From assembly GCA_035528575.1 (NCBI GenBank), contig DATKYK010000024.1:1-64000 (forward strand): a DNA stretch of 64,000 bases, read 5' to 3'. The position numbers were made by a program, and so were the translations under genes. This stretch comes from Dehalococcoidia bacterium. Its GTDB lineage: Bacteria; Chloroflexota; Dehalococcoidia; E44-bin15. Position 1 is the stretch's first letter, and every line of letters starts with the position of its first letter. A model generated the notes under the pieces. The model made no database searches and was not told the origin of the DNA. It saw nothing but the letters and a program-made list of their open reading frames with translations. Shown in pieces: positions 1-64,000 of this stretch.

Positions 1-1
1 T

Positions 2-538
2 GTCATGGCGGGTAATATCGACCTCAAGAACTTCGGCGGGCATTCCACCTGTGAGAGCTTCTGGGACCCTCACCTCGTCTATGCCCCTTGGGGCGGGGAG
101 GTCTCCTTCTTCCAGATGCACGCTCCATACGACATCGTGGGGGGGTGGGAGAAACGCTCCCCGGAGCTGCAGGATGCGATTCTTGATAAATGGCACAAGG
201 TGGCTCCAAACTTCACAAAGGACAACGTCATACAGACCAACGCCGAGACCCCGGTGGACATCGAGATCCGGCTCCCTAACATGCGCCGCGGCTCCATAAA
301 GCACGGCGACTATCGGCCGACGCAGCTAAATACCTTCCGCCCCAATATAGAATGCTCCGGCCACGCCACACCCATCGATGGCCTATATGTGTGTGGGGTC
401 TCCTCTTATCCGGGTGGACTTGTACTCGGCGGGTCGGGCTACCTCGCCGCTAACAGGGTGGCCGAGGACATGGGTGTTAAGAAGTGGTGGAAACCTACTC
501 GTGAGATGGAGCGTTTCACTAAGACATATATGAAATAG
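2..538 (+). CDS. CrtI-like FAD-dependent oxidoreductase, C-terminal part (cut by window edge)
   Basis: This is the last ~178 codons of a phytoene-desaturase-type flavoprotein; the frame is open to the window edge, so the N-terminal FAD-binding half lies outside. The tail carries the family's closing signature (a Gly-rich LYVCGVSSYPGG segment, then GGSGYLAANRVAEDMG) that packs against FAD. It is clearly related to the C-terminus of the gene at 13678-15309, which ends in the same SSYPGG and VAED...KWW pattern. It is therefore a third member of the long oxidoreductase type found in this cluster. Substrate unknown; a redox step on a CoA-linked or lipid-like intermediate is only inferred from the neighbours. 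Confidence 0.85.
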   Translation, partial: VMAGNIDLKNFGGHSTCESFWDPHLVYAPWGGEVSFFQMHAPYDIVGGWEKRSPELQDAILDKWHKVAPNFTKDNVIQTNAETPVDIEIRLPNMRRGSIKHGDYRPTQLNTFRPNIECSGHATPIDGLYVCGVSSYPGGLVLGGSGYLAANRVAEDMGVKKWWKPTREMERFTKTYMK

Positions 539-843
539 CCGACCCGGCCAATATCGCAGTGGGCTAAATTAGGCTTGTATTAGCTAGATAGTGGTCGGCA
601 TTAGAGCTTGTTATCTAAAAACGACCTTCTTACTGAAGCGGGGAATTAAGCCTACGGTGAAGCTTATCTTAAGCCCAAGAGGGGAGGTGTTGTGCGATTT
701 TGAAAGCCTGGTGAGGGAATTTATTCAAGCATTTACTCTATGTCGCAGGCTCGTTATAGAGCATGATGGTTCCAGCATATAGGGGTGATATAGTAACCAA
801 ATGTCGGACGCTATAATGGAGGAATAAAGGGAGGATTTTCTCT
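539..843. other. Intergenic region upstream of the crotonase gene
   Basis: About 305 bases without a convincing gene. A 63-codon open frame at 591-782 has no recognisable motif and no clear ribosome binding site, so I do not call it. A perfect TATAAT lies at 812-817 but I see no good -35 box at the right distance. The AGGGAGG at 828-834 is the ribosome binding site of the next gene. Confidence 0.5.
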
Positions 844-1725
844 ATGCTATACGAGACCATCAAGTATGAAAAGGAAGACGGGTTATGTCTCGTCACGCTT
901 AACCGACCCAAATCGCTAAATGCACTAAACGTGAAGATGTGGGTTGAGCTGGATCACGCAATGAACCTTATCGACAACGATGATGAGATAAAGGCGTTCG
1001 TTTTTACCGGCGCTCCAAGGCCTGATGGAAGGCCCTGCTTTTGTGCTGGAGCTGATGTTAAAGAGATGGCAGGTTTTATTTCGGGCGGCCAATTCGCCCA
1101 GACCGAGAGCACTCAAGCGGCTCAAGAGGCTCCCGATGCCCCATCAGCCCGGATCCCAAAAGCACAATACTCAATAGCAAAGACCCTCTGGTCCCTCCGC
1201 CAGCCCAGGGGAGCAATGGTTCCCACCTTTGAGAAGATCGCCTGGTCGCCCAAGATCTCAATAGCCGCCATCGACGGCATATGCACTGCCGGCGGTATCG
1301 AACTGGCACTTTCCTGTGATATCATCATCGCCGCGGAAACGGCCCAAATAAGTGACATGCATGTAAAGAACCTGGGGTGGATCGGCGGCGCAGGTGCCAC
1401 AGCAAACATGGCGTGGCGGGTAGGTGTTTCCAAGGCCATCGAGCTATGCTGCACCGGTGATGTCATCGATGGCAAGGAAGCCCACCGCATTGGCCTCGCT
1501 AACCAGTTTTGGCCTCCGGAGCAGTACCTTGATAAGGCCAAGGAGATGGCGAGAAAGATCGGCAGCATGCGCGCAGCGGCTCTCATCATTACCAAGGCAA
1601 CCTGTCGCTCGGTACAGGATATGGACCGCAAATCAACCCAGCGTTACTGCGACGATGGTTTTTCCATACTACTCAGCGAGCAAGAGGCCTCCGATTTCGG
1701 CCCCCAACGCTGGGTAAAAGAGTAA
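844..1725 (+). CDS. Enoyl-CoA hydratase/isomerase (crotonase) family protein
   Basis: 293-residue crotonase-fold enzyme acting on a CoA thioester, typically hydrating or isomerising an enoyl-CoA. The N-terminal LVTLNRPKSLNALN strand-helix, the CAGADVKEM oxyanion-hole segment (about residues 68-76) and the GGIELALSCD segment (about 150-159, with the usual catalytic-region Glu) are all visible. It is a little longer than the usual ~260 residues because of an insertion around residues 80-125, between the two oxyanion elements. The AGGGAGG ribosome binding site ends nine bases before the ATG. It is the first gene of a tight same-strand run with two thiolase-fold and two DUF35 genes, which suggests hydration followed by carbon-carbon cleavage. 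Substrate not determinable. Confidence 0.9.
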   Translation: MLYETIKYEKEDGLCLVTLNRPKSLNALNVKMWVELDHAMNLIDNDDEIKAFVFTGAPRPDGRPCFCAGADVKEMAGFISGGQFAQTESTQAAQEAPDAPSARIPKAQYSIAKTLWSLRQPRGAMVPTFEKIAWSPKISIAAIDGICTAGGIELALSCDIIIAAETAQISDMHVKNLGWIGGAGATANMAWRVGVSKAIELCCTGDVIDGKEAHRIGLANQFWPPEQYLDKAKEMARKIGSMRAAALIITKATCRSVQDMDRKSTQRYCDDGFSILLSEQEASDFGPQRWVKE

Positions 1726-1741
1726 TAGTAGGGAAATCGTT

Positions 1742-2887
1742 ATGGCCGAAAGAATAGGAATCGTATCAGTCGCTCAGACCAAATATAGCCCCAATAGAGC
1801 CGATGTAAATGAAGAGGAACTTGCCTATGAGGCGATAAAGCAAGTGCTGGAGGAGACGGGGTTGACCCTTTCCGATATGGACTCTGCGGTAACCTGTTCT
1901 CAGGACTTCTGGGACGGCAGGACCATATCCAGCATGAACATCCAGCACGTTGTGGGCGCGCATTTGGGACATGAGGACAATATTTCTGAGGATGGAATCA
2001 ATGCCGTTTACGCAGCCATGGGACAGATACTCTCCGGGCACCAGGACATCGTACTGGTTGAAGCACATACCAAGGAATCCCAGTGTGACAAGAGCCTGAT
2101 CGAAAACGCTGCCTTCGATGCCATTCTCATGAGGCAGTTAGGCCTGGACTTTACCTCAGCCGCTGCCCTGCAGGCGAAACGCTACATGTACAGGTACGGT
2201 TTAACTGCAGAGCAGTGCGCCGGTGTGGTTATAAGGAACCGCGCTAATGCCAAGAACAATCCATTCGCTCAGGAGCCCATGGATATCTCGGTGGATGATG
2301 TTCTCGGCTCGAAGATGCTGGTATCCCCCATCAGGCTCCTGGATACCAAGCCGATATCGGATGGCGCATGTGCCATGATTATGGCGACGGAGGCGAAGGC
2401 CAAGAAGCTCGCCAAGAAGCCGGTCTGGATATTGGGAGCATCAAATTGCTACGAGACGCACTACCTTGGAGACAGGGAACTGGCCGATTGTGATGCCCTG
2501 GTGAAGGCTGCCAAGAAGGCCTACAGCATGGCCGGAATCGACAACCCATTGAGGCAGATAGACGTTGCCGAGATATCGACGGAATACTCTTACCAGGAGC
2601 CCCTGTGGATGGAAGGTCTCGGTTTCTGTGGCCGGGGTGAGGGAGGAAAACTGGTTAATTCCAGAGTGATAAGGATGGGTGGCAAGCTCCCGGTTAACCC
2701 ATCGGGAGGAGTACTTCCAGGCAACCCCAATGGTGTGGCAGGAATGGCCCGCGTGGCTGAGGCGGTACTTCAGCTTCGTGGTGATGCTGGCGCTAGGCAG
2801 GTAAAGGGGGCTAAGGTCGCCCTTACCCACGGTTATACCGGCATCTGCGGGCAGCATCAAGCGGTGATGATCCTTGGTAATATGTAG
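1742..2887 (+). CDS. Thiolase-fold protein, possible acyl-CoA aldolase (copy 1)
   Basis: 381-residue member of the thiolase superfamily (SCP-x/non-specific lipid-transfer thiolase branch). The fold is recognisable from the N-terminal IGIVSVAQTKY strand, the LSGHQDIVLVEA region (about 97-109) and the C-terminal PVNPSGG segment. Where active thiolases carry the nucleophile in a C-x-S-G motif, this protein has S-E-D-G (about residues 82-85), and the usual G-H-P is G-N-P. A normal Claisen thiolase is therefore unlikely. Thiolase-like proteins without that Cys that work with a DUF35 partner (the steroid side-chain aldolase Ltp2 with ChsH2) catalyse retro-aldol cleavage. The two DUF35 genes downstream make that a fair guess here. 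It starts 16 bases after the crotonase stop. Confidence 0.85.
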   Translation: MAERIGIVSVAQTKYSPNRADVNEEELAYEAIKQVLEETGLTLSDMDSAVTCSQDFWDGRTISSMNIQHVVGAHLGHEDNISEDGINAVYAAMGQILSGHQDIVLVEAHTKESQCDKSLIENAAFDAILMRQLGLDFTSAAALQAKRYMYRYGLTAEQCAGVVIRNRANAKNNPFAQEPMDISVDDVLGSKMLVSPIRLLDTKPISDGACAMIMATEAKAKKLAKKPVWILGASNCYETHYLGDRELADCDALVKAAKKAYSMAGIDNPLRQIDVAEISTEYSYQEPLWMEGLGFCGRGEGGKLVNSRVIRMGGKLPVNPSGGVLPGNPNGVAGMARVAEAVLQLRGDAGARQVKGAKVALTHGYTGICGQHQAVMILGNM

Positions 2888-2900
2888 GGAGAGGTGAGAT

Positions 2901-4070
2901 ATGCCTGGCAAAGTGGCTATAGTAGGGACCGGTCAAACGTACCACACCGGCAGGCGCAACGATGTGAACCAGCCGGAGATGGTTGCTGAGGCAGTGAGAG
3001 CCGCACTGGCCGATGCCCAGCTTAGCATTAATGACATCGAGGCTGTTTTCTCGGGCAATATGGAGACCTTTGAAGGTATCTTTCTCCCCGATCACGGGAT
3101 GGCCGCGGAAGTCGGAGCCTTCGGCAAGCCAGGTTTCAAAGTTAATACAGGTGGTACAACCGGCGGCTCGGTCGTCGCTGAGGGCTTCTATATGGTTTCA
3201 TCGGGCCTATACGACATTGCCCTGACCATTGGCTTTGAGAAGCAGGATTGCGGCGATACCACCGCTGCTATTTCGGCTGCCGCTGTCCCAACGTGGGCTA
3301 AAGGCGCAGCAACCGGCGCCATCGGCGAGTTTGCCAAACAGGCACTGTCCTATATGGAGACATCAGGGGGCAAGGAAGAGCATGCCGCTATGGTGCGGCT
3401 TAAGGCGGACCGTGGCGCATGCAGAAATCCGCATGCCCACCTGAAGCTCGGGCTTAAGAGCATAGACGAGGTACTGCAGTCGCCATATCTGGTATGGCCG
3501 CTCAGGCTGATGGACTTCTGCCCTCAATCCTGCGGTGCCTGTGCCCTTATACTAGCCTCGGAGAAGAGGGCCAAGAAGATTCACAAAAAGCCGGTCTGGA
3601 TCGCGGATCTCGAGGTGGTGCACCAGGAACCTTTCCGCGCCGGTATCTTTGGCGATCCAACCGGCAAGGAAACCTACACCCAGCATGTGGCCTGCCAGAG
3701 GCTGTATAAGAGGAATGGAATTACCAACGTTCGAAAACAAATCGATATGGCTGAGATCTACGAACCCTCCAACTGGGAGGAGATGAATCTCTATGAGCAT
3801 TTTCACATTTGTGATGTGGGCGAGGGTTGGAAGCTGATAGAGAAGGGGATAACCGAGATAGAGGGAGAGTTCCCGGTAAATCCCTCCGGTGGTGTGATAG
3901 CTACCAATCCCATCGGTGCTACGCCGGTCATCCGTGTAGCTGAGGCTGCTCTCCAGATTCGGGGGGACGCCGGTGAGCACCAGGTAACCAGGGACGTCAA
4001 GTCTGCCCTTGCCACCGCTCTCGGTGGGCCCAACTGGACAGCGATGTTCTTGCTTAAGAGGTCGTTGTAG
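2901..4070 (+). CDS. Thiolase-fold protein, possible acyl-CoA aldolase (copy 2)
   Basis: 389 residues, a second and divergent thiolase-superfamily protein 13 bases downstream of the first, with ribosome binding site GGGAGAGG. It shares the family layout: KVAIVGTGQT at the start, SSGLYDIALTIG around 105-116, and FPVNPSGG then ATNPIGATP near the end. The nucleophile region reads V-N-T-G-G-T-T-G (about 81-88), so the expected Cys is missing, and the GHP motif is TNP. As with copy 1, retro-aldolase or a carrier/scaffold role with DUF35 is more likely than acetyl transfer. The two copies may form a heteromeric complex with the two DUF35 proteins, or serve two successive chain-shortening steps. Confidence 0.85.
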   Translation: MPGKVAIVGTGQTYHTGRRNDVNQPEMVAEAVRAALADAQLSINDIEAVFSGNMETFEGIFLPDHGMAAEVGAFGKPGFKVNTGGTTGGSVVAEGFYMVSSGLYDIALTIGFEKQDCGDTTAAISAAAVPTWAKGAATGAIGEFAKQALSYMETSGGKEEHAAMVRLKADRGACRNPHAHLKLGLKSIDEVLQSPYLVWPLRLMDFCPQSCGACALILASEKRAKKIHKKPVWIADLEVVHQEPFRAGIFGDPTGKETYTQHVACQRLYKRNGITNVRKQIDMAEIYEPSNWEEMNLYEHFHICDVGEGWKLIEKGITEIEGEFPVNPSGGVIATNPIGATPVIRVAEAALQIRGDAGEHQVTRDVKSALATALGGPNWTAMFLLKRSL

Positions 4071-4082
4071 GAGGCCAATCAA

Positions 4083-4583
4083 ATGTCAAAGGAATCCCCG
4101 AAGAAAAGGGTAGATGAACCTGAGTATATTCGTATAAATTATAATGCACCTCGGCCTTACAACTGGTCCACCGGCAAGTACCTGGGCAAGGTCTATGCAG
4201 AGGCGAAGGAAAGCAAGAAGCTGGTGGGCAACCGGTGTCCCCAGTGCAAGGAGATCTGGTTGCCGCCGACGCCGGTCTGCCCCAAGTGCAAGGTTGATAT
4301 GGGCTGGGACTGGGTCGAACTGCCCCAGACGGGCACTTTATACCAGTACACCTATCTCGTCTATCCGCTGTGGGACCCGCACTTTGGCGAGAAATGGGCC
4401 AACCCATACCCTTCCGCCATCATCCTTCTGGACAATGGAGTTTATTACAGGCACTGGCTGGAAGAGACAGACAAGGAGAAGCTGAAGGCGGGGATGCGGT
4501 TGCAGGCCGTTTGGAAAGAAGATTATGAGGAGCGTGGCCAGGGAGTACAGGACATCCTGTACTTCAGGACGATTGAGGGGTAG
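4083..4583 (+). CDS. DUF35 Zn-ribbon/OB-fold acyl-CoA-binding protein (copy 1)
   Basis: 166 residues. A rubredoxin-like Zn ribbon with two CxxC knuckles (CPQC and CPKC, about residues 56-76) is followed by an OB-fold with the usual GTLYQYT strand. DUF35 proteins partner thiolase-superfamily enzymes: in archaea they bridge thiolase and HMG-CoA synthase, and in steroid degradation they form the aldolase complex. There is a longer N-terminal stretch (about 50 residues) before the ribbon than in minimal members. The ATG lies 12 bases after the preceding thiolase-fold gene. Confidence 0.88.
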   Translation: MSKESPKKRVDEPEYIRINYNAPRPYNWSTGKYLGKVYAEAKESKKLVGNRCPQCKEIWLPPTPVCPKCKVDMGWDWVELPQTGTLYQYTYLVYPLWDPHFGEKWANPYPSAIILLDNGVYYRHWLEETDKEKLKAGMRLQAVWKEDYEERGQGVQDILYFRTIEG

Positions 4584-4595
4584 GAGGTTATAGAG

Positions 4596-5066
4596 ATGGC
4601 GAAAGTGACTGAGAAACTGGAGGGGATGGATGTCTGGATCTATCACGGGCAGATAAAGATTCCGAACAGTTATTCCGCCGGCGCTGTGGGGAGCCGTTTT
4701 CTTATAGGGCTGAGAGATAAAAAGAAAATTATGGGCACGAGGTGCCCCACATGTAATCGCGTTTACGTCCCGGCCAGGTCTATCTGTAAGGATTGCTTTG
4801 GCCAGCTCGATGAGTGGGTTGAGGTAAGCGATAAGGGGACCGTGCTCACCTATTCAATTGAATACGAGCCAAAGCCTATCCAGCCGGTTGATCCTCCTAT
4901 CGTATACGGCATCATTCAACTGGATGGTGCTGATACCGGCTTGGTTCACATGCTGGGCGAGGTTGACCCCGAGCAACTAAGGGTTGGCATGAGGGTTCAG
5001 GCGGTATTCAGTGATGAGCGTGTGGCCAGCATTATGGATATTAAATACTTCAAACCCTTATATTAG
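4596..5066 (+). CDS. DUF35 Zn-ribbon/OB-fold acyl-CoA-binding protein (copy 2)
   Basis: 156 residues with the same architecture as its neighbour: Zn ribbon knuckles CPTC and CKDC (about 49-66), then an OB-fold beginning WVEVSDKGTVLTYS. It starts 12 bases after copy 1, behind a GGAGGTTATAG ribosome binding site. The order thiolase-thiolase-DUF35-DUF35 suggests that each thiolase-fold protein has its own partner. Sequence similarity between the two copies is modest outside the Zn ribbon, so this is not a recent tandem duplication. Confidence 0.88.
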   Translation: MAKVTEKLEGMDVWIYHGQIKIPNSYSAGAVGSRFLIGLRDKKKIMGTRCPTCNRVYVPARSICKDCFGQLDEWVEVSDKGTVLTYSIEYEPKPIQPVDPPIVYGIIQLDGADTGLVHMLGEVDPEQLRVGMRVQAVFSDERVASIMDIKYFKPLY

Positions 5067-5086
5067 GACAATTAAAAGGTTCCACA

Positions 5087-6304
5087 GTGACAAATGAACG
5101 GGAAGGTGCACTAAGCGTATACCGAGTACTGGATCTAACCGATGGCAGGGGTGCCTACTGCACCAAGCTGCTGGCAGATCTGGGCGCGGATGTCATCAAG
5201 ATCGAGCGGCCCGAAGGGGACACGGCACGTGCGATTCCTCCCTTCGTAGATGACGTACCTCATCCTGAAAAGAGCTTGTATTTTCTCCATCGCAACGCCA
5301 ACAAGCGGGGTATTACACTGAATCTAGATACTCTCGAGGGCAGGAACATCCTGAAGAACCTGGTCGAGACAGCCGATGTCCTAGTGGAGAACTCGCCTCC
5401 GGACTATATGGCAAGCCTGTGTCTTGACTATTCGGTGCTCAGCGAGATAAGCCCCGGGCTTATCATGGCCAGCATCACCGAGTTTGGACACTCAGGCCCT
5501 TATAAGGATCGCAAGGGCTCTAACCTGGTTGATTTCGCCATGAGCGGCGTGATGATCACCAGCGGCTACCCTGGAAAAGAGCCATGTCTTCTACCTGGAT
5601 CGCCCGCTTACGATGCAGCCTCGGTCCATGCTGGCGTATCCATAGTGGCTGCCATCTACATGCGCGGCGTAACCGGGCAGGGGCAGTACATTGATACATC
5701 GGTTCACGTAACCTCGCGCACGGGGCTCTATCCCTGGATAGTGCCAAACTTTTCCTACGCTCTCAATCCAGGAGGGCCGCCACCGACATCTGAGACCAGA
5801 ATGGGGGCCCAGATCTACCCGGTTTACCCCTGCAAGGATGGTTTTATCCGGATAATAGCCCTGACCCCACGGCAATGGGATGCCCTGGTACGGGTGCTGG
5901 GTAACCCCGAAATACTTAAAACGCCCGAATGGCGGGATTTCATGTACCGAATCGGCAATGCCGATGATCTGTACGCCCTCATGCTGGAGCATACCGAGAA
6001 ACACACCATGCTTGAGCTCTTCGAAGCAGGTCGCCGCGAGGGAGTGCCTATCGCCCCCATCCTAAGCATAGCGGACTTCTATAATAGTCCACAAACCAAA
6101 GCTAGAGATTATTTTGTAGAGATTGACCATCCAGTAGCTGGCAAGGCTGACTACCCCGGGCCACCCTACAAGTGGACAGAGACACCAGCGGTTATGAAAC
6201 GCCCCGCTCCATGCCTCGGAGAACATAACGATGAGGTCTACTGCCAGGAGCTGGGCCTCTCAAAAGATGACCTTGCCGCCCTCAGGGGTGGCGGAGTACT
6301 GTAG
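5087..6304 (+). CDS. CoA-transferase family III (CaiB/BaiF type), copy 1
   Basis: 405-residue family III CoA-transferase, which moves CoA between carboxylic acids through an aspartyl-CoA anhydride. The N-terminal YRVLDLTDGRGAYCTKLLADLGADVIK segment binds CoA. The nucleophilic Asp of the family appears to be D176 in SPAYDAASVHAG. The C-terminal PCLGEHNDEV signature is present. The start is GTG with AAAAGGTT upstream; this gives the conventional N-terminus. It follows the DUF35 genes by 20 bases and precedes a second family III gene by 12, so the two may be subunits or act on different acids. Substrate unknown. Confidence 0.9.
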   Translation: MTNEREGALSVYRVLDLTDGRGAYCTKLLADLGADVIKIERPEGDTARAIPPFVDDVPHPEKSLYFLHRNANKRGITLNLDTLEGRNILKNLVETADVLVENSPPDYMASLCLDYSVLSEISPGLIMASITEFGHSGPYKDRKGSNLVDFAMSGVMITSGYPGKEPCLLPGSPAYDAASVHAGVSIVAAIYMRGVTGQGQYIDTSVHVTSRTGLYPWIVPNFSYALNPGGPPPTSETRMGAQIYPVYPCKDGFIRIIALTPRQWDALVRVLGNPEILKTPEWRDFMYRIGNADDLYALMLEHTEKHTMLELFEAGRREGVPIAPILSIADFYNSPQTKARDYFVEIDHPVAGKADYPGPPYKWTETPAVMKRPAPCLGEHNDEVYCQELGLSKDDLAALRGGGVL

Positions 6305-6316
6305 TAGGAGAATGAA

Positions 6317-7552
6317 GTGCTTCCTCTAGAAAATGTTAGGATATTAAGCTTCGGCACCGGGGGTGTTGTTCCCGATGCGGGTAAGATTTTCGGGGAGTTA
6401 GGGGCTGACGTTATCAAGATAGAGTCTAAGGATAACCTCGATTTTATGAGGACTATCGGCCCCGATATCAATAACATTGGCCAGTTCAATGAAGCGAATC
6501 GGAGCAAGCGCAGCTTTGGCGTAAGCCTGAAGACAGAAAAGGGCAAAGAGATCGTCGGTCAACTCGTCAAGATAGCTGATATCCTGGCCGAGAACTTCCG
6601 TGGCGGCGTTATGAAAAGTCTGGGGTTCGATTACGAGAACGTGAGCAAGCTTAACCCCCGGATTATCTATATCAGCAGCCAGGGCTTCGGCGGGGGAGGT
6701 CCCTACAGCGACTACCAGGCCTATGGCCCGATGCTCTCAGCAGCCTCCGGCGTTCTCTCGATCTGGGCTCAACCGGATGACCCCTATCCAGTCGGCTCCA
6801 ACTCGCCGTGGCCAGACCACATGGCCAGCAAACATGTTGTAATAGCAGCACTGGCTGCACTTGACTACAGGCGCCGCAGCGGCAAAGGGCAGTTCATCGA
6901 TATGGCTCAGACCGAGGTTGCGGCCAGCCTCGTTGGTGAACACTACCTGGACTACACCTTCAACAAGAGGATCCCTGGGCCTATGGGGAATCGATGCCCC
7001 TACGCAGCCCCCCATGGCTGTTACGCCTGCAAGGGTGCAGACGAATGGTGTACTATAGCTGTATTCACCGATCACGAGTGGCAATGCTTCTGTGATGCTA
7101 TTGGCAATCCTTCCTGGACCAAAGACCCCAAGTTTTCCCACCTGCTGGGCAGACTTAAAAATGTTGACGAGCTTGATACAAAGGTTGGTGAATGGACGGC
7201 AACGCTGGATGCGCATGTGGTAATGGAAACCCTGCAGGCTGCTCACGTAACTGCCGGGGAAGTACAGCGTGCCCCTGACACCCTAGCTGATCCGCAGCTT
7301 AAATGGGATGGTGCAATAGTAGAGCTGGACCACCCGGTATCGGGGAAGAGGCTTTACCCCGGAGTACCGTTCAGAATGTCAGGCACCCCTCCACTAAAGA
7401 GTACTACAGCTCCCCTGCTGGGCCAGCACACCGAGGAGATATGCCGTGACCTGCTGAATATGTCGGATGAGGAGATCAAGCGATTGATAGATGAAGACGT
7501 ACTGCACAATCCAGAAAGTGCCAAGGGAGCCGGGGGCGGGATGTTCGGTTGA
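6317..7552 (+). CDS. CoA-transferase family III (CaiB/BaiF type), copy 2
   Basis: 411 residues, GTG start behind TAGGAG. It carries the family features: LENVRILSFGTGGVVPDAGKIF... at the N-terminus, GADVIKIES, the probable nucleophile D167 in PWPDHMASKH, GQFIDMAQTE, and APLLGQHTEEI near the C-terminus. It ends with an unusual Gly-rich tail (KGAGGGMFG). The preceding gene ends 12 bases upstream. Family III enzymes often occur as pairs in pathways that activate an incoming acid with a pathway product such as succinyl-CoA; that is the likely use here but cannot be read from sequence. Confidence 0.9.
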   Translation: MLPLENVRILSFGTGGVVPDAGKIFGELGADVIKIESKDNLDFMRTIGPDINNIGQFNEANRSKRSFGVSLKTEKGKEIVGQLVKIADILAENFRGGVMKSLGFDYENVSKLNPRIIYISSQGFGGGGPYSDYQAYGPMLSAASGVLSIWAQPDDPYPVGSNSPWPDHMASKHVVIAALAALDYRRRSGKGQFIDMAQTEVAASLVGEHYLDYTFNKRIPGPMGNRCPYAAPHGCYACKGADEWCTIAVFTDHEWQCFCDAIGNPSWTKDPKFSHLLGRLKNVDELDTKVGEWTATLDAHVVMETLQAAHVTAGEVQRAPDTLADPQLKWDGAIVELDHPVSGKRLYPGVPFRMSGTPPLKSTTAPLLGQHTEEICRDLLNMSDEEIKRLIDEDVLHNPESAKGAGGGMFG

Positions 7553-7577
7553 ATATATATAAACCAAATAAGGAAGG

Positions 7578-7597
7578 AAACCTGGAAGATCAGGTTT
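7578..7597 (+). terminator. Small hairpin between CoA-transferase and alcohol dehydrogenase genes
   Basis: A perfect 7-bp stem, AAACCTG and CAGGTTT, with a 6-base loop lies in the 76-base gap. It has no real T-run after it, so it is a weak terminator, attenuator or RNA-stabilising hairpin rather than a firm intrinsic terminator. Confidence 0.35.
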
Positions 7598-7628
7598 ATA
7601 GATAAAAATAAAAAGGAGGAAATGAGCA

Positions 7629-8720
7629 ATGAAGGCAGCGGTACTGTATGAGATCAAGACCCCATTAAAGATTGAGGATGTCTCTCTCGATGACCCACAA
7701 CAGAACGAGGTGCTGGTAAAAATTGTGGCTTCAGGAGTGTGTCACAGCGATCTTCACTTCATGAATGGCGATATGCCACAACCCACGCCCTTTGTACCGG
7801 GGCATGAGGGAGCTGGCATCGTGGAAAAAGTAGGGCCTGGGGTAACCACCCTTCAGCCCGGCGACCATGTACTGCTCAACATCGCGTTTTCGTGCGGCAA
7901 ATGCCCCCGCTGTTACGAGGGTCGGCCCACCCTGTGCGTGGAGAACCTGCCTATTCAGATGATGGCGACTCTACCCGGTGGAGGAATACGATTACATAAG
8001 GGAGATCAAGCGCTGTATCACCTTTTCGGCCTTGCCTGCTTTGCCCAGAAAGTGGTGGTGCATGAGCGGTCAGCAATAAAGATCCGGGAGGATGCCCCTC
8101 TAGATGTTGTGTGTGTCCTCGGCTGTGGCGTTAGCACCGGCATTGGCGCCGCGATAAATACAGCACATGTAAGGCCTGGCGAAAGCATAGTTATCTATGG
8201 CTGTGGCGGCGTAGGGCTGAGTGCCGTTATGGGAGCTAAGCTGGCGGGCGCTGGCACGATCATCGCCGTTTCCAGGTCGGATCACAAACTGAACAAGGCC
8301 AAAGAGCTGGGGGCCGATTATGTGATCAAGGCATCCGAGGAAGAGCCCCTGGCGAAGGTTGCCGAGCTAACCGGTGGTGGGGCAGATTACGCTATTGAGT
8401 CTGTAGGGAGTGTGAACGTTATAGTGCAAGCCCTGGGCTCAATTCGCATGGGAGGCACCTGCGTAGTAGCCGGAATGGCCCCGCTCGCTGATACGCTCAC
8501 CCTCGCTCCCTTTCATTTCCTCCTCGGCAAGACTATGACCGGGAGCACCCAGGGCGATGTAGTACCCCAAATCGATATACCAAGATACATCGATTTGTTC
8601 ATGGCAGGTAAGCTCCCCATCGATAAGCTCATCACCAAGAGCTATAAGCTGGAGCAGGTTAATGAAGCCTTTGAGGCGCTCGAAAAAGGTGAGGCAATTA
8701 AAAGCGTAATTAAACTATGA
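7629..8720 (+). CDS. Zn-dependent alcohol dehydrogenase (MDR family)
   Basis: 363 residues, medium-chain dehydrogenase/reductase. Catalytic Zn ligands are C38 in GVCHSD and H59 with E60 in PGHEGAG. The structural Zn set C89, C92, C95, C103 is complete. The Rossmann motif GCGGVGLSAVMG lies around 193-204. It resembles the NAD- or mycothiol-type class III-like branch (long form, with the GCGVSTGIGAA segment) that oxidises primary or acyl-linked alcohols and aldehydes. AAAAGGAGGAAA precedes the ATG by nine bases. It follows the CoA-transferases and may oxidise the alcohol released by the upstream cleavage steps; substrate not known. Confidence 0.9.
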   Translation: MKAAVLYEIKTPLKIEDVSLDDPQQNEVLVKIVASGVCHSDLHFMNGDMPQPTPFVPGHEGAGIVEKVGPGVTTLQPGDHVLLNIAFSCGKCPRCYEGRPTLCVENLPIQMMATLPGGGIRLHKGDQALYHLFGLACFAQKVVVHERSAIKIREDAPLDVVCVLGCGVSTGIGAAINTAHVRPGESIVIYGCGGVGLSAVMGAKLAGAGTIIAVSRSDHKLNKAKELGADYVIKASEEEPLAKVAELTGGGADYAIESVGSVNVIVQALGSIRMGGTCVVAGMAPLADTLTLAPFHFLLGKTMTGSTQGDVVPQIDIPRYIDLFMAGKLPIDKLITKSYKLEQVNEAFEALEKGEAIKSVIKL

Positions 8721-8777
8721 TGCCGTTTCTAAGAGACTGCTGAAAAAGAGGTGCCACGATATAATCGGGGTCGGGGG

Positions 8778-8799
8778 TCTCCCCGATGTATCGGGGCAG
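8778..8799. repeat. CCCCGA...TCGGGG palindrome, copy 1
   Basis: A palindrome (CCCCGA-TGTA-TCGGGG, flanked by TCT and CAG) lies in the gap after the alcohol dehydrogenase gene. The same 22-base motif with one difference recurs at 17764-17785. It may act as a terminator-like hairpin or be part of a dispersed repeat. Confidence 0.6.
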
Positions 8800-8898
8800 T
8801 TTCAAAAGTTCTCCCAAATGGAGGATTAGGGATTGATAAAGAATATTTCAGCAATCTCTCCAATAATGCTCGTTTAATCTAAATGGAAGGAGATTTCG

Positions 8899-10635
8899 AT
8901 GGCTGATGAGACCTTTGATGCAGTAATAGTTGGCGGGGGGAATAAGGCATTATTTCTTGCCATGTACCTTCTTAAATATGCCAATATGAGCGTAGGCATA
9001 TTTGAAAGGCGGCATGAGATAGGCGGGTGCCTCGCCACCGAGGAGATCGCCGCTCCGGGCTTCCGCGGCAACACCCACGCCCAGATACAGTTACCTTTCT
9101 ACTATCTTCCCCTGTGGCGTGACTGGCCCGAGTTCTGGGACTATGGGGCCCAGCTGGAACAGCATATCTGCGCCTCTGGCGCCGTTTTTAGAAATAATCA
9201 GACCTGCCTGGGCATCTACAGCGAAAAATACGATATGGACCAGACGCGCACGGCTAAGGAGATCGCCCGTTTCTCTGAGAAGGACGCCGAGAAGTGGCTT
9301 AAGATGAGGAAGTTATGGCTCAGCCGTGAGATGCAGCACGTTCAGATGGACATGATGTTCAACCCCGCGGAGGTCCGCGCTCTCGACCCTGGCATTGGTG
9401 GGCGGCAGCTTGCGGTGTATCCAGGGCTCGTTGAATGTGGTCCCGGTATAAACCCGGATTCGCTCCTTATGTCGGCTACGCACGTTCACAACGCACGGGA
9501 ATGCTGGGAAAGTAAGGAGTTACAGTACACCAACCTGCGATTTGTACTCTCATCAACAATGGATGTCAACCAAACCGGGGCCGGTGCCTGGACATTCGGT
9601 TACGCCGCTATGATGCCATCCGTAGCCTTCATTAAAGGAGGGACGCACCAGGTAGCCCATGCCGCCCACAAGATCCTGGTCCGCGATGGGGCAAAATTCT
9701 TCCTCGGTGCAGATGTAGAAAAGGTGCTCATCGAGAATGGCGAAGCCAAAGGCATCCGTCTTACCGACGGCAGCGAGATCAAGGCCAACAAGCTTGTGGT
9801 AAGCACCTTAAACCCAGAGCAGCTCTGCTTCGACCTGATCGGCAGGGAACACATCGACGACGTGCTGGCACGGCGCATCGAGCTCCTGGAGACCGGCTTC
9901 GGCTGCCTGATGTGGTATACGTTTGCTATACACGATGCGCCCAAGTATGAAGCTGAAGCGTTCAATCCCGATATACATGATGCATACTGGATGGGGCTAG
10001 CCGAGGATAACGACCCCATGCACGTTGCCCGGGAGTGCTACTGGGCCAGGCTGGAAAAGTTCCCCCCGCTTGAGGACTTCTGCCCTACAGTATGGTGCCA
10101 TAGCATACCTGACCCCTCCTACGCGCCACCGGGGTTCCATACCGCAAACAACGAGCAGCTGGGGCCACCCGTCAGAGCTCACACCGAGAGGGAGTGGCTG
10201 GAGATAAAGAAGAAGTACGCCGAGGACCTGATAACTGTCTGGCAGCGGCATGCCCCTAACATGACATGGGACAATATCATCGGCGTCGATTCTAATAGCC
10301 CCTACGACCACCTACGGATGAAGAACCTGGCGCCTGATAGTTCTATAGGAGTCCTCGACCGGGTGCCGCATCAGTGTGAGGACAAGCGGCCAACCCCAGA
10401 GCTGGCAAACCATCGCACCCCCATAAAGAACCTGTACGCTACCGGGGCCGCATGGCACCTGGGGGCAAACTCCGGTTCGTCCGAGTCCTACAACTGCTAC
10501 AAAACAATCGCCAAGGATATGAACCTGCCGGGACCGTGGCAGGAGCCGGGAAAAGAGGAGCCGGAGTCTCTTTTCCAGCAGTTCAACTGTATCATGAAAA
10601 AGCTGGAGGACTCGGGCAAGGCGAATCCAAAATAG
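8899..10635 (+). CDS. CrtI-like FAD-dependent oxidoreductase, long type
   Basis: 578-residue flavoprotein of the phytoene desaturase/amine oxidase superfamily. The N-terminal dinucleotide-binding segment is FDAVIVGGGNKALFLAMYL, with Ala in place of the last Gly of GxGxxG, followed by FERRHEIGGCLATEE (ribose-binding Glu). The C-terminal FAD-contacting region is NLYATGAAWHLGANSGSSES. It is about 35 residues longer than the paralogue at 13678, with a charged C-terminal tail. It is followed 33 bases later by a short-type CrtI-like gene, and the same long/short pairing recurs at 13678/15343. The pair may work as two successive or heteromeric redox enzymes. Function unknown beyond FAD-linked redox chemistry. 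Confidence 0.85.
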   Translation: MADETFDAVIVGGGNKALFLAMYLLKYANMSVGIFERRHEIGGCLATEEIAAPGFRGNTHAQIQLPFYYLPLWRDWPEFWDYGAQLEQHICASGAVFRNNQTCLGIYSEKYDMDQTRTAKEIARFSEKDAEKWLKMRKLWLSREMQHVQMDMMFNPAEVRALDPGIGGRQLAVYPGLVECGPGINPDSLLMSATHVHNARECWESKELQYTNLRFVLSSTMDVNQTGAGAWTFGYAAMMPSVAFIKGGTHQVAHAAHKILVRDGAKFFLGADVEKVLIENGEAKGIRLTDGSEIKANKLVVSTLNPEQLCFDLIGREHIDDVLARRIELLETGFGCLMWYTFAIHDAPKYEAEAFNPDIHDAYWMGLAEDNDPMHVARECYWARLEKFPPLEDFCPTVWCHSIPDPSYAPPGFHTANNEQLGPPVRAHTEREWLEIKKKYAEDLITVWQRHAPNMTWDNIIGVDSNSPYDHLRMKNLAPDSSIGVLDRVPHQCEDKRPTPELANHRTPIKNLYATGAAWHLGANSGSSESYNCYKTIAKDMNLPGPWQEPGKEEPESLFQQFNCIMKKLEDSGKANPK

Positions 10636-10668
10636 AACGTGTCCTTACAGTCCAAATGGAGGAGCTTT

Positions 10669-12135
10669 ATGGCGAATCATAAATACGATGTTATCGTAGT
10701 AGGTGCAGGCCCCGGAGGCCTCTGCTGCACCGCTCTCCTGTGTAAATGGGGCCTCAAGACACTGCTCGTGGACAAGAACACGATACCCGGCGGCAAGGCG
10801 ATAACCGTGGAGCACAACGGCTTTAAATATGACCTGGAGCCCAAGCTCCAGGTGCCGATGACCGGATCTGCCTTCCCACAACTGTACGCTGAGCTGGACA
10901 TCGAGGATCAACTAGGCGCTATACCCTGTGAGCAGGTCTCGATGTCATACCGGCACAAGTCAGCAGATAAGTACAAGACCGCAGTCTTGGGGCAGACGGG
11001 GCAGGACCCCAAACCACTTTTTGACCTTTGGGGACTGGATGAAAAGGAAGGAGAGGAGGCTATTCCGACACTTGCCGAGCTTGCCTTCCTCACCCCCGAG
11101 CAGCTTGACGCCATGGACGATATGACCTTCGATGAATGGTTGAAGCAGCGGAATGTCCCGTGGGGCGTTTATAGCTTCTTCTGTATGCAAGCTAACGGCT
11201 CCCTGGCAGAGCCCATCGACCTCGTAGCCGCCTCAGAGCAGGGAGCGATCATGCAGCATATCGCCACCGCCGGGGGCGGCGGATACTATAAAGGCGGTTT
11301 CGGGCGAATGCTCGATGTCATTGCCGATTACATCAAGGCCAACGGCGGGGATATAAAAATGGGTATCAGAGTGGAAAAGATAAAAGTCTCCAACGGCCGC
11401 GTAACCGGGATAGCTAGCGATAAGGGAGACTTCGACGCGTCCATAGTGGTTAGCGACGTAGGCATCCAGCCCACCATTTTGAAGCTGGTGGGTGAGAATG
11501 AGTTCGACAGGGGCTATGTTAACTATATAAAAGACCTGGTCCCCGGTTGGGCCTTTACAGCAGTGAGGTACTTCCTTAATAAGAAAGTGGTGAAAGAGCA
11601 GATGGCCATGATCTATGCCGACGAGACATGGTTGAACATGGAGCGATTCCTCAAGATCAGGTCCGGCCATGTCCCCGAGGAAGTACTAGCGTTCTTCACC
11701 GTCCCATCCAACTACGACCCCAGCATGGCGCCAGCGGATAAGCAGTGCATTATCGCCGGCACCATCTGCTCTCCTGACCCTAAGGCCCCCGAGATAGAGA
11801 TGCAGAATAACAAGATAGACCAGATGCTGGATAAAATCTTTCCCGGGTTCATGGACGCCTGTTTCGAAAGGCAGGCCACAGGACCAGCCGAGGTATCAGC
11901 GGCAACGCGGGATAGCGTGCTACCGGGGCAAGGGGGTGAGTGCGTTGGTCTGGCACAGATAGTCGGCCAGTGCGGCAAGCACAAGCCATCCCAGAAAACA
12001 CCCATCGCCGGCCTTTTCATCGTTGGCGCCGATGCCGGCGGTAGGGGCATGGGCACTCACCAGTCAGGGGAATCGGGTATGAAGGGAGCTCGCCTGGTGC
12101 GCCGCTATCACACCATGAGACAAGCAGCCACCTAA
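10669..12135 (+). CDS. CrtI-like FAD-dependent oxidoreductase, short type
   Basis: 488 residues from the ATG at 10669, chosen because GGAGGAG at 10658-10664 sits five bases before it; an in-frame GTG at 10639 would add ten residues without a ribosome binding site. The N-terminal motif YDVIVVGAGPGG (residues 5-16) is a canonical GxGxxG, with VDKNTIPGGKA next. The C-terminal FIVGADAGGRGMGTHQSGES contacts FAD. It is closely related to 15343-16785: both contain EPIDLVAASE, ERI/EKI-V-NGRV and a VTRDSV or ATRDSV-LPGQGGEC segment. It forms a unit with the preceding long-type gene. Confidence 0.87.
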   Translation: MANHKYDVIVVGAGPGGLCCTALLCKWGLKTLLVDKNTIPGGKAITVEHNGFKYDLEPKLQVPMTGSAFPQLYAELDIEDQLGAIPCEQVSMSYRHKSADKYKTAVLGQTGQDPKPLFDLWGLDEKEGEEAIPTLAELAFLTPEQLDAMDDMTFDEWLKQRNVPWGVYSFFCMQANGSLAEPIDLVAASEQGAIMQHIATAGGGGYYKGGFGRMLDVIADYIKANGGDIKMGIRVEKIKVSNGRVTGIASDKGDFDASIVVSDVGIQPTILKLVGENEFDRGYVNYIKDLVPGWAFTAVRYFLNKKVVKEQMAMIYADETWLNMERFLKIRSGHVPEEVLAFFTVPSNYDPSMAPADKQCIIAGTICSPDPKAPEIEMQNNKIDQMLDKIFPGFMDACFERQATGPAEVSAATRDSVLPGQGGECVGLAQIVGQCGKHKPSQKTPIAGLFIVGADAGGRGMGTHQSGESGMKGARLVRRYHTMRQAAT

Positions 12136-12154
12136 AATATGGAGGAGGAAGCCT

Positions 12155-12940
12155 ATGCCGATAAACAAGATAGTCGCCAGCTTCGATGAAGCGGTGGCCG
12201 ATATACAAGACGGTGCCACTATAATGGTGGGCGGCTTCGGCACGGTGGCCAGCTGTCCCAGCCTGCTTATGGAAGCACTTGACAGAAAGGGCGTGAAGAA
12301 CCTCACCACCATATCAAATACCACAGGTTTCGGATCCGGCGTGTGGAAGCTAATGGGTTATAAATTCGCTGAAGATATGGATATCCTGGTAAGGAACGGC
12401 CGTATAAAGAAGTCTATCGCCTCAGCTCCAGTGAGCGCCATCTTTGAAAACAACTTCGAGAAACTGCTACGGGCAGGAAAAGTAGAACTGGAAATGGTCC
12501 CCCAGGGGACACTGGCAGAACGTATCAGGGCAAACAAGGCCGGGTTGGGTGGCATATATACACCGGTGGGAGTGGGAACAGTTGTAGAGGAGGGAAAAGA
12601 GACTAAGATTATCAATGGCAAGAAGTATATACTGGAACTTCCTCTAGAAGCTGATTTCGCCCTGATTAAGGCGCATAAAGCGGACCGTTGGGGTAATCTG
12701 GTATATCGAGGGAGCTCGAGGACCTTCAATGAGACTATGGCAGGTGCCGCCAGGGTAACAATAGCCGAGGTTGATGAGATTGTAGAACTTGGTGAGCTTG
12801 ACCCAGAGGAAATCGTCACACCGAGTGTATATGTTGATAGGGTAGTGTGTCGCCCCAAAGAATACGGCGGTGAAGAGGAGGAGATCGACGTGGAAGCCAA
12901 GGCCTCACATGACAAGTTCCTGAAACGGGGGAGCGCATAA
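12155..12940 (+). CDS. CoA-transferase family I, subunit A (3-oxoacid/acetoacetate type)
   Basis: 261 residues; alpha subunit of a family I CoA-transferase. The opening INKIVASFDEAVADIQDGATIMVGGFG is the typical start of this subunit, with the Gly-rich GGFG CoA-binding loop around 25-30. Later family landmarks are the KADRWGNLVYRGSSRTFN segment and the C-terminal PSVYVDRVV. It sits 10 bases upstream of the B subunit, as usual for AtoDA/ScoAB-like pairs. The cluster thus has both family I and family III CoA-transferases. The acyl substrate is uncertain; a 3-oxoacid is a family-based guess. Confidence 0.9.
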   Translation: MPINKIVASFDEAVADIQDGATIMVGGFGTVASCPSLLMEALDRKGVKNLTTISNTTGFGSGVWKLMGYKFAEDMDILVRNGRIKKSIASAPVSAIFENNFEKLLRAGKVELEMVPQGTLAERIRANKAGLGGIYTPVGVGTVVEEGKETKIINGKKYILELPLEADFALIKAHKADRWGNLVYRGSSRTFNETMAGAARVTIAEVDEIVELGELDPEEIVTPSVYVDRVVCRPKEYGGEEEEIDVEAKASHDKFLKRGSA

Positions 12941-12950
12941 GGAGATAGCC

Positions 12951-13622
12951 ATGGAAGAAAAATTCAAATTGGACCGACAGACCATAGCCCTTCGAGCAGC
13001 CAAGGAATTTCAGGATGGAGATTCCGTCAACCTCGGTATCGGGATACCGGTTTTATGCGCAAACTACATTCCTGCCGGTAGAGAGGTACTGTTCCAATCC
13101 GAGAACGGTATACTTGGCTTCGGTGAGGTAACCGCCCCCGGCGAAGGCGATCCAGACTTGCTCAATGCCAGCGGGCAAACAGTACACCCCAGACCGGGAA
13201 TGAGCTGCTTCGGCCATGCGGAATCATTCACCATGATCCGAGGGGGTCATTTAGACGTCAGCGTCATGGGGGGCTTTCAGGTCTCTGAGAAGGGCGATCT
13301 GGCTAACTATATGGTCCCGGAAAGGAAGATCGGGGTAATCGGTGGCGCTATGGATCTGGCCTATGGAGCTAAAAGAAAGATAATTTTAATGAACCACGTC
13401 ACCAAAACAGGTGAACCACGGATTTTAAAGAAATGCACTTATCCCTTAACTACGCTCGAGTGCGTCAACCTGGTGATAACCGACATCGCCGTTATCGAGG
13501 TGACCGATAAGGGGATGGTACTTAAAGAAGTGGCCCCGGGATGGACTCCGGAGGAAGTGCAGAGCCTGACCGAGCCGAAGCTTATAGTCGACCCTGACTG
13601 CCATGAGATCGAATTAATGTAG
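12951..13622 (+). CDS. CoA-transferase family I, subunit B
   Basis: 223 residues; beta subunit that carries the catalytic Glu, here E51 in the QSENGILGFG motif, which forms the glutamyl-CoA intermediate. VNLGIGIPVLCANYIP and HLDVSVMGGFQVSEKGDLANY are standard family segments. It has a GGAG ribosome binding site and its neighbour is the A subunit. It is expected to form an A2B2 enzyme in the cytoplasm. Confidence 0.92.
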   Translation: MEEKFKLDRQTIALRAAKEFQDGDSVNLGIGIPVLCANYIPAGREVLFQSENGILGFGEVTAPGEGDPDLLNASGQTVHPRPGMSCFGHAESFTMIRGGHLDVSVMGGFQVSEKGDLANYMVPERKIGVIGGAMDLAYGAKRKIILMNHVTKTGEPRILKKCTYPLTTLECVNLVITDIAVIEVTDKGMVLKEVAPGWTPEEVQSLTEPKLIVDPDCHEIELM

Positions 13623-13677
13623 TGCGATAATAATGCCTTAAATATAAAGGTAAATATGTAAAGGACAAGGAGGAAAA

Positions 13678-15309
13678 ATGCAGGAGAATTACGACGTAGT
13701 AATCATCGGGGCTGGCCCTAACGGGTTAACAGCTGCTTGCTACCTGAGCAAGGCGGGCCAGAAGGTCTTACTGCTGGAGAAGAGGATTGAAGTAGGTGGC
13801 GGGCTGGCAACAGAGGAGATAACGCTGCCGGACTTTTTTCACAACACCCACGCCATCTACCACCTGATGGTGGATTATGCCCCTCCCCTGGTGGACTTCG
13901 AGGTAGAGTCACGATATGGCCTCCAGTTCATCCGCCCCGAACTCCAGTTCGCCCTGCCGCTCCCTGATGGCAGAAGCTTGTGCCTCTACACGGACGTTGA
14001 GAAGACCTGCCAGTCGATAGCCCAGTTCTCGCAAAAGGATGCTGACAGCTACCGCGATATGAGCCAGCGGTTCTACAACGTTACTAATGACTTCATCGGT
14101 CCAGCCACCTATTGTCCACCAATGCCGCCGCTGGAGCAAACCATACAGCTGGAAGAGAGCGGCGAGGTGGGCAAGGAGATCAATAAATACGTCGAGATGA
14201 CCCCCGAGGAGATCATCGATGAGCATTTCGAGAACGACATCGTTAAAACGCTGATGCTCTATGTCGGCTGCCACTGGGGCCTCGATTATGACGCCTCCGG
14301 GGCAAGCTTCATGGTACCCATGCTCATCAACCGCGCCACCAATTACAGGCTCTGCCAGGGAGGGTCTCACCGCCTGTCCAACGCCTTGACCAAGTTCATG
14401 CTGGAGTATGGTGGGGAGATCCTCACCAATGCCCAGATCAAGCGTATTATCGTAGACAACGATACGGCCAAGGGTGTAGAGATGGAGGACGGCACCACCT
14501 ACATAGCCAACAAGGCGGTAATCAGCACCATCGACCCACACCAGACATTCCTACAGCTTGTCGGCGAAAACAACTTGGAGCCAAACTTCGTGGAAAAAGT
14601 TACCGGGTGGGAGTGGGAGCACTGGAGCCTGAACCACCTGCACCTGGCTCTCGAGGAGCCACCACAGTTCACTGCGGCGGCAAACAACCCGGACCTGAAC
14701 AAGGCCTTCGTCTACGTCCTGGGCTACGAAAGCACCGATCAACTAAAAAAGCACTGGAATGAGATGCGCGAGGGGAAATTGTCTGATACCCCCGCCTTCA
14801 ACTGCTGCTTCCCCAGCATCCACGATCCATACCAGGCGCCACCGAACCGCTGCTCGGGTCTCATCTCGCAGATGGCCCCGTACAATCTCGATGGGAACAA
14901 GAACAAGTGGTTGAGCATGAAGTTCAAAGAGGAGTGTGCCGAGAAGCAGATTGCGGTGCTGCAGAAATATGCCCCGAATATGACGCGGGACAAGGTGATG
15001 TGGTGGAATATGACCACCCCTGCCGACATCGAGAACAAGTTTGCCAATATGGTTCATGGATCATATAAGCAGGGAGCCTACGTTGTCTTGCAGATGGGTT
15101 ACCTGAGACCCAATGATGAGTGCTCGGGCAATACGTCGCCGATAAAGAACCTCTATCTAGGAGGAGCATCCAGCTACCCCGGCGGCCTGGTCACCTTCGG
15201 GCCGGGAGTTTGCGTCTCTGATAAGGTAGCCGAGGACTGCGGGATCGAGAAATGGTGGCCAGTACCCGAAAGCGTGGCCGCTGCCCGTGCCAAGGGTATG
15301 CCACTATAA
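13678..15309 (+). CDS. CrtI-like FAD-dependent oxidoreductase, long type (second pair)
   Basis: 543 residues. The N-terminal [23 protein letters not shown] segment and [16 protein letters not shown] identify FAD binding; the C-terminal [13 protein letters not shown] and [16 protein letters not shown] close the FAD domain. It is a paralogue of 8899-10635 and especially of the partial gene at the left edge. The ribosome binding site is AAGGAGG seven bases before the ATG. It is followed by a short-type partner at 15343, repeating the order seen at 8899/10669. Substrate unknown. Confidence 0.87.
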
Positions 15310-15342
15310 GTGCGAACACGCTTAAAAGTGAGGAGGTTCATC

Positions 15343-16785
15343 ATGGCAGCTCCAAAATATGACATCATCGTAGTGGGAGCCGGACCCGGAGGCTGTGCCT
15401 CTGCCGCCCTGCTGCAGAAGTGGGGCGTGAAGACCCTGCTGCTGGATAAGAACGACCGGGTGGGCGGTAAATCGCTAAACATGAATAAAGACGGTTTTAC
15501 CTATGAGCTCTGGCCGGTGCTGGCAACACCGATGCTCAACACCAAGTTCCAGGAGGTGGCAACCGAGTTGGGGGTGGAGATTAAAATGTCTGAACTGGTG
15601 CCCGCCGCTAAGGGTGGCGGCTTCCTATACCGCCCCGCCAAATCAAAGAAATACGAGAGCTTCATACTTGTACCTCCCTTCATGATTCCCGAAAGGCTCT
15701 CCAAGGAGGAAACGGAGGAGGTCAATCGTCTTTTCAGTGACATGGCTGCCCTTACTCCCGCGGAGATGGATGCCCTTGATAATGTCAACTTCCACGATTT
15801 CCTCACCCGCCATAATGTATCCCAGTCCGTGTATAGCTACCTGGCGGTAATGGTCAATATCCTCTTCGTGGAGCCTATCGACTTAGTTGCCGCTTCGGAG
15901 ATGGCCAAGACAATGAACGACTTTACCACCAAGCTGGGCTCGGCCTATTTCATCGGCGGTCAGGCTCAGTTATTTGAAACTTTCATGAAAGCGTTTAAAC
16001 GCGACGGGGGTGAACTGCGCCTGCGCACCAGGGTGGAGCGAATCATTGTCGAAAACGGCCGGGTTCAGGGGGTATACACCGATAAAGGCACATTTAAGGC
16101 GCCAATCGTTGTAAGCAACGCTGGTATCCAGCCTACTGTACTCAAGCTGGTGGGGGAGGAGCACTTCGACAAGAGCTACGCCAACCACATCAGGGAGCTG
16201 GTTCCGTCGCTGGGACTTATGGGTAGCCGTTACTTCTTAAACAAGGTAGTATTTGAAGATAGTGCTTATATCATCTACTCTGACGACAGCTGGTGGAATA
16301 TGGAACGCTACGTGAAAGCCAAGGCGGGTGAGATCCCCAAGGATATGCTCATAATTGTCTTCAACCCATCGGGCTTCGACCCCAAACTCGCACCCAAGGG
16401 CAAGCAAGTAGTGTTGACTGCAACACTATGCCCAGCCGACCCCAAAATGAAAAACATGAAGGGGTGGCTGGACGCGCTGGATGAACAGGTAACCAGGTTC
16501 AATCCAGAGCTCCGCAAACACATAATACGCCGCGAGGACTACACCACTGCCGACGTTAGCCGGGTCACCCGGGACAGCGTAGTCCCCGGTCAGGGTGGTG
16601 AGTGCATCGGTCTCGGTCAGATTGTGGGCCAATGCGGCAGCCGCAAACCATCGCCCAATGCGCCGATACAGGGTCTGTTTTACGTCGGCGTTGACTCTGG
16701 CGGCTACGGGGTGGGAATACACCATGCAACAGAATCCGCCGTTAACGTAGCGCCTATTGTGCTGAGATACCACCAGACGCATTAA
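15343..16785 (+). CDS. CrtI-like FAD-dependent oxidoreductase, short type (second pair)
   Basis: 480 residues from the ATG at 15343, supported by GAGGAGG at 15330-15336; an upstream in-frame GTG at 15310 overlaps the preceding stop region and lacks a site. KYDIIVVGAGPGGCASAALL gives the FAD motif, LLDKNDRVGGKS the ribose-binding region, and FYVGVDSGGYGVGIHHATES the C-terminal FAD contact. It is strongly similar in layout to 10669-12135. The two long/short pairs flank the family I CoA-transferase, so the whole block looks like a module that was duplicated and diverged. Confidence 0.87.
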   Translation: MAAPKYDIIVVGAGPGGCASAALLQKWGVKTLLLDKNDRVGGKSLNMNKDGFTYELWPVLATPMLNTKFQEVATELGVEIKMSELVPAAKGGGFLYRPAKSKKYESFILVPPFMIPERLSKEETEEVNRLFSDMAALTPAEMDALDNVNFHDFLTRHNVSQSVYSYLAVMVNILFVEPIDLVAASEMAKTMNDFTTKLGSAYFIGGQAQLFETFMKAFKRDGGELRLRTRVERIIVENGRVQGVYTDKGTFKAPIVVSNAGIQPTVLKLVGEEHFDKSYANHIRELVPSLGLMGSRYFLNKVVFEDSAYIIYSDDSWWNMERYVKAKAGEIPKDMLIIVFNPSGFDPKLAPKGKQVVLTATLCPADPKMKNMKGWLDALDEQVTRFNPELRKHIIRREDYTTADVSRVTRDSVVPGQGGECIGLGQIVGQCGSRKPSPNAPIQGLFYVGVDSGGYGVGIHHATESAVNVAPIVLRYHQTH

Positions 16786-16884
16786 GCGGTGTTCACCAAT
16801 TGCATCCTAATCGACGCTAATTACATAACAGAAAATCACTGTCGATAGTTTAAATGAAAATATCTAAATAACAAAGGAGGGGCC

Positions 16885-17178
16885 ATGGCAAACTATGTTG
16901 TACTGATGAAGATTACTCCCGAAGGTGCCAAGAATCTCAAGGATGCTCCAAAAAGGTTGGCCAAATACAACGAGATCCTGGCCGCTGAAGGGGCGAAGAT
17001 CACTGCAGCTTATTCCACACTGGGGCAATACGACTTTGTCGCCTTAATCGAAGGCCCTGAGGACTTCGCTAAAGTAGCCAAATGCTCTGCGGCTATATCC
17101 ATGATGGGAGCGTTAAGCACTCAAACCATGCCAGCCATGCCCGTGACAGACTTCTTTAAAGTTGTTGCAGAGATCTAA
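16885..17178 (+). CDS. GYD domain protein
   Basis: 97 residues, matching the small GYD family: NYVVLMKITPEGAKNLKDAPKR at the start, the naming motif here as GQYDFVALIEGPED (about 48-61), and a C-terminal P-x-T-D-F-F tail. The fold is a ferredoxin-like dimeric alpha-beta barrel; the biochemical role is not established. There is a strong AAAGGAGGGG site before the ATG. It sits alone after the oxidoreductase cluster, and its 3' end abuts the truncated gene on the other strand. Confidence 0.85.
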   Translation: MANYVVLMKITPEGAKNLKDAPKRLAKYNEILAAEGAKITAAYSTLGQYDFVALIEGPEDFAKVAKCSAAISMMGALSTQTMPAMPVTDFFKVVAEI

Positions 17179-17454
17179 AGAAGGTTTAATCCCTCGGTCA
17201 GCCAGGCTTCCTGCGATTGGTAAGATAACGTGGGTCCAGCGGCTGATATCCTCGTTGATAATGGGAGACATCACCGTTGCCAGTTCTCGGTATTGTGGAT
17301 CCTGCCCAAGCTCGTAGGTTACCGCCGCCGAGTTTATCCCAACCCTGAATGCGGGGTGATCCACAATGTTTTCGATCTGTTCTCCCCCCAGGTAGACCCT
17401 GGGTTCCTGCCTCCTCAGGCTCTCAATATACTCCTCCCGAGTCCGTAGTGCCAT
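17179..17454 (-). pseudogene. 5' remnant of a 4-hydroxybutyryl-CoA dehydratase/HpaB-family gene
   Basis: The minus-strand frame starting at 17454 reads ALRTREEYIESLR, PRVYLGGEQIENIVDHPAF and GINSAAVTYELGQDP, the conserved start of the 4-hydroxyphenylacetate 3-hydroxylase/4-hydroxybutyryl-CoA dehydratase flavoprotein family. Similarity stops near residue 75 (after INEDISRWTHV), and about 400 further residues of the ~480-490-residue family are missing. The original ribosome binding site (GCAAAGGAGGG) and ATG are intact. Residues after the break run into the spacer and the GYD gene antisense until a stop at 17113. I read it as a gene that lost its 3' four-fifths by deletion, not a functional short protein. 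Confidence 0.75.
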
Positions 17455-17763
17455 TTCTATCCCTCCTTTGCCATTATTCGTGCCAACCGCACCCCCGTGC
17501 CCAGGTACAGATCTAACACGGTTATGTTAATCAGTCAAAGTCTATTACCTGTGCGTATTACTGGCAATAGTAATCAACCATGACCTCGTTCAGATAAATA
17601 GTTGATACTTGGTTGATTTCACCTCACTAATCATTGCAAGACGCTCTGCGACAAATCCAACGCAGGGACGAGTGAAGCAATACGCATCCGTGCTACACCA
17701 TAGGTTCAAATAGGTAGACACCGTATATGGGAGTCCAGAGGAGGTTCCCCCATCTGGCAGGGA

Positions 17764-17785
17764 TCTCCCCGATATATCGGGGCAG
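17764..17785. repeat. CCCCGA...TCGGGG palindrome, copy 2
   Basis: CCCCGATATATCGGGG flanked by TCT and CAG, differing from the copy at 8778-8799 at one base. A related short hairpin, CCCCGATTTCTCGGGG, occurs at 17838-17853 inside the adjacent inverted-repeat element. Confidence 0.65.
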
Positions 17786-17826
17786 AAATACATCTCAGGG
17801 CGGGTGGGTGGTAAAATAGCCAATCG

Positions 17827-17960
17827 GTCATTGCGAGCCCCGATTTCTCGGGGCGTGGTAATCCCCACGTCTAATGATAGAACACCACTAAGATTGCCAC
17901 GTCCCTCGAGGTCGACAGGTGGGTCGACGCTTCGGCCCATGTCGGTGTCCTCGCAATGAC
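17827..17960. mobile_element. MITE-like element with 11-bp terminal inverted repeats
   Basis: The 134-bp segment begins GTCATTGCGAG and ends with the exact reverse complement CTCGCAATGAC. Inner arms CGTGGTAATC (17854-17863 area) and GATTGCCACG pair nine of ten bases, so the element can fold as nested hairpins. It carries no coding capacity. Small elements with CATTGCGAG-type termini are common in anaerobe genomes, which supports a non-autonomous mobile or REP-like repeat. No target duplication could be fixed by eye. Confidence 0.6.
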
Positions 17961-18029
17961 GGATAAAAACGGCGAACGGTGACGCGTCGTTAATGTACCG
18001 AAAGAGTACACCATCTTTACTATTTGAGG

Positions 18030-18713
18030 CTAGCTGCGGATATGATACTCCGTAAGCAGGTAGTTCTCGGTGGCGGATATTTTCATGAACTTGTTGGTAT
18101 GTCGGTACACCTTGAGTATGTTGGGAAGCATCCTGAATGCTCCCCCAAAAAAGCGCGCCGGGTTAGTGATGTCTCCGAGGCTGCGGAAATGTTCCTCTAC
18201 GATGCCATCGAAAGGGGGAGAATCCTCGATAACGACTGACTCCACTACGTTGCGGGTGTAGTTCCACAGAGGGTGAATCCTTAGTGCCATCGGGGTGTGG
18301 TGTCCAAACCACTCATCCATGAATTGCTCGTAGCTCAGTTTGGCATTCTTTTTCATGAGTGTGAGTAGCACCATACCCGGCGAGGCGTTGCCGTCTTCCC
18401 AATCCTTTTCATAGGCAACCGGCGTTGACTCGGTGACACGATATCCCGTCACTCTCCCGCCAGTGCTAGTCATCTCCGCCTGCCAGCGCTCGATATCCCC
18501 ATCTAATTCACCCCAGATCGATACTAGAGCCACTGCGGTTGCCTTCAGCGGTAGGATAGTGAACCTCGGTTTTTTATACTCGGTAAGGCTGATCTTGAGT
18601 TTTTGTGGCTCAAGCTCAAGCAATCCATGCACAAGTTTATCGAATATCTGCGAACTGAACATTTGTAGTTCTAGCTTCTCAGGACTTCTAACTAAAAATA
18701 TATATTTTGCCAT
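18030..18713 (-). CDS. EthD-like dimeric alpha-beta barrel protein
   Basis: 227 residues, ATG at 18713 behind a weak G-run. The C-terminal half contains an EthD-type segment: LLTLMKKNAKLSYEQFMDEW then GHHTPMALRI and NYTRNVV, the pattern of EthD/stress-responsive barrel proteins. The N-terminal half (AKYIFLVRSPEKLELQMF) may be a second, degenerate barrel repeat. Such proteins bind hydrophobic ligands or assist oxidoreductases; the exact role is unknown. It lies 85 bases downstream of the ATPase gene on the same strand, but its style and likely role fit the metabolic cluster better. Confidence 0.7.
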   Translation of the reverse strand: MAKYIFLVRSPEKLELQMFSSQIFDKLVHGLLELEPQKLKISLTEYKKPRFTILPLKATAVALVSIWGELDGDIERWQAEMTSTGGRVTGYRVTESTPVAYEKDWEDGNASPGMVLLTLMKKNAKLSYEQFMDEWFGHHTPMALRIHPLWNYTRNVVESVVIEDSPPFDGIVEEHFRSLGDITNPARFFGGAFRMLPNILKVYRHTNKFMKISATENYLLTEYHIRS

Positions 18714-18798
18714 AATACCCCCATTTTCAATAGACTTAAGCGCAGCACAAATCTACTACCCTGCTTTTTTTACCAACCCACGAGCCCGTAGGTCACCC

Positions 18799-21102
18799 TC
18801 ACCACAGCCAAGCCTTTCCTCTTTGAAGATCGAACCAGTCATAATTGACGCGAACCAGAATCTCAATGCCAACAGTTGGGACGAGATATCGCTCCAGTAC
18901 TTCCGGTATCCTGAAATACATCGAACTCTGGTATTCCTGTATTGGATTTTTCAGTTGGGCAACTCCTTTTGCCTCGTCCTCTTCGTTACCCGATTTGGCC
19001 GAAATGATTTGCTGCAGCCGTAGTTCATAGTGGAACACAATGCTCTTCGTGTCAGTGAAAGCGTACGTTATCCGGTTGCCGAACCAGAAAATAGAAGACT
19101 CTTCCATTGCCTGAATATCATCGCCGAACGCCTTTGCGGGGCCATCCATCAGTTTGATATAGAAACCATCAATGCCCAGTAATCCTGACTTATCAATAAG
19201 CTTGAGTATTTTTGGAGCACCTGCACCTTCGGATGGCTCATTCTCTCCTTGGTCTCCTCGGTCTCCTTGCACCTGCTCAGGTTTCTCCTCACCCACTTCA
19301 ACAGTAGCCACGTCGGAATGGCTGAGAACATCCCTGATACCTGTTAGATTCCTACTCCTGTCGAGGGTATCAGACTCAACAGCACCACCTTGATTCTCGT
19401 GGACGAATGTCAGAATATCGCTCTCTGCAAGTTTCCACAATTCAGCACGTTTTTTAATTAGCTCGTCAAAATCGATGGCACCACTTCCAAAGAACTTGGG
19501 GCTTTTTGTTCTGAGCGCGCTCGCAAGGTATTCTTTGCAGAACTCGTTCACGATCGAGTACAGGAAAGATGAACCCTCCAGTGTGTGCAGTCGAGTGATT
19601 TCTTGATGCCGAACGTCTACATAGATTCTAGTCTGTGAACCCTTTCTTCCCTGCATGTACGCAGGGACTCCCCCAGTAATTTTTGCAGGTATCAAGGTAA
19701 AATCGGTCACTTCATAGCGGAACTTAATAACCGCCTCCAGATTGGCAAGGAAATCAACCTCGAACGATGATAGGTCATTATATTTCTCCTTAATTGTGAC
19801 AAGTCCTTCGTAGCTTGTCGCGTTGCAGTAGGATGAGAGATAGTCAGTTTCTGCTCTTTTCCTATTGACCTCTGAAGAGAGGAGCACAATCACGTTTCCG
19901 CTGGCTTGAAGTACATCCAAGAGCTCCCGCTGCACTTGTGAACCGAAGTAGATGCTGCTTCCGGATTTATGCCTCGCTCTAAGCTCACCGAGCGTAGTCT
20001 TCGTGCCATCAGCGAGGTTAACATCAAGCCTTCCAAGACGCTCGGTTAAACCTTCTGCGATAACTTGTCGCAATATGCGTGTGTGTTGAGATAGTAGATC
20101 AGTTGAGTCCAGAATGATCTCAATGGCCTGACTTTCAATTGCTTTTGCCAACGTGCTTAATAGCTGCTGGGATTCAGGAGAAAGGGAATCTCTTCCTGCT
20201 GTGGGAACAAAGTTGATCATATCCAAACGTCCAGATATTCCAATATGGCTGGGCACAGTGGTGTTGCATAATTTGAATCCTTTCTTGAGGGCCTCTAGAG
20301 TACCACTAATGAGTCTGAGCCATCCGCGACATCCAGCGTTCACACCACTGTCACCCGGTTCCCCAATTACCACGTGAATAGTCCCTGCATCATCCCTATA
20401 GAATCTCACCTGTATCCTGGAATCGGGCGACAGACTGAGCTGCATCGGTTCAGCCATTACCATCTGCAAATCGCCTATCCTCTCTTCAGACATAAACTGG
20501 GCTCCTGAAATGTTCTCCTTATTGAAGGTTACGAGTTCTGGCACATACCTCACGAAGCTCTTTAAATAATCCTTCAACTGCCGGGGGTCACCAGGATTCA
20601 TCAACTCAGCCTCCACAATTGTGCCATGCGGCCCTGAGTCTTCGCATGGTTCGCTGGTCACGGTTGGTGTGGATTCACCAAAATCGGACCTTTGCAGACT
20701 CGTACGGTAACCTGGATACCCTTCTCTCTTGGATGTGACAACAAGGCGATTGCATACACCGAAATTTGCGAATCCACCTATCCCAAAGGTACCTATGCAC
20801 CCTGCTTTTCTTGCCTCCGGCGTGTTCTTCCCACTTGCTCCAATGCGCCAGAAGAACTCTTGTTGATCTTTCAGAGACATGCCCACCCCGTTATCCGTTA
20901 TCGTCACTAACTTCTCGTCCACGCTCACAGTCACGCGCCCTTCGGAGAAACCGGGATTCTCAGCTTGGTGCACCCTTATGGCATCCACAGCATTCTGTGC
21001 GTTCTCTCGGAGAAAGGCCATTGGAGTGTCGTAGATTTCCTTGGATAGTGTTCTGAGCAGTCTCTCAAAATCGATTGTTATCGGGAATCCTATATTGGTC
21101 AT
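18799..21102 (-). CDS. HSP90/MORC-like GHKL ATPase of unknown function
   Basis: 767 residues from the ATG at 21102, chosen because CAGGAG lies just upstream; an in-frame start at 21171 would overlap the preceding gene. The N-terminal GHKL ATPase is clear: N-box FLRENAQNAVDA (residues 30-41, Mg/ATP Glu and Asn), G1 box TDNGVGM (69-75), and a G2 lid GTFGIGGFANFG near 104-115. A middle region with many short strands follows, as in HSP90/MutL/MORC proteins. The C-terminal ~450 residues match nothing I recognise; an acidic patch with VEVGEEKPEQVQGDRGDQ lies near residues 600-640. It starts 4 bases after the phosphoesterase stop, so the two are translated together. A defence or conflict role is inferred from this gene pairing and isolation only. 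Confidence 0.75.
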   Translation of the reverse strand: MTNIGFPITIDFERLLRTLSKEIYDTPMAFLRENAQNAVDAIRVHQAENPGFSEGRVTVSVDEKLVTITDNGVGMSLKDQQEFFWRIGASGKNTPEARKAGCIGTFGIGGFANFGVCNRLVVTSKREGYPGYRTSLQRSDFGESTPTVTSEPCEDSGPHGTIVEAELMNPGDPRQLKDYLKSFVRYVPELVTFNKENISGAQFMSEERIGDLQMVMAEPMQLSLSPDSRIQVRFYRDDAGTIHVVIGEPGDSGVNAGCRGWLRLISGTLEALKKGFKLCNTTVPSHIGISGRLDMINFVPTAGRDSLSPESQQLLSTLAKAIESQAIEIILDSTDLLSQHTRILRQVIAEGLTERLGRLDVNLADGTKTTLGELRARHKSGSSIYFGSQVQRELLDVLQASGNVIVLLSSEVNRKRAETDYLSSYCNATSYEGLVTIKEKYNDLSSFEVDFLANLEAVIKFRYEVTDFTLIPAKITGGVPAYMQGRKGSQTRIYVDVRHQEITRLHTLEGSSFLYSIVNEFCKEYLASALRTKSPKFFGSGAIDFDELIKKRAELWKLAESDILTFVHENQGGAVESDTLDRSRNLTGIRDVLSHSDVATVEVGEEKPEQVQGDRGDQGENEPSEGAGAPKILKLIDKSGLLGIDGFYIKLMDGPAKAFGDDIQAMEESSIFWFGNRITYAFTDTKSIVFHYELRLQQIISAKSGNEEDEAKGVAQLKNPIQEYQSSMYFRIPEVLERYLVPTVGIEILVRVNYDWFDLQRGKAWLW

Positions 21103-21106
21103 AATA

Positions 21107-22867
21107 TCAACTCCTGTCTGTGATGGCTTTGAATTGATCGTAGAGTGTCCTATCACCGTACTGGGATGCAAGATTCCGTACTATCTCGTTTAGTTTCTCT
21201 GCGGATTTACTCGGATACAGCTCCGCGCACCTCAGGATTGCCTGACCTGCCAATTGTGATTTGCCCTTGACAGATTGGCTGTTGATGATCGCACAGTAGT
21301 CTTCGAATGAAAAGTCATCGCTACCATCGCTTTTGAGCCATGCTTCATATAACGAGACTCCCTCAGGGAGATCAACAATCCTTGCATCGAATTTTAGTAT
21401 CTCTGCACGAATGGGTGAGGAAGTGTCAGCCTTACACAGCGAGAGATATCTTAATGTTGCTGCCATATCTTCTGCGGCGATTGCCCTGCGGAGCCCCAGC
21501 TGCATAAATGATATTGCTGATGTTTCCACGACTTCAGTTCCTAGTGTCCTCTTTGCTTCTTCCTCACGAGCACTCAAGATTGCCCGGAATACAGGGTCGG
21601 CATCAGATTCCTTCTTGAGGAATTCATCATACTCCTCGATGAGTGATCCATGATCAGCAAAGACATGGTTCATCAGGCTATTACCGTAGAAATGGATGAG
21701 CCTCTGAAATCGTCGCAGTGACAATGCACTTTCCACATTGCTGGCTTCGCCTTGCTGCAATAGTACTGGTGAGTAGAAGCTCGGCGATCCATTCCAGCAA
21801 AATGCGATTTCACTCCTAAGGCCGCAAATGACTGTGCACATATGGGCAGGCGCAATGAAGTCTGCGTGTCTCTGCAAAAGCTCCCTATAGACATCCGTCA
21901 CGACGAGGCTGGACGATAAAGGTGACTCAAACTCTAGCACGTCAATATGGACATACCATCTTCGCTGCTCCGCAACGTAGAGATGACTCTCCACCATTAG
22001 TGTGCCATCCGCTATGCTGTAGGTATCAAAGCAGAACTGGTAACCTCTTTCATATTCTTGCAGCAGCGCTCCAGCAGACAATATTATTGTTCGGCCCCCA
22101 TTCACGATCATGGTCTTTGTCGCTGGCTTGTGAATGTGACCGTGCAGCACGAAATCGAAGTTCTCGCAGCAGATGGCCTCAATGTGTCCACTCTCGAAGC
22201 TTGTAAGCCAATGAAACGGGTGATGGACAACTCCAAAAGAAATGCCTCCCTCACATAGCGGCAGTGATTTGATGAACTGGCTCAAGGACAAACTGCCGAC
22301 CACCAACTTCTCGATGTCCTCTCCGCCACCGTATCCTAGCCACGCAGAGTTCATCTCCCACAACTGCACATCAAGACCGTCGATACTCATGCGATTAACT
22401 GCATGAATACTTCCGTTATCTAGGGTAAGCTGGCTAGCTGATGTCAGGTATTTCTCCCGGAATTTATGGTAACGAGCCATCCGTTTCAACAAAGCAGCCC
22501 GTTCAGGGGACCGAAGGAATTCTTCAATATCCGGACCCGAGACTATCTTTGTCCTGCATCCCTGAAAGAGATAGCTATTGATACTCCTATCTACATCATG
22601 GTTTCCAGGACACATTGACACCCTGTCCCGCTGAAGTTCGAGCATCTGTAGCAGTTTGTTAAGGAAAAAATTTGCGGCAGAGTATTGACCTTGGTCCGCG
22701 CTGTACGCAATATCCCCACTTATGGCAACAAAGTCGGGCTTCCACCCCTTCCCCAGATTCTCCTGCGCGGCATTAAAGATACATTCAGCCAGTTCCTTTC
22801 CATTAAAGGACATTGAATTGCCAAAATGCATATCCGATATATGAATCCATCTGAGATCGGTTCTCAA
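21107..22867 (-). CDS. Metallophosphoesterase with unknown C-terminal domain
   Basis: 586 residues. The calcineurin-like metallophosphoesterase domain occupies about residues 5-265 with all metal motifs: SDMHFG (D12, H14), SGDIAYS (D52), PGNHDVD (N89, H90, D91), VVHHPFH (about 216) and LHGHIHKP (about 245). The remaining ~320 residues are mostly helical with no recognised family. The start is TTG at 22867 with GAGG upstream; no better in-frame start precedes the conserved WIHISDMHFG. It is the first gene of a two-gene operon with the GHKL ATPase. Likely a nuclease or phosphodiesterase acting on nucleic acid or nucleotides, but the substrate cannot be told from sequence. Confidence 0.78.
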   Translation of the reverse strand: MRTDLRWIHISDMHFGNSMSFNGKELAECIFNAAQENLGKGWKPDFVAISGDIAYSADQGQYSAANFFLNKLLQMLELQRDRVSMCPGNHDVDRSINSYLFQGCRTKIVSGPDIEEFLRSPERAALLKRMARYHKFREKYLTSASQLTLDNGSIHAVNRMSIDGLDVQLWEMNSAWLGYGGGEDIEKLVVGSLSLSQFIKSLPLCEGGISFGVVHHPFHWLTSFESGHIEAICCENFDFVLHGHIHKPATKTMIVNGGRTIILSAGALLQEYERGYQFCFDTYSIADGTLMVESHLYVAEQRRWYVHIDVLEFESPLSSSLVVTDVYRELLQRHADFIAPAHMCTVICGLRSEIAFCWNGSPSFYSPVLLQQGEASNVESALSLRRFQRLIHFYGNSLMNHVFADHGSLIEEYDEFLKKESDADPVFRAILSAREEEAKRTLGTEVVETSAISFMQLGLRRAIAAEDMAATLRYLSLCKADTSSPIRAEILKFDARIVDLPEGVSLYEAWLKSDGSDDFSFEDYCAIINSQSVKGKSQLAGQAILRCAELYPSKSAEKLNEIVRNLASQYGDRTLYDQFKAITDRS

Positions 22868-23198
22868 TTCAGTGCCTCAATATTCTGATAAGTCTCACTG
22901 GTTTGCACGCAGTTCTCATTGGGGACCCAGGTATTTAATTCCAAGCTCAATTAAGACTAGCGGCCTGAGAATGTTAATTTATTCTAACGCTATTCTGTCA
23001 CGACATGCTATCATAGGGCATTTATATATTTAAATTATGTTGATTTATAATGCCATGAATTCGCCCATAGTGCAACAGGAAGCTGATTATAAAAGGCATA
23101 TCCAAGTATTTGTATTAGTAGTATTTATAAAAGAGCTTCTGTCTATATAGGTTGTGAAGAGGATGGCATGTTCACAATAGACCAAACGGCTTGCCTTT
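22868..23198. other. AT-rich spacer upstream of the phosphoesterase/ATPase operon
   Basis: About 330 bases, visibly A+T-rich compared with neighbouring genes, with no open frame worth calling. It must hold the promoter of the minus-strand phosphoesterase-ATPase pair and the 3' end signals of the dehydrogenase at 23199, but I could not fix a convincing promoter or terminator. Confidence 0.45.
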
Positions 23199-24257
23199 TC
23201 AGTCATAGCGCAGAGTCACCCGGAAAGTCTCCCGCCGCGGATGCTCCCTCTTGAGGAGTGCTATGGCTTCACCGAAATCGTCAATGGACAACACCTCTCC
23301 GAGTAACACTTCAGTGGGGACACTCCCTTCATTGAGCATTTTAACCGCTGTTTTCATCGACTGCTCAGTTGAACCGGTACCGCTTTTAATGGTAAGGGCA
23401 TTCAGTACGATATTGTCAGTTATAATCTCCACCGGGGCCATGTTCTTGAGACCAGCGAGGAGAACCGTCCCACCGAAGGCAACCTGTTCTAACGCCTGCT
23501 GCACTGCTTTTGTGGACATCGCGGTAACATCCATGACCACGTTGGCCCCGATGCCGTTAGTGATCTCCTTTACCCTGCCCACCACATCCTCGCTATCGAC
23601 ATTGATCGTATAATGTGCGCCCGCTTTGCGCGCCGTTTCCAAACGGAGCTCATCGGCAGAGGTTCCGGTGGAGATGATGGCAGAGGCACCGGCGACCTTC
23701 GCCGCAACAACGCACATCAGCCCAACATGGCCAGGCCCCTGAATCACCACCGTGTCTCCCTCCTTCACACCTGCCCCATCCACCCAGTTGACTGCATTGG
23801 CAAGGGGCTCAAAGATCGTCAGATGTTCCGCCGGTACCGATTCGGTGAGTTTCATAAGGTTAGTGCCGGGCACAACACACATATATTCACCATATCCACC
23901 CCACAGGCCACTCCCCACATCCAGGCCCATCGTATAGCCGTATATCACCAACCTTCCATCATAAAACCCGGTTCGAAGTACCAGATCAACAGCTACCCGG
24001 TCGCCAACCGACACTATGAAATCGGCATCATCGGCCAATTCCTCTACACGACCGACCATCTCGTGGCCTGCCACGACCGGGGAAACCTCACCGGGAACGT
24101 GCTTGTAGCCCTTGAGCTGTTCCACATCGCTGCTGCACATACCGACTGCTTCAACCTTGATCACAGCACCACCGGGCGGTGCTGTGGGTTTGTCAAAGGT
24201 ACGAATGTCGTATGTGCCATCGCCGTTAAACACAATCGCTCTGCATGTTGCAGTCAT
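23199..24257 (-). CDS. Zn-binding MDR dehydrogenase, threonine/sorbitol dehydrogenase-like
   Basis: 352 residues. Catalytic-Zn residues are C41 (GMCSSD) and H65-E66 (AGHEMVG), with the Rossmann motif QGPGHVGLMCVV around 178-189. The four Cys that bind the structural Zn in most family members are absent: that lobe reads DLVLRTGFYDGRLVIYGYT. GGAGG lies six bases before the ATG. It follows the molybdopterin enzyme by 59 bases on the same strand, which suggests a two-gene operon linking alcohol oxidation to a Mo/W enzyme. Substrate unknown. Confidence 0.85.
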   Translation of the reverse strand: MTATCRAIVFNGDGTYDIRTFDKPTAPPGGAVIKVEAVGMCSSDVEQLKGYKHVPGEVSPVVAGHEMVGRVEELADDADFIVSVGDRVAVDLVLRTGFYDGRLVIYGYTMGLDVGSGLWGGYGEYMCVVPGTNLMKLTESVPAEHLTIFEPLANAVNWVDGAGVKEGDTVVIQGPGHVGLMCVVAAKVAGASAIISTGTSADELRLETARKAGAHYTINVDSEDVVGRVKEITNGIGANVVMDVTAMSTKAVQQALEQVAFGGTVLLAGLKNMAPVEIITDNIVLNALTIKSGTGSTEQSMKTAVKMLNEGSVPTEVLLGEVLSIDDFGEAIALLKREHPRRETFRVTLRYD

Positions 24258-24316
24258 GGTGTTTCCTCCATTATACGTATGATGCTCTGTGAGTATATGT
24301 AATTACAGACAGAGCT

Positions 24317-26530
24317 TTATTCCGCTTTGTAGACCCGGCACAGAAGCCCCCTGAAGTAGTTGTTCCCTACGTAGTCGCAAACCTCGGGGTCATCGGGGAC
24401 GATCGAGTCGATGTTTGACTCCCATACGCCGAAAAGGCTCGGCTCTGCCTCTGGCTTTTCCGGAAACCACCAGTAGCCATCAGCATGAACTACTTCAGGG
24501 TGCATCCCCTCCAGTAACTGGGCTTTTTGCTTTACTCTCCCCAGGGGGGTCTCAATGTACACCATGTCCCCTTCGGCGATACCCAACCCGGCAGCGGTTT
24601 GCGGACCTATTTGCAACAGCGGCTCAGGATGCTTCTTCCTCAACTTATTAATCTGTCTAAGTGAGGAATGATGATAAGGTCTTACCCTCGAGCCACTGAT
24701 CAAGATTAGAGGATACTCTTTAGCCAGGTCTGGAGTGGCAACGGGGCTCCATGGAGGCTCCCGGTATCCTTCAAGTGGGTTATACCCGAGCCGCATAAGG
24801 ATGCTGGGAACCAGTTCCACTTTACCAGAGAAGGTGCCAAACCCTGTCTCCTCGTATCTCTTGTACTTTGAAGGAGGGGAATACCCCGGACCTTTCGCAA
24901 ATTCCCGCAAATTCGTGCCGGCAGGGGACAGTATCCTGTCAAGCCACCCCTCCAATGTGTCAGGCCAGTCTTCTGCCTGACCCAGACGTTTGCCGAGGTC
25001 ACGCCACAGCTGATAATCGTCCCTTCGCTCATATTCAGGCTCAACGACCGCCTCACGCCCGTACCATTGATTCCCCAAAACACCCCACATGTGAGTCAGG
25101 TGAACTCTCTCCAGGGCGTCCGTTGCGGGTAAAACGTAATCTGCAAGTGCCCCGGTGGGGGTTAGGAAGTGATCCATAGACACGTGCAGTTCCAGATTGT
25201 CACTCTTAAAGGCCTGATATGCATGCTTACTGTTGCCTGTGGAGCACAGGGTATTGGTTCCCTGATCAAATACCGCCTTAATGGGATATGGTTTTCCCTT
25301 GAGGATGGCTTCCCATACAGCCCAAGGAGCAGGATAGATGAAATACTGTTGTGCTCCCCATCCCTTAGGGTATACTTTCTTCATGCCCTCCTTATAGAGG
25401 GCAAGGCTTTTTACTGAAGTGAGAGGCCAACGATCTGCGCTCACATTGTCCCGTGTTCTCAAAGGGTGATTGATCTGGTAATCCCAGTTGAGCTCATCGA
25501 GAAAAGCGGTGTACCCCGGGTAGTCGCTTAACCGGCAGCCCCCTTCCTTATCCAGGTTCCCGGTTATGGCTCGAAGCCAGCATTTCCCCAGAACAGAGCT
25601 GAGTCCTGCCCCATTACCCAGGTGGCAAGTGGCGACGCCCCAGGTAATGACCCCGGCGGGAGCGTTAGCAAAGACCCTGGCCGCTTCAATGATCTGCTCG
25701 GCCGGAACCCATGTGATTTGGGCGACCTTTTCTGGCGGATACTGCTGAACCAGTGCCTTCAGTTCCTCGAAGCCCAGACACCATTTCTCCACGAACTCTC
25801 TATCGTAGATACCTTCATTTATGATTACGTTCAGCATACCTAGTGCCAGTGCCCCATCGGTCCCCGGTCGTAATTGGAGCCAGATATCCGCTTCTTTCGC
25901 ACATTCCGTTGGCCGGGGATCGACCACTATCAACTTCATCCCCATCTTCTTTGCTAAACTGTACCCCAGCCAAACCCTGGGCTCCGATTGGTGTATATTC
26001 GCCCCCCAAATAATGGCCGCCCCGGTTTTATTTGGGTCTAAGAACGTTGCCCAGCCGGCGGTTGTGTCGTAGCCATACATGGCGCATTCTATGGGGAACT
26101 CGGCCTCCCCACAGTTTTTCCCTAAGTGAAAGAAGTTCGGCGTACCCCATAGGTTACACCACTTCCAGGCTGCGGGATCTCCAGGTCCATGAGGAGAACC
26201 ACCTAGTACCAGCACCGCCTCCGGGCCGTAACGTCCTCGAATAGTATCCAGCTTAGCCGCGATCTCGTCCATAGCCTCTTCCCAGCTAATTTGCTTCCAC
26301 TTCGCCTCGCCTCTAGCGCCAGTCCTTTTAAGCGGGTAGTTGAGACGTTGCTTGTGATAGTGGTAGTCAATCGCGTTTACTCCACGCTCACACAGCCAGC
26401 CCATCAAGGTCTCCTGGTCTGGCTCGACCTTTGTGATTTTGCCTTTGGCTATGTGCGCTTTAATAAAACATGCTGCACCGCAAACAGGACAGGTTCCTTT
26501 CTTCACCACCTTTTCTTGATCAACTGCCAT
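24317..26530 (-). CDS. Molybdopterin oxidoreductase (DMSO reductase superfamily), single subunit
   Basis: 737-residue Mo/W-bis-MGD enzyme. The N-terminal [4Fe-4S] ligands are C14, C17, C21 and C47 (CPVC-GAA-C and WLC). The MGD-binding core follows with GTDGALALGM and a C-terminal domain (LILISGSRVRPYHHSS). The metal-binding loop probably uses C140 in LGKNCGEAEFP, which would make it a Cys-ligated enzyme, as in formate dehydrogenase, polysulfide/thiosulfate reductases or acetylene hydratase. No twin-arginine signal is seen, so it is likely cytoplasmic. No FeS or membrane subunit gene lies next to it, which favours a soluble monomeric type. The in-frame codons show Cys, not Sec. Substrate uncertain. 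Confidence 0.85.
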   Translation of the reverse strand: MAVDQEKVVKKGTCPVCGAACFIKAHIAKGKITKVEPDQETLMGWLCERGVNAIDYHYHKQRLNYPLKRTGARGEAKWKQISWEEAMDEIAAKLDTIRGRYGPEAVLVLGGSPHGPGDPAAWKWCNLWGTPNFFHLGKNCGEAEFPIECAMYGYDTTAGWATFLDPNKTGAAIIWGANIHQSEPRVWLGYSLAKKMGMKLIVVDPRPTECAKEADIWLQLRPGTDGALALGMLNVIINEGIYDREFVEKWCLGFEELKALVQQYPPEKVAQITWVPAEQIIEAARVFANAPAGVITWGVATCHLGNGAGLSSVLGKCWLRAITGNLDKEGGCRLSDYPGYTAFLDELNWDYQINHPLRTRDNVSADRWPLTSVKSLALYKEGMKKVYPKGWGAQQYFIYPAPWAVWEAILKGKPYPIKAVFDQGTNTLCSTGNSKHAYQAFKSDNLELHVSMDHFLTPTGALADYVLPATDALERVHLTHMWGVLGNQWYGREAVVEPEYERRDDYQLWRDLGKRLGQAEDWPDTLEGWLDRILSPAGTNLREFAKGPGYSPPSKYKRYEETGFGTFSGKVELVPSILMRLGYNPLEGYREPPWSPVATPDLAKEYPLILISGSRVRPYHHSSLRQINKLRKKHPEPLLQIGPQTAAGLGIAEGDMVYIETPLGRVKQKAQLLEGMHPEVVHADGYWWFPEKPEAEPSLFGVWESNIDSIVPDDPEVCDYVGNNYFRGLLCRVYKAE

Positions 26531-27130
26531 GACACTCCTTTCTTTAGATTGCTTTTACATTTGAACATGGCAACGCTTATAGCGGGATCATCCGCAACCC
26601 AACTGGATTTGTCTCCTGCGATTCATCCCGATGTGTTCTGCAACCCTGTGATTGGTTTACCCGGAAACAAACTTGCTTTCGTTAGCTAACCTTGATGAAG
26701 AAGCCTAGAATATCCGCAAAGCAACTCTGCTTCCTGCGGCACAGCAAGGCATTGTTGACAATGTACTGCAACTGTTCGCTGGCTGTCAGCAATTCGATAT
26801 ATCGGGTTTTAGAATCCGCTGCCTGTTATAATATTATGAGTTTTCAATCTGCAAGTATTGATAGTTCGTCTACCGAGGTTATTCTCTCCAAATTCGCCCG
26901 GTCAGCAGTTAGCTTACCTGTTCCTGGAGATGCTTCATACCCTGTAGTTTTAAACTGGTAATGGACATACTCTCTTCAACTAGCCCATAAAGAAGGCTCG
27001 AAGGTATTTAAAAAAGCGCTGCCCCCGTCTTAAAAATATTTGGGGGCAAGCTACTGGAGCTATTACAAGCGTCCCCTCTTACATTCCGGTACAAAGGCTG
27101 GCTTAGCGCGCCAAGCATGATAAATTATGG
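26531..27130. other. Intergenic region with terminator of the acyl-CoA synthetase gene
   Basis: 600 bases between two minus-strand genes. A 89-codon plus-strand frame at 26692-26961 shows no motif and poor start context and is not called; its reverse complement has short stretches of plausible protein broken by stops, so a decayed gene is possible but unproven. The terminator at 27010-27047 is listed separately. Confidence 0.45.
27010..27047 (-). terminator. Intrinsic terminator of the acyl-CoA synthetase gene
   Basis: On the minus strand a GCCCCC/GGGGGC stem encloses a 15-base AT-rich loop and is followed by AGCGC and a run of six T. It lies about 85 bases after the stop at 27131 and fits a rho-independent terminator. 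Confidence 0.7.
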
Positions 27131-28852
27131 TTACTTATCAGCCTGCCCTTTTTGCATCTCGCCATGCTTGGTCTTCTCCTGCTCCACCAGTACCCGGCGC
27201 AGCACCTTGCCTATTAGGGACTTGGGCAGCTGACCGGTGAATTCTATGAGCTTGGGCACCTTGTAGCGAGCCAGGCGGGATCGGCAGAACTCGATTATCT
27301 CATCCTCTGTGGCACTCTCTCCCTCCTTGAGCACGATAGCCACCTTCACCGTCTGCCCCCGATACGGGTCGGGGACGCCATAACACGCCGCCTCCTTGAC
27401 CTTGGGATGCTCGTAGAGGACCTCCTCTACATCGCGAGGATAGATATTAAAGCCGCCAGCTATAATCATCTCCTTCTTGCGATCTACTATGAATAAGAAA
27501 CCATCTTCATCCATCCTGGCCAGGTCACCGGTATAGAGCCACCCACCACGTAGTACCATCTCCGTCTCCTCGGGCCGGTTCCAGTACCCCTTCATCACCT
27601 GTGGTGCCCTGATTACTAGCTCTCCTACCTCGCCCAGGGGCATCTCCTCCTCGCCAGTCTCCGCGTCCATTATCTTCACCTCCACATTGGGGATAGGCAC
27701 CCCTATGCTTCCCACCTTGCGTATTCCCATAATGGGTGTCGCGGTGACAACAACCGGAGCCTCGCTCAGGCCATAGCCCTCCGCCAGCTTGCCTCCAGTG
27801 AGCCTCTCGAACTCCTGCTGCACCTCCAGCGGCAGCGGCGCCGCTCCGCTAGTGCAGGCCTTAATAGAACGCAAATCATACTTGTTCACTTCGGCAAAGT
27901 TGTTGATGGCTACATACATGGTGGGCACGCCGGGGAAGAAAGCGGGCCGGTATTTATTGATGGCCTTAAGCACCTGCTCTATCTCAAAGCGGGGCAGCAA
28001 TATCATAGCAGAGCCAGTGAGCGCGGAAAAATGCATTACCGTAACCATGCCATACACATGAAAGAGTGGCATCACCCCCATGACCACCTCCTCCCCCTGA
28101 TTTCGGTTTACGGATAGCGCCCAACCTCTCATCTGGTAGACGTTGGCAACCACGTTGCGGTGTGTGGCTACCGCAGCCTTGCTGATACCCGTGGTACCCC
28201 CCGTATACTGGAACATAGCAACGTCGTCAGGGCCTGTCTTCACCGCAGGCGGTGTGGGGCTGAAGCGACGTAACAGCTCCTGGAACTTATATATCCCCTT
28301 TACCCTGGGGATTCTGACGCGATGCCCCTCCTGTCTTTCCATAAAAGCCACAAACGCCTTCCGGCTCTGCTGTGGCAGGTACTCCTTGATATTGGTCACG
28401 ATCACGTTTTTCAGTCTAGTTCGTTCCTTCAGTCCCATTATTGTCTTGTAGAATAGGCTCAGTACGATGATGGTCTCTGCACCACAGTCTTTGAACTGCA
28501 ACTCCATCTCCCGCGGTGAGTACAGGGGATTGGTAGCTACCACTATGGCTCCCACCTTGAGCACAGCGTAGTAGCTGATGACGAACTGGGGACAATTGGG
28601 CAGGAGCAGGGCTACCCTATCACCCTTCTTGACCCCCATTTCCAGGAGGGCGTTGGCCAGCCTGTTAGTCTGCCGGTCCAGTTCCCCATAGGTCATAAAC
28701 GATTCGTCGTTGAAAGCCCCGGGGAAGATGATAGCGTTACAATCTGTATAAACCTGCGCTGAATCCTCTAACAGTTGCTGCAGGGTGATATTGGGATAAT
28801 TCATAGCATGAGGTACCCCAGGGTCATAGTTTTTAAGCCATATCTTCTCCAC
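27131..28852 (-). CDS. Long-chain acyl-CoA synthetase (AMP-forming)
   Basis: 573-residue adenylate-forming ligase of the FadD type, activating fatty or related carboxylic acids to acyl-CoA at the expense of ATP to AMP. Visible motifs: YTGGTTGISKAAV (P-loop-like A3, about 218-230), the GYGLSEAPVV substrate/AMP region, YTGDLARMDEDGFLFIVDRKKEMI (A7-A8) and PKSLIGKVLRR with the C-terminal catalytic Lys. The start is GTG behind GAGGAGG. It is upstream, on the same strand, of the acyl-CoA dehydrogenase and hydrolase region, so it belongs to a fatty acid or acyl degradation set. Confidence 0.92.
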   Translation of the reverse strand: MEKIWLKNYDPGVPHAMNYPNITLQQLLEDSAQVYTDCNAIIFPGAFNDESFMTYGELDRQTNRLANALLEMGVKKGDRVALLLPNCPQFVISYYAVLKVGAIVVATNPLYSPREMELQFKDCGAETIIVLSLFYKTIMGLKERTRLKNVIVTNIKEYLPQQSRKAFVAFMERQEGHRVRIPRVKGIYKFQELLRRFSPTPPAVKTGPDDVAMFQYTGGTTGISKAAVATHRNVVANVYQMRGWALSVNRNQGEEVVMGVMPLFHVYGMVTVMHFSALTGSAMILLPRFEIEQVLKAINKYRPAFFPGVPTMYVAINNFAEVNKYDLRSIKACTSGAAPLPLEVQQEFERLTGGKLAEGYGLSEAPVVVTATPIMGIRKVGSIGVPIPNVEVKIMDAETGEEEMPLGEVGELVIRAPQVMKGYWNRPEETEMVLRGGWLYTGDLARMDEDGFLFIVDRKKEMIIAGGFNIYPRDVEEVLYEHPKVKEAACYGVPDPYRGQTVKVAIVLKEGESATEDEIIEFCRSRLARYKVPKLIEFTGQLPKSLIGKVLRRVLVEQEKTKHGEMQKGQADK

Positions 28853-29177
28853 GGTGGCCTCCTCTCGTATCCTTTAACACATGTTGAGGGTGGAACCCAA
28901 CTTCCCCCAAACCCCACCCGAAGAGTAACACCCTGCTACCTCTGGAGTTACATTACCATTACATGCGGTATCTACTTTTTATGGAAGTATTCAATTACTA
29001 ATTGTCTCTTCGCAGCCAGTGAAGTGCCGGCAGTCGGTCAGGCGCATGGCTGAGACACCGACACCAGAGCCGGACCCGGCGATCATATGGTCAAGGTATT
29101 TTATGATTGTGTACCCGTAGCAGCAATAATACTCACCTACGCCATTTTAAAGCCTACTGGAAAATATCGCCTTTTTG
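28853..29177. other. Intergenic region between acyl-CoA synthetase and acyl-CoA dehydrogenase genes
   Basis: 325 bases, no supported gene. It should contain the promoter for the minus-strand acyl-CoA synthetase; I see no clear hexamers or strong hairpin. Confidence 0.4.
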
Positions 29178-30962
29178 CTAGCAGAGATATCTTCCCACCT
29201 CTATGATCCCGTCAGCAATGTCCCTCCTCAACTGAACGCCGTTTACAGGGGTGAACTGCGAGACCTTCCGCAGCGTCGCCAGTTGACTGTCAAGCGCCTC
29301 CCCCGTCTCCATTGCCGCCAGTATCTGACGGGCATAGCTCCTTACTCTAACCATGGCATCGTTCACGTAGAGCCGAACCATGTCAATCTTCATCTTGGAC
29401 TGCTGCTCCCCGGAAGACTCGATAGACTTCAGCGCTCTCAGAAGACCGCTCTCCATGGCATATACCTCCTGGGCAATGTCAGACAGCAGTCCCAGGATCT
29501 CCTGCTCCTCCTCCAGGGCCATTCCGTACTTCTGCGCCGCACCACCACACAGGAACAGGAATATCTTCTTTGCCCTCTCGACGAGCCTACTCTGGTATCC
29601 CAGGAGACCATCGCCCGAAGCGGGAGAGAGAGGCCCCATTGCTGGCATCTCCTCTCTCACCTTCTCTGCCACGGACAGCAGTGGTATCTCGTTCTTCAAT
29701 GCCTTCCTCACAAGCTGTCCGATGATGAGCAGCCGATTTATCTCATTTGTCCCCTCGAATATCCTGAATATCCGGTTATCCCGATAGATCCTTTCCACCG
29801 GGTATTCCTCACAATATCCGTAGCCCCCATATATTTGAACCGCCTCATCTCCCACATAGTCCAGTATCTCCGAGCAGTAGACCTTATTGATGGAGCATTC
29901 AACCACGTACTCAAATATGCTGTTTGCACTCTGGCGGCCGATGTCCTCTGCATTGCGGTCCACGGTGGCAAAGCTCGCGTCAATGAGCCCGCCGGTGCGA
30001 TAGACCATGCTCTCCGCCATATATGTCTTTGTCGCCATCTCGGCGATCTTGTGTTTTATCAGCCCGAACTGGCATATGGGCTTACCGAACTGCACCCTTT
30101 CCTTGGAGTATCCCACGCTGCTCTCTATGGCCAGCTTGGCTACCCCTACCGATCCAGCGCCCAGCTTGAATCTGCCCAGGTTGAGAATGTTGAAGGCTAC
30201 TATGTGTCCCCTGCCGATCTCATAGACAAGATTCTCCACCGGCACCTTGGCACCGTCGAGGAATATGCTGCACGTGGAGGAGCCGCGAAGCCCCATCTTC
30301 TTCTCCTCCGCCCCGAAGGATATCCCCTCGAAGTCCCTCTCCAATATGAAGGCAGTCATCTTGTCACCATCGATCTTGGCATAGGTGAAGATGATGTCGG
30401 CAAATCCACCATTGGTGACATACTGCTTGGTGCCACTGAGCTTATAGTATTTACCGTCGGGCGATAGAACCGCCGTGGTCTGTATCGCCATAGCGTCGGT
30501 GCCCGCCCCCGGCTCGGTAAGCGCATAGGCTCCGAGCTTTTCACCTGTAGCCAGAGATGGAAGGTACTTCTCCTTCTGTGCCTTGTTGCCAAAGAAGACA
30601 AGCGGCATCGAGCCGATGCCGGTGTGGTCATTTAACGCCAGCCCGAAGGAACCGGAAAGCGCCGAGTACTCGCAAACCAGCAGGGAGGCTATATAGTCCA
30701 TCTCCGAGCCGCCGTATTCCTCCTCGATATCCACCCCCAAAAACCCCAGCTCCCCCGCCTTAAGCATCAGCTTGCGGGTGAGCTCCCAGTCTTTGTGCTC
30801 CAGCACATCTATATTGGGCACTATCTCATTCCTGATAAAGCTATCGACGGTTTTGATTAACATCAGGTGCTCTTCGCTGAAGTCCTCGGGCGTAAAAACC
30901 TCTGCAGCAGGCGTCTCTTCCATGAAAAATGAGCTGCCCTTTCTGATCGTCTTCTCTTTCAT
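29178..30962 (-). CDS. Acyl-CoA dehydrogenase with C-terminal extension
   Basis: 594-residue FAD acyl-CoA dehydrogenase of the longer type (about 590 residues versus 380 for classical enzymes). The ACAD core spans about residues 20-415: GAYALTEPGAGTDAMA (substrate/FAD loop), KQYVTNGGFADI, and the C-terminal QIYGGYGYCEEYPVERIYRD and FEGTNEINRLLI signatures. The extra ~170-residue helical domain resembles that of long-chain enzymes such as VLCAD, where it aids membrane or dimer contacts. GTAAGGAGGAAG precedes the ATG. It oxidises an acyl-CoA to enoyl-CoA, passing electrons to ETF; no ETF genes lie in this window. Confidence 0.92.
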   Translation of the reverse strand: MKEKTIRKGSSFFMEETPAAEVFTPEDFSEEHLMLIKTVDSFIRNEIVPNIDVLEHKDWELTRKLMLKAGELGFLGVDIEEEYGGSEMDYIASLLVCEYSALSGSFGLALNDHTGIGSMPLVFFGNKAQKEKYLPSLATGEKLGAYALTEPGAGTDAMAIQTTAVLSPDGKYYKLSGTKQYVTNGGFADIIFTYAKIDGDKMTAFILERDFEGISFGAEEKKMGLRGSSTCSIFLDGAKVPVENLVYEIGRGHIVAFNILNLGRFKLGAGSVGVAKLAIESSVGYSKERVQFGKPICQFGLIKHKIAEMATKTYMAESMVYRTGGLIDASFATVDRNAEDIGRQSANSIFEYVVECSINKVYCSEILDYVGDEAVQIYGGYGYCEEYPVERIYRDNRIFRIFEGTNEINRLLIIGQLVRKALKNEIPLLSVAEKVREEMPAMGPLSPASGDGLLGYQSRLVERAKKIFLFLCGGAAQKYGMALEEEQEILGLLSDIAQEVYAMESGLLRALKSIESSGEQQSKMKIDMVRLYVNDAMVRVRSYARQILAAMETGEALDSQLATLRKVSQFTPVNGVQLRRDIADGIIEVGRYLC

Positions 30963-31332
30963 ATCTTCCTCCTTACTTCTTTTTCACTAGTTAATTATAC
31001 CTTCTATCCCCCTGCCACTTCCGGTGCACATGGCGAATACCCGTTGCCCTGATTCTTTACGGTGGCGCTGCGATAATAGCCTTTTACTCAGAGCTTGTCA
31101 AGTTGTTGTACTCGTCCAGTACATTAGTGACGCTATCCATCCCCATGGGGTTATGGTAATTCTACATTCCCGCCATTTCATCCCATGTTACTCTAAGCAA
31201 ATCGAAGAATCTCAATGGAGATTCTTCGGTCGCTTAACTCCCTCAGAACGTACTAGGAGGTTTCTTCAAATAGCCCCGGGAAACGGTTACACCGTATCAC
31301 TAATGATTTGACTTCCCCCCAGAACTTCAGCT
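30963..31332. other. Intergenic region with strong hairpin
   Basis: 370 bases upstream of the acyl-CoA dehydrogenase gene. A 95-codon plus-strand frame (31024-31311) spans the hairpin and is not credible. The hairpin at 31203-31228 is listed separately. Confidence 0.45.
31203..31228. repeat. 11-bp inverted repeat hairpin, possible dispersed-repeat remnant
   Basis: CGAAGAATCTC and GAGATTCTTCG form an uninterrupted 11-bp stem with loop AATG. The right flank GGTCGCTTAACTCCCTCAG resembles the edge of small dispersed repeats seen in related genomes. There is no T-run, so it is not a clear terminator. Confidence 0.5.
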
Positions 31333-32142
31333 TCAACTACCGCCTAGAAAATCCAGGACCTCTTTATTAAATCTTCCCCTCATCTCCATAAAAAATGCAT
31401 GCGAGCCACCCTCAACCCTGACTAACCTGGCACCAGGTATCCTCTCTGCCAGCACCTCTGAAGAGCGAAACGGTATGAGCCTATCCCCGGTCCCAGCTAT
31501 CACCAATGTAGGAGCTTTTATCTGGTGTAGCCTGTCCAGAGTACTATGAGCCATAGCAGCTTCTACCTGTCCGCTAATGGCCTGGACTTCCCGAAATCTA
31601 AGGTATATTTTCGTTAAGGGCACGAGAAACATCTTGAACAGCCTTTTATTAAAAGATAACGTGATTACTTCACTCATTATTCTTCGCATATCTACACTTC
31701 TGAGGTCCTTAATATCAGCCTCAGTGAAAGCGGAACCATGACCCATGTTTTCTACGGCACTGCCGTTAGCATGCCCTATCTCTGCAAAAGTGCTCGCCAG
31801 GATGAGCTTCCTCACCCTATCCGGGTAATTAATGGACATCTCCTGGGCAATTATGCCCCCTAAAGAGACCCCAAGTACGTGAGCTTTATCAACCCCGAGA
31901 TAGTCCAGCAAAGCTCTGGTGTCATCCGCCATTGTCCTGACGGTATAGTGCTGGCTCGTTTTATCGCTCTTTCCCACACCCCTGTTATCCAATGTAATCA
32001 CCCGGTAGTATTTGCTGAAAGCACGGGTTTGGAAAATCCAACCTGATCTAGCTCCACCAAGCCCCTGTATTAGGACCAGAGGCTCTCCCTGACCGCAAAC
32101 ATCATAATCGATATTGACTCCATTCACATTTGCTTTGGTCAT
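31333..32142 (-). CDS. Alpha/beta hydrolase
   Basis: 269 residues, small alpha/beta hydrolase. The catalytic triad is visible: nucleophile Ser in GVSLGGII (about residue 95), Asp in GTGDRLIP (about 217) and His in EGGSHAFF (about 247). An HG-like oxyanion segment, LIQGLGGARSGW, sits near residues 25-36. This layout fits esterases, lactonases or carboxylic ester hydrolases similar to 3-oxoadipate enol-lactonase. GGGGGTGAT lies before the ATG. It may supply acids to the neighbouring acyl-CoA synthetase. Confidence 0.85.
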   Translation of the reverse strand: MTKANVNGVNIDYDVCGQGEPLVLIQGLGGARSGWIFQTRAFSKYYRVITLDNRGVGKSDKTSQHYTVRTMADDTRALLDYLGVDKAHVLGVSLGGIIAQEMSINYPDRVRKLILASTFAEIGHANGSAVENMGHGSAFTEADIKDLRSVDMRRIMSEVITLSFNKRLFKMFLVPLTKIYLRFREVQAISGQVEAAMAHSTLDRLHQIKAPTLVIAGTGDRLIPFRSSEVLAERIPGARLVRVEGGSHAFFMEMRGRFNKEVLDFLGGS

Positions 32143-32551
32143 TTTATATCACCCCCATTAGCACATTGACCGCTTTACCCGCCTTGCATCTGTAATTCCC
32201 TAACGTCACCATATATATATGTATATGTTTAATAACCGATTTCCCGTTCTTACTTCTACCACCTGCAGGTAGCTTTGTCAATACCACCAGCTCAGCCTTA
32301 TATATCCCGCAAGTATGATACATTATTTATTGAATGAACTGATAGAAGTCGGCTGCTGGTTGCAAGAGAAACAGCATCCAGATAGGCATTTCACAATTAT
32401 AATTGCCGTTACCTACAATTTGTCAAAGAGGCGTGAAGAAAGACGTCTTGAAGCGCTGGTGTGGACTGAGCTTGAGAAAGCACCTATTCTCTCCATCTTT
32501 GACCTAGACATCATTTGGAAAGCCCTCTTGTCTCTACCTTGGAGACTCTCC

Positions 32552-32581
32552 TTGACAGACACCTCACATATATAGTAGTAT
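32552..32581 (+). promoter_or_regulatory. Sigma70-type promoter candidate for the corrinoid operon
   Basis: TTGACA at 32552-32557 and TAGTAT at 32576-32581 with an 18-base spacer. The same hexamer pair with 17-base spacers occurs upstream of the selenoprotein gene and of the giant surface-protein gene. Confidence 0.5.
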
Positions 32582-32641
32582 ATAGGCGGAAGATATCTAT
32601 AAGCGTGTCGTCCGGATCCGTGTAATAGCTTAGCCCTCTAC

Positions 32642-32668
32642 CACAGGTGCAAAACAGAAACACCTGTG
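32642..32668 (+). promoter_or_regulatory. Leader hairpin 1
   Basis: Perfect 8-bp inverted repeat CACAGGTG and CACCTGTG with an 11-base A-rich loop, about 60 bases downstream of the promoter candidate. It could be an operator half-site pair or an RNA hairpin. Confidence 0.45.
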
Positions 32669-32740
32669 ATTTCCTCCCTCAAAACCCCGAAGCTAACTGC
32701 AGGTTGCCTCATGCGCAATTACCCCCCAAAAATGCCCCCT

Positions 32741-32773
32741 CGCTAGCCACAGTCCGATAGTGGCTCTGTAGCG
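32741..32773 (+). promoter_or_regulatory. Leader hairpin 2
   Basis: CGCTA and TAGCG close an outer stem, AGCCAC and GTGGCT an inner one, with a 9-base loop. The two stems share one base and are separated by a 3-base bulge on the right side. Stable RNA structure; function unknown. Confidence 0.4.
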
Positions 32774-33023
32774 GACAGCTTACGTAACGTGAGCTCGTGA
32801 GCGCATTGAGAATAGCGCACTCTAGACTGCTATGGGAAGCTTGTGGGTGCGTTAAGGGAGGAAGAAGCGTACTTTTGTCTGATGCTAGCTGATTTTTAAC
32901 CGTTGAAAGTAACAAGCGCAGATCTGGATGATATGCCCCGGCGTCTAAATCATAAAAGAGAGATGTAATCCCAGTAAGGGAACTTTCGATGCCTGGATGA
33001 TGCCGGTGATATTAGGAGGTCCC

Positions 33024-33707
33024 ATGGTAAAAGCGATAAAAGACTTCAAGATAGAGATAGACAAAGAGAAGGTGTGCCGTAACCTGGGCTACCAGAATGG
33101 TCATGGCCCATCTTCGTCTATCTCGTCGATGATAGATGAGGAGATAGATGAGGCCTACAGCCTCATCCAGCCATCTTGCTTCTACCGGATGATGGATATA
33201 AGTCGCATACGTCGACCCCGGGTTACCCTGGTGAACGGCATAACTTTTAGTATAACCAGCGAGGTGCTTAGCTGGGTGCTATACCCCTGTAAGAAGGCAG
33301 TCATATTCGTGGCCAGCATTGGCCAGGGACTGGAGGAGAGAGCAGAGCAAGTTATGGAGGAAGGGCACTTACTGAAGGCTACCCTGCTCGATGCCATAGG
33401 CTCGGAGGCGACGGAAAAGGTAGCCTACCATCTTCAGGAAAGGGTTCGAGATCTTGCCAATTTGGATGAAGCGGAGATAACGCTGCGCTACAGCCCCGGC
33501 TATTGTGACTGGGATATCACCCAGCAGAGGGTTCTCTTTGAGGCCATGGACTCGGCTCCCATCGGTGTGGACCTAACCGAGGAATGCCTGATGTTGCCCC
33601 GCAAATCGATATCCGGCATCATCGGCCTTGGCTGGGGTGAGAAACGCCGTCTCAAGCTTTCGCCCTGCCAGTTCTGCACCAGTCAGGATTGTCAGAACAG
33701 GAGATGA
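33024..33707 (+). CDS. MetH-activation-domain-like protein of the corrinoid operon
   Basis: 227 residues from the ATG at 33024, which has AGGAGGT ideally placed; an upstream in-frame ATG at 32997 has no site. The protein resembles the vitamin B12-dependent methionine synthase activation domain: a LYPCKKAVIFVASIGQGLE core, LLDAIGSEATEKVAYHLQE helix, RYSPGYCDWDI motif that contacts SAM/cobalamin in MetH, and a Cys-containing end (SPCQFC-TSQDC). Such stand-alone proteins accompany MttB-type genes and are presumed to bind or reactivate the corrinoid protein, replacing a RamA-type activase, which is absent here. It overlaps the next gene's ribosome binding site. Confidence 0.85.
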   Translation: MVKAIKDFKIEIDKEKVCRNLGYQNGHGPSSSISSMIDEEIDEAYSLIQPSCFYRMMDISRIRRPRVTLVNGITFSITSEVLSWVLYPCKKAVIFVASIGQGLEERAEQVMEEGHLLKATLLDAIGSEATEKVAYHLQERVRDLANLDEAEITLRYSPGYCDWDITQQRVLFEAMDSAPIGVDLTEECLMLPRKSISGIIGLGWGEKRRLKLSPCQFCTSQDCQNRR

Positions 33708-33708
33708 T

Positions 33709-35142
33709 TTGACCAGGAAAGGACTTGAAGGTGGTAAATACAAGCCGCTATCTGAGGACGATATATCCCAAATCCACGATACCTCGATGCGGGTGTTCGA
33801 GGAGGTGGGCTTTCAGGTAAATTCAAAAAAGGGGCTTGCCTTTTTCCGGGATGCCGGGGCTACGATAGAAGACAACATCGTGAGGCTGCCCCGGCAGACA
33901 GTGATGGAACTTATCGACCGGGCACCCTCGGAGGTTACCCTTTACGGCCGTAAACCGGAGCACAGTATAACACTTGGCGGGACCAGAGTATATGCCGGCA
34001 CCGGGGGAACCGCTCTTCATATAATCGATACGCAGTCTGGGGAACGCCGCCAGGCTACCTTAAACGACCTGAAGCGTATCGCCAAGCTCGTCGATAGCCT
34101 GGAGAACATCCACTTCTTCCTGCTGCCTACCTACCCCAACGATGTCCCCACAGAGGATGTAGATGCCAACCGCTTCTTTGCCGGCCTGGACAACACCTCC
34201 AAGCATATAATGGGAGGGGTTTACACACAGGATGGCATAGAGCGGGTAATCCGCATGGCACAGACCATCGCCGGCTCAGCGGTCAAGCTTCGCCAGGAGC
34301 CATTCATCTCTATGATAATCTGCGCCATCAGCCCGCTGAAGATAGATGCGGTCTACGGGGATATGCTTATAACCATTGCCCAGACCGGAATCCCCGTAGC
34401 GCTTCCCGCGGAGCCACTCTGCGGCGCGACCTCTCCGGTGACCCTGGCCAGCAACCTGGTGATACAGAATGTGGACTCCCTCGCCGAGGTATGCCTGGCC
34501 CAGCTGGTGAACCCCGGCATGCCGGCAATCTTCGGCTCTGTCGCCTCCATAGCCGATTTCCGCGACCTGAAATACATTACCGGGGCCATCGAAATGGGCT
34601 TACTGAATGCTGCCAGCGCTCAGATAGCCCAGTTCTACCAACTACCCTTCTATGCCACCGCCGGCATGTCCGACGCCAAGACCGTCGATGCTCAGTGCGG
34701 CTATGAGTCGGCGCTCTCCACCCTGCTCTGCGCCCTGAGCGGAGCCAACTTCATCCACGATGCCGCCGGCCTTCTGGACTTCGCCCTCAGCGCCAGCTAC
34801 GAGAAGTACGTAGTAGATAACGAGATCCTGGGGATGGTGATGCGGGCGGTGGAGGGCATAAAGGTGGACGAGGATACCCTTGCCTTTGACCTCATCAAGA
34901 GCGTAGGGCCCGGGGGTAACTTCGTTTCCGCCAGGCATACCAGGAAGCACATGCGCACCGAGCATTACCAGCCCGCACTCAGCGACAGGGAGCACCTGGA
35001 GGAATGGCAGGCCAGAGGAAGTAGGGACACCTTCTCCCGTGCCAGGGACCGGGTTGAGCAAATCCTTGCCTCTCCCGGTTACCGGCTTCCGGATGAGGTA
35101 AGACAAAGGATTTTAAAGGAGATTTCTGGTATACTAGATTAA
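33709..35142 (+). CDS. MttB-family corrinoid methyltransferase without pyrrolysine (copy 1)
   Basis: 477 residues from a TTG at 33709, chosen because AGGAG sits six bases upstream and the result matches the family's usual N-terminus (KGLEGGKYKPLSEDD). It is a TIM-barrel trimethylamine methyltransferase homologue. The frame is uninterrupted, with no in-frame amber codon, so it is a non-pyrrolysine member like the glycine betaine, proline betaine or carnitine demethylases (MtgB, MtpB, MtcB). Conserved features include YAGTGGTALHIID, the LDNTSKHIMGGVY segment and the GAISPLK/LPAEPLCGATSPVT region. It transfers a methyl group from a quaternary amine to the operon's corrinoid protein. The exact amine is unknown. 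Confidence 0.9.
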   Translation: MTRKGLEGGKYKPLSEDDISQIHDTSMRVFEEVGFQVNSKKGLAFFRDAGATIEDNIVRLPRQTVMELIDRAPSEVTLYGRKPEHSITLGGTRVYAGTGGTALHIIDTQSGERRQATLNDLKRIAKLVDSLENIHFFLLPTYPNDVPTEDVDANRFFAGLDNTSKHIMGGVYTQDGIERVIRMAQTIAGSAVKLRQEPFISMIICAISPLKIDAVYGDMLITIAQTGIPVALPAEPLCGATSPVTLASNLVIQNVDSLAEVCLAQLVNPGMPAIFGSVASIADFRDLKYITGAIEMGLLNAASAQIAQFYQLPFYATAGMSDAKTVDAQCGYESALSTLLCALSGANFIHDAAGLLDFALSASYEKYVVDNEILGMVMRAVEGIKVDEDTLAFDLIKSVGPGGNFVSARHTRKHMRTEHYQPALSDREHLEEWQARGSRDTFSRARDRVEQILASPGYRLPDEVRQRILKEISGILD

Positions 35143-35148
35143 TTTATC

Positions 35149-35952
35149 ATGCTTATTATCGGTGAGAAAATAAACGCAACCAACAAGCGAGTAGCAGGGG
35201 CAATCGTCAACAAGGACGCCGCCTTTATCCAGGAACTGGCCCGCCAGCAGTCGGATGCCGGTGCAAGCTACATAGATGTGAACGCCGGAACGGGGCAGGG
35301 CGCGGAGCAGGAGATCGCAGGCCTGAAATGGGCTATAGATACGGTTCAGAGTGTGACCGATTTACCCCTGTGCCTGGACAGCTCGGACCCCCAGGCGCTA
35401 CTGGCAGCAATGGCACACTACCAGGGCTCCAAAGCCATGATAAACTCGGTCAATGCAGAGCCGGGAAAACTGGAACCCCTCGGGCGTCTGGCAGCAGAGC
35501 GCCAGGTGCCACTGGTGGCCCTGGTTATGGGAGAGAGAGGTATACCCGGCAGTGTGGAGGAGCGTCTATCCGCAGCAGACCTAATAGTGACCCACCTTAC
35601 TCGTCTGGGTGTGAGGGAGGACCAGTTATTCTTTGACCCCCTGTTGCTTCCCATCTCGGTGGATACCAGTCAGGGGCTGGTAACTCTGAAGACTATCCAG
35701 CAGCTTAAATCCCGTTACCCATCCGCAAACACAGTTATCGGGCTAAGCAACGTTTCCTTCGGTCTTCCCAACCGGGGTATAGTGAACCATGCCTTCCTGT
35801 TAATGGCAATCTCCGCGGGGCTCGATGCCGCTATCCTGGATCCCCTCGATGCAAAGGTAATGAGCTTTGTCAGGGTTGCCGATATGCTCACCGGCAAAGA
35901 CCCTGCCTGCAAAGGCTTCATTAAGGCGCACCGAAAAGGTTTATTGTTATAG
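35149..35952 (+). CDS. Pterin-binding methyltransferase (MtgA/AcsE-like)
   Basis: 267-residue TIM barrel of the methyltetrahydrofolate methyltransferase family. Landmarks: IIGEKINATNKRV at the N-terminus, GASYIDVNAGTG, the pterin-contacting LCLDSSDP and MINSVNAE, and IGLSNVSFGLPNR near residue 200. It moves the methyl group between methyl-corrinoid and tetrahydrofolate. In glycine betaine users the homologue MtgA performs methyl-Co(III) to THF transfer; in this operon, placed between two MttB genes and with the corrinoid protein, the same role is likely. It starts 6 bases after the first MttB gene. Confidence 0.92.
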   Translation: MLIIGEKINATNKRVAGAIVNKDAAFIQELARQQSDAGASYIDVNAGTGQGAEQEIAGLKWAIDTVQSVTDLPLCLDSSDPQALLAAMAHYQGSKAMINSVNAEPGKLEPLGRLAAERQVPLVALVMGERGIPGSVEERLSAADLIVTHLTRLGVREDQLFFDPLLLPISVDTSQGLVTLKTIQQLKSRYPSANTVIGLSNVSFGLPNRGIVNHAFLLMAISAGLDAAILDPLDAKVMSFVRVADMLTGKDPACKGFIKAHRKGLLL

Positions 35953-35979
35953 TAGCGAATATATGAGGAGTGATGTAAA

Positions 35980-37521
35980 GTGAGCAGAGAAGGAATCCTG
36001 ATAGATACACCCCTTACCCGGATGACCGGGGAGCAGGTAGAGATAATCCACCAGGCATCTATGGATATCCTGAGTGACCCCGGCCTGATCTGTTTCAACA
36101 GGGAAGCCGCAGAGATATTCGGTGATAGTGGTGCGGATGTAACGCCGATTGAACCCAGCGACCACCCCTGCTGGCACTTGAAAATTCCGGAGAAACTCGC
36201 TCTCGATGCCTTGGATAGCGCTCCCAAGACAGTGAAGCTTGGTGCCAGAAACCCTGATAATACCCTTATAATGCACGGCGATGAGCCGAGGGTGTACTTT
36301 ATAACCGGCTCTGAAACCAACATCTGGCTGGATGTCGGTCTTGTACCTTATGTCAAGAAATCCGACCCCGATACAGAGATTCAGATGCCGGAGTTTTACC
36401 CGCGCCGCGCAACGGTTGCCGACCTTTGCCACTCGGCGCACGTATGCGAACACCTTGAAAGCGTGGATGGCTACATCCGTACCGTAAACATCCAGGATGA
36501 AGACATCACCGAAGACAACAAGGATGTCAATAAATTCTTCGCCTCCCTGAATAATACCACCAAGCACTTCATGTCGGGTCTGACCAGTCTTACCCAGCTG
36601 GACAATGTTGTGAACATGGCAAATCTTATAGTGGGAGGGGAGAAGGAACTCAAGCAAAACCCCATCATATCCTTCATCACCTGCCTGGTTAAAAGCCCGC
36701 TGCAATTTGTTAATGACACTACGCAGACCTTTATCGAGGTCTGCAGAAGGGGGCTGCCCATAGTGGTGTCCTCCTCTCCCCAGGCCGGATCCACTGCGCC
36801 CATTAAAGAATCCGGCATTATGGCGCAAATAAATACCGAAGTCCTGGCCGGCATAACACTGGGCCAACTGGTAAACAAGGGGACACCGGTTATCTACGGC
36901 AGTGTGCCGGTGAGGGCGCGCATGGACAACCTTGCCGATTCCTATGGCGCGGTCGAAACCAGCCAGTATAACATCGATTGCGTTCAAATGGCGCGATTCT
37001 ACAGGCTGCCCAACTATTCCACCGCCGGCGTCTGTGACACCAAGACGCCGGGGACGCAATCCTCGATAGAGCGCCTATTCTCGGATATACTGGTCACCCT
37101 AAGCGGGCCGCAGTACCTGCATTGCGCCTACGGTCTCCTCGACGGGAACTCCGTTTTTTGCCTGCTCCAGGCTGTCCTGGATGATGCCCACTTCCAGATG
37201 ATCAAGTTCTTCCTCAAACCTCCGCGCATCAACGAAACGGAGGTCGCTGAGAGCTTGAAACAAATGAGAGAGGTAGTGGCAACACCGCAGAAACTGTATA
37301 TAAGCTATATACGCAAGGTGATGCGCAGCGGTGAGATCTCTATGCCCTATCCCTTTGAAGGGGACGGGGAAAGGGATGAGGTAATCGCACTGGCATACAA
37401 GAGGATGCAGGAGCTTCTGGCAACACCCGTTGAGCACATAGACCAGGACACCACATCCAGGATATTCCAGGAAATACCCGGCTTACTACCCAGGCTAAAT
37501 GTATACCAAGAAGGGAGGTAG
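35980..37521 (+). CDS. MttB-family corrinoid methyltransferase without pyrrolysine (copy 2)
   Basis: 513 residues, GTG start with GAGGAG at 35965-35970. It is a second uninterrupted MttB homologue, divergent from copy 1 and longer, mainly in an N-terminal insert (DVGLVPYVKKSDPDTEIQMP). Shared landmarks: YFITGSETNIW, LNNTTKHFMSGL (versus LDNTSKHIMGGV in copy 1), SSSPQAGSTAPI and YSTAGVCDTKTP. It has no amber codon. With two MttB paralogues and a single corrinoid protein, the operon may demethylate two related amines or run successive demethylations. It ends 2 bases before the corrinoid protein gene. Confidence 0.9.
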   Translation: MSREGILIDTPLTRMTGEQVEIIHQASMDILSDPGLICFNREAAEIFGDSGADVTPIEPSDHPCWHLKIPEKLALDALDSAPKTVKLGARNPDNTLIMHGDEPRVYFITGSETNIWLDVGLVPYVKKSDPDTEIQMPEFYPRRATVADLCHSAHVCEHLESVDGYIRTVNIQDEDITEDNKDVNKFFASLNNTTKHFMSGLTSLTQLDNVVNMANLIVGGEKELKQNPIISFITCLVKSPLQFVNDTTQTFIEVCRRGLPIVVSSSPQAGSTAPIKESGIMAQINTEVLAGITLGQLVNKGTPVIYGSVPVRARMDNLADSYGAVETSQYNIDCVQMARFYRLPNYSTAGVCDTKTPGTQSSIERLFSDILVTLSGPQYLHCAYGLLDGNSVFCLLQAVLDDAHFQMIKFFLKPPRINETEVAESLKQMREVVATPQKLYISYIRKVMRSGEISMPYPFEGDGERDEVIALAYKRMQELLATPVEHIDQDTTSRIFQEIPGLLPRLNVYQEGR

Positions 37522-37523
37522 CG

Positions 37524-38210
37524 ATGAGCGAAGATATCATTGCATTACTTAAGGAAAATGTAATACAGGGCAGAAAGACCCAGGATGACGAGGGGATAGA
37601 TGAAGTACTAACCGGGCCCGGGGTGGTGGAGCTTACTCAGGCGGCGCTGGACAGCAACATACCTCCGGATGTGATAATAAAGCAAGGCCTCACTGCGGGA
37701 ATGCAGGTTGTGGGAGAAAAGTTCTCCACAAAGGAATACTTCATCCCGGATATGCTGGCCTCAGCCGAGGCAGTGGGAGAAGCGATGGACATCCTGAAGC
37801 CCCTTCTCGAGGCTTCAAATGCGGAAATAAAAGGTAAATTCGCCATAGTAACAGTGAAGGGAGACATCCACGATATAGGTAAGAATATCGTTGCCATTCT
37901 GCTCAAAGGGGCTGGCTATGAGGTTAATGACCTGGGAACAGATGTACCCACTGAGAAGATCGTGGAGGCGGTAAGGGAATATAAACCCGATTACCTGGGG
38001 CTCTCCGCCCTGCTTACCACTACAATGGTGGCAATGGGGGAGGTACTTGAAGCCCTGAAAGAGAATAACCTCAGAGACAAGGTCAAGGTACTGATCGGTG
38101 GAGCAGCGGTATCTAAAGATTATGCCGAGAAAATAGGGGCGGATGCCTACTGCGTGGACGGCTTCGAAGCAATTAAGGTGCTCGAGGCTTTTCAGGAAGC
38201 GCAGGCTTAG
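37524..38210 (+). CDS. Corrinoid protein (MttC/MtbC-like)
   Basis: 228-residue B12-binding protein. Residues ~1-95 form the helical cap (B12-binding 2) domain; the Rossmann-like domain carries the base-off/His-on motif D114-x-H116-x-x-G119 in VKGDIHDIGKNIV, followed by GADVP/GTDVP and LSALLTTTM. It is the methyl carrier between the MttB proteins and the pterin methyltransferase. GGGAGGTAGCG precedes the ATG. It sits directly after the second MttB gene, the typical arrangement for MttB-MttC pairs. Confidence 0.94.
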   Translation: MSEDIIALLKENVIQGRKTQDDEGIDEVLTGPGVVELTQAALDSNIPPDVIIKQGLTAGMQVVGEKFSTKEYFIPDMLASAEAVGEAMDILKPLLEASNAEIKGKFAIVTVKGDIHDIGKNIVAILLKGAGYEVNDLGTDVPTEKIVEAVREYKPDYLGLSALLTTTMVAMGEVLEALKENNLRDKVKVLIGGAAVSKDYAEKIGADAYCVDGFEAIKVLEAFQEAQA

Positions 38211-38240
38211 TTTAACCACATTGAATGAAGGAGTGTGACT

Positions 38241-39725
38241 GTGGCAGGAATTGCCGGAATTTTAGGAAGCGATAATGGCGAGCTGGAACAGATGCTCGAG
38301 CGGATTAAGTACAGAGGTCCGCACGAGACCTGGGTAAACCGCGAACAAGGGGTGAACCTGGGATGCAATGAGCTGAACGTGGGTGTAGACTCGAGGGAAG
38401 GCTCACATTATGCCTCCAACGGCAAGATGGCAGTTGTCCTTGATGGACGAGTATACAATCCGGAAAAGGGGAAAAAGACCGATGCCGAGGCGCTGATGGC
38501 CCTCTATGACAGATTCGGCAGCAAGTTTGCACGCAAAATAGACGGGGACTTCGCCTGCGCCGTATCCGACAACGGTAAGATGATACTGGCACGTGATTGG
38601 GCAGGAATAAAACCCCTCTACTACGGCCATAATAGAGATGGGTCGCTATGCTTCGCTTCAGAGGCAAAGAGCCTGGTGGGCATATCCGGCGATGTCAGGG
38701 AGTTCCCACCGGGTTATGTTTACTCCACAGAGGTGGGATTCCAGAGATATACCTCTGAAGCTGTAGAGACTCCGGAGTTCGAAGATTACGAACAGGCCAA
38801 GAAGGTGGTAAAGCAACTCATGCTGGAGGCAATGGAGAGACGGATGAAGGATAACGCCGTTGGAGGAGTCCTGCTGAGCGGAGGGCTGGACAGCAGCCTT
38901 ATAACCTACATGGCCTGCCAGATAAAGCCAGATATCGAGTGCTTCACCGTAAGCATGCAGGAGGGTCAAGACCTCCCGCTGGCCAAGGATGTAACCCAGT
39001 ACCTGGGGGTCAAGCATCACATTTTAATCTTCGATGAGAAGGAGATAAATGAGATATTGCCCAAGGCTATCTATCACCAGGAGATGTATGAGGAAAGCTG
39101 CGTGCACGGTGCAATTGCCAATTTCCTTGCCGGACGGTTTGTCAGCCCACACACCAACTGCGTTCTAACCGGAGAGGGAGCGGATGAGTTCTTCGCCGGT
39201 TATGACGGCCAGTTCAGGCAGGGAGAGAACCCCGAAGAGGTTGCCAGTATAGTCGATAATCTCATCAACGTTGCCCACAACACCGCCCTGCAAAGGCTGG
39301 ACCGGTTGGCGGCGGCGAATTCGATTGAAACCCGCACCCCCTTTCTCGACACCAAGGTGATGGACTTCTGCATGAAGATCCCACTGAACTGTAAGATTCA
39401 CGGAGAGGAACAGGTGGGGAAGTGGATCCTGCGCCAGGCATTTGAGGGCTGCCTGCCCGAACACATTATCTACCAGACAAAACGCTTCTTCGCCCAGGGT
39501 TCAGGCGTGGCGTTTATCATGCGCTCGCAGGCAGAGAAAAGCATCTCCGAAAAGGAACTCGCTGAACACAACAAGAAAGCAGGCAACCCCTGGCTATCCT
39601 CTATCGAGGAGCTGTATTACTACAAAATATTCAAGGAGACATACCCCCAGCCTGCATACGATCGGCTGGTAGGCAGGTGGGACCCCTTGAGACCGGATTT
39701 CTTCCTCCGTAAGGTGGACGCATAG
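38241..39725 (+). CDS. Asparagine-synthetase-like ligase lacking the glutaminase Cys
   Basis: 494 residues from the GTG at 38241 (GAAGGAG ends seven bases before it); a GTG at 38235 is an alternative that adds two residues. The order is an N-terminal class II glutamine amidotransferase-like domain, then an ATP-pyrophosphatase synthetase domain with the SGGLDSS loop (about 213-219) and TGEGADEFFAGYD. In active enzymes the mature N-terminus is Cys (M-C-G-I-A-G); here it is M-A-G-I-A-G, and the Asn of the N-G-E-I-Y-N loop is Asp (L-D-G-R-V-Y-N). Both glutaminase residues are lost, so it should use free ammonia or another amine. It follows the corrinoid gene by 30 bases in the same operon. The acceptor is unknown. 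Confidence 0.85.
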   Translation: MAGIAGILGSDNGELEQMLERIKYRGPHETWVNREQGVNLGCNELNVGVDSREGSHYASNGKMAVVLDGRVYNPEKGKKTDAEALMALYDRFGSKFARKIDGDFACAVSDNGKMILARDWAGIKPLYYGHNRDGSLCFASEAKSLVGISGDVREFPPGYVYSTEVGFQRYTSEAVETPEFEDYEQAKKVVKQLMLEAMERRMKDNAVGGVLLSGGLDSSLITYMACQIKPDIECFTVSMQEGQDLPLAKDVTQYLGVKHHILIFDEKEINEILPKAIYHQEMYEESCVHGAIANFLAGRFVSPHTNCVLTGEGADEFFAGYDGQFRQGENPEEVASIVDNLINVAHNTALQRLDRLAAANSIETRTPFLDTKVMDFCMKIPLNCKIHGEEQVGKWILRQAFEGCLPEHIIYQTKRFFAQGSGVAFIMRSQAEKSISEKELAEHNKKAGNPWLSSIEELYYYKIFKETYPQPAYDRLVGRWDPLRPDFFLRKVDA

Positions 39726-40398
39726 ACACCAGCCATTTTACACCGTTCGACTAAAATCACCGGGGTGAATTGATGATTGCCTCGGGGCTTAAGTATATCG
39801 GTGTTAGCACTGCTTTATAGATTGTCCGCACCGTTCACAGAACAACTTATCCCATTTTAACCCGAAGCTCAATATTATTCCATCACTATTTTAGCACTCT
39901 TGGTAAATTCACCAAATCAGATACCACTGGTATCTCATCCTGTAACCGATATCGAATAGTTCTTCCATAATAGTTCTTCCATAGCTGTCTTCTGCGATAT
40001 CTCAATAGAACGACAGCCACTATACCTCCTTGCCTACCCACGTAAATACCTGTCAACCAGCATCACATTATGCCCCTCAAGGGACGGTACATCTTAATCC
40101 CAAATCGTGGACCATCCGTTACCTAACCCTCTAAGTATCACACGACGGTCATTAAGCCTGCGTTTTATATATCGCCACTGGCAGCTTGCTGGCATGAGGC
40201 GGGAGTCCACGTCACCGGCCATCTATAAGCACCACCCCGATATTGGAATAAATGCTCACCTGCCAGCAGAGCATGCCCCATATGTCCAAAATATCTCCCT
40301 CATTAGCTGGTAGTAAGTGGATAGGCTGAGCAATCTCCTGCTTTTACCTCGATTACGAGAAAACACAGCCCAGATCTCTTTCCCTTTCAAGATACCTC
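39726..40398. other. Intergenic region after the corrinoid operon
   Basis: About 670 bases with no supported gene. A 68-codon frame at 40107-40313 has no ribosome binding site or motif. No convincing terminator hairpin was found after 39725. Confidence 0.4.
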
Positions 40399-40479
40399 TT
40401 GACAATTATTGTATATTATGTTATCATACATTATGATATGTTAAGTTATATTATATTTTGATATGTTCTGTTATGATAT
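40399..40479 (+). promoter_or_regulatory. Promoter and AT-rich operator region of the HTH-receiver regulator
   Basis: TTGACA (40399-40404), a 17-base spacer and TATCAT (40422-40427) make a good sigma70-type promoter. The -10 overlaps an inverted repeat, TATCATA-CAT-TATGATA (40422-40438). TTATGATAT recurs at 40471-40479, and the whole tract is nearly pure A+T. This looks like an operator array, probably for autoregulation by the downstream DNA-binding protein. Confidence 0.6.
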
Positions 40480-40526
40480 AGTAGGTGGTCAGGGTGAGGG
40501 AATCTAAACTAATAAGGATGGGCATC

Positions 40527-41141
40527 ATGATAGAGGAAAGCTTCAACAATAAGCGAAATAACAGGGAAGGAAACCAGTTTCCAGATAGACTCCTTACCGT
40601 CCGCGACGTGGCAGAACTGCTACACGTGCACAGCAATACGGCACGACGCTGGAGCGACCTGGGCCTAATTAAAAGCTACCGCGTTGGCCCCCGTGGCGAT
40701 CGTAGATTCAGGGCTGAGGACCTCAATACCTTTATTACCACCGTTAAGCCAAACCTGGGGGGAGCAGTGCTCATTGTCGACGATGACCCCGATATTCGGC
40801 AACTCATGGAGGATGTCGTCGAGGGGGAAGGCTACAGGGCTACCGCCGTTGAAAGCGGTGAGAAAGCCTTGAAAGAGCTCGATAAGCAGCACTTCGACTT
40901 CGTCTTCCTCGACCTCATGCTGCCGGGCCTGACCGGAGTAGATGTGCTCCGTTTTATAAAGGAGCATGAAAATAAAACCATAGTGGCTGTCATTACCGGG
41001 CACGGTGACGATGCCCTCGCTCTTGAGGCGATGGAGCTGGGTCCCATGTTTTTTATCCGAAAGCCCTTCGATATTTCCGAGATAACCACGGTTCTCGATG
41101 CAGTAATGCATCATCCAGAAAATAGCTCCAGCAAACCGTAG
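40527..41141 (+). CDS. Helix-turn-helix/receiver fusion regulator
   Basis: 204 residues from the ATG at 40527 (AAGGA nine bases upstream); starts at 40485 (GTG) and 40518 (ATG) are possible. Residues ~21-70 form an excisionase/MerR-type winged helix (LTVRDVAELLHVHSNTARRW, then YRVGPRGDRRF). Residues ~79-200 are a response-regulator receiver: acidic pair VDDDPD, phosphoacceptor D129 in FLDLMLPG, Thr/Ser region VITGHG and conserved K179 in IRKPFD. DNA-binding domains normally sit after the receiver, so the order is inverted. No histidine kinase gene is adjacent. It may regulate the corrinoid operon or the downstream surface protein. Confidence 0.85.
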   Translation: MIEESFNNKRNNREGNQFPDRLLTVRDVAELLHVHSNTARRWSDLGLIKSYRVGPRGDRRFRAEDLNTFITTVKPNLGGAVLIVDDDPDIRQLMEDVVEGEGYRATAVESGEKALKELDKQHFDFVFLDLMLPGLTGVDVLRFIKEHENKTIVAVITGHGDDALALEAMELGPMFFIRKPFDISEITTVLDAVMHHPENSSSKP

Positions 41142-41203
41142 GCTGGAAAGATGCTCTTCCCCCTTTCTATCCTCGTTGGCTGGGTAGAATAAGTAAGCTA
41201 CAC

Positions 41204-41416
41204 CTATTGCCAGCACCCGCCCTCCACGAGCACGCCCAAGGGGCATTCATTCCTGCAAATGTCTACTCCTTTCATCAGTGGCACGCTTGCTGGACATGCG
41301 CCTCCCCACGGTGGTATCTCCAGTATCCGATGGATCTCATTCATTATTGGCCCACGATGAACGACACTTATCGATCGTGATAGCCTATCCTTAGTATTTC
41401 CCAGGATAAAACACAT
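41204..41416 (-). CDS. Possible small Cys-containing protein
   Basis: 70 codons, ATG at 41416 with a strong GGGAGGAG site seven bases upstream. No family is recognised; the C-terminal half has four Cys (GGACPAS, DICRNECPLG, GGCWQ), which could bind metal. The good translation start is the main support. It converges with the regulator gene and diverges from the giant gene. It may equally be chance. Confidence 0.35.
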   Translation of the reverse strand: MCFILGNTKDRLSRSISVVHRGPIMNEIHRILEIPPWGGACPASVPLMKGVDICRNECPLGVLVEGGCWQ

Positions 41417-41629
41417 CTAGCTCCTCCCTTCGAAACCTCCCATCGCTACCATTTACAACAGGGTTAGCCCGGGGGAACCCGCGATCGCTCCATCACCATA
41501 CTGTGCCTTTATTTAAATTCAAGCATGCTGCAGCCGGGCAAGCCATGGAAGCAGGCAATAGTTTATTCGTCTACACAGAAGCACCTTGAACAGAACAAAA
41601 TTTATTAAAAAATTCACCTGCAAATCCCC

Positions 41630-41658
41630 TTGACAAAACCCGCATGTCATCTTAGTAT
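41630..41658 (+). promoter_or_regulatory. Promoter candidate for the giant surface-protein gene
   Basis: TTGACA at 41630-41635 and TAGTAT at 41653-41658, spacer 17 bases. It would give a 5' leader of about 230 bases before the ATG at 41897. The hexamers are identical to those upstream of the selenoprotein gene. Confidence 0.5.
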
Positions 41659-41896
41659 TCCACGCTCATCAACCTATTCCAGCATCATGAGAAGGTAGGG
41701 CTATCAGGTTTTGGTGAAAAGGGGGAGATAAGTATAGTTTAGTGAACTTGTTTGATATTGACTGCTGCCGCTCCTTATGTAATGATGGATGATAGTAACC
41801 TAGGAATATTGTAGGTATGTGTAGGTTGAAGCAGGTCATCCAATCAACAAGGGGTGCCCAATTTAGCTTTCTAGCGCAGGAGTACCGGAGTAATAA

Positions 41897-44800
41897 ATGG
41901 CAAGGCCAAGGCGAATAGTAAAGACACTAGGTGTAGTCCCACTATTACTAGCTTTGATGCTGGTAGCACTTGTTGCCGCTCCGCTTCTGAGCATCGGCAT
42001 AACACAGGCTACGCAGACCACCATCGTCTTCCAGGATGATTTCGGCACTACTTACGCGAACACTGTTCCCGGTTGGACTGATAGCGATGGGAGTGGGCAT
42101 GACTGTGCCACTAGGCCCACTTATGGCACGGGCGATAAGTACCTCCGCCTGCGCAGCGGCGGGATGGCCACGAAGTCGGCCATCGACACAACAGGCCTGG
42201 TGAACATCCACCTGGAGTACGATTGGGGCCAGGATACCGACCGAGATGGCAGTGACGACGGCGATCTCGTTGTGCAGTGGAAGCTCTCTGCTGCCGGCAG
42301 CTGGACCACCGTCAATACACACGACCTTTCTAACGACACTACGACCTGGCCGGCAACGTATGTTGATGCAGCCCTTGGCATCACTGCGGAAGGCACCAGC
42401 ATTGATATCCGTTTCTGGGGAGACACCGATGAAGATCCTGACAGCGCACGGGTGGACAATGTCGTCGTCAGCGGCGACCCCGCGACAGCACCTTCACCAT
42501 CACCAAGCCGGTCGCCTTCGCCCCCGCCTACGCCTACGCCGACACCGACATCGTATGAGAGTATGGCAGCGGTAGTAGTAGTTATAGCTCGGATCACCCA
42601 GCCAATAGGCTCATCAGTAGAGCCCACATTTGTAGACGGTAACCCATTCTGCGTAGATACTTGCGGGGGCACTGAATATAAAATAGAAGAGCCAGTTACA
42701 TCGGGCTCCCACGTGCTTCCCGATAGCGCCGGTACGATTAACATAACAGTAACAGGAAACTATTTCGATTGGACATCGACAATAGGCATAGACTGTGTAA
42801 TCGTAAAGGGTGGTCCCAATGCTAATGTTTACTATTACGACCCTGAATCGTTTGGTGATACTGGACTCCATGCACCAATTAAACTCAGTAATGGAAAGCC
42901 TTTCGGGCTAAGCCATATAAGTTTCTGTTATAACATAGAGCCAACTCCTACTCCGACGCCAACGCCGACGCCTACGCCTACCCCGACACCTAACTGTACT
43001 CCTACCCCGACGCCTACGCCAACACCGAGGTGTACTCCTACTCCGACACCTAACTGTACTCCTACGCCGACCCCTACTCCGACACCAACGCCGACACCTA
43101 CCCCGACACCAACACCAACTCCTACGCCAACTCCTACACCTGACTGTGGTAATGTCTCGGTCGATAAGACCGCTCAGGAAGAGGGGTGCCGCACATACAA
43201 GGTTACACTGAATATCACGGGTGAGCCGTGCGCCAAGCCTGTTGATGTGATGCTGGTCTTCGACCGCTCAGGCTCCATGGATGATGGCGTGGGGCTAGAG
43301 CCGTTTAATTCTGCCAAAGCTGGGGCCAAGGCTTTCATTGACCAGCTGAATACCGATGATAAGGTCGGGCTGGTCTCCTATCATACCACTGCATATTTGA
43401 ACAACGGCTTAACCTTTACTCACAATGATGTTAAAACTTCCATCGATGGTCTATCCATCGGCGACTATACCAACATCGCTGCAGGAATCTATCTGGCAAC
43501 CCAGGAGATTATCGCCAATGGCCGTACGGATGCAGAGAAGGCTATAATCGTGCTTTCGGATGGCGTCGCCAATAGGGCCAGCGTTTCATGTACCGGCTGT
43601 GGCATATATCCATGTTATAGCACTTCGCCTACAATTTACGCGCCGAATAACAGGGGTACTTGCTGCACAAATGACGCAATTAACCAGGCCCTGGCTGCCA
43701 AGGTCCTAGGTTACAAAGTATTTAGTATCTTCCTCGAGAACGTCAATACTTCAGACTGCGGCAATACATCTCGCACATCACTACTTGGTTCTGAGACACT
43801 AAAAGCGGTATCTTCAGGAGCAGGCTTCTACTACGAAACCACCGATCCAAGCGACCTGGAGGAGATCTACGAAAAAATCGCCGGCCAGCTCAACACCGCA
43901 GCGACAGATGTAGTGGTCACGGACGACGTATCAGATGAGTTCGATGTCGATACTGGCAGCTTTAGCCCCAGCCAGGGCACCGTAAGCTTCAACTCCGGTA
44001 TTAACACCATTACCTGGAACGTTAGTGATGTTGGTAGTACATCAGTGACCCTGACCTACCAGGTCACCGCCAAGGCAGGTTATTCCGGCTCCCTTGATGT
44101 CAACGACCTGGCGACAATGAACTACACCGATGTGGATAGCAACCCCCAGTCGAAGGTCTTTCTTATACCCACTGTTAACGTGCCCTTTGATCTCCTAGCC
44201 TCCGCTTCCAGTAACTCACCAGTATGCGAAGGCGGTACCATACAGCTCAACGGTTCGGCCACCGGCGGCACACCTCCTTATTCCTCCTATAGCTGGACAC
44301 ATATCCCCGACTGGTCAAGCTTTATACAGAACCCCACCAGGTCCCCTGCTACCATAGCTATGTCCGGTACCTATACCCTGAACGTTACCGATTCCAACGG
44401 CTGCTGGGATACCGATACTACTAGTGTGGTGGTTAATCCCTGTCCTACTCCTACTCCTACTCCTACTCCTACCCCTACCCCTACCCCTACACCAACACCT
44501 ACGCCAACTCCTACTCCAACCCCGACGCCTACTCCTACGCCTACTCCTACTCCTACTCCAACCCCGACGCCTACTCCTACACCTACTCCTACACCGACAC
44601 CTACTCCTACTCCAACGCCAACTCCTACTCCCACACCTACGCCAACTCCCACTCCCACTCCTACTCCAACGCCGACGCCTACTCCTACCCCTACTCCTAC
44701 CCCGACCCCTACCCCTACACCAACACCTACGCCTACTCCTACCCCAACGCCTACTCCTACGCCTACTCCGACCCCCACTCCCACGCCTACACCAACGCCC

Positions 44801-47800
44801 ACGCCGACGCCAACGCCAACGCCAACACCTACTCCTACACCTACACCGACGCCGACTCCTACTCCTACGCCGACGCCAACACCTACTCCTACTCCTACCC
44901 CGACGCCGACTCCTACTCCTACGCCTACGCCAACACCTACACCTACACCTACTCCTACTCCTACACCGACGCCGACTCCTACTCCTACACCAACGCCGAC
45001 CCCTACGCCTACTCCTACCCCGACCCCGACTCCTACCTGTAATCCCGTAGCAGAATTAGTTATTAATGGCGGATTTGAAATACCGGATGTCCCCCCAGCT
45101 AGTTGGAATGTCTTTAACAGCTCTCAGGTTCCTGGCTGGAGTATTGAATGGGTTTCAACTACCCCCTCTTCCCCAGCCGATGCCCTTCTTGAGTTACACG
45201 ACCATGTTGCTATTGGCTGGAACCCCCAGGAAGGAGATCAGTATGCTGAACTGGATACTGACTGGTTTGGCCCGGGTGGTCCTGATCCAGCTTCAGATGC
45301 ACCAGCATCGGTAAAGATTTACCAGGATATCCCTACTATCCCAGGTTATACTTACTACATCAGCTTCTACTTCTCTCCACGTCCCGACACAGACATCTCG
45401 CAAAACAGCCTTAACTTTAGCTGGGCCGGGGAGGTGAAAGACACTATATCAGCCGCAGGTTCCAGTACTACAGTTTGGTCTTATCACTCCTATAGCTACG
45501 TAGCTGGAGGATCAACATGCCGTCTCCAGTTTTCTGATAACGGCATACCAAATGGTGTGGGAACATTCTTAGACAATGTAAGTGTTAGATGTGGACCTCC
45601 TCCGACACCTACGCCTACGCCGACTCCGACGCCGACGCCTACACCAACGCCGACTCCGACGCCGACGCCAACGCCGACGCCGACTCCTACTCCTACCCCA
45701 ACTCCTACTCCTACTCCTACTCCTACTCCTACTCCTACTCCGACTCCTACGCCGACTCCTACGCCTACACCTACTCCGACTCCTACGCCTACACCTACGC
45801 CTACTCCGACGCCTACACCAACGCCAACCCCGACGCCTACACCTACTCCTACTCCTACTCCTACACCGACGCCAACACCTACACCGACTCCTACGCCAAC
45901 ACCGACGCCGACACCAACGCCTACACCTACTCCGACTCCGACGCCTACACCGACTCCAACCCCTACGCCTACTCCTACCCCGACGCCGACTCCTACGCCG
46001 ACTCCTACGCCTACTCCTACGCCGACACCAACGCCTACACCTACTCCGACTCCGACGCCTACACCGACTCCAACCCCTACGCCTACACCCACGCCGACTC
46101 CTACTCCAACTCCAACGCCTACCCCTACGCCTACTCCTACCCCTACGCCTACTCCTACATGTGATCCTGAAGTTAACCTAGTCATAAATGGTGGATTTGA
46201 AACACCGGGTGTTACCCACGCAAGTAACTGGAATATCTTTAACAGCTCCGAGGTTCCTGGCTGGACTGTCGAATGGGTTTCAACTGACCCCTCTTCTTAT
46301 GAAGGAACTGACCGGCCAGACGATGCCTATCTTGAGTTACACGACCATGTTAGCGGCTGGAACCCCCAGGAAGGAGAGCAGTATGCCGAACTGGATGCTG
46401 ACTGGTATGGCCCGGATGATCCCCTTACAGGAGAACCAGCATCGGTAAAGATTTACCAGGATATCCCTACTATCCCGGGTGATACTTACTACATTAGCTT
46501 CTACTTCTCTCCCCGCCCCGACACAGACAGCCCGAACAACAGCCTTAACTTTAGCTGGTGCGGGGCGTTGAATGACACAATATCAGCCGCAGGTTCCAGT
46601 AATACAGTTTGGTCTTATCACTCCTATAGCTATGCAGGTACAGGATCAACATGCCGTCTCCAATTTTCTGATAACGGAACCTCAGATTCCTTAGGTACTT
46701 TCTTAGACAATGTAAGTGTTAGATGTGGACCTACTCCTACTCCTACGCCTACGCCAACGCCAACGCCGACTCCGACTCCTACTCCTACGCCAACGCCTAC
46801 CCCTACTCCTACCCCTACTCCAACGCCTACACCTACGCCGACTCCAACCCCTACGCCTACACCTACGCCTACTCCTACCCCAACACCAACTCCTACGCCT
46901 ACTCCTACCCCTACGCCAACGCCGACTCCTACTCCTACGCCAACGCCGACCCCAACACCTACGCCGACTCCTACTCCTACACCAACACCTACACCTACAC
47001 CTACTCCTACTCCTACCCCAACTCCGACACCTACGCCTACACCTACACCCACGCCTACACCTACACCCACGCCTACTCCTACACCGACTCCTACTCCTAC
47101 GCCTACGCCTACTCCTACCCCTACGCCAACGCCGACTCCTACTCCTACGCCTACACCCACGCCTACTCCTACGCCTACTCCTACTCCAACTCCAACTCCG
47201 ACACCTACACCTACTCCCACGCCTACTCCTACACCGACGCCGACTCCTACTCCCACGCCCACGCCGACGCCTACTCCGACGCCGACTCCTACTCCAACAC
47301 CTACACCTACTCCTACACCTACTCCCACGCCTACTCCGACACCGACGCCGACTCCTACTCCCACGCCCACGCCGACGCCGACTCCTACTCCAACCCCGAC
47401 GCCTACGCCTACTCCTACGCCGACTCCTACACCGACGCCTGTACTGTCATGCGTGCCATATGTACAGCTTGCAGTGCTCCTGGATGGATCCGGCAGCATT
47501 AGTGACGCTGAGTGGGAAATCGAGATAAACGGGCTACACGACGCTATCATCGATCCCGATTGCATGCCCCATTGCTGCGTGGAGCTAACGGTGATTCAAT
47601 TCGCTGACAACCTGCCCACTGGAGCTAGAACGGAAATCGGTCCCATTGTCATCACCAACATCAATCGTAATAACATCGCTGATGACGTCCTGAACATCAC
47701 CCATGAAAAAGGGATAACACCTATTGAAGCCGGTATAGACCTGGCTGTGGTGGAACTCACCAACTCTGAATGGTTTACCTATGCTTCAAAGCAGATAATC

Positions 47801-49246
47801 AACATAATTACCGACGTTGGACATATTGTGGTTGATTACGATGCCACGGAGATAGCACGCGATTACGCTATAGATGCGGGAATTGATGAGATAAGCGCCG
47901 AGGGCATCGGCGATATAATATACTATGACATAAACTGGCTGCAGGATCGCATTGTGTATCCTGGGTATCCCGATACCTCCGGTCATATAGCCCCACCATT
48001 TACACCGGGGTGGGTGTATGATGTTGAATTGGATGCTGGCAAGTTAAAGGAAGCCGTCTGCGAAAAGATTACATGTTTATACCCTACTCCTACTCCTACC
48101 CCGACTCCTACTCCTACTCCTACCCCAACGCCTACTCCTACCCCTACTCCTACACCTACACCGACTCCTACCCCTACACCAACCCCTACTCCTACCTCTA
48201 CGCCAACGCCGACGCCTACTCCCACACCTACACCAACTCCAACGCCTACACCTACGCCTACGCCTACATCTACTCCTACCCCAACTCCTACGCCTACACC
48301 GACCCCGACGCCTACTCCTACCCCAACTCCTACGCCTACCCCTACTCCTACCCCAACTCCTACGCCGACACCTGTAATGTTATGCGTACCAAATATACAG
48401 CTTGCAGTGCTCCTGGATGGATCGGGCACAATGGAAGATTTAGGTGAATGGGAGACACAGATATACGGACTGCGTAACGCTATCCTTAACCCCGATTGCA
48501 TGCCCAATTGCTGTGTGGAGCTAACGGTGATTCAATTCGCCGGTGATTTACCCAATGATGCCAGGCTGGAGGTTGGTCCCATCGTTATCACTGACGACAA
48601 CCGTTCTGCCATTGCCACTAAGGTCTTTAACATACCCAAGAGTGGCGGGACAACACCTATGGAATTTGCCATAGACCTGGCTGTAGTGGAACTCAACAAT
48701 TCTGAATGGTTCACCTATGCTTCAAAGCAGATAATCAACATAAGTAGTGACGTTGGATTGTATGTAGTTAATTTCGGTGCCATTGAGGAAGCGCGCGATA
48801 AAGCTGTAATTTTTGGTGGCATCGATGAGATCACCGCCCAGGGCATTGGCAATATCGAACTGATATATATAACTTGGTTGCAGGAAGAAATTGTATGGCC
48901 CCATCCCGCAAAACCGCCATTCACACCTGGGTGGGTATATATTGTTGGAACCAACGATGCCATGTTCACGGTAGCTATCTGCGAAAATGTTGATTGCATA
49001 TATGCACCGACGCAGAGACTGGAAGGCGATGTTCACCCGCTGGGTACCGGCAACGGTTTAATTGACTCGGCGGACTATCAATTAGTAGTCCAGCATATAG
49101 TGGGAACAATAACACTGACAGGCGATGATTTTTACGCCGCCGACGTTAACGACAGTGGCACAATAGACGCAGCGGACCTGCAGTTGATGGCACAATACCT
49201 TATCGGGACGATTACAGCATTCCCCGGGGGAGAATATATTCCATAA
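41897..49246 (+). CDS. Giant secreted modular protein: vWA, DUF642-like and dockerin modules with (Pro-Thr)n linkers
   Basis: 2449 residues with a signal peptide (basic start, then [16 protein letters not shown]). Order: jelly-roll-like module (~40-200); second module (~220-345); linker A (349-415); vWA module with intact [13 protein letters not shown] at ~456, then PKD-like repeat (~770-849); linker B (850-1047); DUF642-like module 1 (1048-1233); linker C (1234-1421); DUF642-like module 2 (1422-1611); linker D (1612-1848); vWA-like module 2 (LLDGSGSIS, 1849-2062); linker E (2063-2159); vWA-like module 3 (2160-2374, LLDGSGTME); and a two-repeat dockerin-like Ca-binding end ([19 protein letters not shown]). 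Modules are bracketed by Cys next to the linkers. No LPXTG or membrane anchor is seen. Likely an exported adhesin or matrix-assembly protein; the ligand is unknown. Confidence 0.9.
42941..43140 (+). repeat. Pro-Thr linker A
   Basis: About 67 codons of alternating Pro and Thr interrupted by N-C, R-C and D-C, which places single Cys residues within the linker. It joins the second N-terminal module to the first vWA module. Confidence 0.9.
44444..45037 (+). repeat. Pro-Thr linker B
   Basis: 198 codons of uninterrupted (Pro-Thr). Third codon positions vary freely among all four bases, so the DNA is not a simple hexamer repeat although the peptide is perfectly periodic. Confidence 0.95.
45596..46159 (+). 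repeat. Pro-Thr linker C
   Basis: 188 codons of Pro-Thr (starting P-P-P-T) between the two DUF642-like modules. Third positions are randomised as in linker B. Confidence 0.95.
46730..47440 (+). repeat. Pro-Thr linker D
   Basis: 237 codons, the longest linker, between the second DUF642-like module and the second vWA-like module. Local hexamer and 12-mer blocks are reused within it, suggesting growth by slippage or unequal crossover. Confidence 0.95.
48083..48373 (+). repeat. Pro-Thr linker E
   Basis: 97 codons of Pro-Thr with two P-T-S-T interruptions. It separates the last two vWA-like modules. Confidence 0.95.
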
Positions 49247-49298
49247 ACAAAGTGTGTTAAGAGCAGGAGGCTAATACACCTGCACTATAAACACCAAA

Positions 49299-49330
49299 GG
49301 GGTGGACAGAAAGGTCCACCCCGGTTTTAT
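49299..49330. terminator. Terminator after the giant gene
   Basis: GGGGTGGAC and GTCCACCCC form a perfect 9-bp GC-rich stem with loop AGAAAG, followed by GGTTTTAT. It lies 53 bases after the stop, between convergent genes, and can serve the plus strand and possibly both. Confidence 0.75.
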
Positions 49331-49482
49331 CTAAAATTTGATGTCGTATAGCCGCTCTTATCCTTCCAGCACAACCTAATGTTGCAATTTTGTAACTACA
49401 TCTTACACGCTCACACGTCCAGCTGCTCAAGCCACAGGGTTTTTCCAAACGCACACTGAAACCACGCTCTTAAGAGAGCTCT

Positions 49483-50787
49483 CTATCCCGGCTTAACCCG
49501 AAGCTTGATATCCTCCACCGCCATCTCTGCGCTCTTGGCACAGGCACCGAGCCCTATCCAGCCCCCCGGTTTTACCCCGTCGCCGACATTATAGAGGTTC
49601 TCTATCGATGTCTTCTGCGGCATATCGTAACCCGGCCAGCTATGATACCCCGGACATCCACCATGGAAATAGCTGGCAACCAGGATCTCAGCATGCTCGT
49701 CAAACCCGGGGATATTATCTCTCAAATCCTGAAGCATTAGCCCCCTGTCCTGCTTGATATCATAGGGGGGTAACGATGAGAGCGGCGTACCTCCCGCCAT
49801 GAGCAGGTGCTTTCCTTTTGGAGCGTGCTCCGGACAGAGAAGTGTCGGGCTGTTCATCACGCTCAGCCTGCGGCCCAGTACGAATATCAGGGAGGAGCAG
49901 TCCACCAGGGGCCTATCGCTGGCAATATGCATCGCTATAAACGGAGCGGGTCTCAGGTTTTCCCGTAGCTGTTTCAGGTAGCCCAGATCAAAATTCTCAC
50001 TCCCCGCCAATGCCACCGTTTCCCCGGGACCGGTATTACTAACCACTGCCTTCGCCACCACCTCAATAACCTCCTCACCCCGCTTTACAATTGCACCCCT
50101 TGCCATCCCATCGGCCACTGCAATCTGCCTGGCCCGGCACTTAGTCCACACCTGCCCCCCTTTTGTCTCAATAGCTCTCGCCAGCGATTCCATCAGTGCT
50201 AAATTGCCCTGCGGCGCAATCCCGATACCCTGTCCTTTTGGCGCCTTGAGGTACTCGAAGAACTTCCCCGCTGGCAATTCATCGTCATTTACAAAGTGAG
50301 TCGGGCTGATCAGCGCCCAGAAGGTTTTAAGCACCCTCTCATTCTCGGTATACTGAATCAGCCATTCCCTGAGGGAAATTCCGTCCCAGGGCTGCTGCCA
50401 GGTTAAACCCCGTCTCAAAGCCCCCATCACACGCTCCGTTTCGCCTTCATCCCTGCAAGCCAAGGAAACGAGCGTCCTCAGCCCACCTTTTGGCGGCAGC
50501 TCATGGTCTTTCCCATCAATCCGATAGCGAATCGGGGGGACGGGGCGGACGTCGAGCCTGGCCCCTACCGCATTAAAGACCTGCTCCACTACCCCACCCA
50601 TCTCTACCTCAATCGCGCCGGTGCTAATCTTGAAACCCTTATGTTCTATCGTGGAATACCTGCCGCCTATTCGAGGCAGCCGCTCCACCACCAAAGTCTT
50701 ATAGCCACTGGCGACAAGAAATGCCGCCGCAGATAATCCCCCCATCCCCGAACCGATAACCAGCACATCATAATTATCCTGTTTCAC
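49483..50787 (-). CDS. CrtI-like FAD-dependent oxidoreductase, stand-alone copy
   Basis: 434 residues from a GTG at 50787, chosen for the GGAGGGTCAG just upstream; a start at 50859 would add 24 residues before the conserved YDVLVIGSGMGGLSAAAFL. VVERLPRIGGRYS binds the ADP-ribose, and NLYNVGDGVKPGGWIGLGACA is the C-terminal FAD contact. It is shorter than the paralogues in the first 17 kb and lacks a partner gene. Phytoene-desaturase family; substrate unknown. It is convergent with the giant gene and divergent from the oxygen-defence island. Confidence 0.85.
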   Translation of the reverse strand: MKQDNYDVLVIGSGMGGLSAAAFLVASGYKTLVVERLPRIGGRYSTIEHKGFKISTGAIEVEMGGVVEQVFNAVGARLDVRPVPPIRYRIDGKDHELPPKGGLRTLVSLACRDEGETERVMGALRRGLTWQQPWDGISLREWLIQYTENERVLKTFWALISPTHFVNDDELPAGKFFEYLKAPKGQGIGIAPQGNLALMESLARAIETKGGQVWTKCRARQIAVADGMARGAIVKRGEEVIEVVAKAVVSNTGPGETVALAGSENFDLGYLKQLRENLRPAPFIAMHIASDRPLVDCSSLIFVLGRRLSVMNSPTLLCPEHAPKGKHLLMAGGTPLSSLPPYDIKQDRGLMLQDLRDNIPGFDEHAEILVASYFHGGCPGYHSWPGYDMPQKTSIENLYNVGDGVKPGGWIGLGACAKSAEMAVEDIKLRVKPG

Positions 50788-50885
50788 CTGACCCTCCTTT
50801 TTCGTCCTCTTCAAATATCGATTCACATTGATACAGGAAAAATCTAGCACACGGGGCAATATCAGTCAACCTGTACGTATAAGTA

Positions 50886-50914
50886 TTGACAAACGATTAA
50901 CTTTTGATTAGTAT
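50886..50914 (+). promoter_or_regulatory. Promoter candidate for the selenoprotein/thioredoxin-reductase genes
   Basis: TTGACA at 50886-50891, 17-base spacer, TAGTAT at 50909-50914, about 95 bases upstream of the glutaredoxin-like start. Confidence 0.6.
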
Positions 50915-51009
50915 GCTATTTCACTTCCCAATATGTTCCCAGGGAGATAAAAGTTTCGTACGGGGGCCACCCCCGAATCTTAAATTTGATCCAGAATCAG
51001 GAGGAGAAA

Positions 51010-51249
51010 ATGAGTGCCAAAGAAGTGAAGCTCTATTCCACCCCTACTTGACCCTGGTGCAAGAGGACCAGTATGTTCCTCGAGCAGCATAATATCGCCT
51101 ATCAAGAAGTCGATGTCGCTACCGATAGCGCCGCCCGTGAGGAGATGGTGCGTAAGACAGGTCAGATGGCGGTACCTGTCATCGAAATCGATGGCGATTT
51201 TACCGTTGGCTTCGACGAAGGCAGGCTGAAAGAGAAATTAGGCCTTTAA
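51010..51249 (+). CDS. Glutaredoxin-like selenoprotein with in-frame UGA (Sec14)
   Basis: 79 residues if the UGA at 51049-51051 is read as selenocysteine. Upstream codons give M-S-A-K-E-V-K-L-Y-S-T-P-T, the UGA follows, then P-W-C-K-R-T-S-M-F-L. The UGA thus occupies the first, nucleophilic position of the family's C-P-W-C motif, giving U-P-W-C. The rest is a normal glutaredoxin/NrdH-like protein: YQEVDVATDSAAREEM, TGQMAVPVIEIDGD with the cis-Pro, and VGFDEGRLKEKL. The frame is open on both sides, with ribosome binding site GAGGAG before the ATG. It lies 16 bases upstream of a thioredoxin-reductase-like gene, the usual partner. A TGC-to-TGA nonsense mutation is the alternative, but the exact position and intact remainder favour Sec. 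Confidence 0.82.
51052..51081 (+). promoter_or_regulatory. Possible bacterial SECIS hairpin
   Basis: Right after the UGA, two mutually exclusive stems can form: CTGGT/ACCAG (51054-51058 with 51067-51071, 8-base loop starting with G) and GAGGA/TCCTC (51063-51067 with 51077-51081, 9-base loop). In the second, the loop starts 16 bases after the UGA, within the range known for bacterial SECIS elements, and an extra C-G pair with a bulged U can be drawn. Which one SelB would use cannot be settled by eye. Confidence 0.45.
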
Positions 51250-51265
51250 CTTGCCGGTGGAGCTT

Positions 51266-52174
51266 ATGCGTGAACTGATCATTATCGGCGGTGGTCCCGC
51301 GGGGATGACCGCTGCGGTCTATGCTGCCAGGAAGCGGCTAGATACCCTGCTCATCAGTAAAGACATTGGAGGGCAAGCTCTTTGGTCGGCCAGTGTGGAG
51401 AACTATATGGGATATCAGTATATCGAAGGATTTGAGCTGATGGCCAAATTCGAGGAGCAGATGAAGCAGTTTCCGCTGGAGCAGAAGATCGGTGAAGAGG
51501 TAGTTGCTTTATCCCGACGGAATGCGGGATTTGAGATCAGGATAGCCAATGGTGAAAGCTATCAGGCAAAGGCGGTGATCGTCGCTACCGGGAAACGTCC
51601 CCGCCAGCTCAATGTACCTGGCGAGGAGCGGCTAAAGAGTCGGGGTGTTACCTATTGCGCGATTTGCGATGGCCCGCTCTTTGCCGGGCAGAAGGTGGCG
51701 GTTATCGGCGGGGGCAATTCCGCCCTGGAGGCAGCGGACGATATGGTCAAGATCGCCGAGTATGTCTATCTGGTGTCGCTGACACCGTTCACCGGCGACC
51801 GGATACTTATTAATAAAGTTAAAGAGGCACCCAATATGACCGTGTTTTTGGAGCACAAGGTGGTGGCGATCGACGGGGAAAGCCGTGTGGAAGCTGTCGC
51901 CATCAGCGATTTAAAGAGCGGCGAAGAGAAGAGGCTTGAGGTTGGGGGTGTCTTTGTCGAGATCGGGCTGATCCCCAGTTCGGACTTGTCTAAAGGCATC
52001 GTCAGGCTAAATGAGCTCGGTGAGATCGAGATAAATTGTGCCACCGATACAGGGGTACCCGGGCTCTTTGCCGCCGGGGATGTAACCAATGCCCCGGAGA
52101 AACAGATCCTGGTTGCCGCCGCTGAGGGGGCCAAGGCCGCTCTCCAAGCTCATAAATATCTCAAGAGACTATAA
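51266..52174 (+). CDS. Thioredoxin-reductase-like flavoprotein
   Basis: 302 residues from the ATG at 51266; a TTG at 51251 would add five. FAD motif IIGGGPAGMTAAVYAAR (about 6-22), active-site C-A-I-C in TYCAICDGPLF (about 130-140), and VIGGGNSALEAADD of the pyridine-nucleotide domain. The usual H-R-R NADPH-phosphate motif is missing; the segment reads YLVSLTPFTGDRI, so NADPH may not be the donor. The C-terminal GLFAAGDVTNAPEKQI is typical. It is expected to reduce the adjacent UPWC glutaredoxin-like protein. Confidence 0.9.
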   Translation: MRELIIIGGGPAGMTAAVYAARKRLDTLLISKDIGGQALWSASVENYMGYQYIEGFELMAKFEEQMKQFPLEQKIGEEVVALSRRNAGFEIRIANGESYQAKAVIVATGKRPRQLNVPGEERLKSRGVTYCAICDGPLFAGQKVAVIGGGNSALEAADDMVKIAEYVYLVSLTPFTGDRILINKVKEAPNMTVFLEHKVVAIDGESRVEAVAISDLKSGEEKRLEVGGVFVEIGLIPSSDLSKGIVRLNELGEIEINCATDTGVPGLFAAGDVTNAPEKQILVAAAEGAKAALQAHKYLKRL

Positions 52175-52185
52175 AGGGGTGACAA

Positions 52186-52671
52186 ATGGGCATATTTTTT
52201 ACTGGCAGTGAACTGGTGAACATCGCCATTGGGATCGAGCGGAGCGGAGCCGCTTTTTACGACACCCTGGCAAAGTCTGCCAGGAATGAAGCATCTAGAG
52301 TTATTTATGAGTATCTGGCTCTTGAGGAGAAAAAGCATATTGAAATCTTCCAAAATATGCTGGGCTCACTTGCAGACTATGCACCACCAGAGACCTACAC
52401 TGAAGAGTATGACCGGTATCTAAAAGCGCTGATCGACTCCGCTGTCTTCCGCGACGATCAGACTGCCCGCGAGATGGCACAAAAGTCAGCGAGTGAAGCC
52501 AAAGCTATCCAGATCGCTATAAGCGCAGAAAAGGACTCTATACTGTTCTATTCGAACTTGCGAGAACTGGTTCGACGGTCAGACCGCGAGGCAGTCGATA
52601 AGATAATAGAGGAGGAGAGGTCTCACCTGAGGCAGCTTTCAGACCTGATGAAAGGCTTCAGCAAGCGGTGA
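52186..52671 (+). CDS. Ferritin-like diiron protein (rubrerythrin-related)
   Basis: 161 residues, four-helix ferritin-like protein without a rubredoxin domain. E-x-x-H type motifs are seen in YLALEEKKHIEIF (about 45-57) and IEEERSHLRQL (about 143-153), and E residues occur in helix 1 (IGIERSGAAFYD) and helix 3 (AISAEKDSILFY). These give a diiron site as in the DUF2202/YciF-rubrerythrin group. Probable role: peroxide reduction or iron handling. It starts 11 bases after the reductase gene, in the same operon. Confidence 0.87.
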   Translation: MGIFFTGSELVNIAIGIERSGAAFYDTLAKSARNEASRVIYEYLALEEKKHIEIFQNMLGSLADYAPPETYTEEYDRYLKALIDSAVFRDDQTAREMAQKSASEAKAIQIAISAEKDSILFYSNLRELVRRSDREAVDKIIEEERSHLRQLSDLMKGFSKR

Positions 52672-52684
52672 CAAGGAGGCAAGA

Positions 52685-53251
52685 TTGAGAGTCCTGGGGA
52701 TTATGGGGAGCTCAAGGATAAAGGGCAATACTGATTTACTGCTGGATGAGGCTTTGAAGGGTACCCAAAGTCAGGGTGCAGAGGTGGAGAAGCTCATCGT
52801 AGATAAACTCAACATAGCCCCGTGCCGCGAGTACTACGGTTGCCTGAGGGATGGCAATTGCGTCATAAGAGACGACATGGATGGCATATACCCCCAGCTC
52901 CTCGAGGCCGATGTGGTAATAGTAGCCTCGCCGATGTTTTTCTATGGGCTGACCAGTCAGGTTAAGGCGCTAATCGACCGCTCTCAGGCGCTGTGGGCCC
53001 GAAAATATATCCTCAAGCAAAACCTGCCCTGTGAGGGGAGAAAAGGCGCCTTTATCGCTGTGGGGGCCACCAAGGGACAGAAACTGTTTGACGGGTCCAT
53101 ATTGACAGTGAAATATTTCTTCCAAGCCATCGGCGTCGAGTACGCTGAGGAACTTCTTATCCGGGGCGTGGATACAAAAGGTGAGATTAGGGAGCACCCA
53201 ACCGCACTAAAGGACGCCTTTGATCTGGGCAGCAGGATCGCTCAAAGTTAG
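52685..53251 (+). CDS. Flavodoxin-fold NAD(P)H/iron-sulfur flavoprotein
   Basis: 188 residues, TTG start with AAGGAGG eight bases upstream. The N-terminal VLGIMGSSRIKGNTDLLLDEAL is the FMN-binding loop of the NADPH-dependent FMN reductase/Isf family. The Cys cluster PCREYYGCLRDGNC (about 46-59) is a variant of the iron-sulfur flavoprotein motif with three Cys in the compact region, so a full [4Fe-4S] site is uncertain. SPMFFYGLTSQVKALIDRS is the second FMN contact. Isf-type proteins reduce O2 or H2O2 or shuttle electrons in anaerobes, which fits the island. Confidence 0.85.
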   Translation: MRVLGIMGSSRIKGNTDLLLDEALKGTQSQGAEVEKLIVDKLNIAPCREYYGCLRDGNCVIRDDMDGIYPQLLEADVVIVASPMFFYGLTSQVKALIDRSQALWARKYILKQNLPCEGRKGAFIAVGATKGQKLFDGSILTVKYFFQAIGVEYAEELLIRGVDTKGEIREHPTALKDAFDLGSRIAQS

Positions 53252-53279
53252 CGATTCTCACAATGACTGAGGGTTAGAT

Positions 53280-53489
53280 ATGAGGTCTGCATGTCCCGGT
53301 CAAGATTTCAGAAACCTACGGGTTGAGCTCTACAAGTGCCCGAACTGTGGTGCAGAGGAGGAGCTCTTCTCCAACGAGACTAAGGTGAAGTGCCACGAGT
53401 GCGGTGAATGGATTTGCATGGACTGGTGCGCTTCAGCTCGCCAGTACCTGGGAGAGGAGAGATGGAAGCAATTGAAGGGCTGCGAGTAG
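53280..53489 (+). CDS. Small Zn-ribbon protein
   Basis: 69 residues. Two metal-binding knuckles, YKCPNCGAE (about 18-26) and KCHECGEWIC (about 36-45), with extra Cys at MDWCASAR and the end (GCE). The ending RQYLGEERWKQLKG resembles small proteins often annotated vaguely in anaerobe genomes; no activity is known to me. It lies between a flavoprotein and another small protein gene on the same strand, probably co-transcribed. GAGGGTT precedes the ATG. Confidence 0.75.
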   Translation: MRSACPGQDFRNLRVELYKCPNCGAEEELFSNETKVKCHECGEWICMDWCASARQYLGEERWKQLKGCE

Positions 53490-53517
53490 CGGCAACTTTC
53501 AGATAGGAGGTGACCTT

Positions 53518-53691
53518 TTGGACGAAAAACTCGAAATGGAAATTCAAGCTTCTCTGGTTGACGGTAAGCTTCCCTGCGCCATAGCGTTTAAGATAGCTAA
53601 GAAGCTGAAAGTTAGCCCCAGACAGGTTGGAGACACAGCGAACAGACTAAATATAAAGATAATGAGCTGCCAGCTCGGTTGTTTCCCGTAA
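53518..53691 (+). CDS. Conserved-looking small helical protein with C-terminal CxxxC
   Basis: 57 residues, TTG start behind a near-perfect AGGAGGTGACC site. The sequence is helical (EKLEMEIQASLVDGKLPC, AFKIAKKLKVSPRQVGDTAN looks like a small helix-turn-helix) and ends C-Q-L-G-C-F-P. The HTH-like segment plus the C-terminal Cys pair would fit a redox- or metal-sensing DNA-binding protein, which is inference. It sits within the redox island with the same polarity. Confidence 0.6.
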   Translation: MDEKLEMEIQASLVDGKLPCAIAFKIAKKLKVSPRQVGDTANRLNIKIMSCQLGCFP

Positions 53692-53802
53692 TTTTATCTG
53701 CGATTACATGCTTGTCGCGGGCTAGCTGTTCGTGAATGTCTGAAATGGAAACAAAGGTGTTGAGGAAAATCGTCAGAATCGACGAATCGGGACTAACGGC
53801 TG

Positions 53803-53925
53803 ATTCTCATCAGATACTTTGCGATCCGCAGTAAAGACCATGAATATCTCGGCTGCCTGAAGGTTACCCAGGACATAACCGACCTGAAGAAGATTGAAGG
53901 TGAGAAGAGGCTGCTTGAGCCTTGA
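53803..53925 (+). pseudogene. 3' remnant of a DUF438/PAS-type protein gene
   Basis: The frame reads ILIRYFAIRSKDHEYLGCL, VTQDITDLKKIEGEKRLL and stops. This is the characteristic closing strand-helix of PAS domains in DUF438/hemerythrin-type proteins (R-Y-F-A-I-R-D...LG-x-L-E-V-T-Q-D-I-T). There is no start and the upstream 110 bases do not extend the similarity. A larger sensor gene has been deleted down to its last ~40 codons. Confidence 0.65.
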
Positions 53926-53948
53926 TAGAGAATATCGGAGGTGTGAAA

Positions 53949-54074
53949 ATGGGAGTCAAGAATGTGGGCGAAAAATATCGCTGCAATGTCTGCGGCAACG
54001 AGGTGACGGTGACCAAGGTCGGTGGCGGCACCCTAGTCTGCTGCGATCAGGAGATGGAGCTAATACAAGAATAG
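53949..54074 (+). CDS. Desulforedoxin-type rubredoxin-like protein (copy 1)
   Basis: 41 residues; the ATG follows GGAGGTGTGAAA. It is a Dx domain: YRCNVCGNEVTVTKVGGGTL and CCDQEME, i.e. a C-x-x-C pair and the diagnostic adjacent C-C pair that bind a single Fe(SCys)4. Desulforedoxin is found alone or as the N-terminal domain of desulfoferrodoxin (superoxide reductase). Here only the Dx domain is present; the neelaredoxin domain is absent. Likely electron carrier in the peroxide/superoxide chain of the island. Confidence 0.85.
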   Translation: MGVKNVGEKYRCNVCGNEVTVTKVGGGTLVCCDQEMELIQE

Positions 54075-54264
54075 AACAGCGCTCTCAGTTAGCTTCCTGT
54101 TTGCATTGTGTCGATGCAACCTCCAGAGCTTCCATGGAGCAATTGCTAGGATCGCTACTGAGGAGAGGGTAAGTAACCACTTCAGGCTCAGACTAACTTA
54201 TAGAACATTCACAGAACCAAAAGAATCAGACCCCTAACCTATCAGACGAAGGAGGTGAAAGGAA

Positions 54265-54408
54265 ATGCCAAGCGTGAGAGCTGTCCTAACCAATATGTCA
54301 GTTCCAATGCCTATTCACCGAAAACTGTATCTTGTTCTCCGTAACAATTCTATCAAAATATGGAAGAGGCAGAGCTGTTGTGGCCACTATGGTGAACCAG
54401 GCTGCTGA
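54265..54408 (+). CDS. Small protein with CCGHYGEPGC tail
   Basis: 47 residues, ATG behind GAAGGAGGTGA (a near-perfect site). The N-terminal ~35 residues form a basic amphipathic segment (MPIHRKLYLVLRNNSIKIWKR); the end is C-C-G-H-Y-G-E-P-G-C, three Cys and one His that could bind a metal. I have the impression that such tails recur in small proteins of anaerobes, but no function is known to me. The translation signal is the best support. Confidence 0.65.
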   Translation: MPSVRAVLTNMSVPMPIHRKLYLVLRNNSIKIWKRQSCCGHYGEPGC

Positions 54409-54450
54409 GAAGTTGTGAAATAGCCTCCTGGTCAAGGAGGAAAGGGGTAG

Positions 54451-54564
54451 AAGGTAGATAATAAGTACCGCTGCACTGTCTGCGGCAACGAGATAATAGT
54501 GACCAGGGTCGGCAGCGGAACTATAGTCTGCTGCGATGAGGAGAGGGCACCAATCGGAAAATAA
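54451..54564 (+). pseudogene. Desulforedoxin-type copy 2, start codon lost
   Basis: Reads KYRCTVCGNEIIVTRVGSGT and CCDEE, so all four Fe-ligand Cys are kept and it is a diverged duplicate of 53949-54074. Upstream in frame there is a TAG at 54448-54450 and no ATG, GTG or TTG between it and the first conserved residues. A GTA at 54454 sits where a GTG start would be expected, six bases after AAAGGGG. Either a one-base start loss or non-canonical initiation. Confidence 0.6.
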
Positions 54565-54584
54565 TTTCGATGAAGGAGGTAGAA

Positions 54585-55163
54585 ATGGGTTACACTGCTA
54601 AGGACTATACAAGTTTAATCGGAATAGAGGGATTCAGCGAGCCGCTGCTCAACAATCACTTCACACTGTATCAGGGCTATGTCACCAATACCAACAAGCT
54701 ATATGATTCACTTACTGCCATGCTCAAGGAAGGCAAAACGGCCACCCCGGAATACGCCGAGCTTAAGCGCCGTTTCGGCTTCGAGTTCAACGGTATGCGC
54801 CTCCACGAATACTACTTCGAAAACCTCGGCGGCAAGGGGACACTAAACAAATCTGGCAAGCTGGCCCAGCTGTTGCCCGGTGCATACGGCAGCTACGAGG
54901 ACTGGGAGAAGGACTTTCGCGCCACCGCCACCATGCGGGGAATCGGTTGGGCTATCCTGTACCAGGATAACGTAACCGGCTGGCTGATAAACCAGTGGAT
55001 AAATGAGCATGAGACCGGCCACCCTGCAGGTTGTACCCCCATTCTGGTGCTGGATGTTTTCGAGCATGCCTTCATGATCGACTATGGGCTGAAGCGAGCC
55101 GACTATATCGATGCCTTCTTCAAGAACATCAACTGGGATGCGGTCGAGGCTCGCCTCAAGTAG
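54585..55163 (+). CDS. Fe/Mn superoxide dismutase
   Basis: 192 residues from the ATG at 54585, chosen for AAGGAGGT at 54573-54580; an ATG at 54570 precedes the site. It is an iron/manganese-type SOD: first His ligands in LLNNHFTLYQGY and FNGMRLHEYYFENLG, then LDVFEHAFMIDYG with the Asp and His ligands (family consensus D-x-W-E-H-A; here F replaces W). GWAILYQDNVTGWLINQW is the central beta region. It converts superoxide to O2 and H2O2, which the island's catalase and rubrerythrins can remove. The substitution near the metal may tune Fe/Mn preference; not determinable. Confidence 0.9.
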   Translation: MGYTAKDYTSLIGIEGFSEPLLNNHFTLYQGYVTNTNKLYDSLTAMLKEGKTATPEYAELKRRFGFEFNGMRLHEYYFENLGGKGTLNKSGKLAQLLPGAYGSYEDWEKDFRATATMRGIGWAILYQDNVTGWLINQWINEHETGHPAGCTPILVLDVFEHAFMIDYGLKRADYIDAFFKNINWDAVEARLK

Positions 55164-55256
55164 AGGCAACCGTCTGGGCCCAGCTTTGAGATAAAGGTCG
55201 CATACAGGGATCAGCCCAGTGGTTAAAATGTGGTTGAGATGACCAGAGGAGGGGTT

Positions 55257-56444
55257 ATGAAGAGAGCATACCTTGACCATGTAGCGACAACCCCAGTCCT
55301 TCCCCAGGTGCTGAAGGCTATGCTTCCCTACCTCAAGGATGCCTATGGCAATCCTCAATCCATCCATGAGTGGGGAGACCAAGCCAGGGAAGCGCTGGAT
55401 GATGCCCGCAGCAAGGTTGCCGCCCTCATTGGCGCCCAGCCTGAGGAGATCATCTTCACCGGCTCGGGCACCGAGGCCAACAACTTCGCCATCAAGGGGT
55501 TGGCCCTCGCCCGGCAGTCCCAGGGGAAGCACGTTGTCATCTCTGCCATCGAACATTTTTCAGTTCTTCATTCAGCTAAGACGCTGGAGAAGTTGGGCTT
55601 TGAGGTCACTCAGGTACCAGTGGACAAGTACGGGCTGGTCGATCCTGAAAAGGTCGGTAAGAGCATAAGGGAGGATACGGTTCTGGTATCCATCATGCAC
55701 GCCAACGGCGAGGTGGGCACCATCCAGCCCATCGCCGAGATAGCTAAGGTGGTGAAGAAAACGGGGGCCCTGTTCCACACCGATGCAGTAGCCACCGCAG
55801 GCTCAATACCTGTTGATGTCAGAGAGCTCGGTGTTGATGCGCTAAGCCTGACCCCCAACCAGTTCTATGGCCCCAAGGGTGTTGGCGCCCTGTGGTTTAA
55901 AAAAGGTGTACGCATTATGCCCTTCCTCGATGGTGGGGTGCAGGAGGGAGGAAGGAGGGCGGGGACCGAGAACGTTCCCTCAATCGTAGGTTTGGGAAAA
56001 GCAGCAGAGCTGGCTCGAGAGGAAATGGCGTCCCGGATGGCCCACCTCTCTGCCCTGCGCGATAGGTTGATCGAGGGACTGCTGTCACGGATCGAGAATG
56101 CCATCCTCACCGGACATCCCACCCAGCGCCTCCCCGGCAATGCCAGCTTCTGCATCGAGTTTATTGAAGGAGAGTCAATGCTCATGCTGTTAAGTCACCA
56201 GGGAATAGCGGCATCCAGCGGTTCGGCTTGCACGTCCAGGGCGCTCAAGGCCTCTCACGTGCTCACCGCTATGGGGGTTCCTGCCGAGATCGCACAGGGG
56301 TCGCTACTATTCAGCCTTGGCTTGGAGAATACCGAGGAGGACATTGACTATGTATTGGAAGCGCTGCCGCCTATTGTTGATCGGCTCCGGCAGATGTCAC
56401 CGCTATATTCCAAATTTATAAAAGGTCAGCGAGGAGGAAGTTGA
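55257..56444 (+). CDS. NifS/IscS-type cysteine desulfurase homologue lacking the PLP Lys
   Basis: 395 residues from the ATG at 55257 (GAGGAGGGG upstream). It is a class V aminotransferase fold with [11 protein letters not shown]100 ([12 protein letters not shown]-stacking), [15 protein letters not shown] and the active Cys C325 in [17 protein letters not shown]. The motif that normally reads S-A-H-K-x-Y-G-P-K-G, with the Schiff-base Lys, here reads [10 protein letters not shown]: the Lys is Q202. Archaeoglobus IscS has a comparable Lys loss (to Asp) and is poorly active as isolated. IscU starts two bases downstream, so it is kept as part of an Fe-S or sulfur-relay unit. Confidence 0.88.
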
Positions 56445-56445
56445 G

Positions 56446-56859
56446 ATGCCTGTTTACAGCGACAAGGTAATGGAACACTTCATGAACCCCCGCAATGTAG
56501 GGGAGATCGAGGATGCCGATGGCATCGGTGAAGAGGGAAACCCCGTCTGCGGGGATATGATGACATTCTACATCAAGGTGGACGATAACCATCTCAGCGA
56601 TGTCAAGTTCAAGACCTTCGGCTGCGGCGCTGCCATCGCCGTTTCCAGCATCGTGAGCGAGATGGCTATGGGCAAGACCCTGGAGGAGGCAAGGAAGATT
56701 ACTCCGGCCCTTGTGGCCCAGGAGCTTGAGGGGCTGCCCAAGAATAAGTATCACTGCTCCAACCTCGGCGCTCAAGCGCTGAATAAGGCCATCGATGACT
56801 ACCTGAAGAAGCAGGGCAAAGCTATAAAAAACGGAAGGAGGAGGAAGGATGACAAGTAG
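56446..56859 (+). CDS. iscU: IscU/NifU-type Fe-S cluster scaffold
   Basis: 137 residues with all three scaffold Cys: GNPVCGD (about C35), FGCGAAIAVSS (about C61) and HCSNLGAQ (about C105). The start MPVYSDKVMEHFMNPRNVGEI is the family signature. The C-terminal tail is basic (KNGRRRKDDK), and the last 11 bases overlap the next gene. It directly follows the Lys-less NifS homologue, so sulfur may come from that protein or, if it is inactive, from sulfide or another donor. Confidence 0.93.
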   Translation: MPVYSDKVMEHFMNPRNVGEIEDADGIGEEGNPVCGDMMTFYIKVDDNHLSDVKFKTFGCGAAIAVSSIVSEMAMGKTLEEARKITPALVAQELEGLPKNKYHCSNLGAQALNKAIDDYLKKQGKAIKNGRRRKDDK

Positions 56860-57040
56860 TGAAAAGCCAAAGGAGAATGAGAGGAGGTGCTTTTGCCCCT
56901 ACTGTGATGAGGAGCTGGCTATGTCCCCTGCGCCTTATTGTCAGCCGTGCCACATTGAGCTACGGTATTGCCTGAAATGTAATATAGTAGTGGAGAAAAC
57001 GGCCAAGGTCTGTCCACAATGTGGGCGAACTTTGGAGTAA
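56849..57040 (+). CDS. Double zinc-ribbon small protein
   Basis: 63 residues with three metal-binding pairs: CFCPYC (about 14-19), YCQPCHIE (about 30-37) and YCLKCN with VCPQCGRTLE at the end. These give about two zinc ribbons. AAGGAGGAGGAAGG precedes the ATG within the iscU gene, so the two are translationally coupled. Role unknown; such proteins often act as adapters for Fe-S or sulfur-transfer partners. Confidence 0.75.
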   Translation: MTSSEKPKENERRCFCPYCDEELAMSPAPYCQPCHIELRYCLKCNIVVEKTAKVCPQCGRTLE

Positions 57041-57532
57041 GTGGCGAGCATGGCTGAGAAAGAGAGTGTGACTCTGGTGGTATTCAGCGGAGAGCTAGAC
57101 AAGGCCCTGGCCGCCTTCAATATCGCCATCGGGGCCGCCTCAATGGGGATGGAGGTGAGCATGTTCTTCACCTTCTGGGGGCTAAATATCATCAAGAGAA
57201 ATGAGGGCAGCATAAAAAGCCGGGGGATAATGAGGAAGATGCTCAATAGAATGAACCGGGGCGGCGCCAAGAGACTGCCCTTATCAAAATTTCAGATGCT
57301 CGGCTTGGGCAAATGGATGATTGGGCGGTTAATGCGTGATATAAAGTCTCCTCCCCTTGAGGAGATGATGGCCATGGCTAAGGGTATGGGGGTAAAATTT
57401 ATCGCCTGCACCACCTCTATGGGGATGATGGGGATAGGAAAAGAGGCCTTCATCCCCGACGTGGACAGCTTCGCCGGGGTAGCCACCTACCTAGCTGAGG
57501 CTAAAGAGGGAAATGTCAATCTCTTTATTTAA
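57041..57532 (+). CDS. DsrE/DsrF-like (DsrE2) sulfur-relay protein
   Basis: 163 residues from the GTG directly after the preceding stop; an ATG at 57050 is an alternative. The Rossmann-like segment VTLVVFSGELDKALAAFNIA and AASMGMEVSMFFTFWGLNII match the DsrE/DsrF-like, peroxiredoxin-like (DsrE2) family, which carries sulfane sulfur. KFIACTTSMGMMGI contains a conserved Cys. The C-terminal FAGVATYLAEAK is typical. It lies immediately before a TusA gene, the classical partner, making a persulfide relay with the NifS homologue and IscU. Confidence 0.88.
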   Translation: MASMAEKESVTLVVFSGELDKALAAFNIAIGAASMGMEVSMFFTFWGLNIIKRNEGSIKSRGIMRKMLNRMNRGGAKRLPLSKFQMLGLGKWMIGRLMRDIKSPPLEEMMAMAKGMGVKFIACTTSMGMMGIGKEAFIPDVDSFAGVATYLAEAKEGNVNLFI

Positions 57533-57544
57533 GGAGGCATGGCT

Positions 57545-57775
57545 ATGAAGGCAGATGCCACTTTAGACTGCATCGGATTATACTGTCCCATGCCCATCGC
57601 TCACACCGCCAATAAGCTAAAAGAGCTGGAAGTTGGGCAGGTGCTGGAGATATTGGCCGACGACGAGGGCATTAAAGAAGACATGCCTGCCTGGTGCCGT
57701 ACTACGGGAAATGAGCTGTTGGGGATTGAGGATGAATCGGGGCAATATAAAGTTTATGTTAAGAAATCAAAGTAG
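57545..57775 (+). CDS. TusA-family sulfur carrier
   Basis: 76 residues from the ATG at 57545, chosen because AAGGAGG at 57531-57537 gives seven-base spacing; the ATG at 57539 is too close. The family motif LDCIGLYCPMPIAHTANKL shows the C-P-x-P with the persulfide-carrying Cys. EVGQVLEILADDEGIKEDMPAWCRTTGNELL is the rest of the fold. It is expected to receive sulfur from a desulfurase or DsrE protein and pass it on. Confidence 0.92.
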   Translation: MKADATLDCIGLYCPMPIAHTANKLKELEVGQVLEILADDEGIKEDMPAWCRTTGNELLGIEDESGQYKVYVKKSK

Positions 57776-57788
57776 AAAGGCGGAACCA

Positions 57789-58361
57789 ATGGAACTTAAA
57801 GGCAGCAGGACAGAGCACAATCTGCTGGCGTCATTTGCCGGCGAATCGCAGGCGAGGAATCGTTATACATACTTTGCATCGGTTGCAAAAGAGGCCGGGT
57901 ATGAACAGATCGCCGCTATCTTCCTCGAGACAGCAGACAACGAAAAAGAGCATGCTAAGCGATACTTCCAATTCCTTCAGGGGGGAGACGCGGAAATCAC
58001 TGCAACTTACCCAGCGGGTGTCATAGGTGATACCGCAGCAAATCTGGAAGCGGCAGCAGCCGGGGAAAACCTGGAATGGACCAAACTATACAAAGAAGCT
58101 GGGGAAGTGGCTCGCCAGGAAGGTTTTCAAGAGATAGCAAATGTATTTTGGGAAATCGCTGAAGTAGAAGAACAGCATGAGCTTCGCTATAGAAAGCTTC
58201 TCAAGAATGTGAAAGAGAACAAGGTATTTAAGAAAGATGTAGTTGTCAAATGGAAGTGTCGCAATTGCGGCTATGTCCACGAAGGGATGGAAGCCCCCAA
58301 GCAGTGCCCCGCCTGTGACCATCCTCAGAGCTATTACGAGCTTATGGCCGAGAATTATTGA
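57789..58361 (+). CDS. rbr: Rubrerythrin
   Basis: 190 residues from the ATG at 57789. The ferritin-like diiron domain spans about residues 5-140: LLASFAGESQARNRYTYFAS, ETADNEKEHAKRYFQF, AGENLEWTKLYKEAGEVARQEGF, AEVEEQHELRYRKLL, with the E-x-x-H pairs intact. A C-terminal rubredoxin-like domain follows: WKCRNCGYVHEGMEAPKQCP with ACDHPQSYY. It reduces hydrogen peroxide to water using electrons from rubredoxin, which is encoded 1.1 kb downstream. It starts 13 bases after the TusA gene. Confidence 0.94.
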   Translation: MELKGSRTEHNLLASFAGESQARNRYTYFASVAKEAGYEQIAAIFLETADNEKEHAKRYFQFLQGGDAEITATYPAGVIGDTAANLEAAAAGENLEWTKLYKEAGEVARQEGFQEIANVFWEIAEVEEQHELRYRKLLKNVKENKVFKKDVVVKWKCRNCGYVHEGMEAPKQCPACDHPQSYYELMAENY

Positions 58362-58432
58362 TAGAGCCTGGCCAAGCTTAATTTTCAGCCTACATTTCCT
58401 AAAATTTAAAAATCTGATACGAGGTGAGAGGA

Positions 58433-58876
58433 ATGACAGTAACTCTCAGGGACGAGATCGTAACATACATGGAGAAATGCCGTGCATGTACCATTGCCAC
58501 CGCCAACACTGATGGTCAACCTAGCGCCTCCACCGTTTTCTTTAAAAACAGCGGGACAGACATATATTTCAACACAGCAAGAGATGCTGAAAAGGTGAAG
58601 AACATTCTGGTAAATCCCCGCGTAGCAATAGCCATAGAGGAACGCGTACCCATTCCTAACGAGGATAAGGGTATCAAAGGCATTCAGTACATTGGAAAGG
58701 CTGAGATATTAGCTGACAAGAATATTACTGAAGTGCCAAAGGCTGTGATGGCAAGACACAATGCCTTCAATAGTGTGAAAGCTGGAAACTCAGTAATCGT
58801 TAAAGTGACTCCACTGAAGATATACCTAATTGACTACTCCCGGGGATTTCGGCATCGGGAACTTCTCGAGTTTTAA
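58433..58876 (+). CDS. Pyridoxamine 5'-phosphate oxidase-like FMN protein
   Basis: 147 residues from the ATG at 58433 (GAGAGGA just upstream); a GTG at 58424 would add three. It is a split-beta-barrel flavin-binding protein: CTIATANTDGQPSASTVFF, IYFNTARDAEKVKNILVNPR and IQYIGKAEILAD are the family landmarks. It lacks the specific residues of true PdxH. Such proteins bind FMN, F420 or haem and reduce varied substrates. It sits between rubrerythrin and the flavin reductase, so an electron-transfer or O2-related function is likely but unproven. Confidence 0.85.
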   Translation: MTVTLRDEIVTYMEKCRACTIATANTDGQPSASTVFFKNSGTDIYFNTARDAEKVKNILVNPRVAIAIEERVPIPNEDKGIKGIQYIGKAEILADKNITEVPKAVMARHNAFNSVKAGNSVIVKVTPLKIYLIDYSRGFRHRELLEF

Positions 58877-58937
58877 TCGAGACTAGAAGGCCCGACGATG
58901 CAGGGTATGGTAAGGAATAAAAGTTTTAAGGAGCGAA

Positions 58938-59444
58938 ATGGACACCAAGGTCTTACACCAGATAAGCTATGGAATGTACATCGTTGGCTCCAGAAAGGGA
59001 GATAGAATAAACGGTCAGACCTGTAACACCGTGATCCAGGTCTCCTCGGAGCCGCCGATTATATCGGCGTGCATCAATAAAGGAAACCTCACCCATGAGT
59101 TCATCGAGGGTAGCGGGGTCTTCACCGCTTCAATTTTGTCTCAGGACACACCGCTGAGCCTGATCGGACGCTTTGGCTTCAAATCAGGCAGAGAGGTGGA
59201 CAAGTTTGAGGGCATAGATTATAAGCTGGGCGAGACCAAAGCTCCCATCGTCCTCGATAACACCCTGGCCTACCTCGAAGCCAAGGTGATTAGCGAGGTG
59301 GATGTGGGAACGCACACTATTTTTATCGGTGAGCTTGTGGGCGCTGAAGCTATCCAGGAAGGTGAGCCGATGACGTATGCCTATTATCATCAGGTGAAGC
59401 GAGGCACTACACCTAAAACAGCTCCCTCCTATCACAAAGATTGA
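58938..59444 (+). CDS. Flavin reductase-domain protein (Hrb-like)
   Basis: 168 residues, flavin reductase/FMN-binding split-barrel domain: [60 protein letters not shown], and a C-terminal [19 protein letters not shown]. In high-molecular-weight rubredoxin (Hrb) this domain is fused to a rubredoxin; here the rubredoxin is a separate gene 19 bases downstream. The TPKTAPSY tail is the usual inter-domain linker start, which supports a split Hrb. It likely passes NAD(P)H-derived electrons to rubredoxin for rubrerythrin or flavodiiron reduction. Confidence 0.9.
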
Positions 59445-59463
59445 GGCAAGAAAGGAGATAGGT

Positions 59464-59628
59464 ATGGCAGCAGTGAAATATGAGTGCACCGTTTGTGGCT
59501 ACGTATATGATCCCGAACAAGGCGATGCCGAAGGCGGCATCGAGCCGGGGACGCCTTTCGAGGAGCTGCCCGATGATTGGCAGTGTCCAGTCTGCGGGGC
59601 CAGTAAGGATGAGTTTCAAAAGCTATAG
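59464..59628 (+). CDS. Rubredoxin
   Basis: 54 residues, ATG behind AAAGGAGATAGGT. Canonical rubredoxin: [45 protein letters not shown]. The two C-x-x-C-G loops bind one iron. It follows the flavin reductase gene, so the two form a split high-molecular-weight rubredoxin. Electron donor to the rubrerythrins and perhaps to a flavodiiron protein. Confidence 0.95.
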
Positions 59629-59663
59629 GAGTGATTGAATTCCAGGAAGGGAGGTGAACAAAT

Positions 59664-59819
59664 ATGGCGGAGCAGTTATGTCCAGTATGCGGCTGTCACA
59701 TCGCCGGTTCTGGCTATGAGAGTGAGGGCGTGGTCTATTGCTGCGAGCCCTGCGCCAGCAGCAGCCCGTGCGAGTGCGATTGCTGCCATGTTGCCGAAGA
59801 ACACGAAGAAAAGAAATAG
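59664..59819 (+). CDS. Bacterial metallothionein-like protein
   Basis: 51 residues with 11 Cys: QLCPVCGCHIAG, GVVYCCEPCASSSP, CECDCCHVAEEH. The order of a C-x-x-C-G-C loop, a Y-C-C-E-x-C-A turn and a Cys-rich end resembles the prokaryotic metallothionein (SmtA/BmtA) family, with His able to help bind Zn or Cd. AAGGGAGGTGAAC precedes the ATG. Likely metal buffering or thiolate redox scavenging during oxidative stress. Confidence 0.8.
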   Translation: MAEQLCPVCGCHIAGSGYESEGVVYCCEPCASSSPCECDCCHVAEEHEEKK

Positions 59820-60023
59820 ACACGTCATCCTTTATGTGGAATGTTGTCTAGTCGAGATTGCAGCATCAAGTCTAGACCAGCAGAAAGGTTAAGGTTACTG
59901 GATATCGCCAAGGGATAACGATATTCTGGACTCACTACACTATATAGAGATAACACGGTGAGCCTGTATCAAACATTGGCGCTTCAACCGGAAATGTAGA
60001 CCTAAAAGGAGGTGGATAGCGCC

Positions 60024-60632
60024 TTGTGGAAATGTACCAATTGTCACCATGTAGAACTTACCACCGATAAACCTGAGCGTTGCCCACTCTGCGGTGTGGA
60101 GGCAGAAAAGCTGGTCCCCCATGAGATCCCGGGGATAAAAGGGATAAAGACCCTTAAAAACCTCAAGGACGGCTTCGTTGCCGAGTCACAAGCCCACCAG
60201 AGGAACCTCGCCTTCGCCATGAAGGCCGAGGAGGACGGCTACCGCCAAGTGGCAAGACTGTTCCGTGCTATCGCTGAGGCCGAGGGAGTTCACGCCTTCC
60301 ATCACCTCCGCCTCCTCGGTGGTGTGTCCGATACTCAGGAGAACCTGGAAAGCGCATTCGAAAGGGAGAACCTCGCCAGCAGCACCTATCCTCAGTTCAT
60401 CGTGGAGGCTAATAAGGAAGATAATGCACACGTGGCAAGGATCTTCAGTTACTCTCGCGACGTTGAGCGGGGACACGCCAAGCTCTACGAAAAGGCGCTG
60501 GAGCACATGCTGGCCGATGTGGATACCGAATACTATGTATGCGGTGTCTGCGGCTATGTATCAGATGGTGTCCTCCCTGACCGATGCCCCATTTGCGGTG
60601 CCCCCGCAGAGCGGTTCAGGAAGGTTGTCTAA
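60024..60632 (+). CDS. Rubrerythrin with rubredoxin-like domains at both ends
   Basis: 202 residues from the TTG at 60024: AAAGGAGGTGG (60005-60014) is the site, so the GTG at 60012 lies within it and is unlikely to be the start. N-terminal rubredoxin-like knuckles WKCTNCHHV and RCPLCGVE (residues ~2-28), ferritin-like diiron domain (~40-165, FVAESQAHQRNLAFAM, AIAEAEGVHAFHH, SYSRDVERGHAKLYEKAL), and C-terminal YVCGVCGYVSDG with RCPICGAP. The two-ended type resembles nigerythrin/'reverse' rubrerythrins. Probable peroxidase with extra electron-entry domain. Confidence 0.88.
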   Translation: MWKCTNCHHVELTTDKPERCPLCGVEAEKLVPHEIPGIKGIKTLKNLKDGFVAESQAHQRNLAFAMKAEEDGYRQVARLFRAIAEAEGVHAFHHLRLLGGVSDTQENLESAFERENLASSTYPQFIVEANKEDNAHVARIFSYSRDVERGHAKLYEKALEHMLADVDTEYYVCGVCGYVSDGVLPDRCPICGAPAERFRKVV

Positions 60633-60759
60633 CTAGCCAGGTTCTGAGTGAAGGAGTCAGGGATATTGTAGTGGCAGGTATCACCCAGCAAAAGGGCATA
60701 GGTTTCGAACTCACCTGTTAGGGAGCGAAGCTACAAAAACAATAAGTGGAGGTAATTAT

Positions 60760-61278
60760 ATGCTGAGTAAAAAAATGGAAGCAGCGCTGAATGAGCAGCT
60801 TAATAAAGAGATGTATTCGGCATACCTCTATATGTCTATGTCTGCCTACAGGACACATATCGGGCTTAAGGGGTTTGCCAACTGGTTTATGGTGCAGTAT
60901 CAGGAAGAGATGCTGCATGCCATGAAATTCTATGACTACATCAATGACCAGGGCGGGCAGGTTATGCTCATGGCCATCGATGCGCCGCCGACAGAGTTCG
61001 AGTCGCCCCTCGACATGTTCGAGAAAACGCTGAAGCACGAGCAGTTCGTCACCAGGCGCATTAATGACCTCGTCGACCTGGCGATCAAGGAGAAGGATGA
61101 CGCGACGAATATCTTTCTACAGTGGTACGTTACCGAACAGATCGAAGAGGAAGCCAACGACAACGATATCATCGCCAAGCTAAAGCTTGTGGGCAAAAAG
61201 GGCGATGCCTTGCTTATGTTGGATAAGGAGCTCGCAGCGCGGGTCTTTACACCACCTGCAACATCTCAGGAGGCTTAG
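60760..61278 (+). CDS. ftnA: Ferritin (bacterial non-haem)
   Basis: 172 residues, canonical ferritin: MEAALNEQLNKEMYSAYLYM (ferroxidase Glu), FMVQYQEEMLHAMKFYDYI (E-x-x-H site), and QWYVTEQIEEEANDND. Stores iron as a mineral in a 24-mer, limiting Fenton chemistry. GTGGAGGT before the ATG. Same-strand neighbours are rubrerythrin and catalase, a coherent iron/peroxide set. Confidence 0.94.
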   Translation: MLSKKMEAALNEQLNKEMYSAYLYMSMSAYRTHIGLKGFANWFMVQYQEEMLHAMKFYDYINDQGGQVMLMAIDAPPTEFESPLDMFEKTLKHEQFVTRRINDLVDLAIKEKDDATNIFLQWYVTEQIEEEANDNDIIAKLKLVGKKGDALLMLDKELAARVFTPPATSQEA

Positions 61279-61340
61279 ATGATTTCACTGAAAGCTATAT
61301 AGAGCATACAAACCATCATTCGCGAAATAAGGAGGATGTC

Positions 61341-62801
61341 ATGAAAGACAGTAAGAAAGGTAAACGTCTTACAACGAATCAAGGGGTCCCAGTCAGCGAC
61401 AACCAGAATTCACTGACCGTGGGTGAGCGTGGACCTGTTTTGCTGCAGGACGTGCATCTCATTGAGAAGCTGGCGCACTTTGACCGCGAGAGAATACCGG
61501 AGCGCGTAGTTCACGCCAAGGGCGCTGGGGCCCATGGCTACTTTAAGGTGTATAAGAGCATGGAGAAGTATACCTGTGCTAACTTCCTGCAGGATCCGGC
61601 AAAGCAAACGCCCCTCTTCGTCCGTTTCTCGACTGTGGTTGGTGCACGAGGGTCGGCAGATTCAGCCCGTGACCCCAGGGGTTTTGCCGTCAAGTTCTAC
61701 ACTGAAGAAGGTAACTACGATTTAGTAGGGAATAACCTTCCGGTGTTTTTTATCAGGGACGCCATCAAGTTTCCCGATATGGTCCATGCCTTCAAGCCTG
61801 CTCCTGATACAAACATCCCCACCAGTTCCAGCGCAAACAGTCGATTTTGGGACTTTATCTCTTTGACCCCCGAATCGACCCACATGATCACCTGGCTTTT
61901 CTCAGACCGTGGCACAGTTAAGAGCTACCGGACTATGGAAGGATTTGGTGTCAATACATATAAGTGGGTGAATTCGAAAGGCAAGGATGTCTACTTAAAG
62001 TACCACTGGAAGCCAGAGGCGGGGGTTCATTCCATCGACCGCCATGAATCGACTCGCTTAGCCGGGGAAGATCCTGATATAGCCACTCGCGACCTTTATG
62101 ACACTATAGCCTCCGGGAAAACTGTGGAGTACGAGCTGAAGGTTCAGATCATGGATGTAGCTGACGAGTTGAAACATAACTTCGACCCGCTGGATGCTAC
62201 TAAGACGTGGCCCGAGGATAAGTTTCCGCTGATGCCGGTGGGCAAGATGGTGCTCAATCGTAATCCTGAAAACTACTTTGCCGAAGTGGAGCAGGCTGCT
62301 TTCTGTCCGGCCTCTATTGTGCCAGGAATCGAGCTCTCCGCTGACAAACTTTTACAAGGCAGGGTCTTCTCCTACGCAGATACTCAGCGGCATCGGCTAG
62401 GACCTAATTACCTCCAACTACCCACCAATCGCCCTAGGGTGCCGGTCAACAACAACCAGCGCGACGCAGCCATGCAGTATGCGCCCTATGGTGGTGGAAC
62501 GGTTAACTACGAGCCTAACACCCTCGCGGGCGGTATGCCGAGTGAGGCTCCTGCCTACCCGACTAGCCAGTATAGTATCGAAGGGAATGTAACGCGCCGA
62601 AAGATCAGCCTGACTAATGACTTCGAGCAGGCAGGCGAACGCTACCGTTCACTCAGCAAAGTGGATCAAGACCACCTGGTTGATAATATCGTTGATCCTC
62701 TGAGTAAGGCGGATAAGCCGATTCAACAACGCATGGTTGAGAACCTTGTCAAGGCTGACCCTGAGTTTGGAAAGCGTGTGGCCGAGGGACTGAAACTCTA
62801 G
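61341..62801 (+). CDS. katA: Monofunctional haem catalase
   Basis: 486 residues, small-subunit clade catalase. The catalytic His is in RVVHAKGAGAHGYF (about 60-73), the Asn in LVGNNLPVFFIRDAIKFPD (about 130-148) and the haem-ligand Tyr in RVFSYADTQRHRLGPNYLQL (about 335-354). NRNPENYFAEVEQAAFCP is the typical central segment. It dismutates H2O2 and is unusual for a strict anaerobe, indicating regular oxygen exposure. AAGGAGGATG precedes the ATG. No signal peptide. Confidence 0.95.
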   Translation: MKDSKKGKRLTTNQGVPVSDNQNSLTVGERGPVLLQDVHLIEKLAHFDRERIPERVVHAKGAGAHGYFKVYKSMEKYTCANFLQDPAKQTPLFVRFSTVVGARGSADSARDPRGFAVKFYTEEGNYDLVGNNLPVFFIRDAIKFPDMVHAFKPAPDTNIPTSSSANSRFWDFISLTPESTHMITWLFSDRGTVKSYRTMEGFGVNTYKWVNSKGKDVYLKYHWKPEAGVHSIDRHESTRLAGEDPDIATRDLYDTIASGKTVEYELKVQIMDVADELKHNFDPLDATKTWPEDKFPLMPVGKMVLNRNPENYFAEVEQAAFCPASIVPGIELSADKLLQGRVFSYADTQRHRLGPNYLQLPTNRPRVPVNNNQRDAAMQYAPYGGGTVNYEPNTLAGGMPSEAPAYPTSQYSIEGNVTRRKISLTNDFEQAGERYRSLSKVDQDHLVDNIVDPLSKADKPIQQRMVENLVKADPEFGKRVAEGLKL

Positions 62802-62878
62802 CTGGTGATCAGAAACGGAACTGCCACTGCGCCTAATTGGTACTTGGCGGCCTTATTAATTGCATCAGGAGGCAATAC

Positions 62879-63202
62879 GTGAGCAAAGTACAGCTAGCGG
62901 ATGGCGTCTACTGGGTGGGGGCCATCGACTGGAATGTGAGGAATTTCCACGGCTACTACACGCATCTGGGGGCCACCTACAATGCCTATCTCATTATCGA
63001 TGAGAAGATCGCCCTCATCGATACGGTGAAGGCGCCCTTCTATGAGGAGATTGCAGCCAGGGTCAAGGAGATAGTTGCCCCAGAGGACATCGATTACGTG
63101 TTGTCCAATCATGTGGAGATGGACCATTCGGGCTCGCTGCCCATAGTGATGAAGGAAGTAAAAAAGGCGAAGCTGATCACCATGGAGAAGTTCGGGGAGT
63201 GA
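62879..63202 (+). pseudogene. Truncated flavodiiron protein gene (5' part only)
   Basis: 107 codons from a GTG at 62879 (AGGAGG upstream). The sequence is the N-terminal metallo-beta-lactamase part of a flavodiiron protein (FprA-type): VYWVGAIDWNVRNFHGYYTH, ATYNAYLIIDEKIALIDTV and the diiron motif NHVEMDHSGSLP. The family is ~400 residues; here a stop falls after KLITMEKFGE, removing the rest of the diiron site and the flavodoxin domain. Nothing downstream continues it, so the 3' three-quarters are deleted. Confidence 0.75.
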
Positions 63203-63288
63203 GCAGTCTCGTGTAACAGGCATAGGTGTGATAAGCTGGCAGACCGGCACCTATCCTGCCTATTTCTGGATATCTCGTCTGGTATGAA

Positions 63289-64000
63289 ATGACGATGAGT
63301 AAATACAAGAAGAAAGTGCTAATCCTGGGCGCAGGCTCGGCGGGGGTCGGTGCTGCACGGGAGTTGAAAAAAGCCTCCGCTGGTGCCCCGGAGCTGGAAG
63401 TAACACTGGTTGACCAGCAGAATTATCACTTCGTTCTGCCCCTAATATATCAAGTAGTCACCGGAAGTGTTGCGCCCGGTCATATCTCTTTCCCTGTGCG
63501 TACTCTGCTGAGACAGGGAGGTACTGCCGGGCGAGTTAAGTTCAGGCAAAGCCGGGTACAGGGCATAGACGTAGAGAGGAAGATAGTTACCACCGATGAT
63601 GGAGAGCTGGAGTGGGACTATCTGGTGGTGGCCCTGGGCAGCACCACCAATTTCTTCGGCATGGACGAGGTCGAAAAGAATGCGCTAACCTTCAGATCTC
63701 TGAGGGATGGTATCAACATCCACAATCACATTCTGGATAACTATGAGGCGGCGCTGTTGGAAGGAGATGAGCAACCCCGACGTGAGCTGCTCACTTTTGT
63801 GGTGGTGGGAGGTGGGCCCACCGGGGTGGAACTGGCGGTGTCTATTCAGGAATTCGCGAGCAAGGTGCTGATACGGGACTACCCCTCCCTGACGCCCTAT
63901 GTTCGGGTGATCCTAGTCGAGTCCCAAGACACCGTCTTATCTGGCCTGAATGCGAAGGTTGGGGAGTTGGCTATCACCCGGTTGCGCTCTCAAGGGGTTG
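63289..64000 (+). CDS. Type II NADH dehydrogenase-like FAD protein (cut by window edge)
   Basis: At least 237 residues, open to the window end. N-terminal KVLILGAGSAGVGAARELKK (FAD GxGxxG), LVDQQNYHFVLPLIYQV, and the second Rossmann motif TFVVVGGGPTGVELAVSIQE around 168-187. These match NDH-2/NADH:quinone oxidoreductases. The start is ATG at 63289 (MTMSKY) or 63295; no strong ribosome binding site is evident. It may recycle NADH to quinone or feed oxygen-reducing chemistry. C-terminal membrane-binding part not visible. Confidence 0.85.
   Translation, partial: MTMSKYKKKVLILGAGSAGVGAARELKKASAGAPELEVTLVDQQNYHFVLPLIYQVVTGSVAPGHISFPVRTLLRQGGTAGRVKFRQSRVQGIDVERKIVTTDDGELEWDYLVVALGSTTNFFGMDEVEKNALTFRSLRDGINIHNHILDNYEAALLEGDEQPRRELLTFVVVGGGPTGVELAVSIQEFASKVLIRDYPSLTPYVRVILVESQDTVLSGLNAKVGELAITRLRSQGV

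Follow-up and report, generated by a model that had tools for sequence, protein, structure and literature searches.

The stretch of DNA considered here (the window, 64,000 nucleotides in full) carries on its plus strand, at 51010..51249, a gene for a small glutaredoxin of the YruB/Cp9 type that almost certainly contains selenocysteine (Sec). Translation, family profiles, and an AlphaFold model describe it as a protein of 79 amino acids with the active site U-P-W-C. When TGA is translated as U, its 79 residues read MSAKEVKLYSTPTUPWC...KEKLGL, followed by a TAA stop at 51247-51249. The sole stop within the frame is the TGA at 51049..51051 (plus strand), codon 14, which translation and the alignment of homologues place at the nucleophilic Cys position. 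The preliminary description of this DNA had proposed such a 79-codon frame with TGA on the first Cys of the active site, missed by ordinary gene calling. The translation agrees, and the standard list of open reading frames holds none of at least 60 amino acids in this frame.

With Cys placed at residue 14, the redoxin matches the Pfam Glutaredoxin profile with an E value of 4e-21 and passes the NCBIfam model GlrX_YruB (TIGR02196) at 91.2 bits, with a cut-off of 88.55. The AlphaFold model, for which a 27-row alignment was the input, has a glutaredoxin fold with a pLDDT of 93.5, and structure comparison matches it to cGrx1 and cGrx2 of C. oremlandii, to BC3987, and to other glutaredoxins. The ribosome binding site and promoter that had been claimed are also found upstream on the plus strand: a Shine-Dalgarno sequence before the ATG, GGAGGAG (AGGAGG), read from the sequence at 51000..51006, and a sigma-70-like promoter, TTGACA-17-TAGTAT, at 50886..50914, which is proposed from a 10/12 consensus match only.

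The next gene starts with an ATG (51266) that lies 16 bp past the redoxin stop and encodes an AhpF-like/thioredoxin-reductase-like flavoprotein of 302 amino acids (51266..52174, plus strand), a probable electron donor on the basis of profiles, structures, and conserved adjacency. It is followed on the same strand by a gene for a rubrerythrin-like protein (52186..52671), identified by its Pfam profile, and in several relatives the reductase is likewise followed by a rubrerythrin-like gene or by superoxide dismutase. Beyond these in the window are an FMN reductase, Fe-superoxide dismutase, NifS, NifU, DsrE, TusA, two more rubrerythrins, a flavin reductase, ferritin, and catalase. This oxygen-defence gene cluster spans 51010-62801 and has three rubrerythrin-type proteins in total. 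Outside the cluster, 41897-49246 encodes a protein of 2449 amino acids in which very long stretches of Pro-Thr repeats separate other domains; by eye, its tail looks like a dockerin-type repeat.

The in-frame UGA among homologues and the selenocysteine machinery

The closest relative of the redoxin, from another genus of the same order, is 82% identical and has TGA at the identical codon; other orthologues of the order have TGT or TGC there. An alignment of homologues, suggested earlier as a check, gives only Cys or UGA at this position: over 75 distinct homologous loci the codon is TGA in 33 and TGT/TGC in 42, with no TAA, no TAG, and no other residue. Because the same codon is TGA in the relative from another genus and in all 33 distinct UGA loci, the TGA is not there by chance. 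Bacterial selenoprotein genes typically have an in-frame UGA where homologues carry a redox-active Cys, as is the case here. Furthermore, dN/dS over codons 15-79 is 0.12 in comparison with the closest UGA relative, a value indicating that purifying selection acts on the sequence past the UGA. The coding sequence has no disablement besides the TGA, and the description of intact coding on both sides holds.

Among 393 sampled genomes of the class, redoxin homologues occur in 101, of which 49 show a match containing TGA; within this count, the TGA was confirmed to lie at the active-site codon for those loci that were read. The selA gene scores above the cut-off in 43 of the 49 UGA genomes versus 22 of the 52 Cys-only genomes (p 3e-6, in a test where related genomes are not independent). 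Three of the six UGA genomes without selA have selB above the cut-off; the remaining three have neither, and two of these are less than 80% complete. In the window's order, selA is present in 4/4 genomes with the UGA form (G000, G009, G004, and G005) and absent from 4/4 Cys-only genomes (G007, G010, G011, and G012). UGA forms were also observed in Pelotomaculum and Syntrophomonadaceae MAGs (L045:3001-3213 and L050:2813-3046), and the Sec redoxin is therefore not limited to Chloroflexota. A second UGA glutaredoxin occurs in two genomes from a single related genus (L026:1501-1659 and L027:1501-1653), and both copies seem to go out of frame at a shared position, following GQMA.

Bacterial selenoproteins also need dedicated machinery, and a search of the source genome (G000) for selA, selB, selC, and selD, proposed in the preliminary description, found all of them. 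The profile matches are 567 bits for selA, 373 bits for selB, and 377 bits for selD, and the tRNA-Sec (selC) scores 70 bits and has the anticodon TCA; all lie on one contig within about 14 kb. The selD gene (G000:C5:42487-43413) has one internal TGA of its own, at residue 34 of the stretch translated, and a clear hairpin with the loop GUC stands directly after this UGA. Together they are a positive control for Sec coding in the source organism. The ordinary genes that neighbour the redoxin terminate in TGA, which implies that the genetic code is unchanged. At the level of sequence, these comparisons establish both the Sec coding of the redoxin and the alternation of Sec and Cys within its family, and the redoxin protein itself would carry Sec.

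A SECIS-like hairpin after the UGA

Folding predicts a SECIS-like hairpin after the redoxin UGA at 51055..51089 of the plus strand, with a core stem formed by 51063-51067 and 51077-51081 and a probability of 0.89-1.00 for the core pairs. The apical loop has G at 51071 and U at 51072 (nucleotides 23 and 24 from the U of UGA), and G then U is typical of the loop in UGA genes. Bacterial selenoprotein genes are expected to have a hairpin directly behind the UGA whose small apical loop contains G. Such a hairpin is found both in the window and in the family, as judged by folding. An Rfam search of the window gave 0 matches. A scan of the window for further TGA-interrupted UxxC/CxxU genes gave nothing convincing, with a criterion of one TGA per open frame that missed even the redoxin gene.

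Counting stems with a fixed loop was a weak approach because the position of the hairpin varies by 1-3 nt between genes, and it was replaced by randomisation and by pair counts on aligned subsets. Compared with synonymous randomisation, the window hairpin has a z of -2.8 over nucleotides 4-45. Over nucleotides 13-42 after the UGA, the mean z is -2.6 for UGA genes (n=33) versus -0.2 for Cys genes (n=42; p 8.5e-12). In one UGA subset (alignment A4), compensatory changes are seen at 4 of 8 hairpin pairs, with 99% of cells paired and 0/500 shuffles as good; covariation in a Ser-type subset (alignment A5) is only modest and weaker than in A4. The SECIS that had been supposed to lie 3' of the UGA is represented, then, by a predicted SECIS-like hairpin, which is a property of UGA genes as a group and not of Cys genes.

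The hairpin in the window lies 3 nt upstream of its position in most relatives and differs from theirs in sequence; this shift within the window's family may reflect drift or an independent acquisition of Sec. The core hairpin of the closest UGA relative is identical in every letter, but a second fold competes with it there, and its ensemble probability is about 31%. Suppression of synonymous-site changes over the hairpin in the two closest UGA genes was not significant (1/8 vs 15/52 codons, p 0.67). A Cys orthologue with TGT (L019:1501-1737, or G012:C3:58037-58273), from a genome without selA, has kept a GAGGA/UCCUC stem with A residues in the loop, and its sequence is possibly that of a relic SECIS left after a change from Sec to Cys.

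Related redoxins and the adjoining reductase

The redoxin is of a type previously described in other bacteria. Sec glutaredoxins with a UxxC site are a listed and experimentally supported selenoprotein family (PMC13188914, PMC1088965, PMC1794560), and the PDB sequence that best matches the redoxin, Grx1 of Clostridium (Alkaliphilus) oremlandii, is a native selenoprotein (PMC7642778), which bears out the earlier remark that such proteins exist. The resemblance to Grx1 (PDB 7c10 and 7c12) extends to the glutaredoxin fold (TM-score 0.90), to about 47% identity, and to Sec as the first residue of a U/C-P-X-C site. Grx1, however, is described as being reduced by glutathione and is a proposed reductant of the selenoprotein MsrA (PMC7642778), whereas the window redoxin comes from Dehalococcoidia and shares an operon with an AhpF-like reductase. 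The Uxx-star glutaredoxin-like selenoproteins (NF041212 and NF041114) are also glutaredoxin-like, with Sec as the N-terminal member of the site, but the window redoxin scores under their curated cut-offs (59.2 vs 66 and 34.6 vs 72, respectively).

Another useful comparison is with the Cp9 redoxin of C. pasteurianum, a member of the YruB family. According to PMC3720550, the gene for Cp9 lies between those of a peroxiredoxin and the NADH-dependent reductase Cp34, and the redoxin ferries electrons between the two. Both systems have a small glutaredoxin-like redoxin of 75-80 amino acids beside a thioredoxin-reductase-like flavoprotein; in the window, as is characteristic of the YruB/Cp9 type, this gene is adjacent (16 bp downstream) and the adjacency is kept in relatives. 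Cp9 has Cys and adjoins an AhpC peroxiredoxin, whereas the window redoxin has Sec and no adjacent AhpC. A search beside the redoxin and reductase genes found no AhpC-type peroxiredoxin, the neighbour that defines the Cp34/Cp9/Cp20 peroxiredoxin-reducing system, and elsewhere the source genome has only one Tpx-like peroxidase and one TlpA-like AhpC-TSA protein. An operon of redoxin and reductase is unusual for a Sec glutaredoxin and known for the Cys form.

The flavoprotein scores 300.4 with the Thioredoxin-disulfide reductase model (TIGR01292, cut-off 343.45) and 311.3 with the AhpF model (TIGR03140, cut-off 502.9), and it is called 'AhpF-like/TrxR-like' because it falls below both equivalog cut-offs. 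Its best solved-structure match is the C-terminal reductase part of AhpF, which it resembles; unlike in AhpF, the redoxin here is not fused to the N terminus of the reductase but is a free-standing protein with Sec and a single Trx fold. An HRRxxxR element marks NADPH-specific thioredoxin reductases. The second nucleotide-binding region of the flavoprotein aligns with that of AhpF and is without this element, which suggests that NADH is the cofactor. Of the thioredoxin-reductase-like gene announced 16 bases on, the spacing and the type of reductase stand, but its scores are closest to AhpF, and the pair resembles Cp34/Cp9 more than a classical NADPH thioredoxin reductase.

A reductase lies within 450 nt downstream on the same strand at 17 of the 33 UGA loci and about 20 of the 42 Cys loci; about half of the UGA loci are without one, mostly the distant ones. 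Gene order across these loci shows the pairing of redoxin and reductase genes to be conserved, and to this extent the partnership claimed in the preliminary description is upheld, while a functional coupling is something that the gene order would predict. A search of a plasmid collection found no relative of the pair, and only a short ahpF match.

Proposed decoding and electron transfer, and evolution

The observations as a whole are very probably best explained by a Sec-read redoxin with a SECIS hairpin, through which an AhpF-like reductase relays electrons to thiol-dependent targets. In the proposed mechanism, the hairpin just 3' of the UGA would bind and recruit SelB with Sec-tRNA(UCA), and the UGA would be decoded as Sec instead of causing termination. 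NAD(P)H would then supply electrons to the FAD and CxxC of the flavoprotein; the Sec/Cys pair of the redoxin would accept these and finally hand them to thiol-dependent targets, for example a peroxidase, in the oxygen-defence setting. For this last step the Tpx-like peroxidase is a candidate acceptor only. The donor role of the reductase is suggested by gene order and by analogy with the Cp34/Cp9 pair of Clostridium pasteurianum, and the Sec redoxin probably works with the neighbouring reductase in anaerobic Chloroflexota.

Two other readings of the UGA itself are both very improbable. The gene could be a pseudogene, in which the TGA is a nonsense mutation in a Cys glutaredoxin and the loss is compensated by a Cys paralogue on the same contig. 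Such a paralogue is present (G000:C24:129708), and yet the same TGA recurs in 33 loci from many genera, and purifying selection persists after it in a sequence free of other disablement; this reading was rejected on the conservation of the TGA and the dN/dS of 0.12 past it. The worn-looking copy is instead the paralogue (G000:C24:129708-129944, L025), which has the active site CPCC and is flanked by a reductase matched as two pieces on its upstream side and by a reductase start that looks broken on its downstream side; from its sequence it looks like a decaying copy. Alternatively, a suppressor tRNA or a changed code could allow the UGA to be read as Cys or Trp, and a UGA at a Cys position is compatible with insertion of Cys. 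The tRNA-Sec with anticodon TCA, the full Sec machinery of the genome, and the hairpins after the UGA all argue against this, as does the use of TGA as an ordinary stop next door, on which the idea of a changed code was rejected.

A different question is whether a real Sec redoxin takes its electrons mainly from a low-molecular-weight thiol or another reductase, with the operon reflecting shared oxidative-stress regulation only. This is unlikely, though less so than either reading of the UGA above. It agrees with the description of the structurally known protein closest to the redoxin, C. oremlandii Grx1, as glutathione-reduced (PMC7642778), and with the fact that the neighbouring reductase is missing beside many distant UGA homologues. 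In close relatives, however, the pair stays adjacent whether the redoxin has Sec or Cys, and the related Cp34/Cp9 pair works as reductase and redoxin, as reported in PMC3720550, citing Reynolds et al. 2002.

The relay from the AhpF-like reductase to the Sec redoxin can also be considered in an evolutionary context. When mapped by parsimony onto a 35-row tree of the neighbouring reductases, the Sec/Cys state changes 11 times, with at least four of these changes forced by well-supported branches, and Sec and Cys forms are interleaved within the window's own family. A tentative extension of the model, somewhat more doubtful than not, is that in many Sec-using Dehalococcoidia a dedicated relay from NAD(P)H through an AhpF-like flavoprotein to a Sec redoxin serves as an oxidative-stress hub, with repeated switching between Sec and Cys accompanied by gain and loss of the SECIS, and with a separate change from Cys to Sec suggested in the window's family. 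In a search of open-access papers, we found no description of a Sec redoxin in Dehalococcoidia and none that joins selenoproteins with YruB. Standard gene calling drops or truncates this gene, so that it is easy to misinterpret the antioxidant electron path in these anaerobes, which are widespread and uncultured. Close pairs of Sec and Cys orthologues beside the same reductase provide a natural test of the benefit of Sec in a thiol relay.
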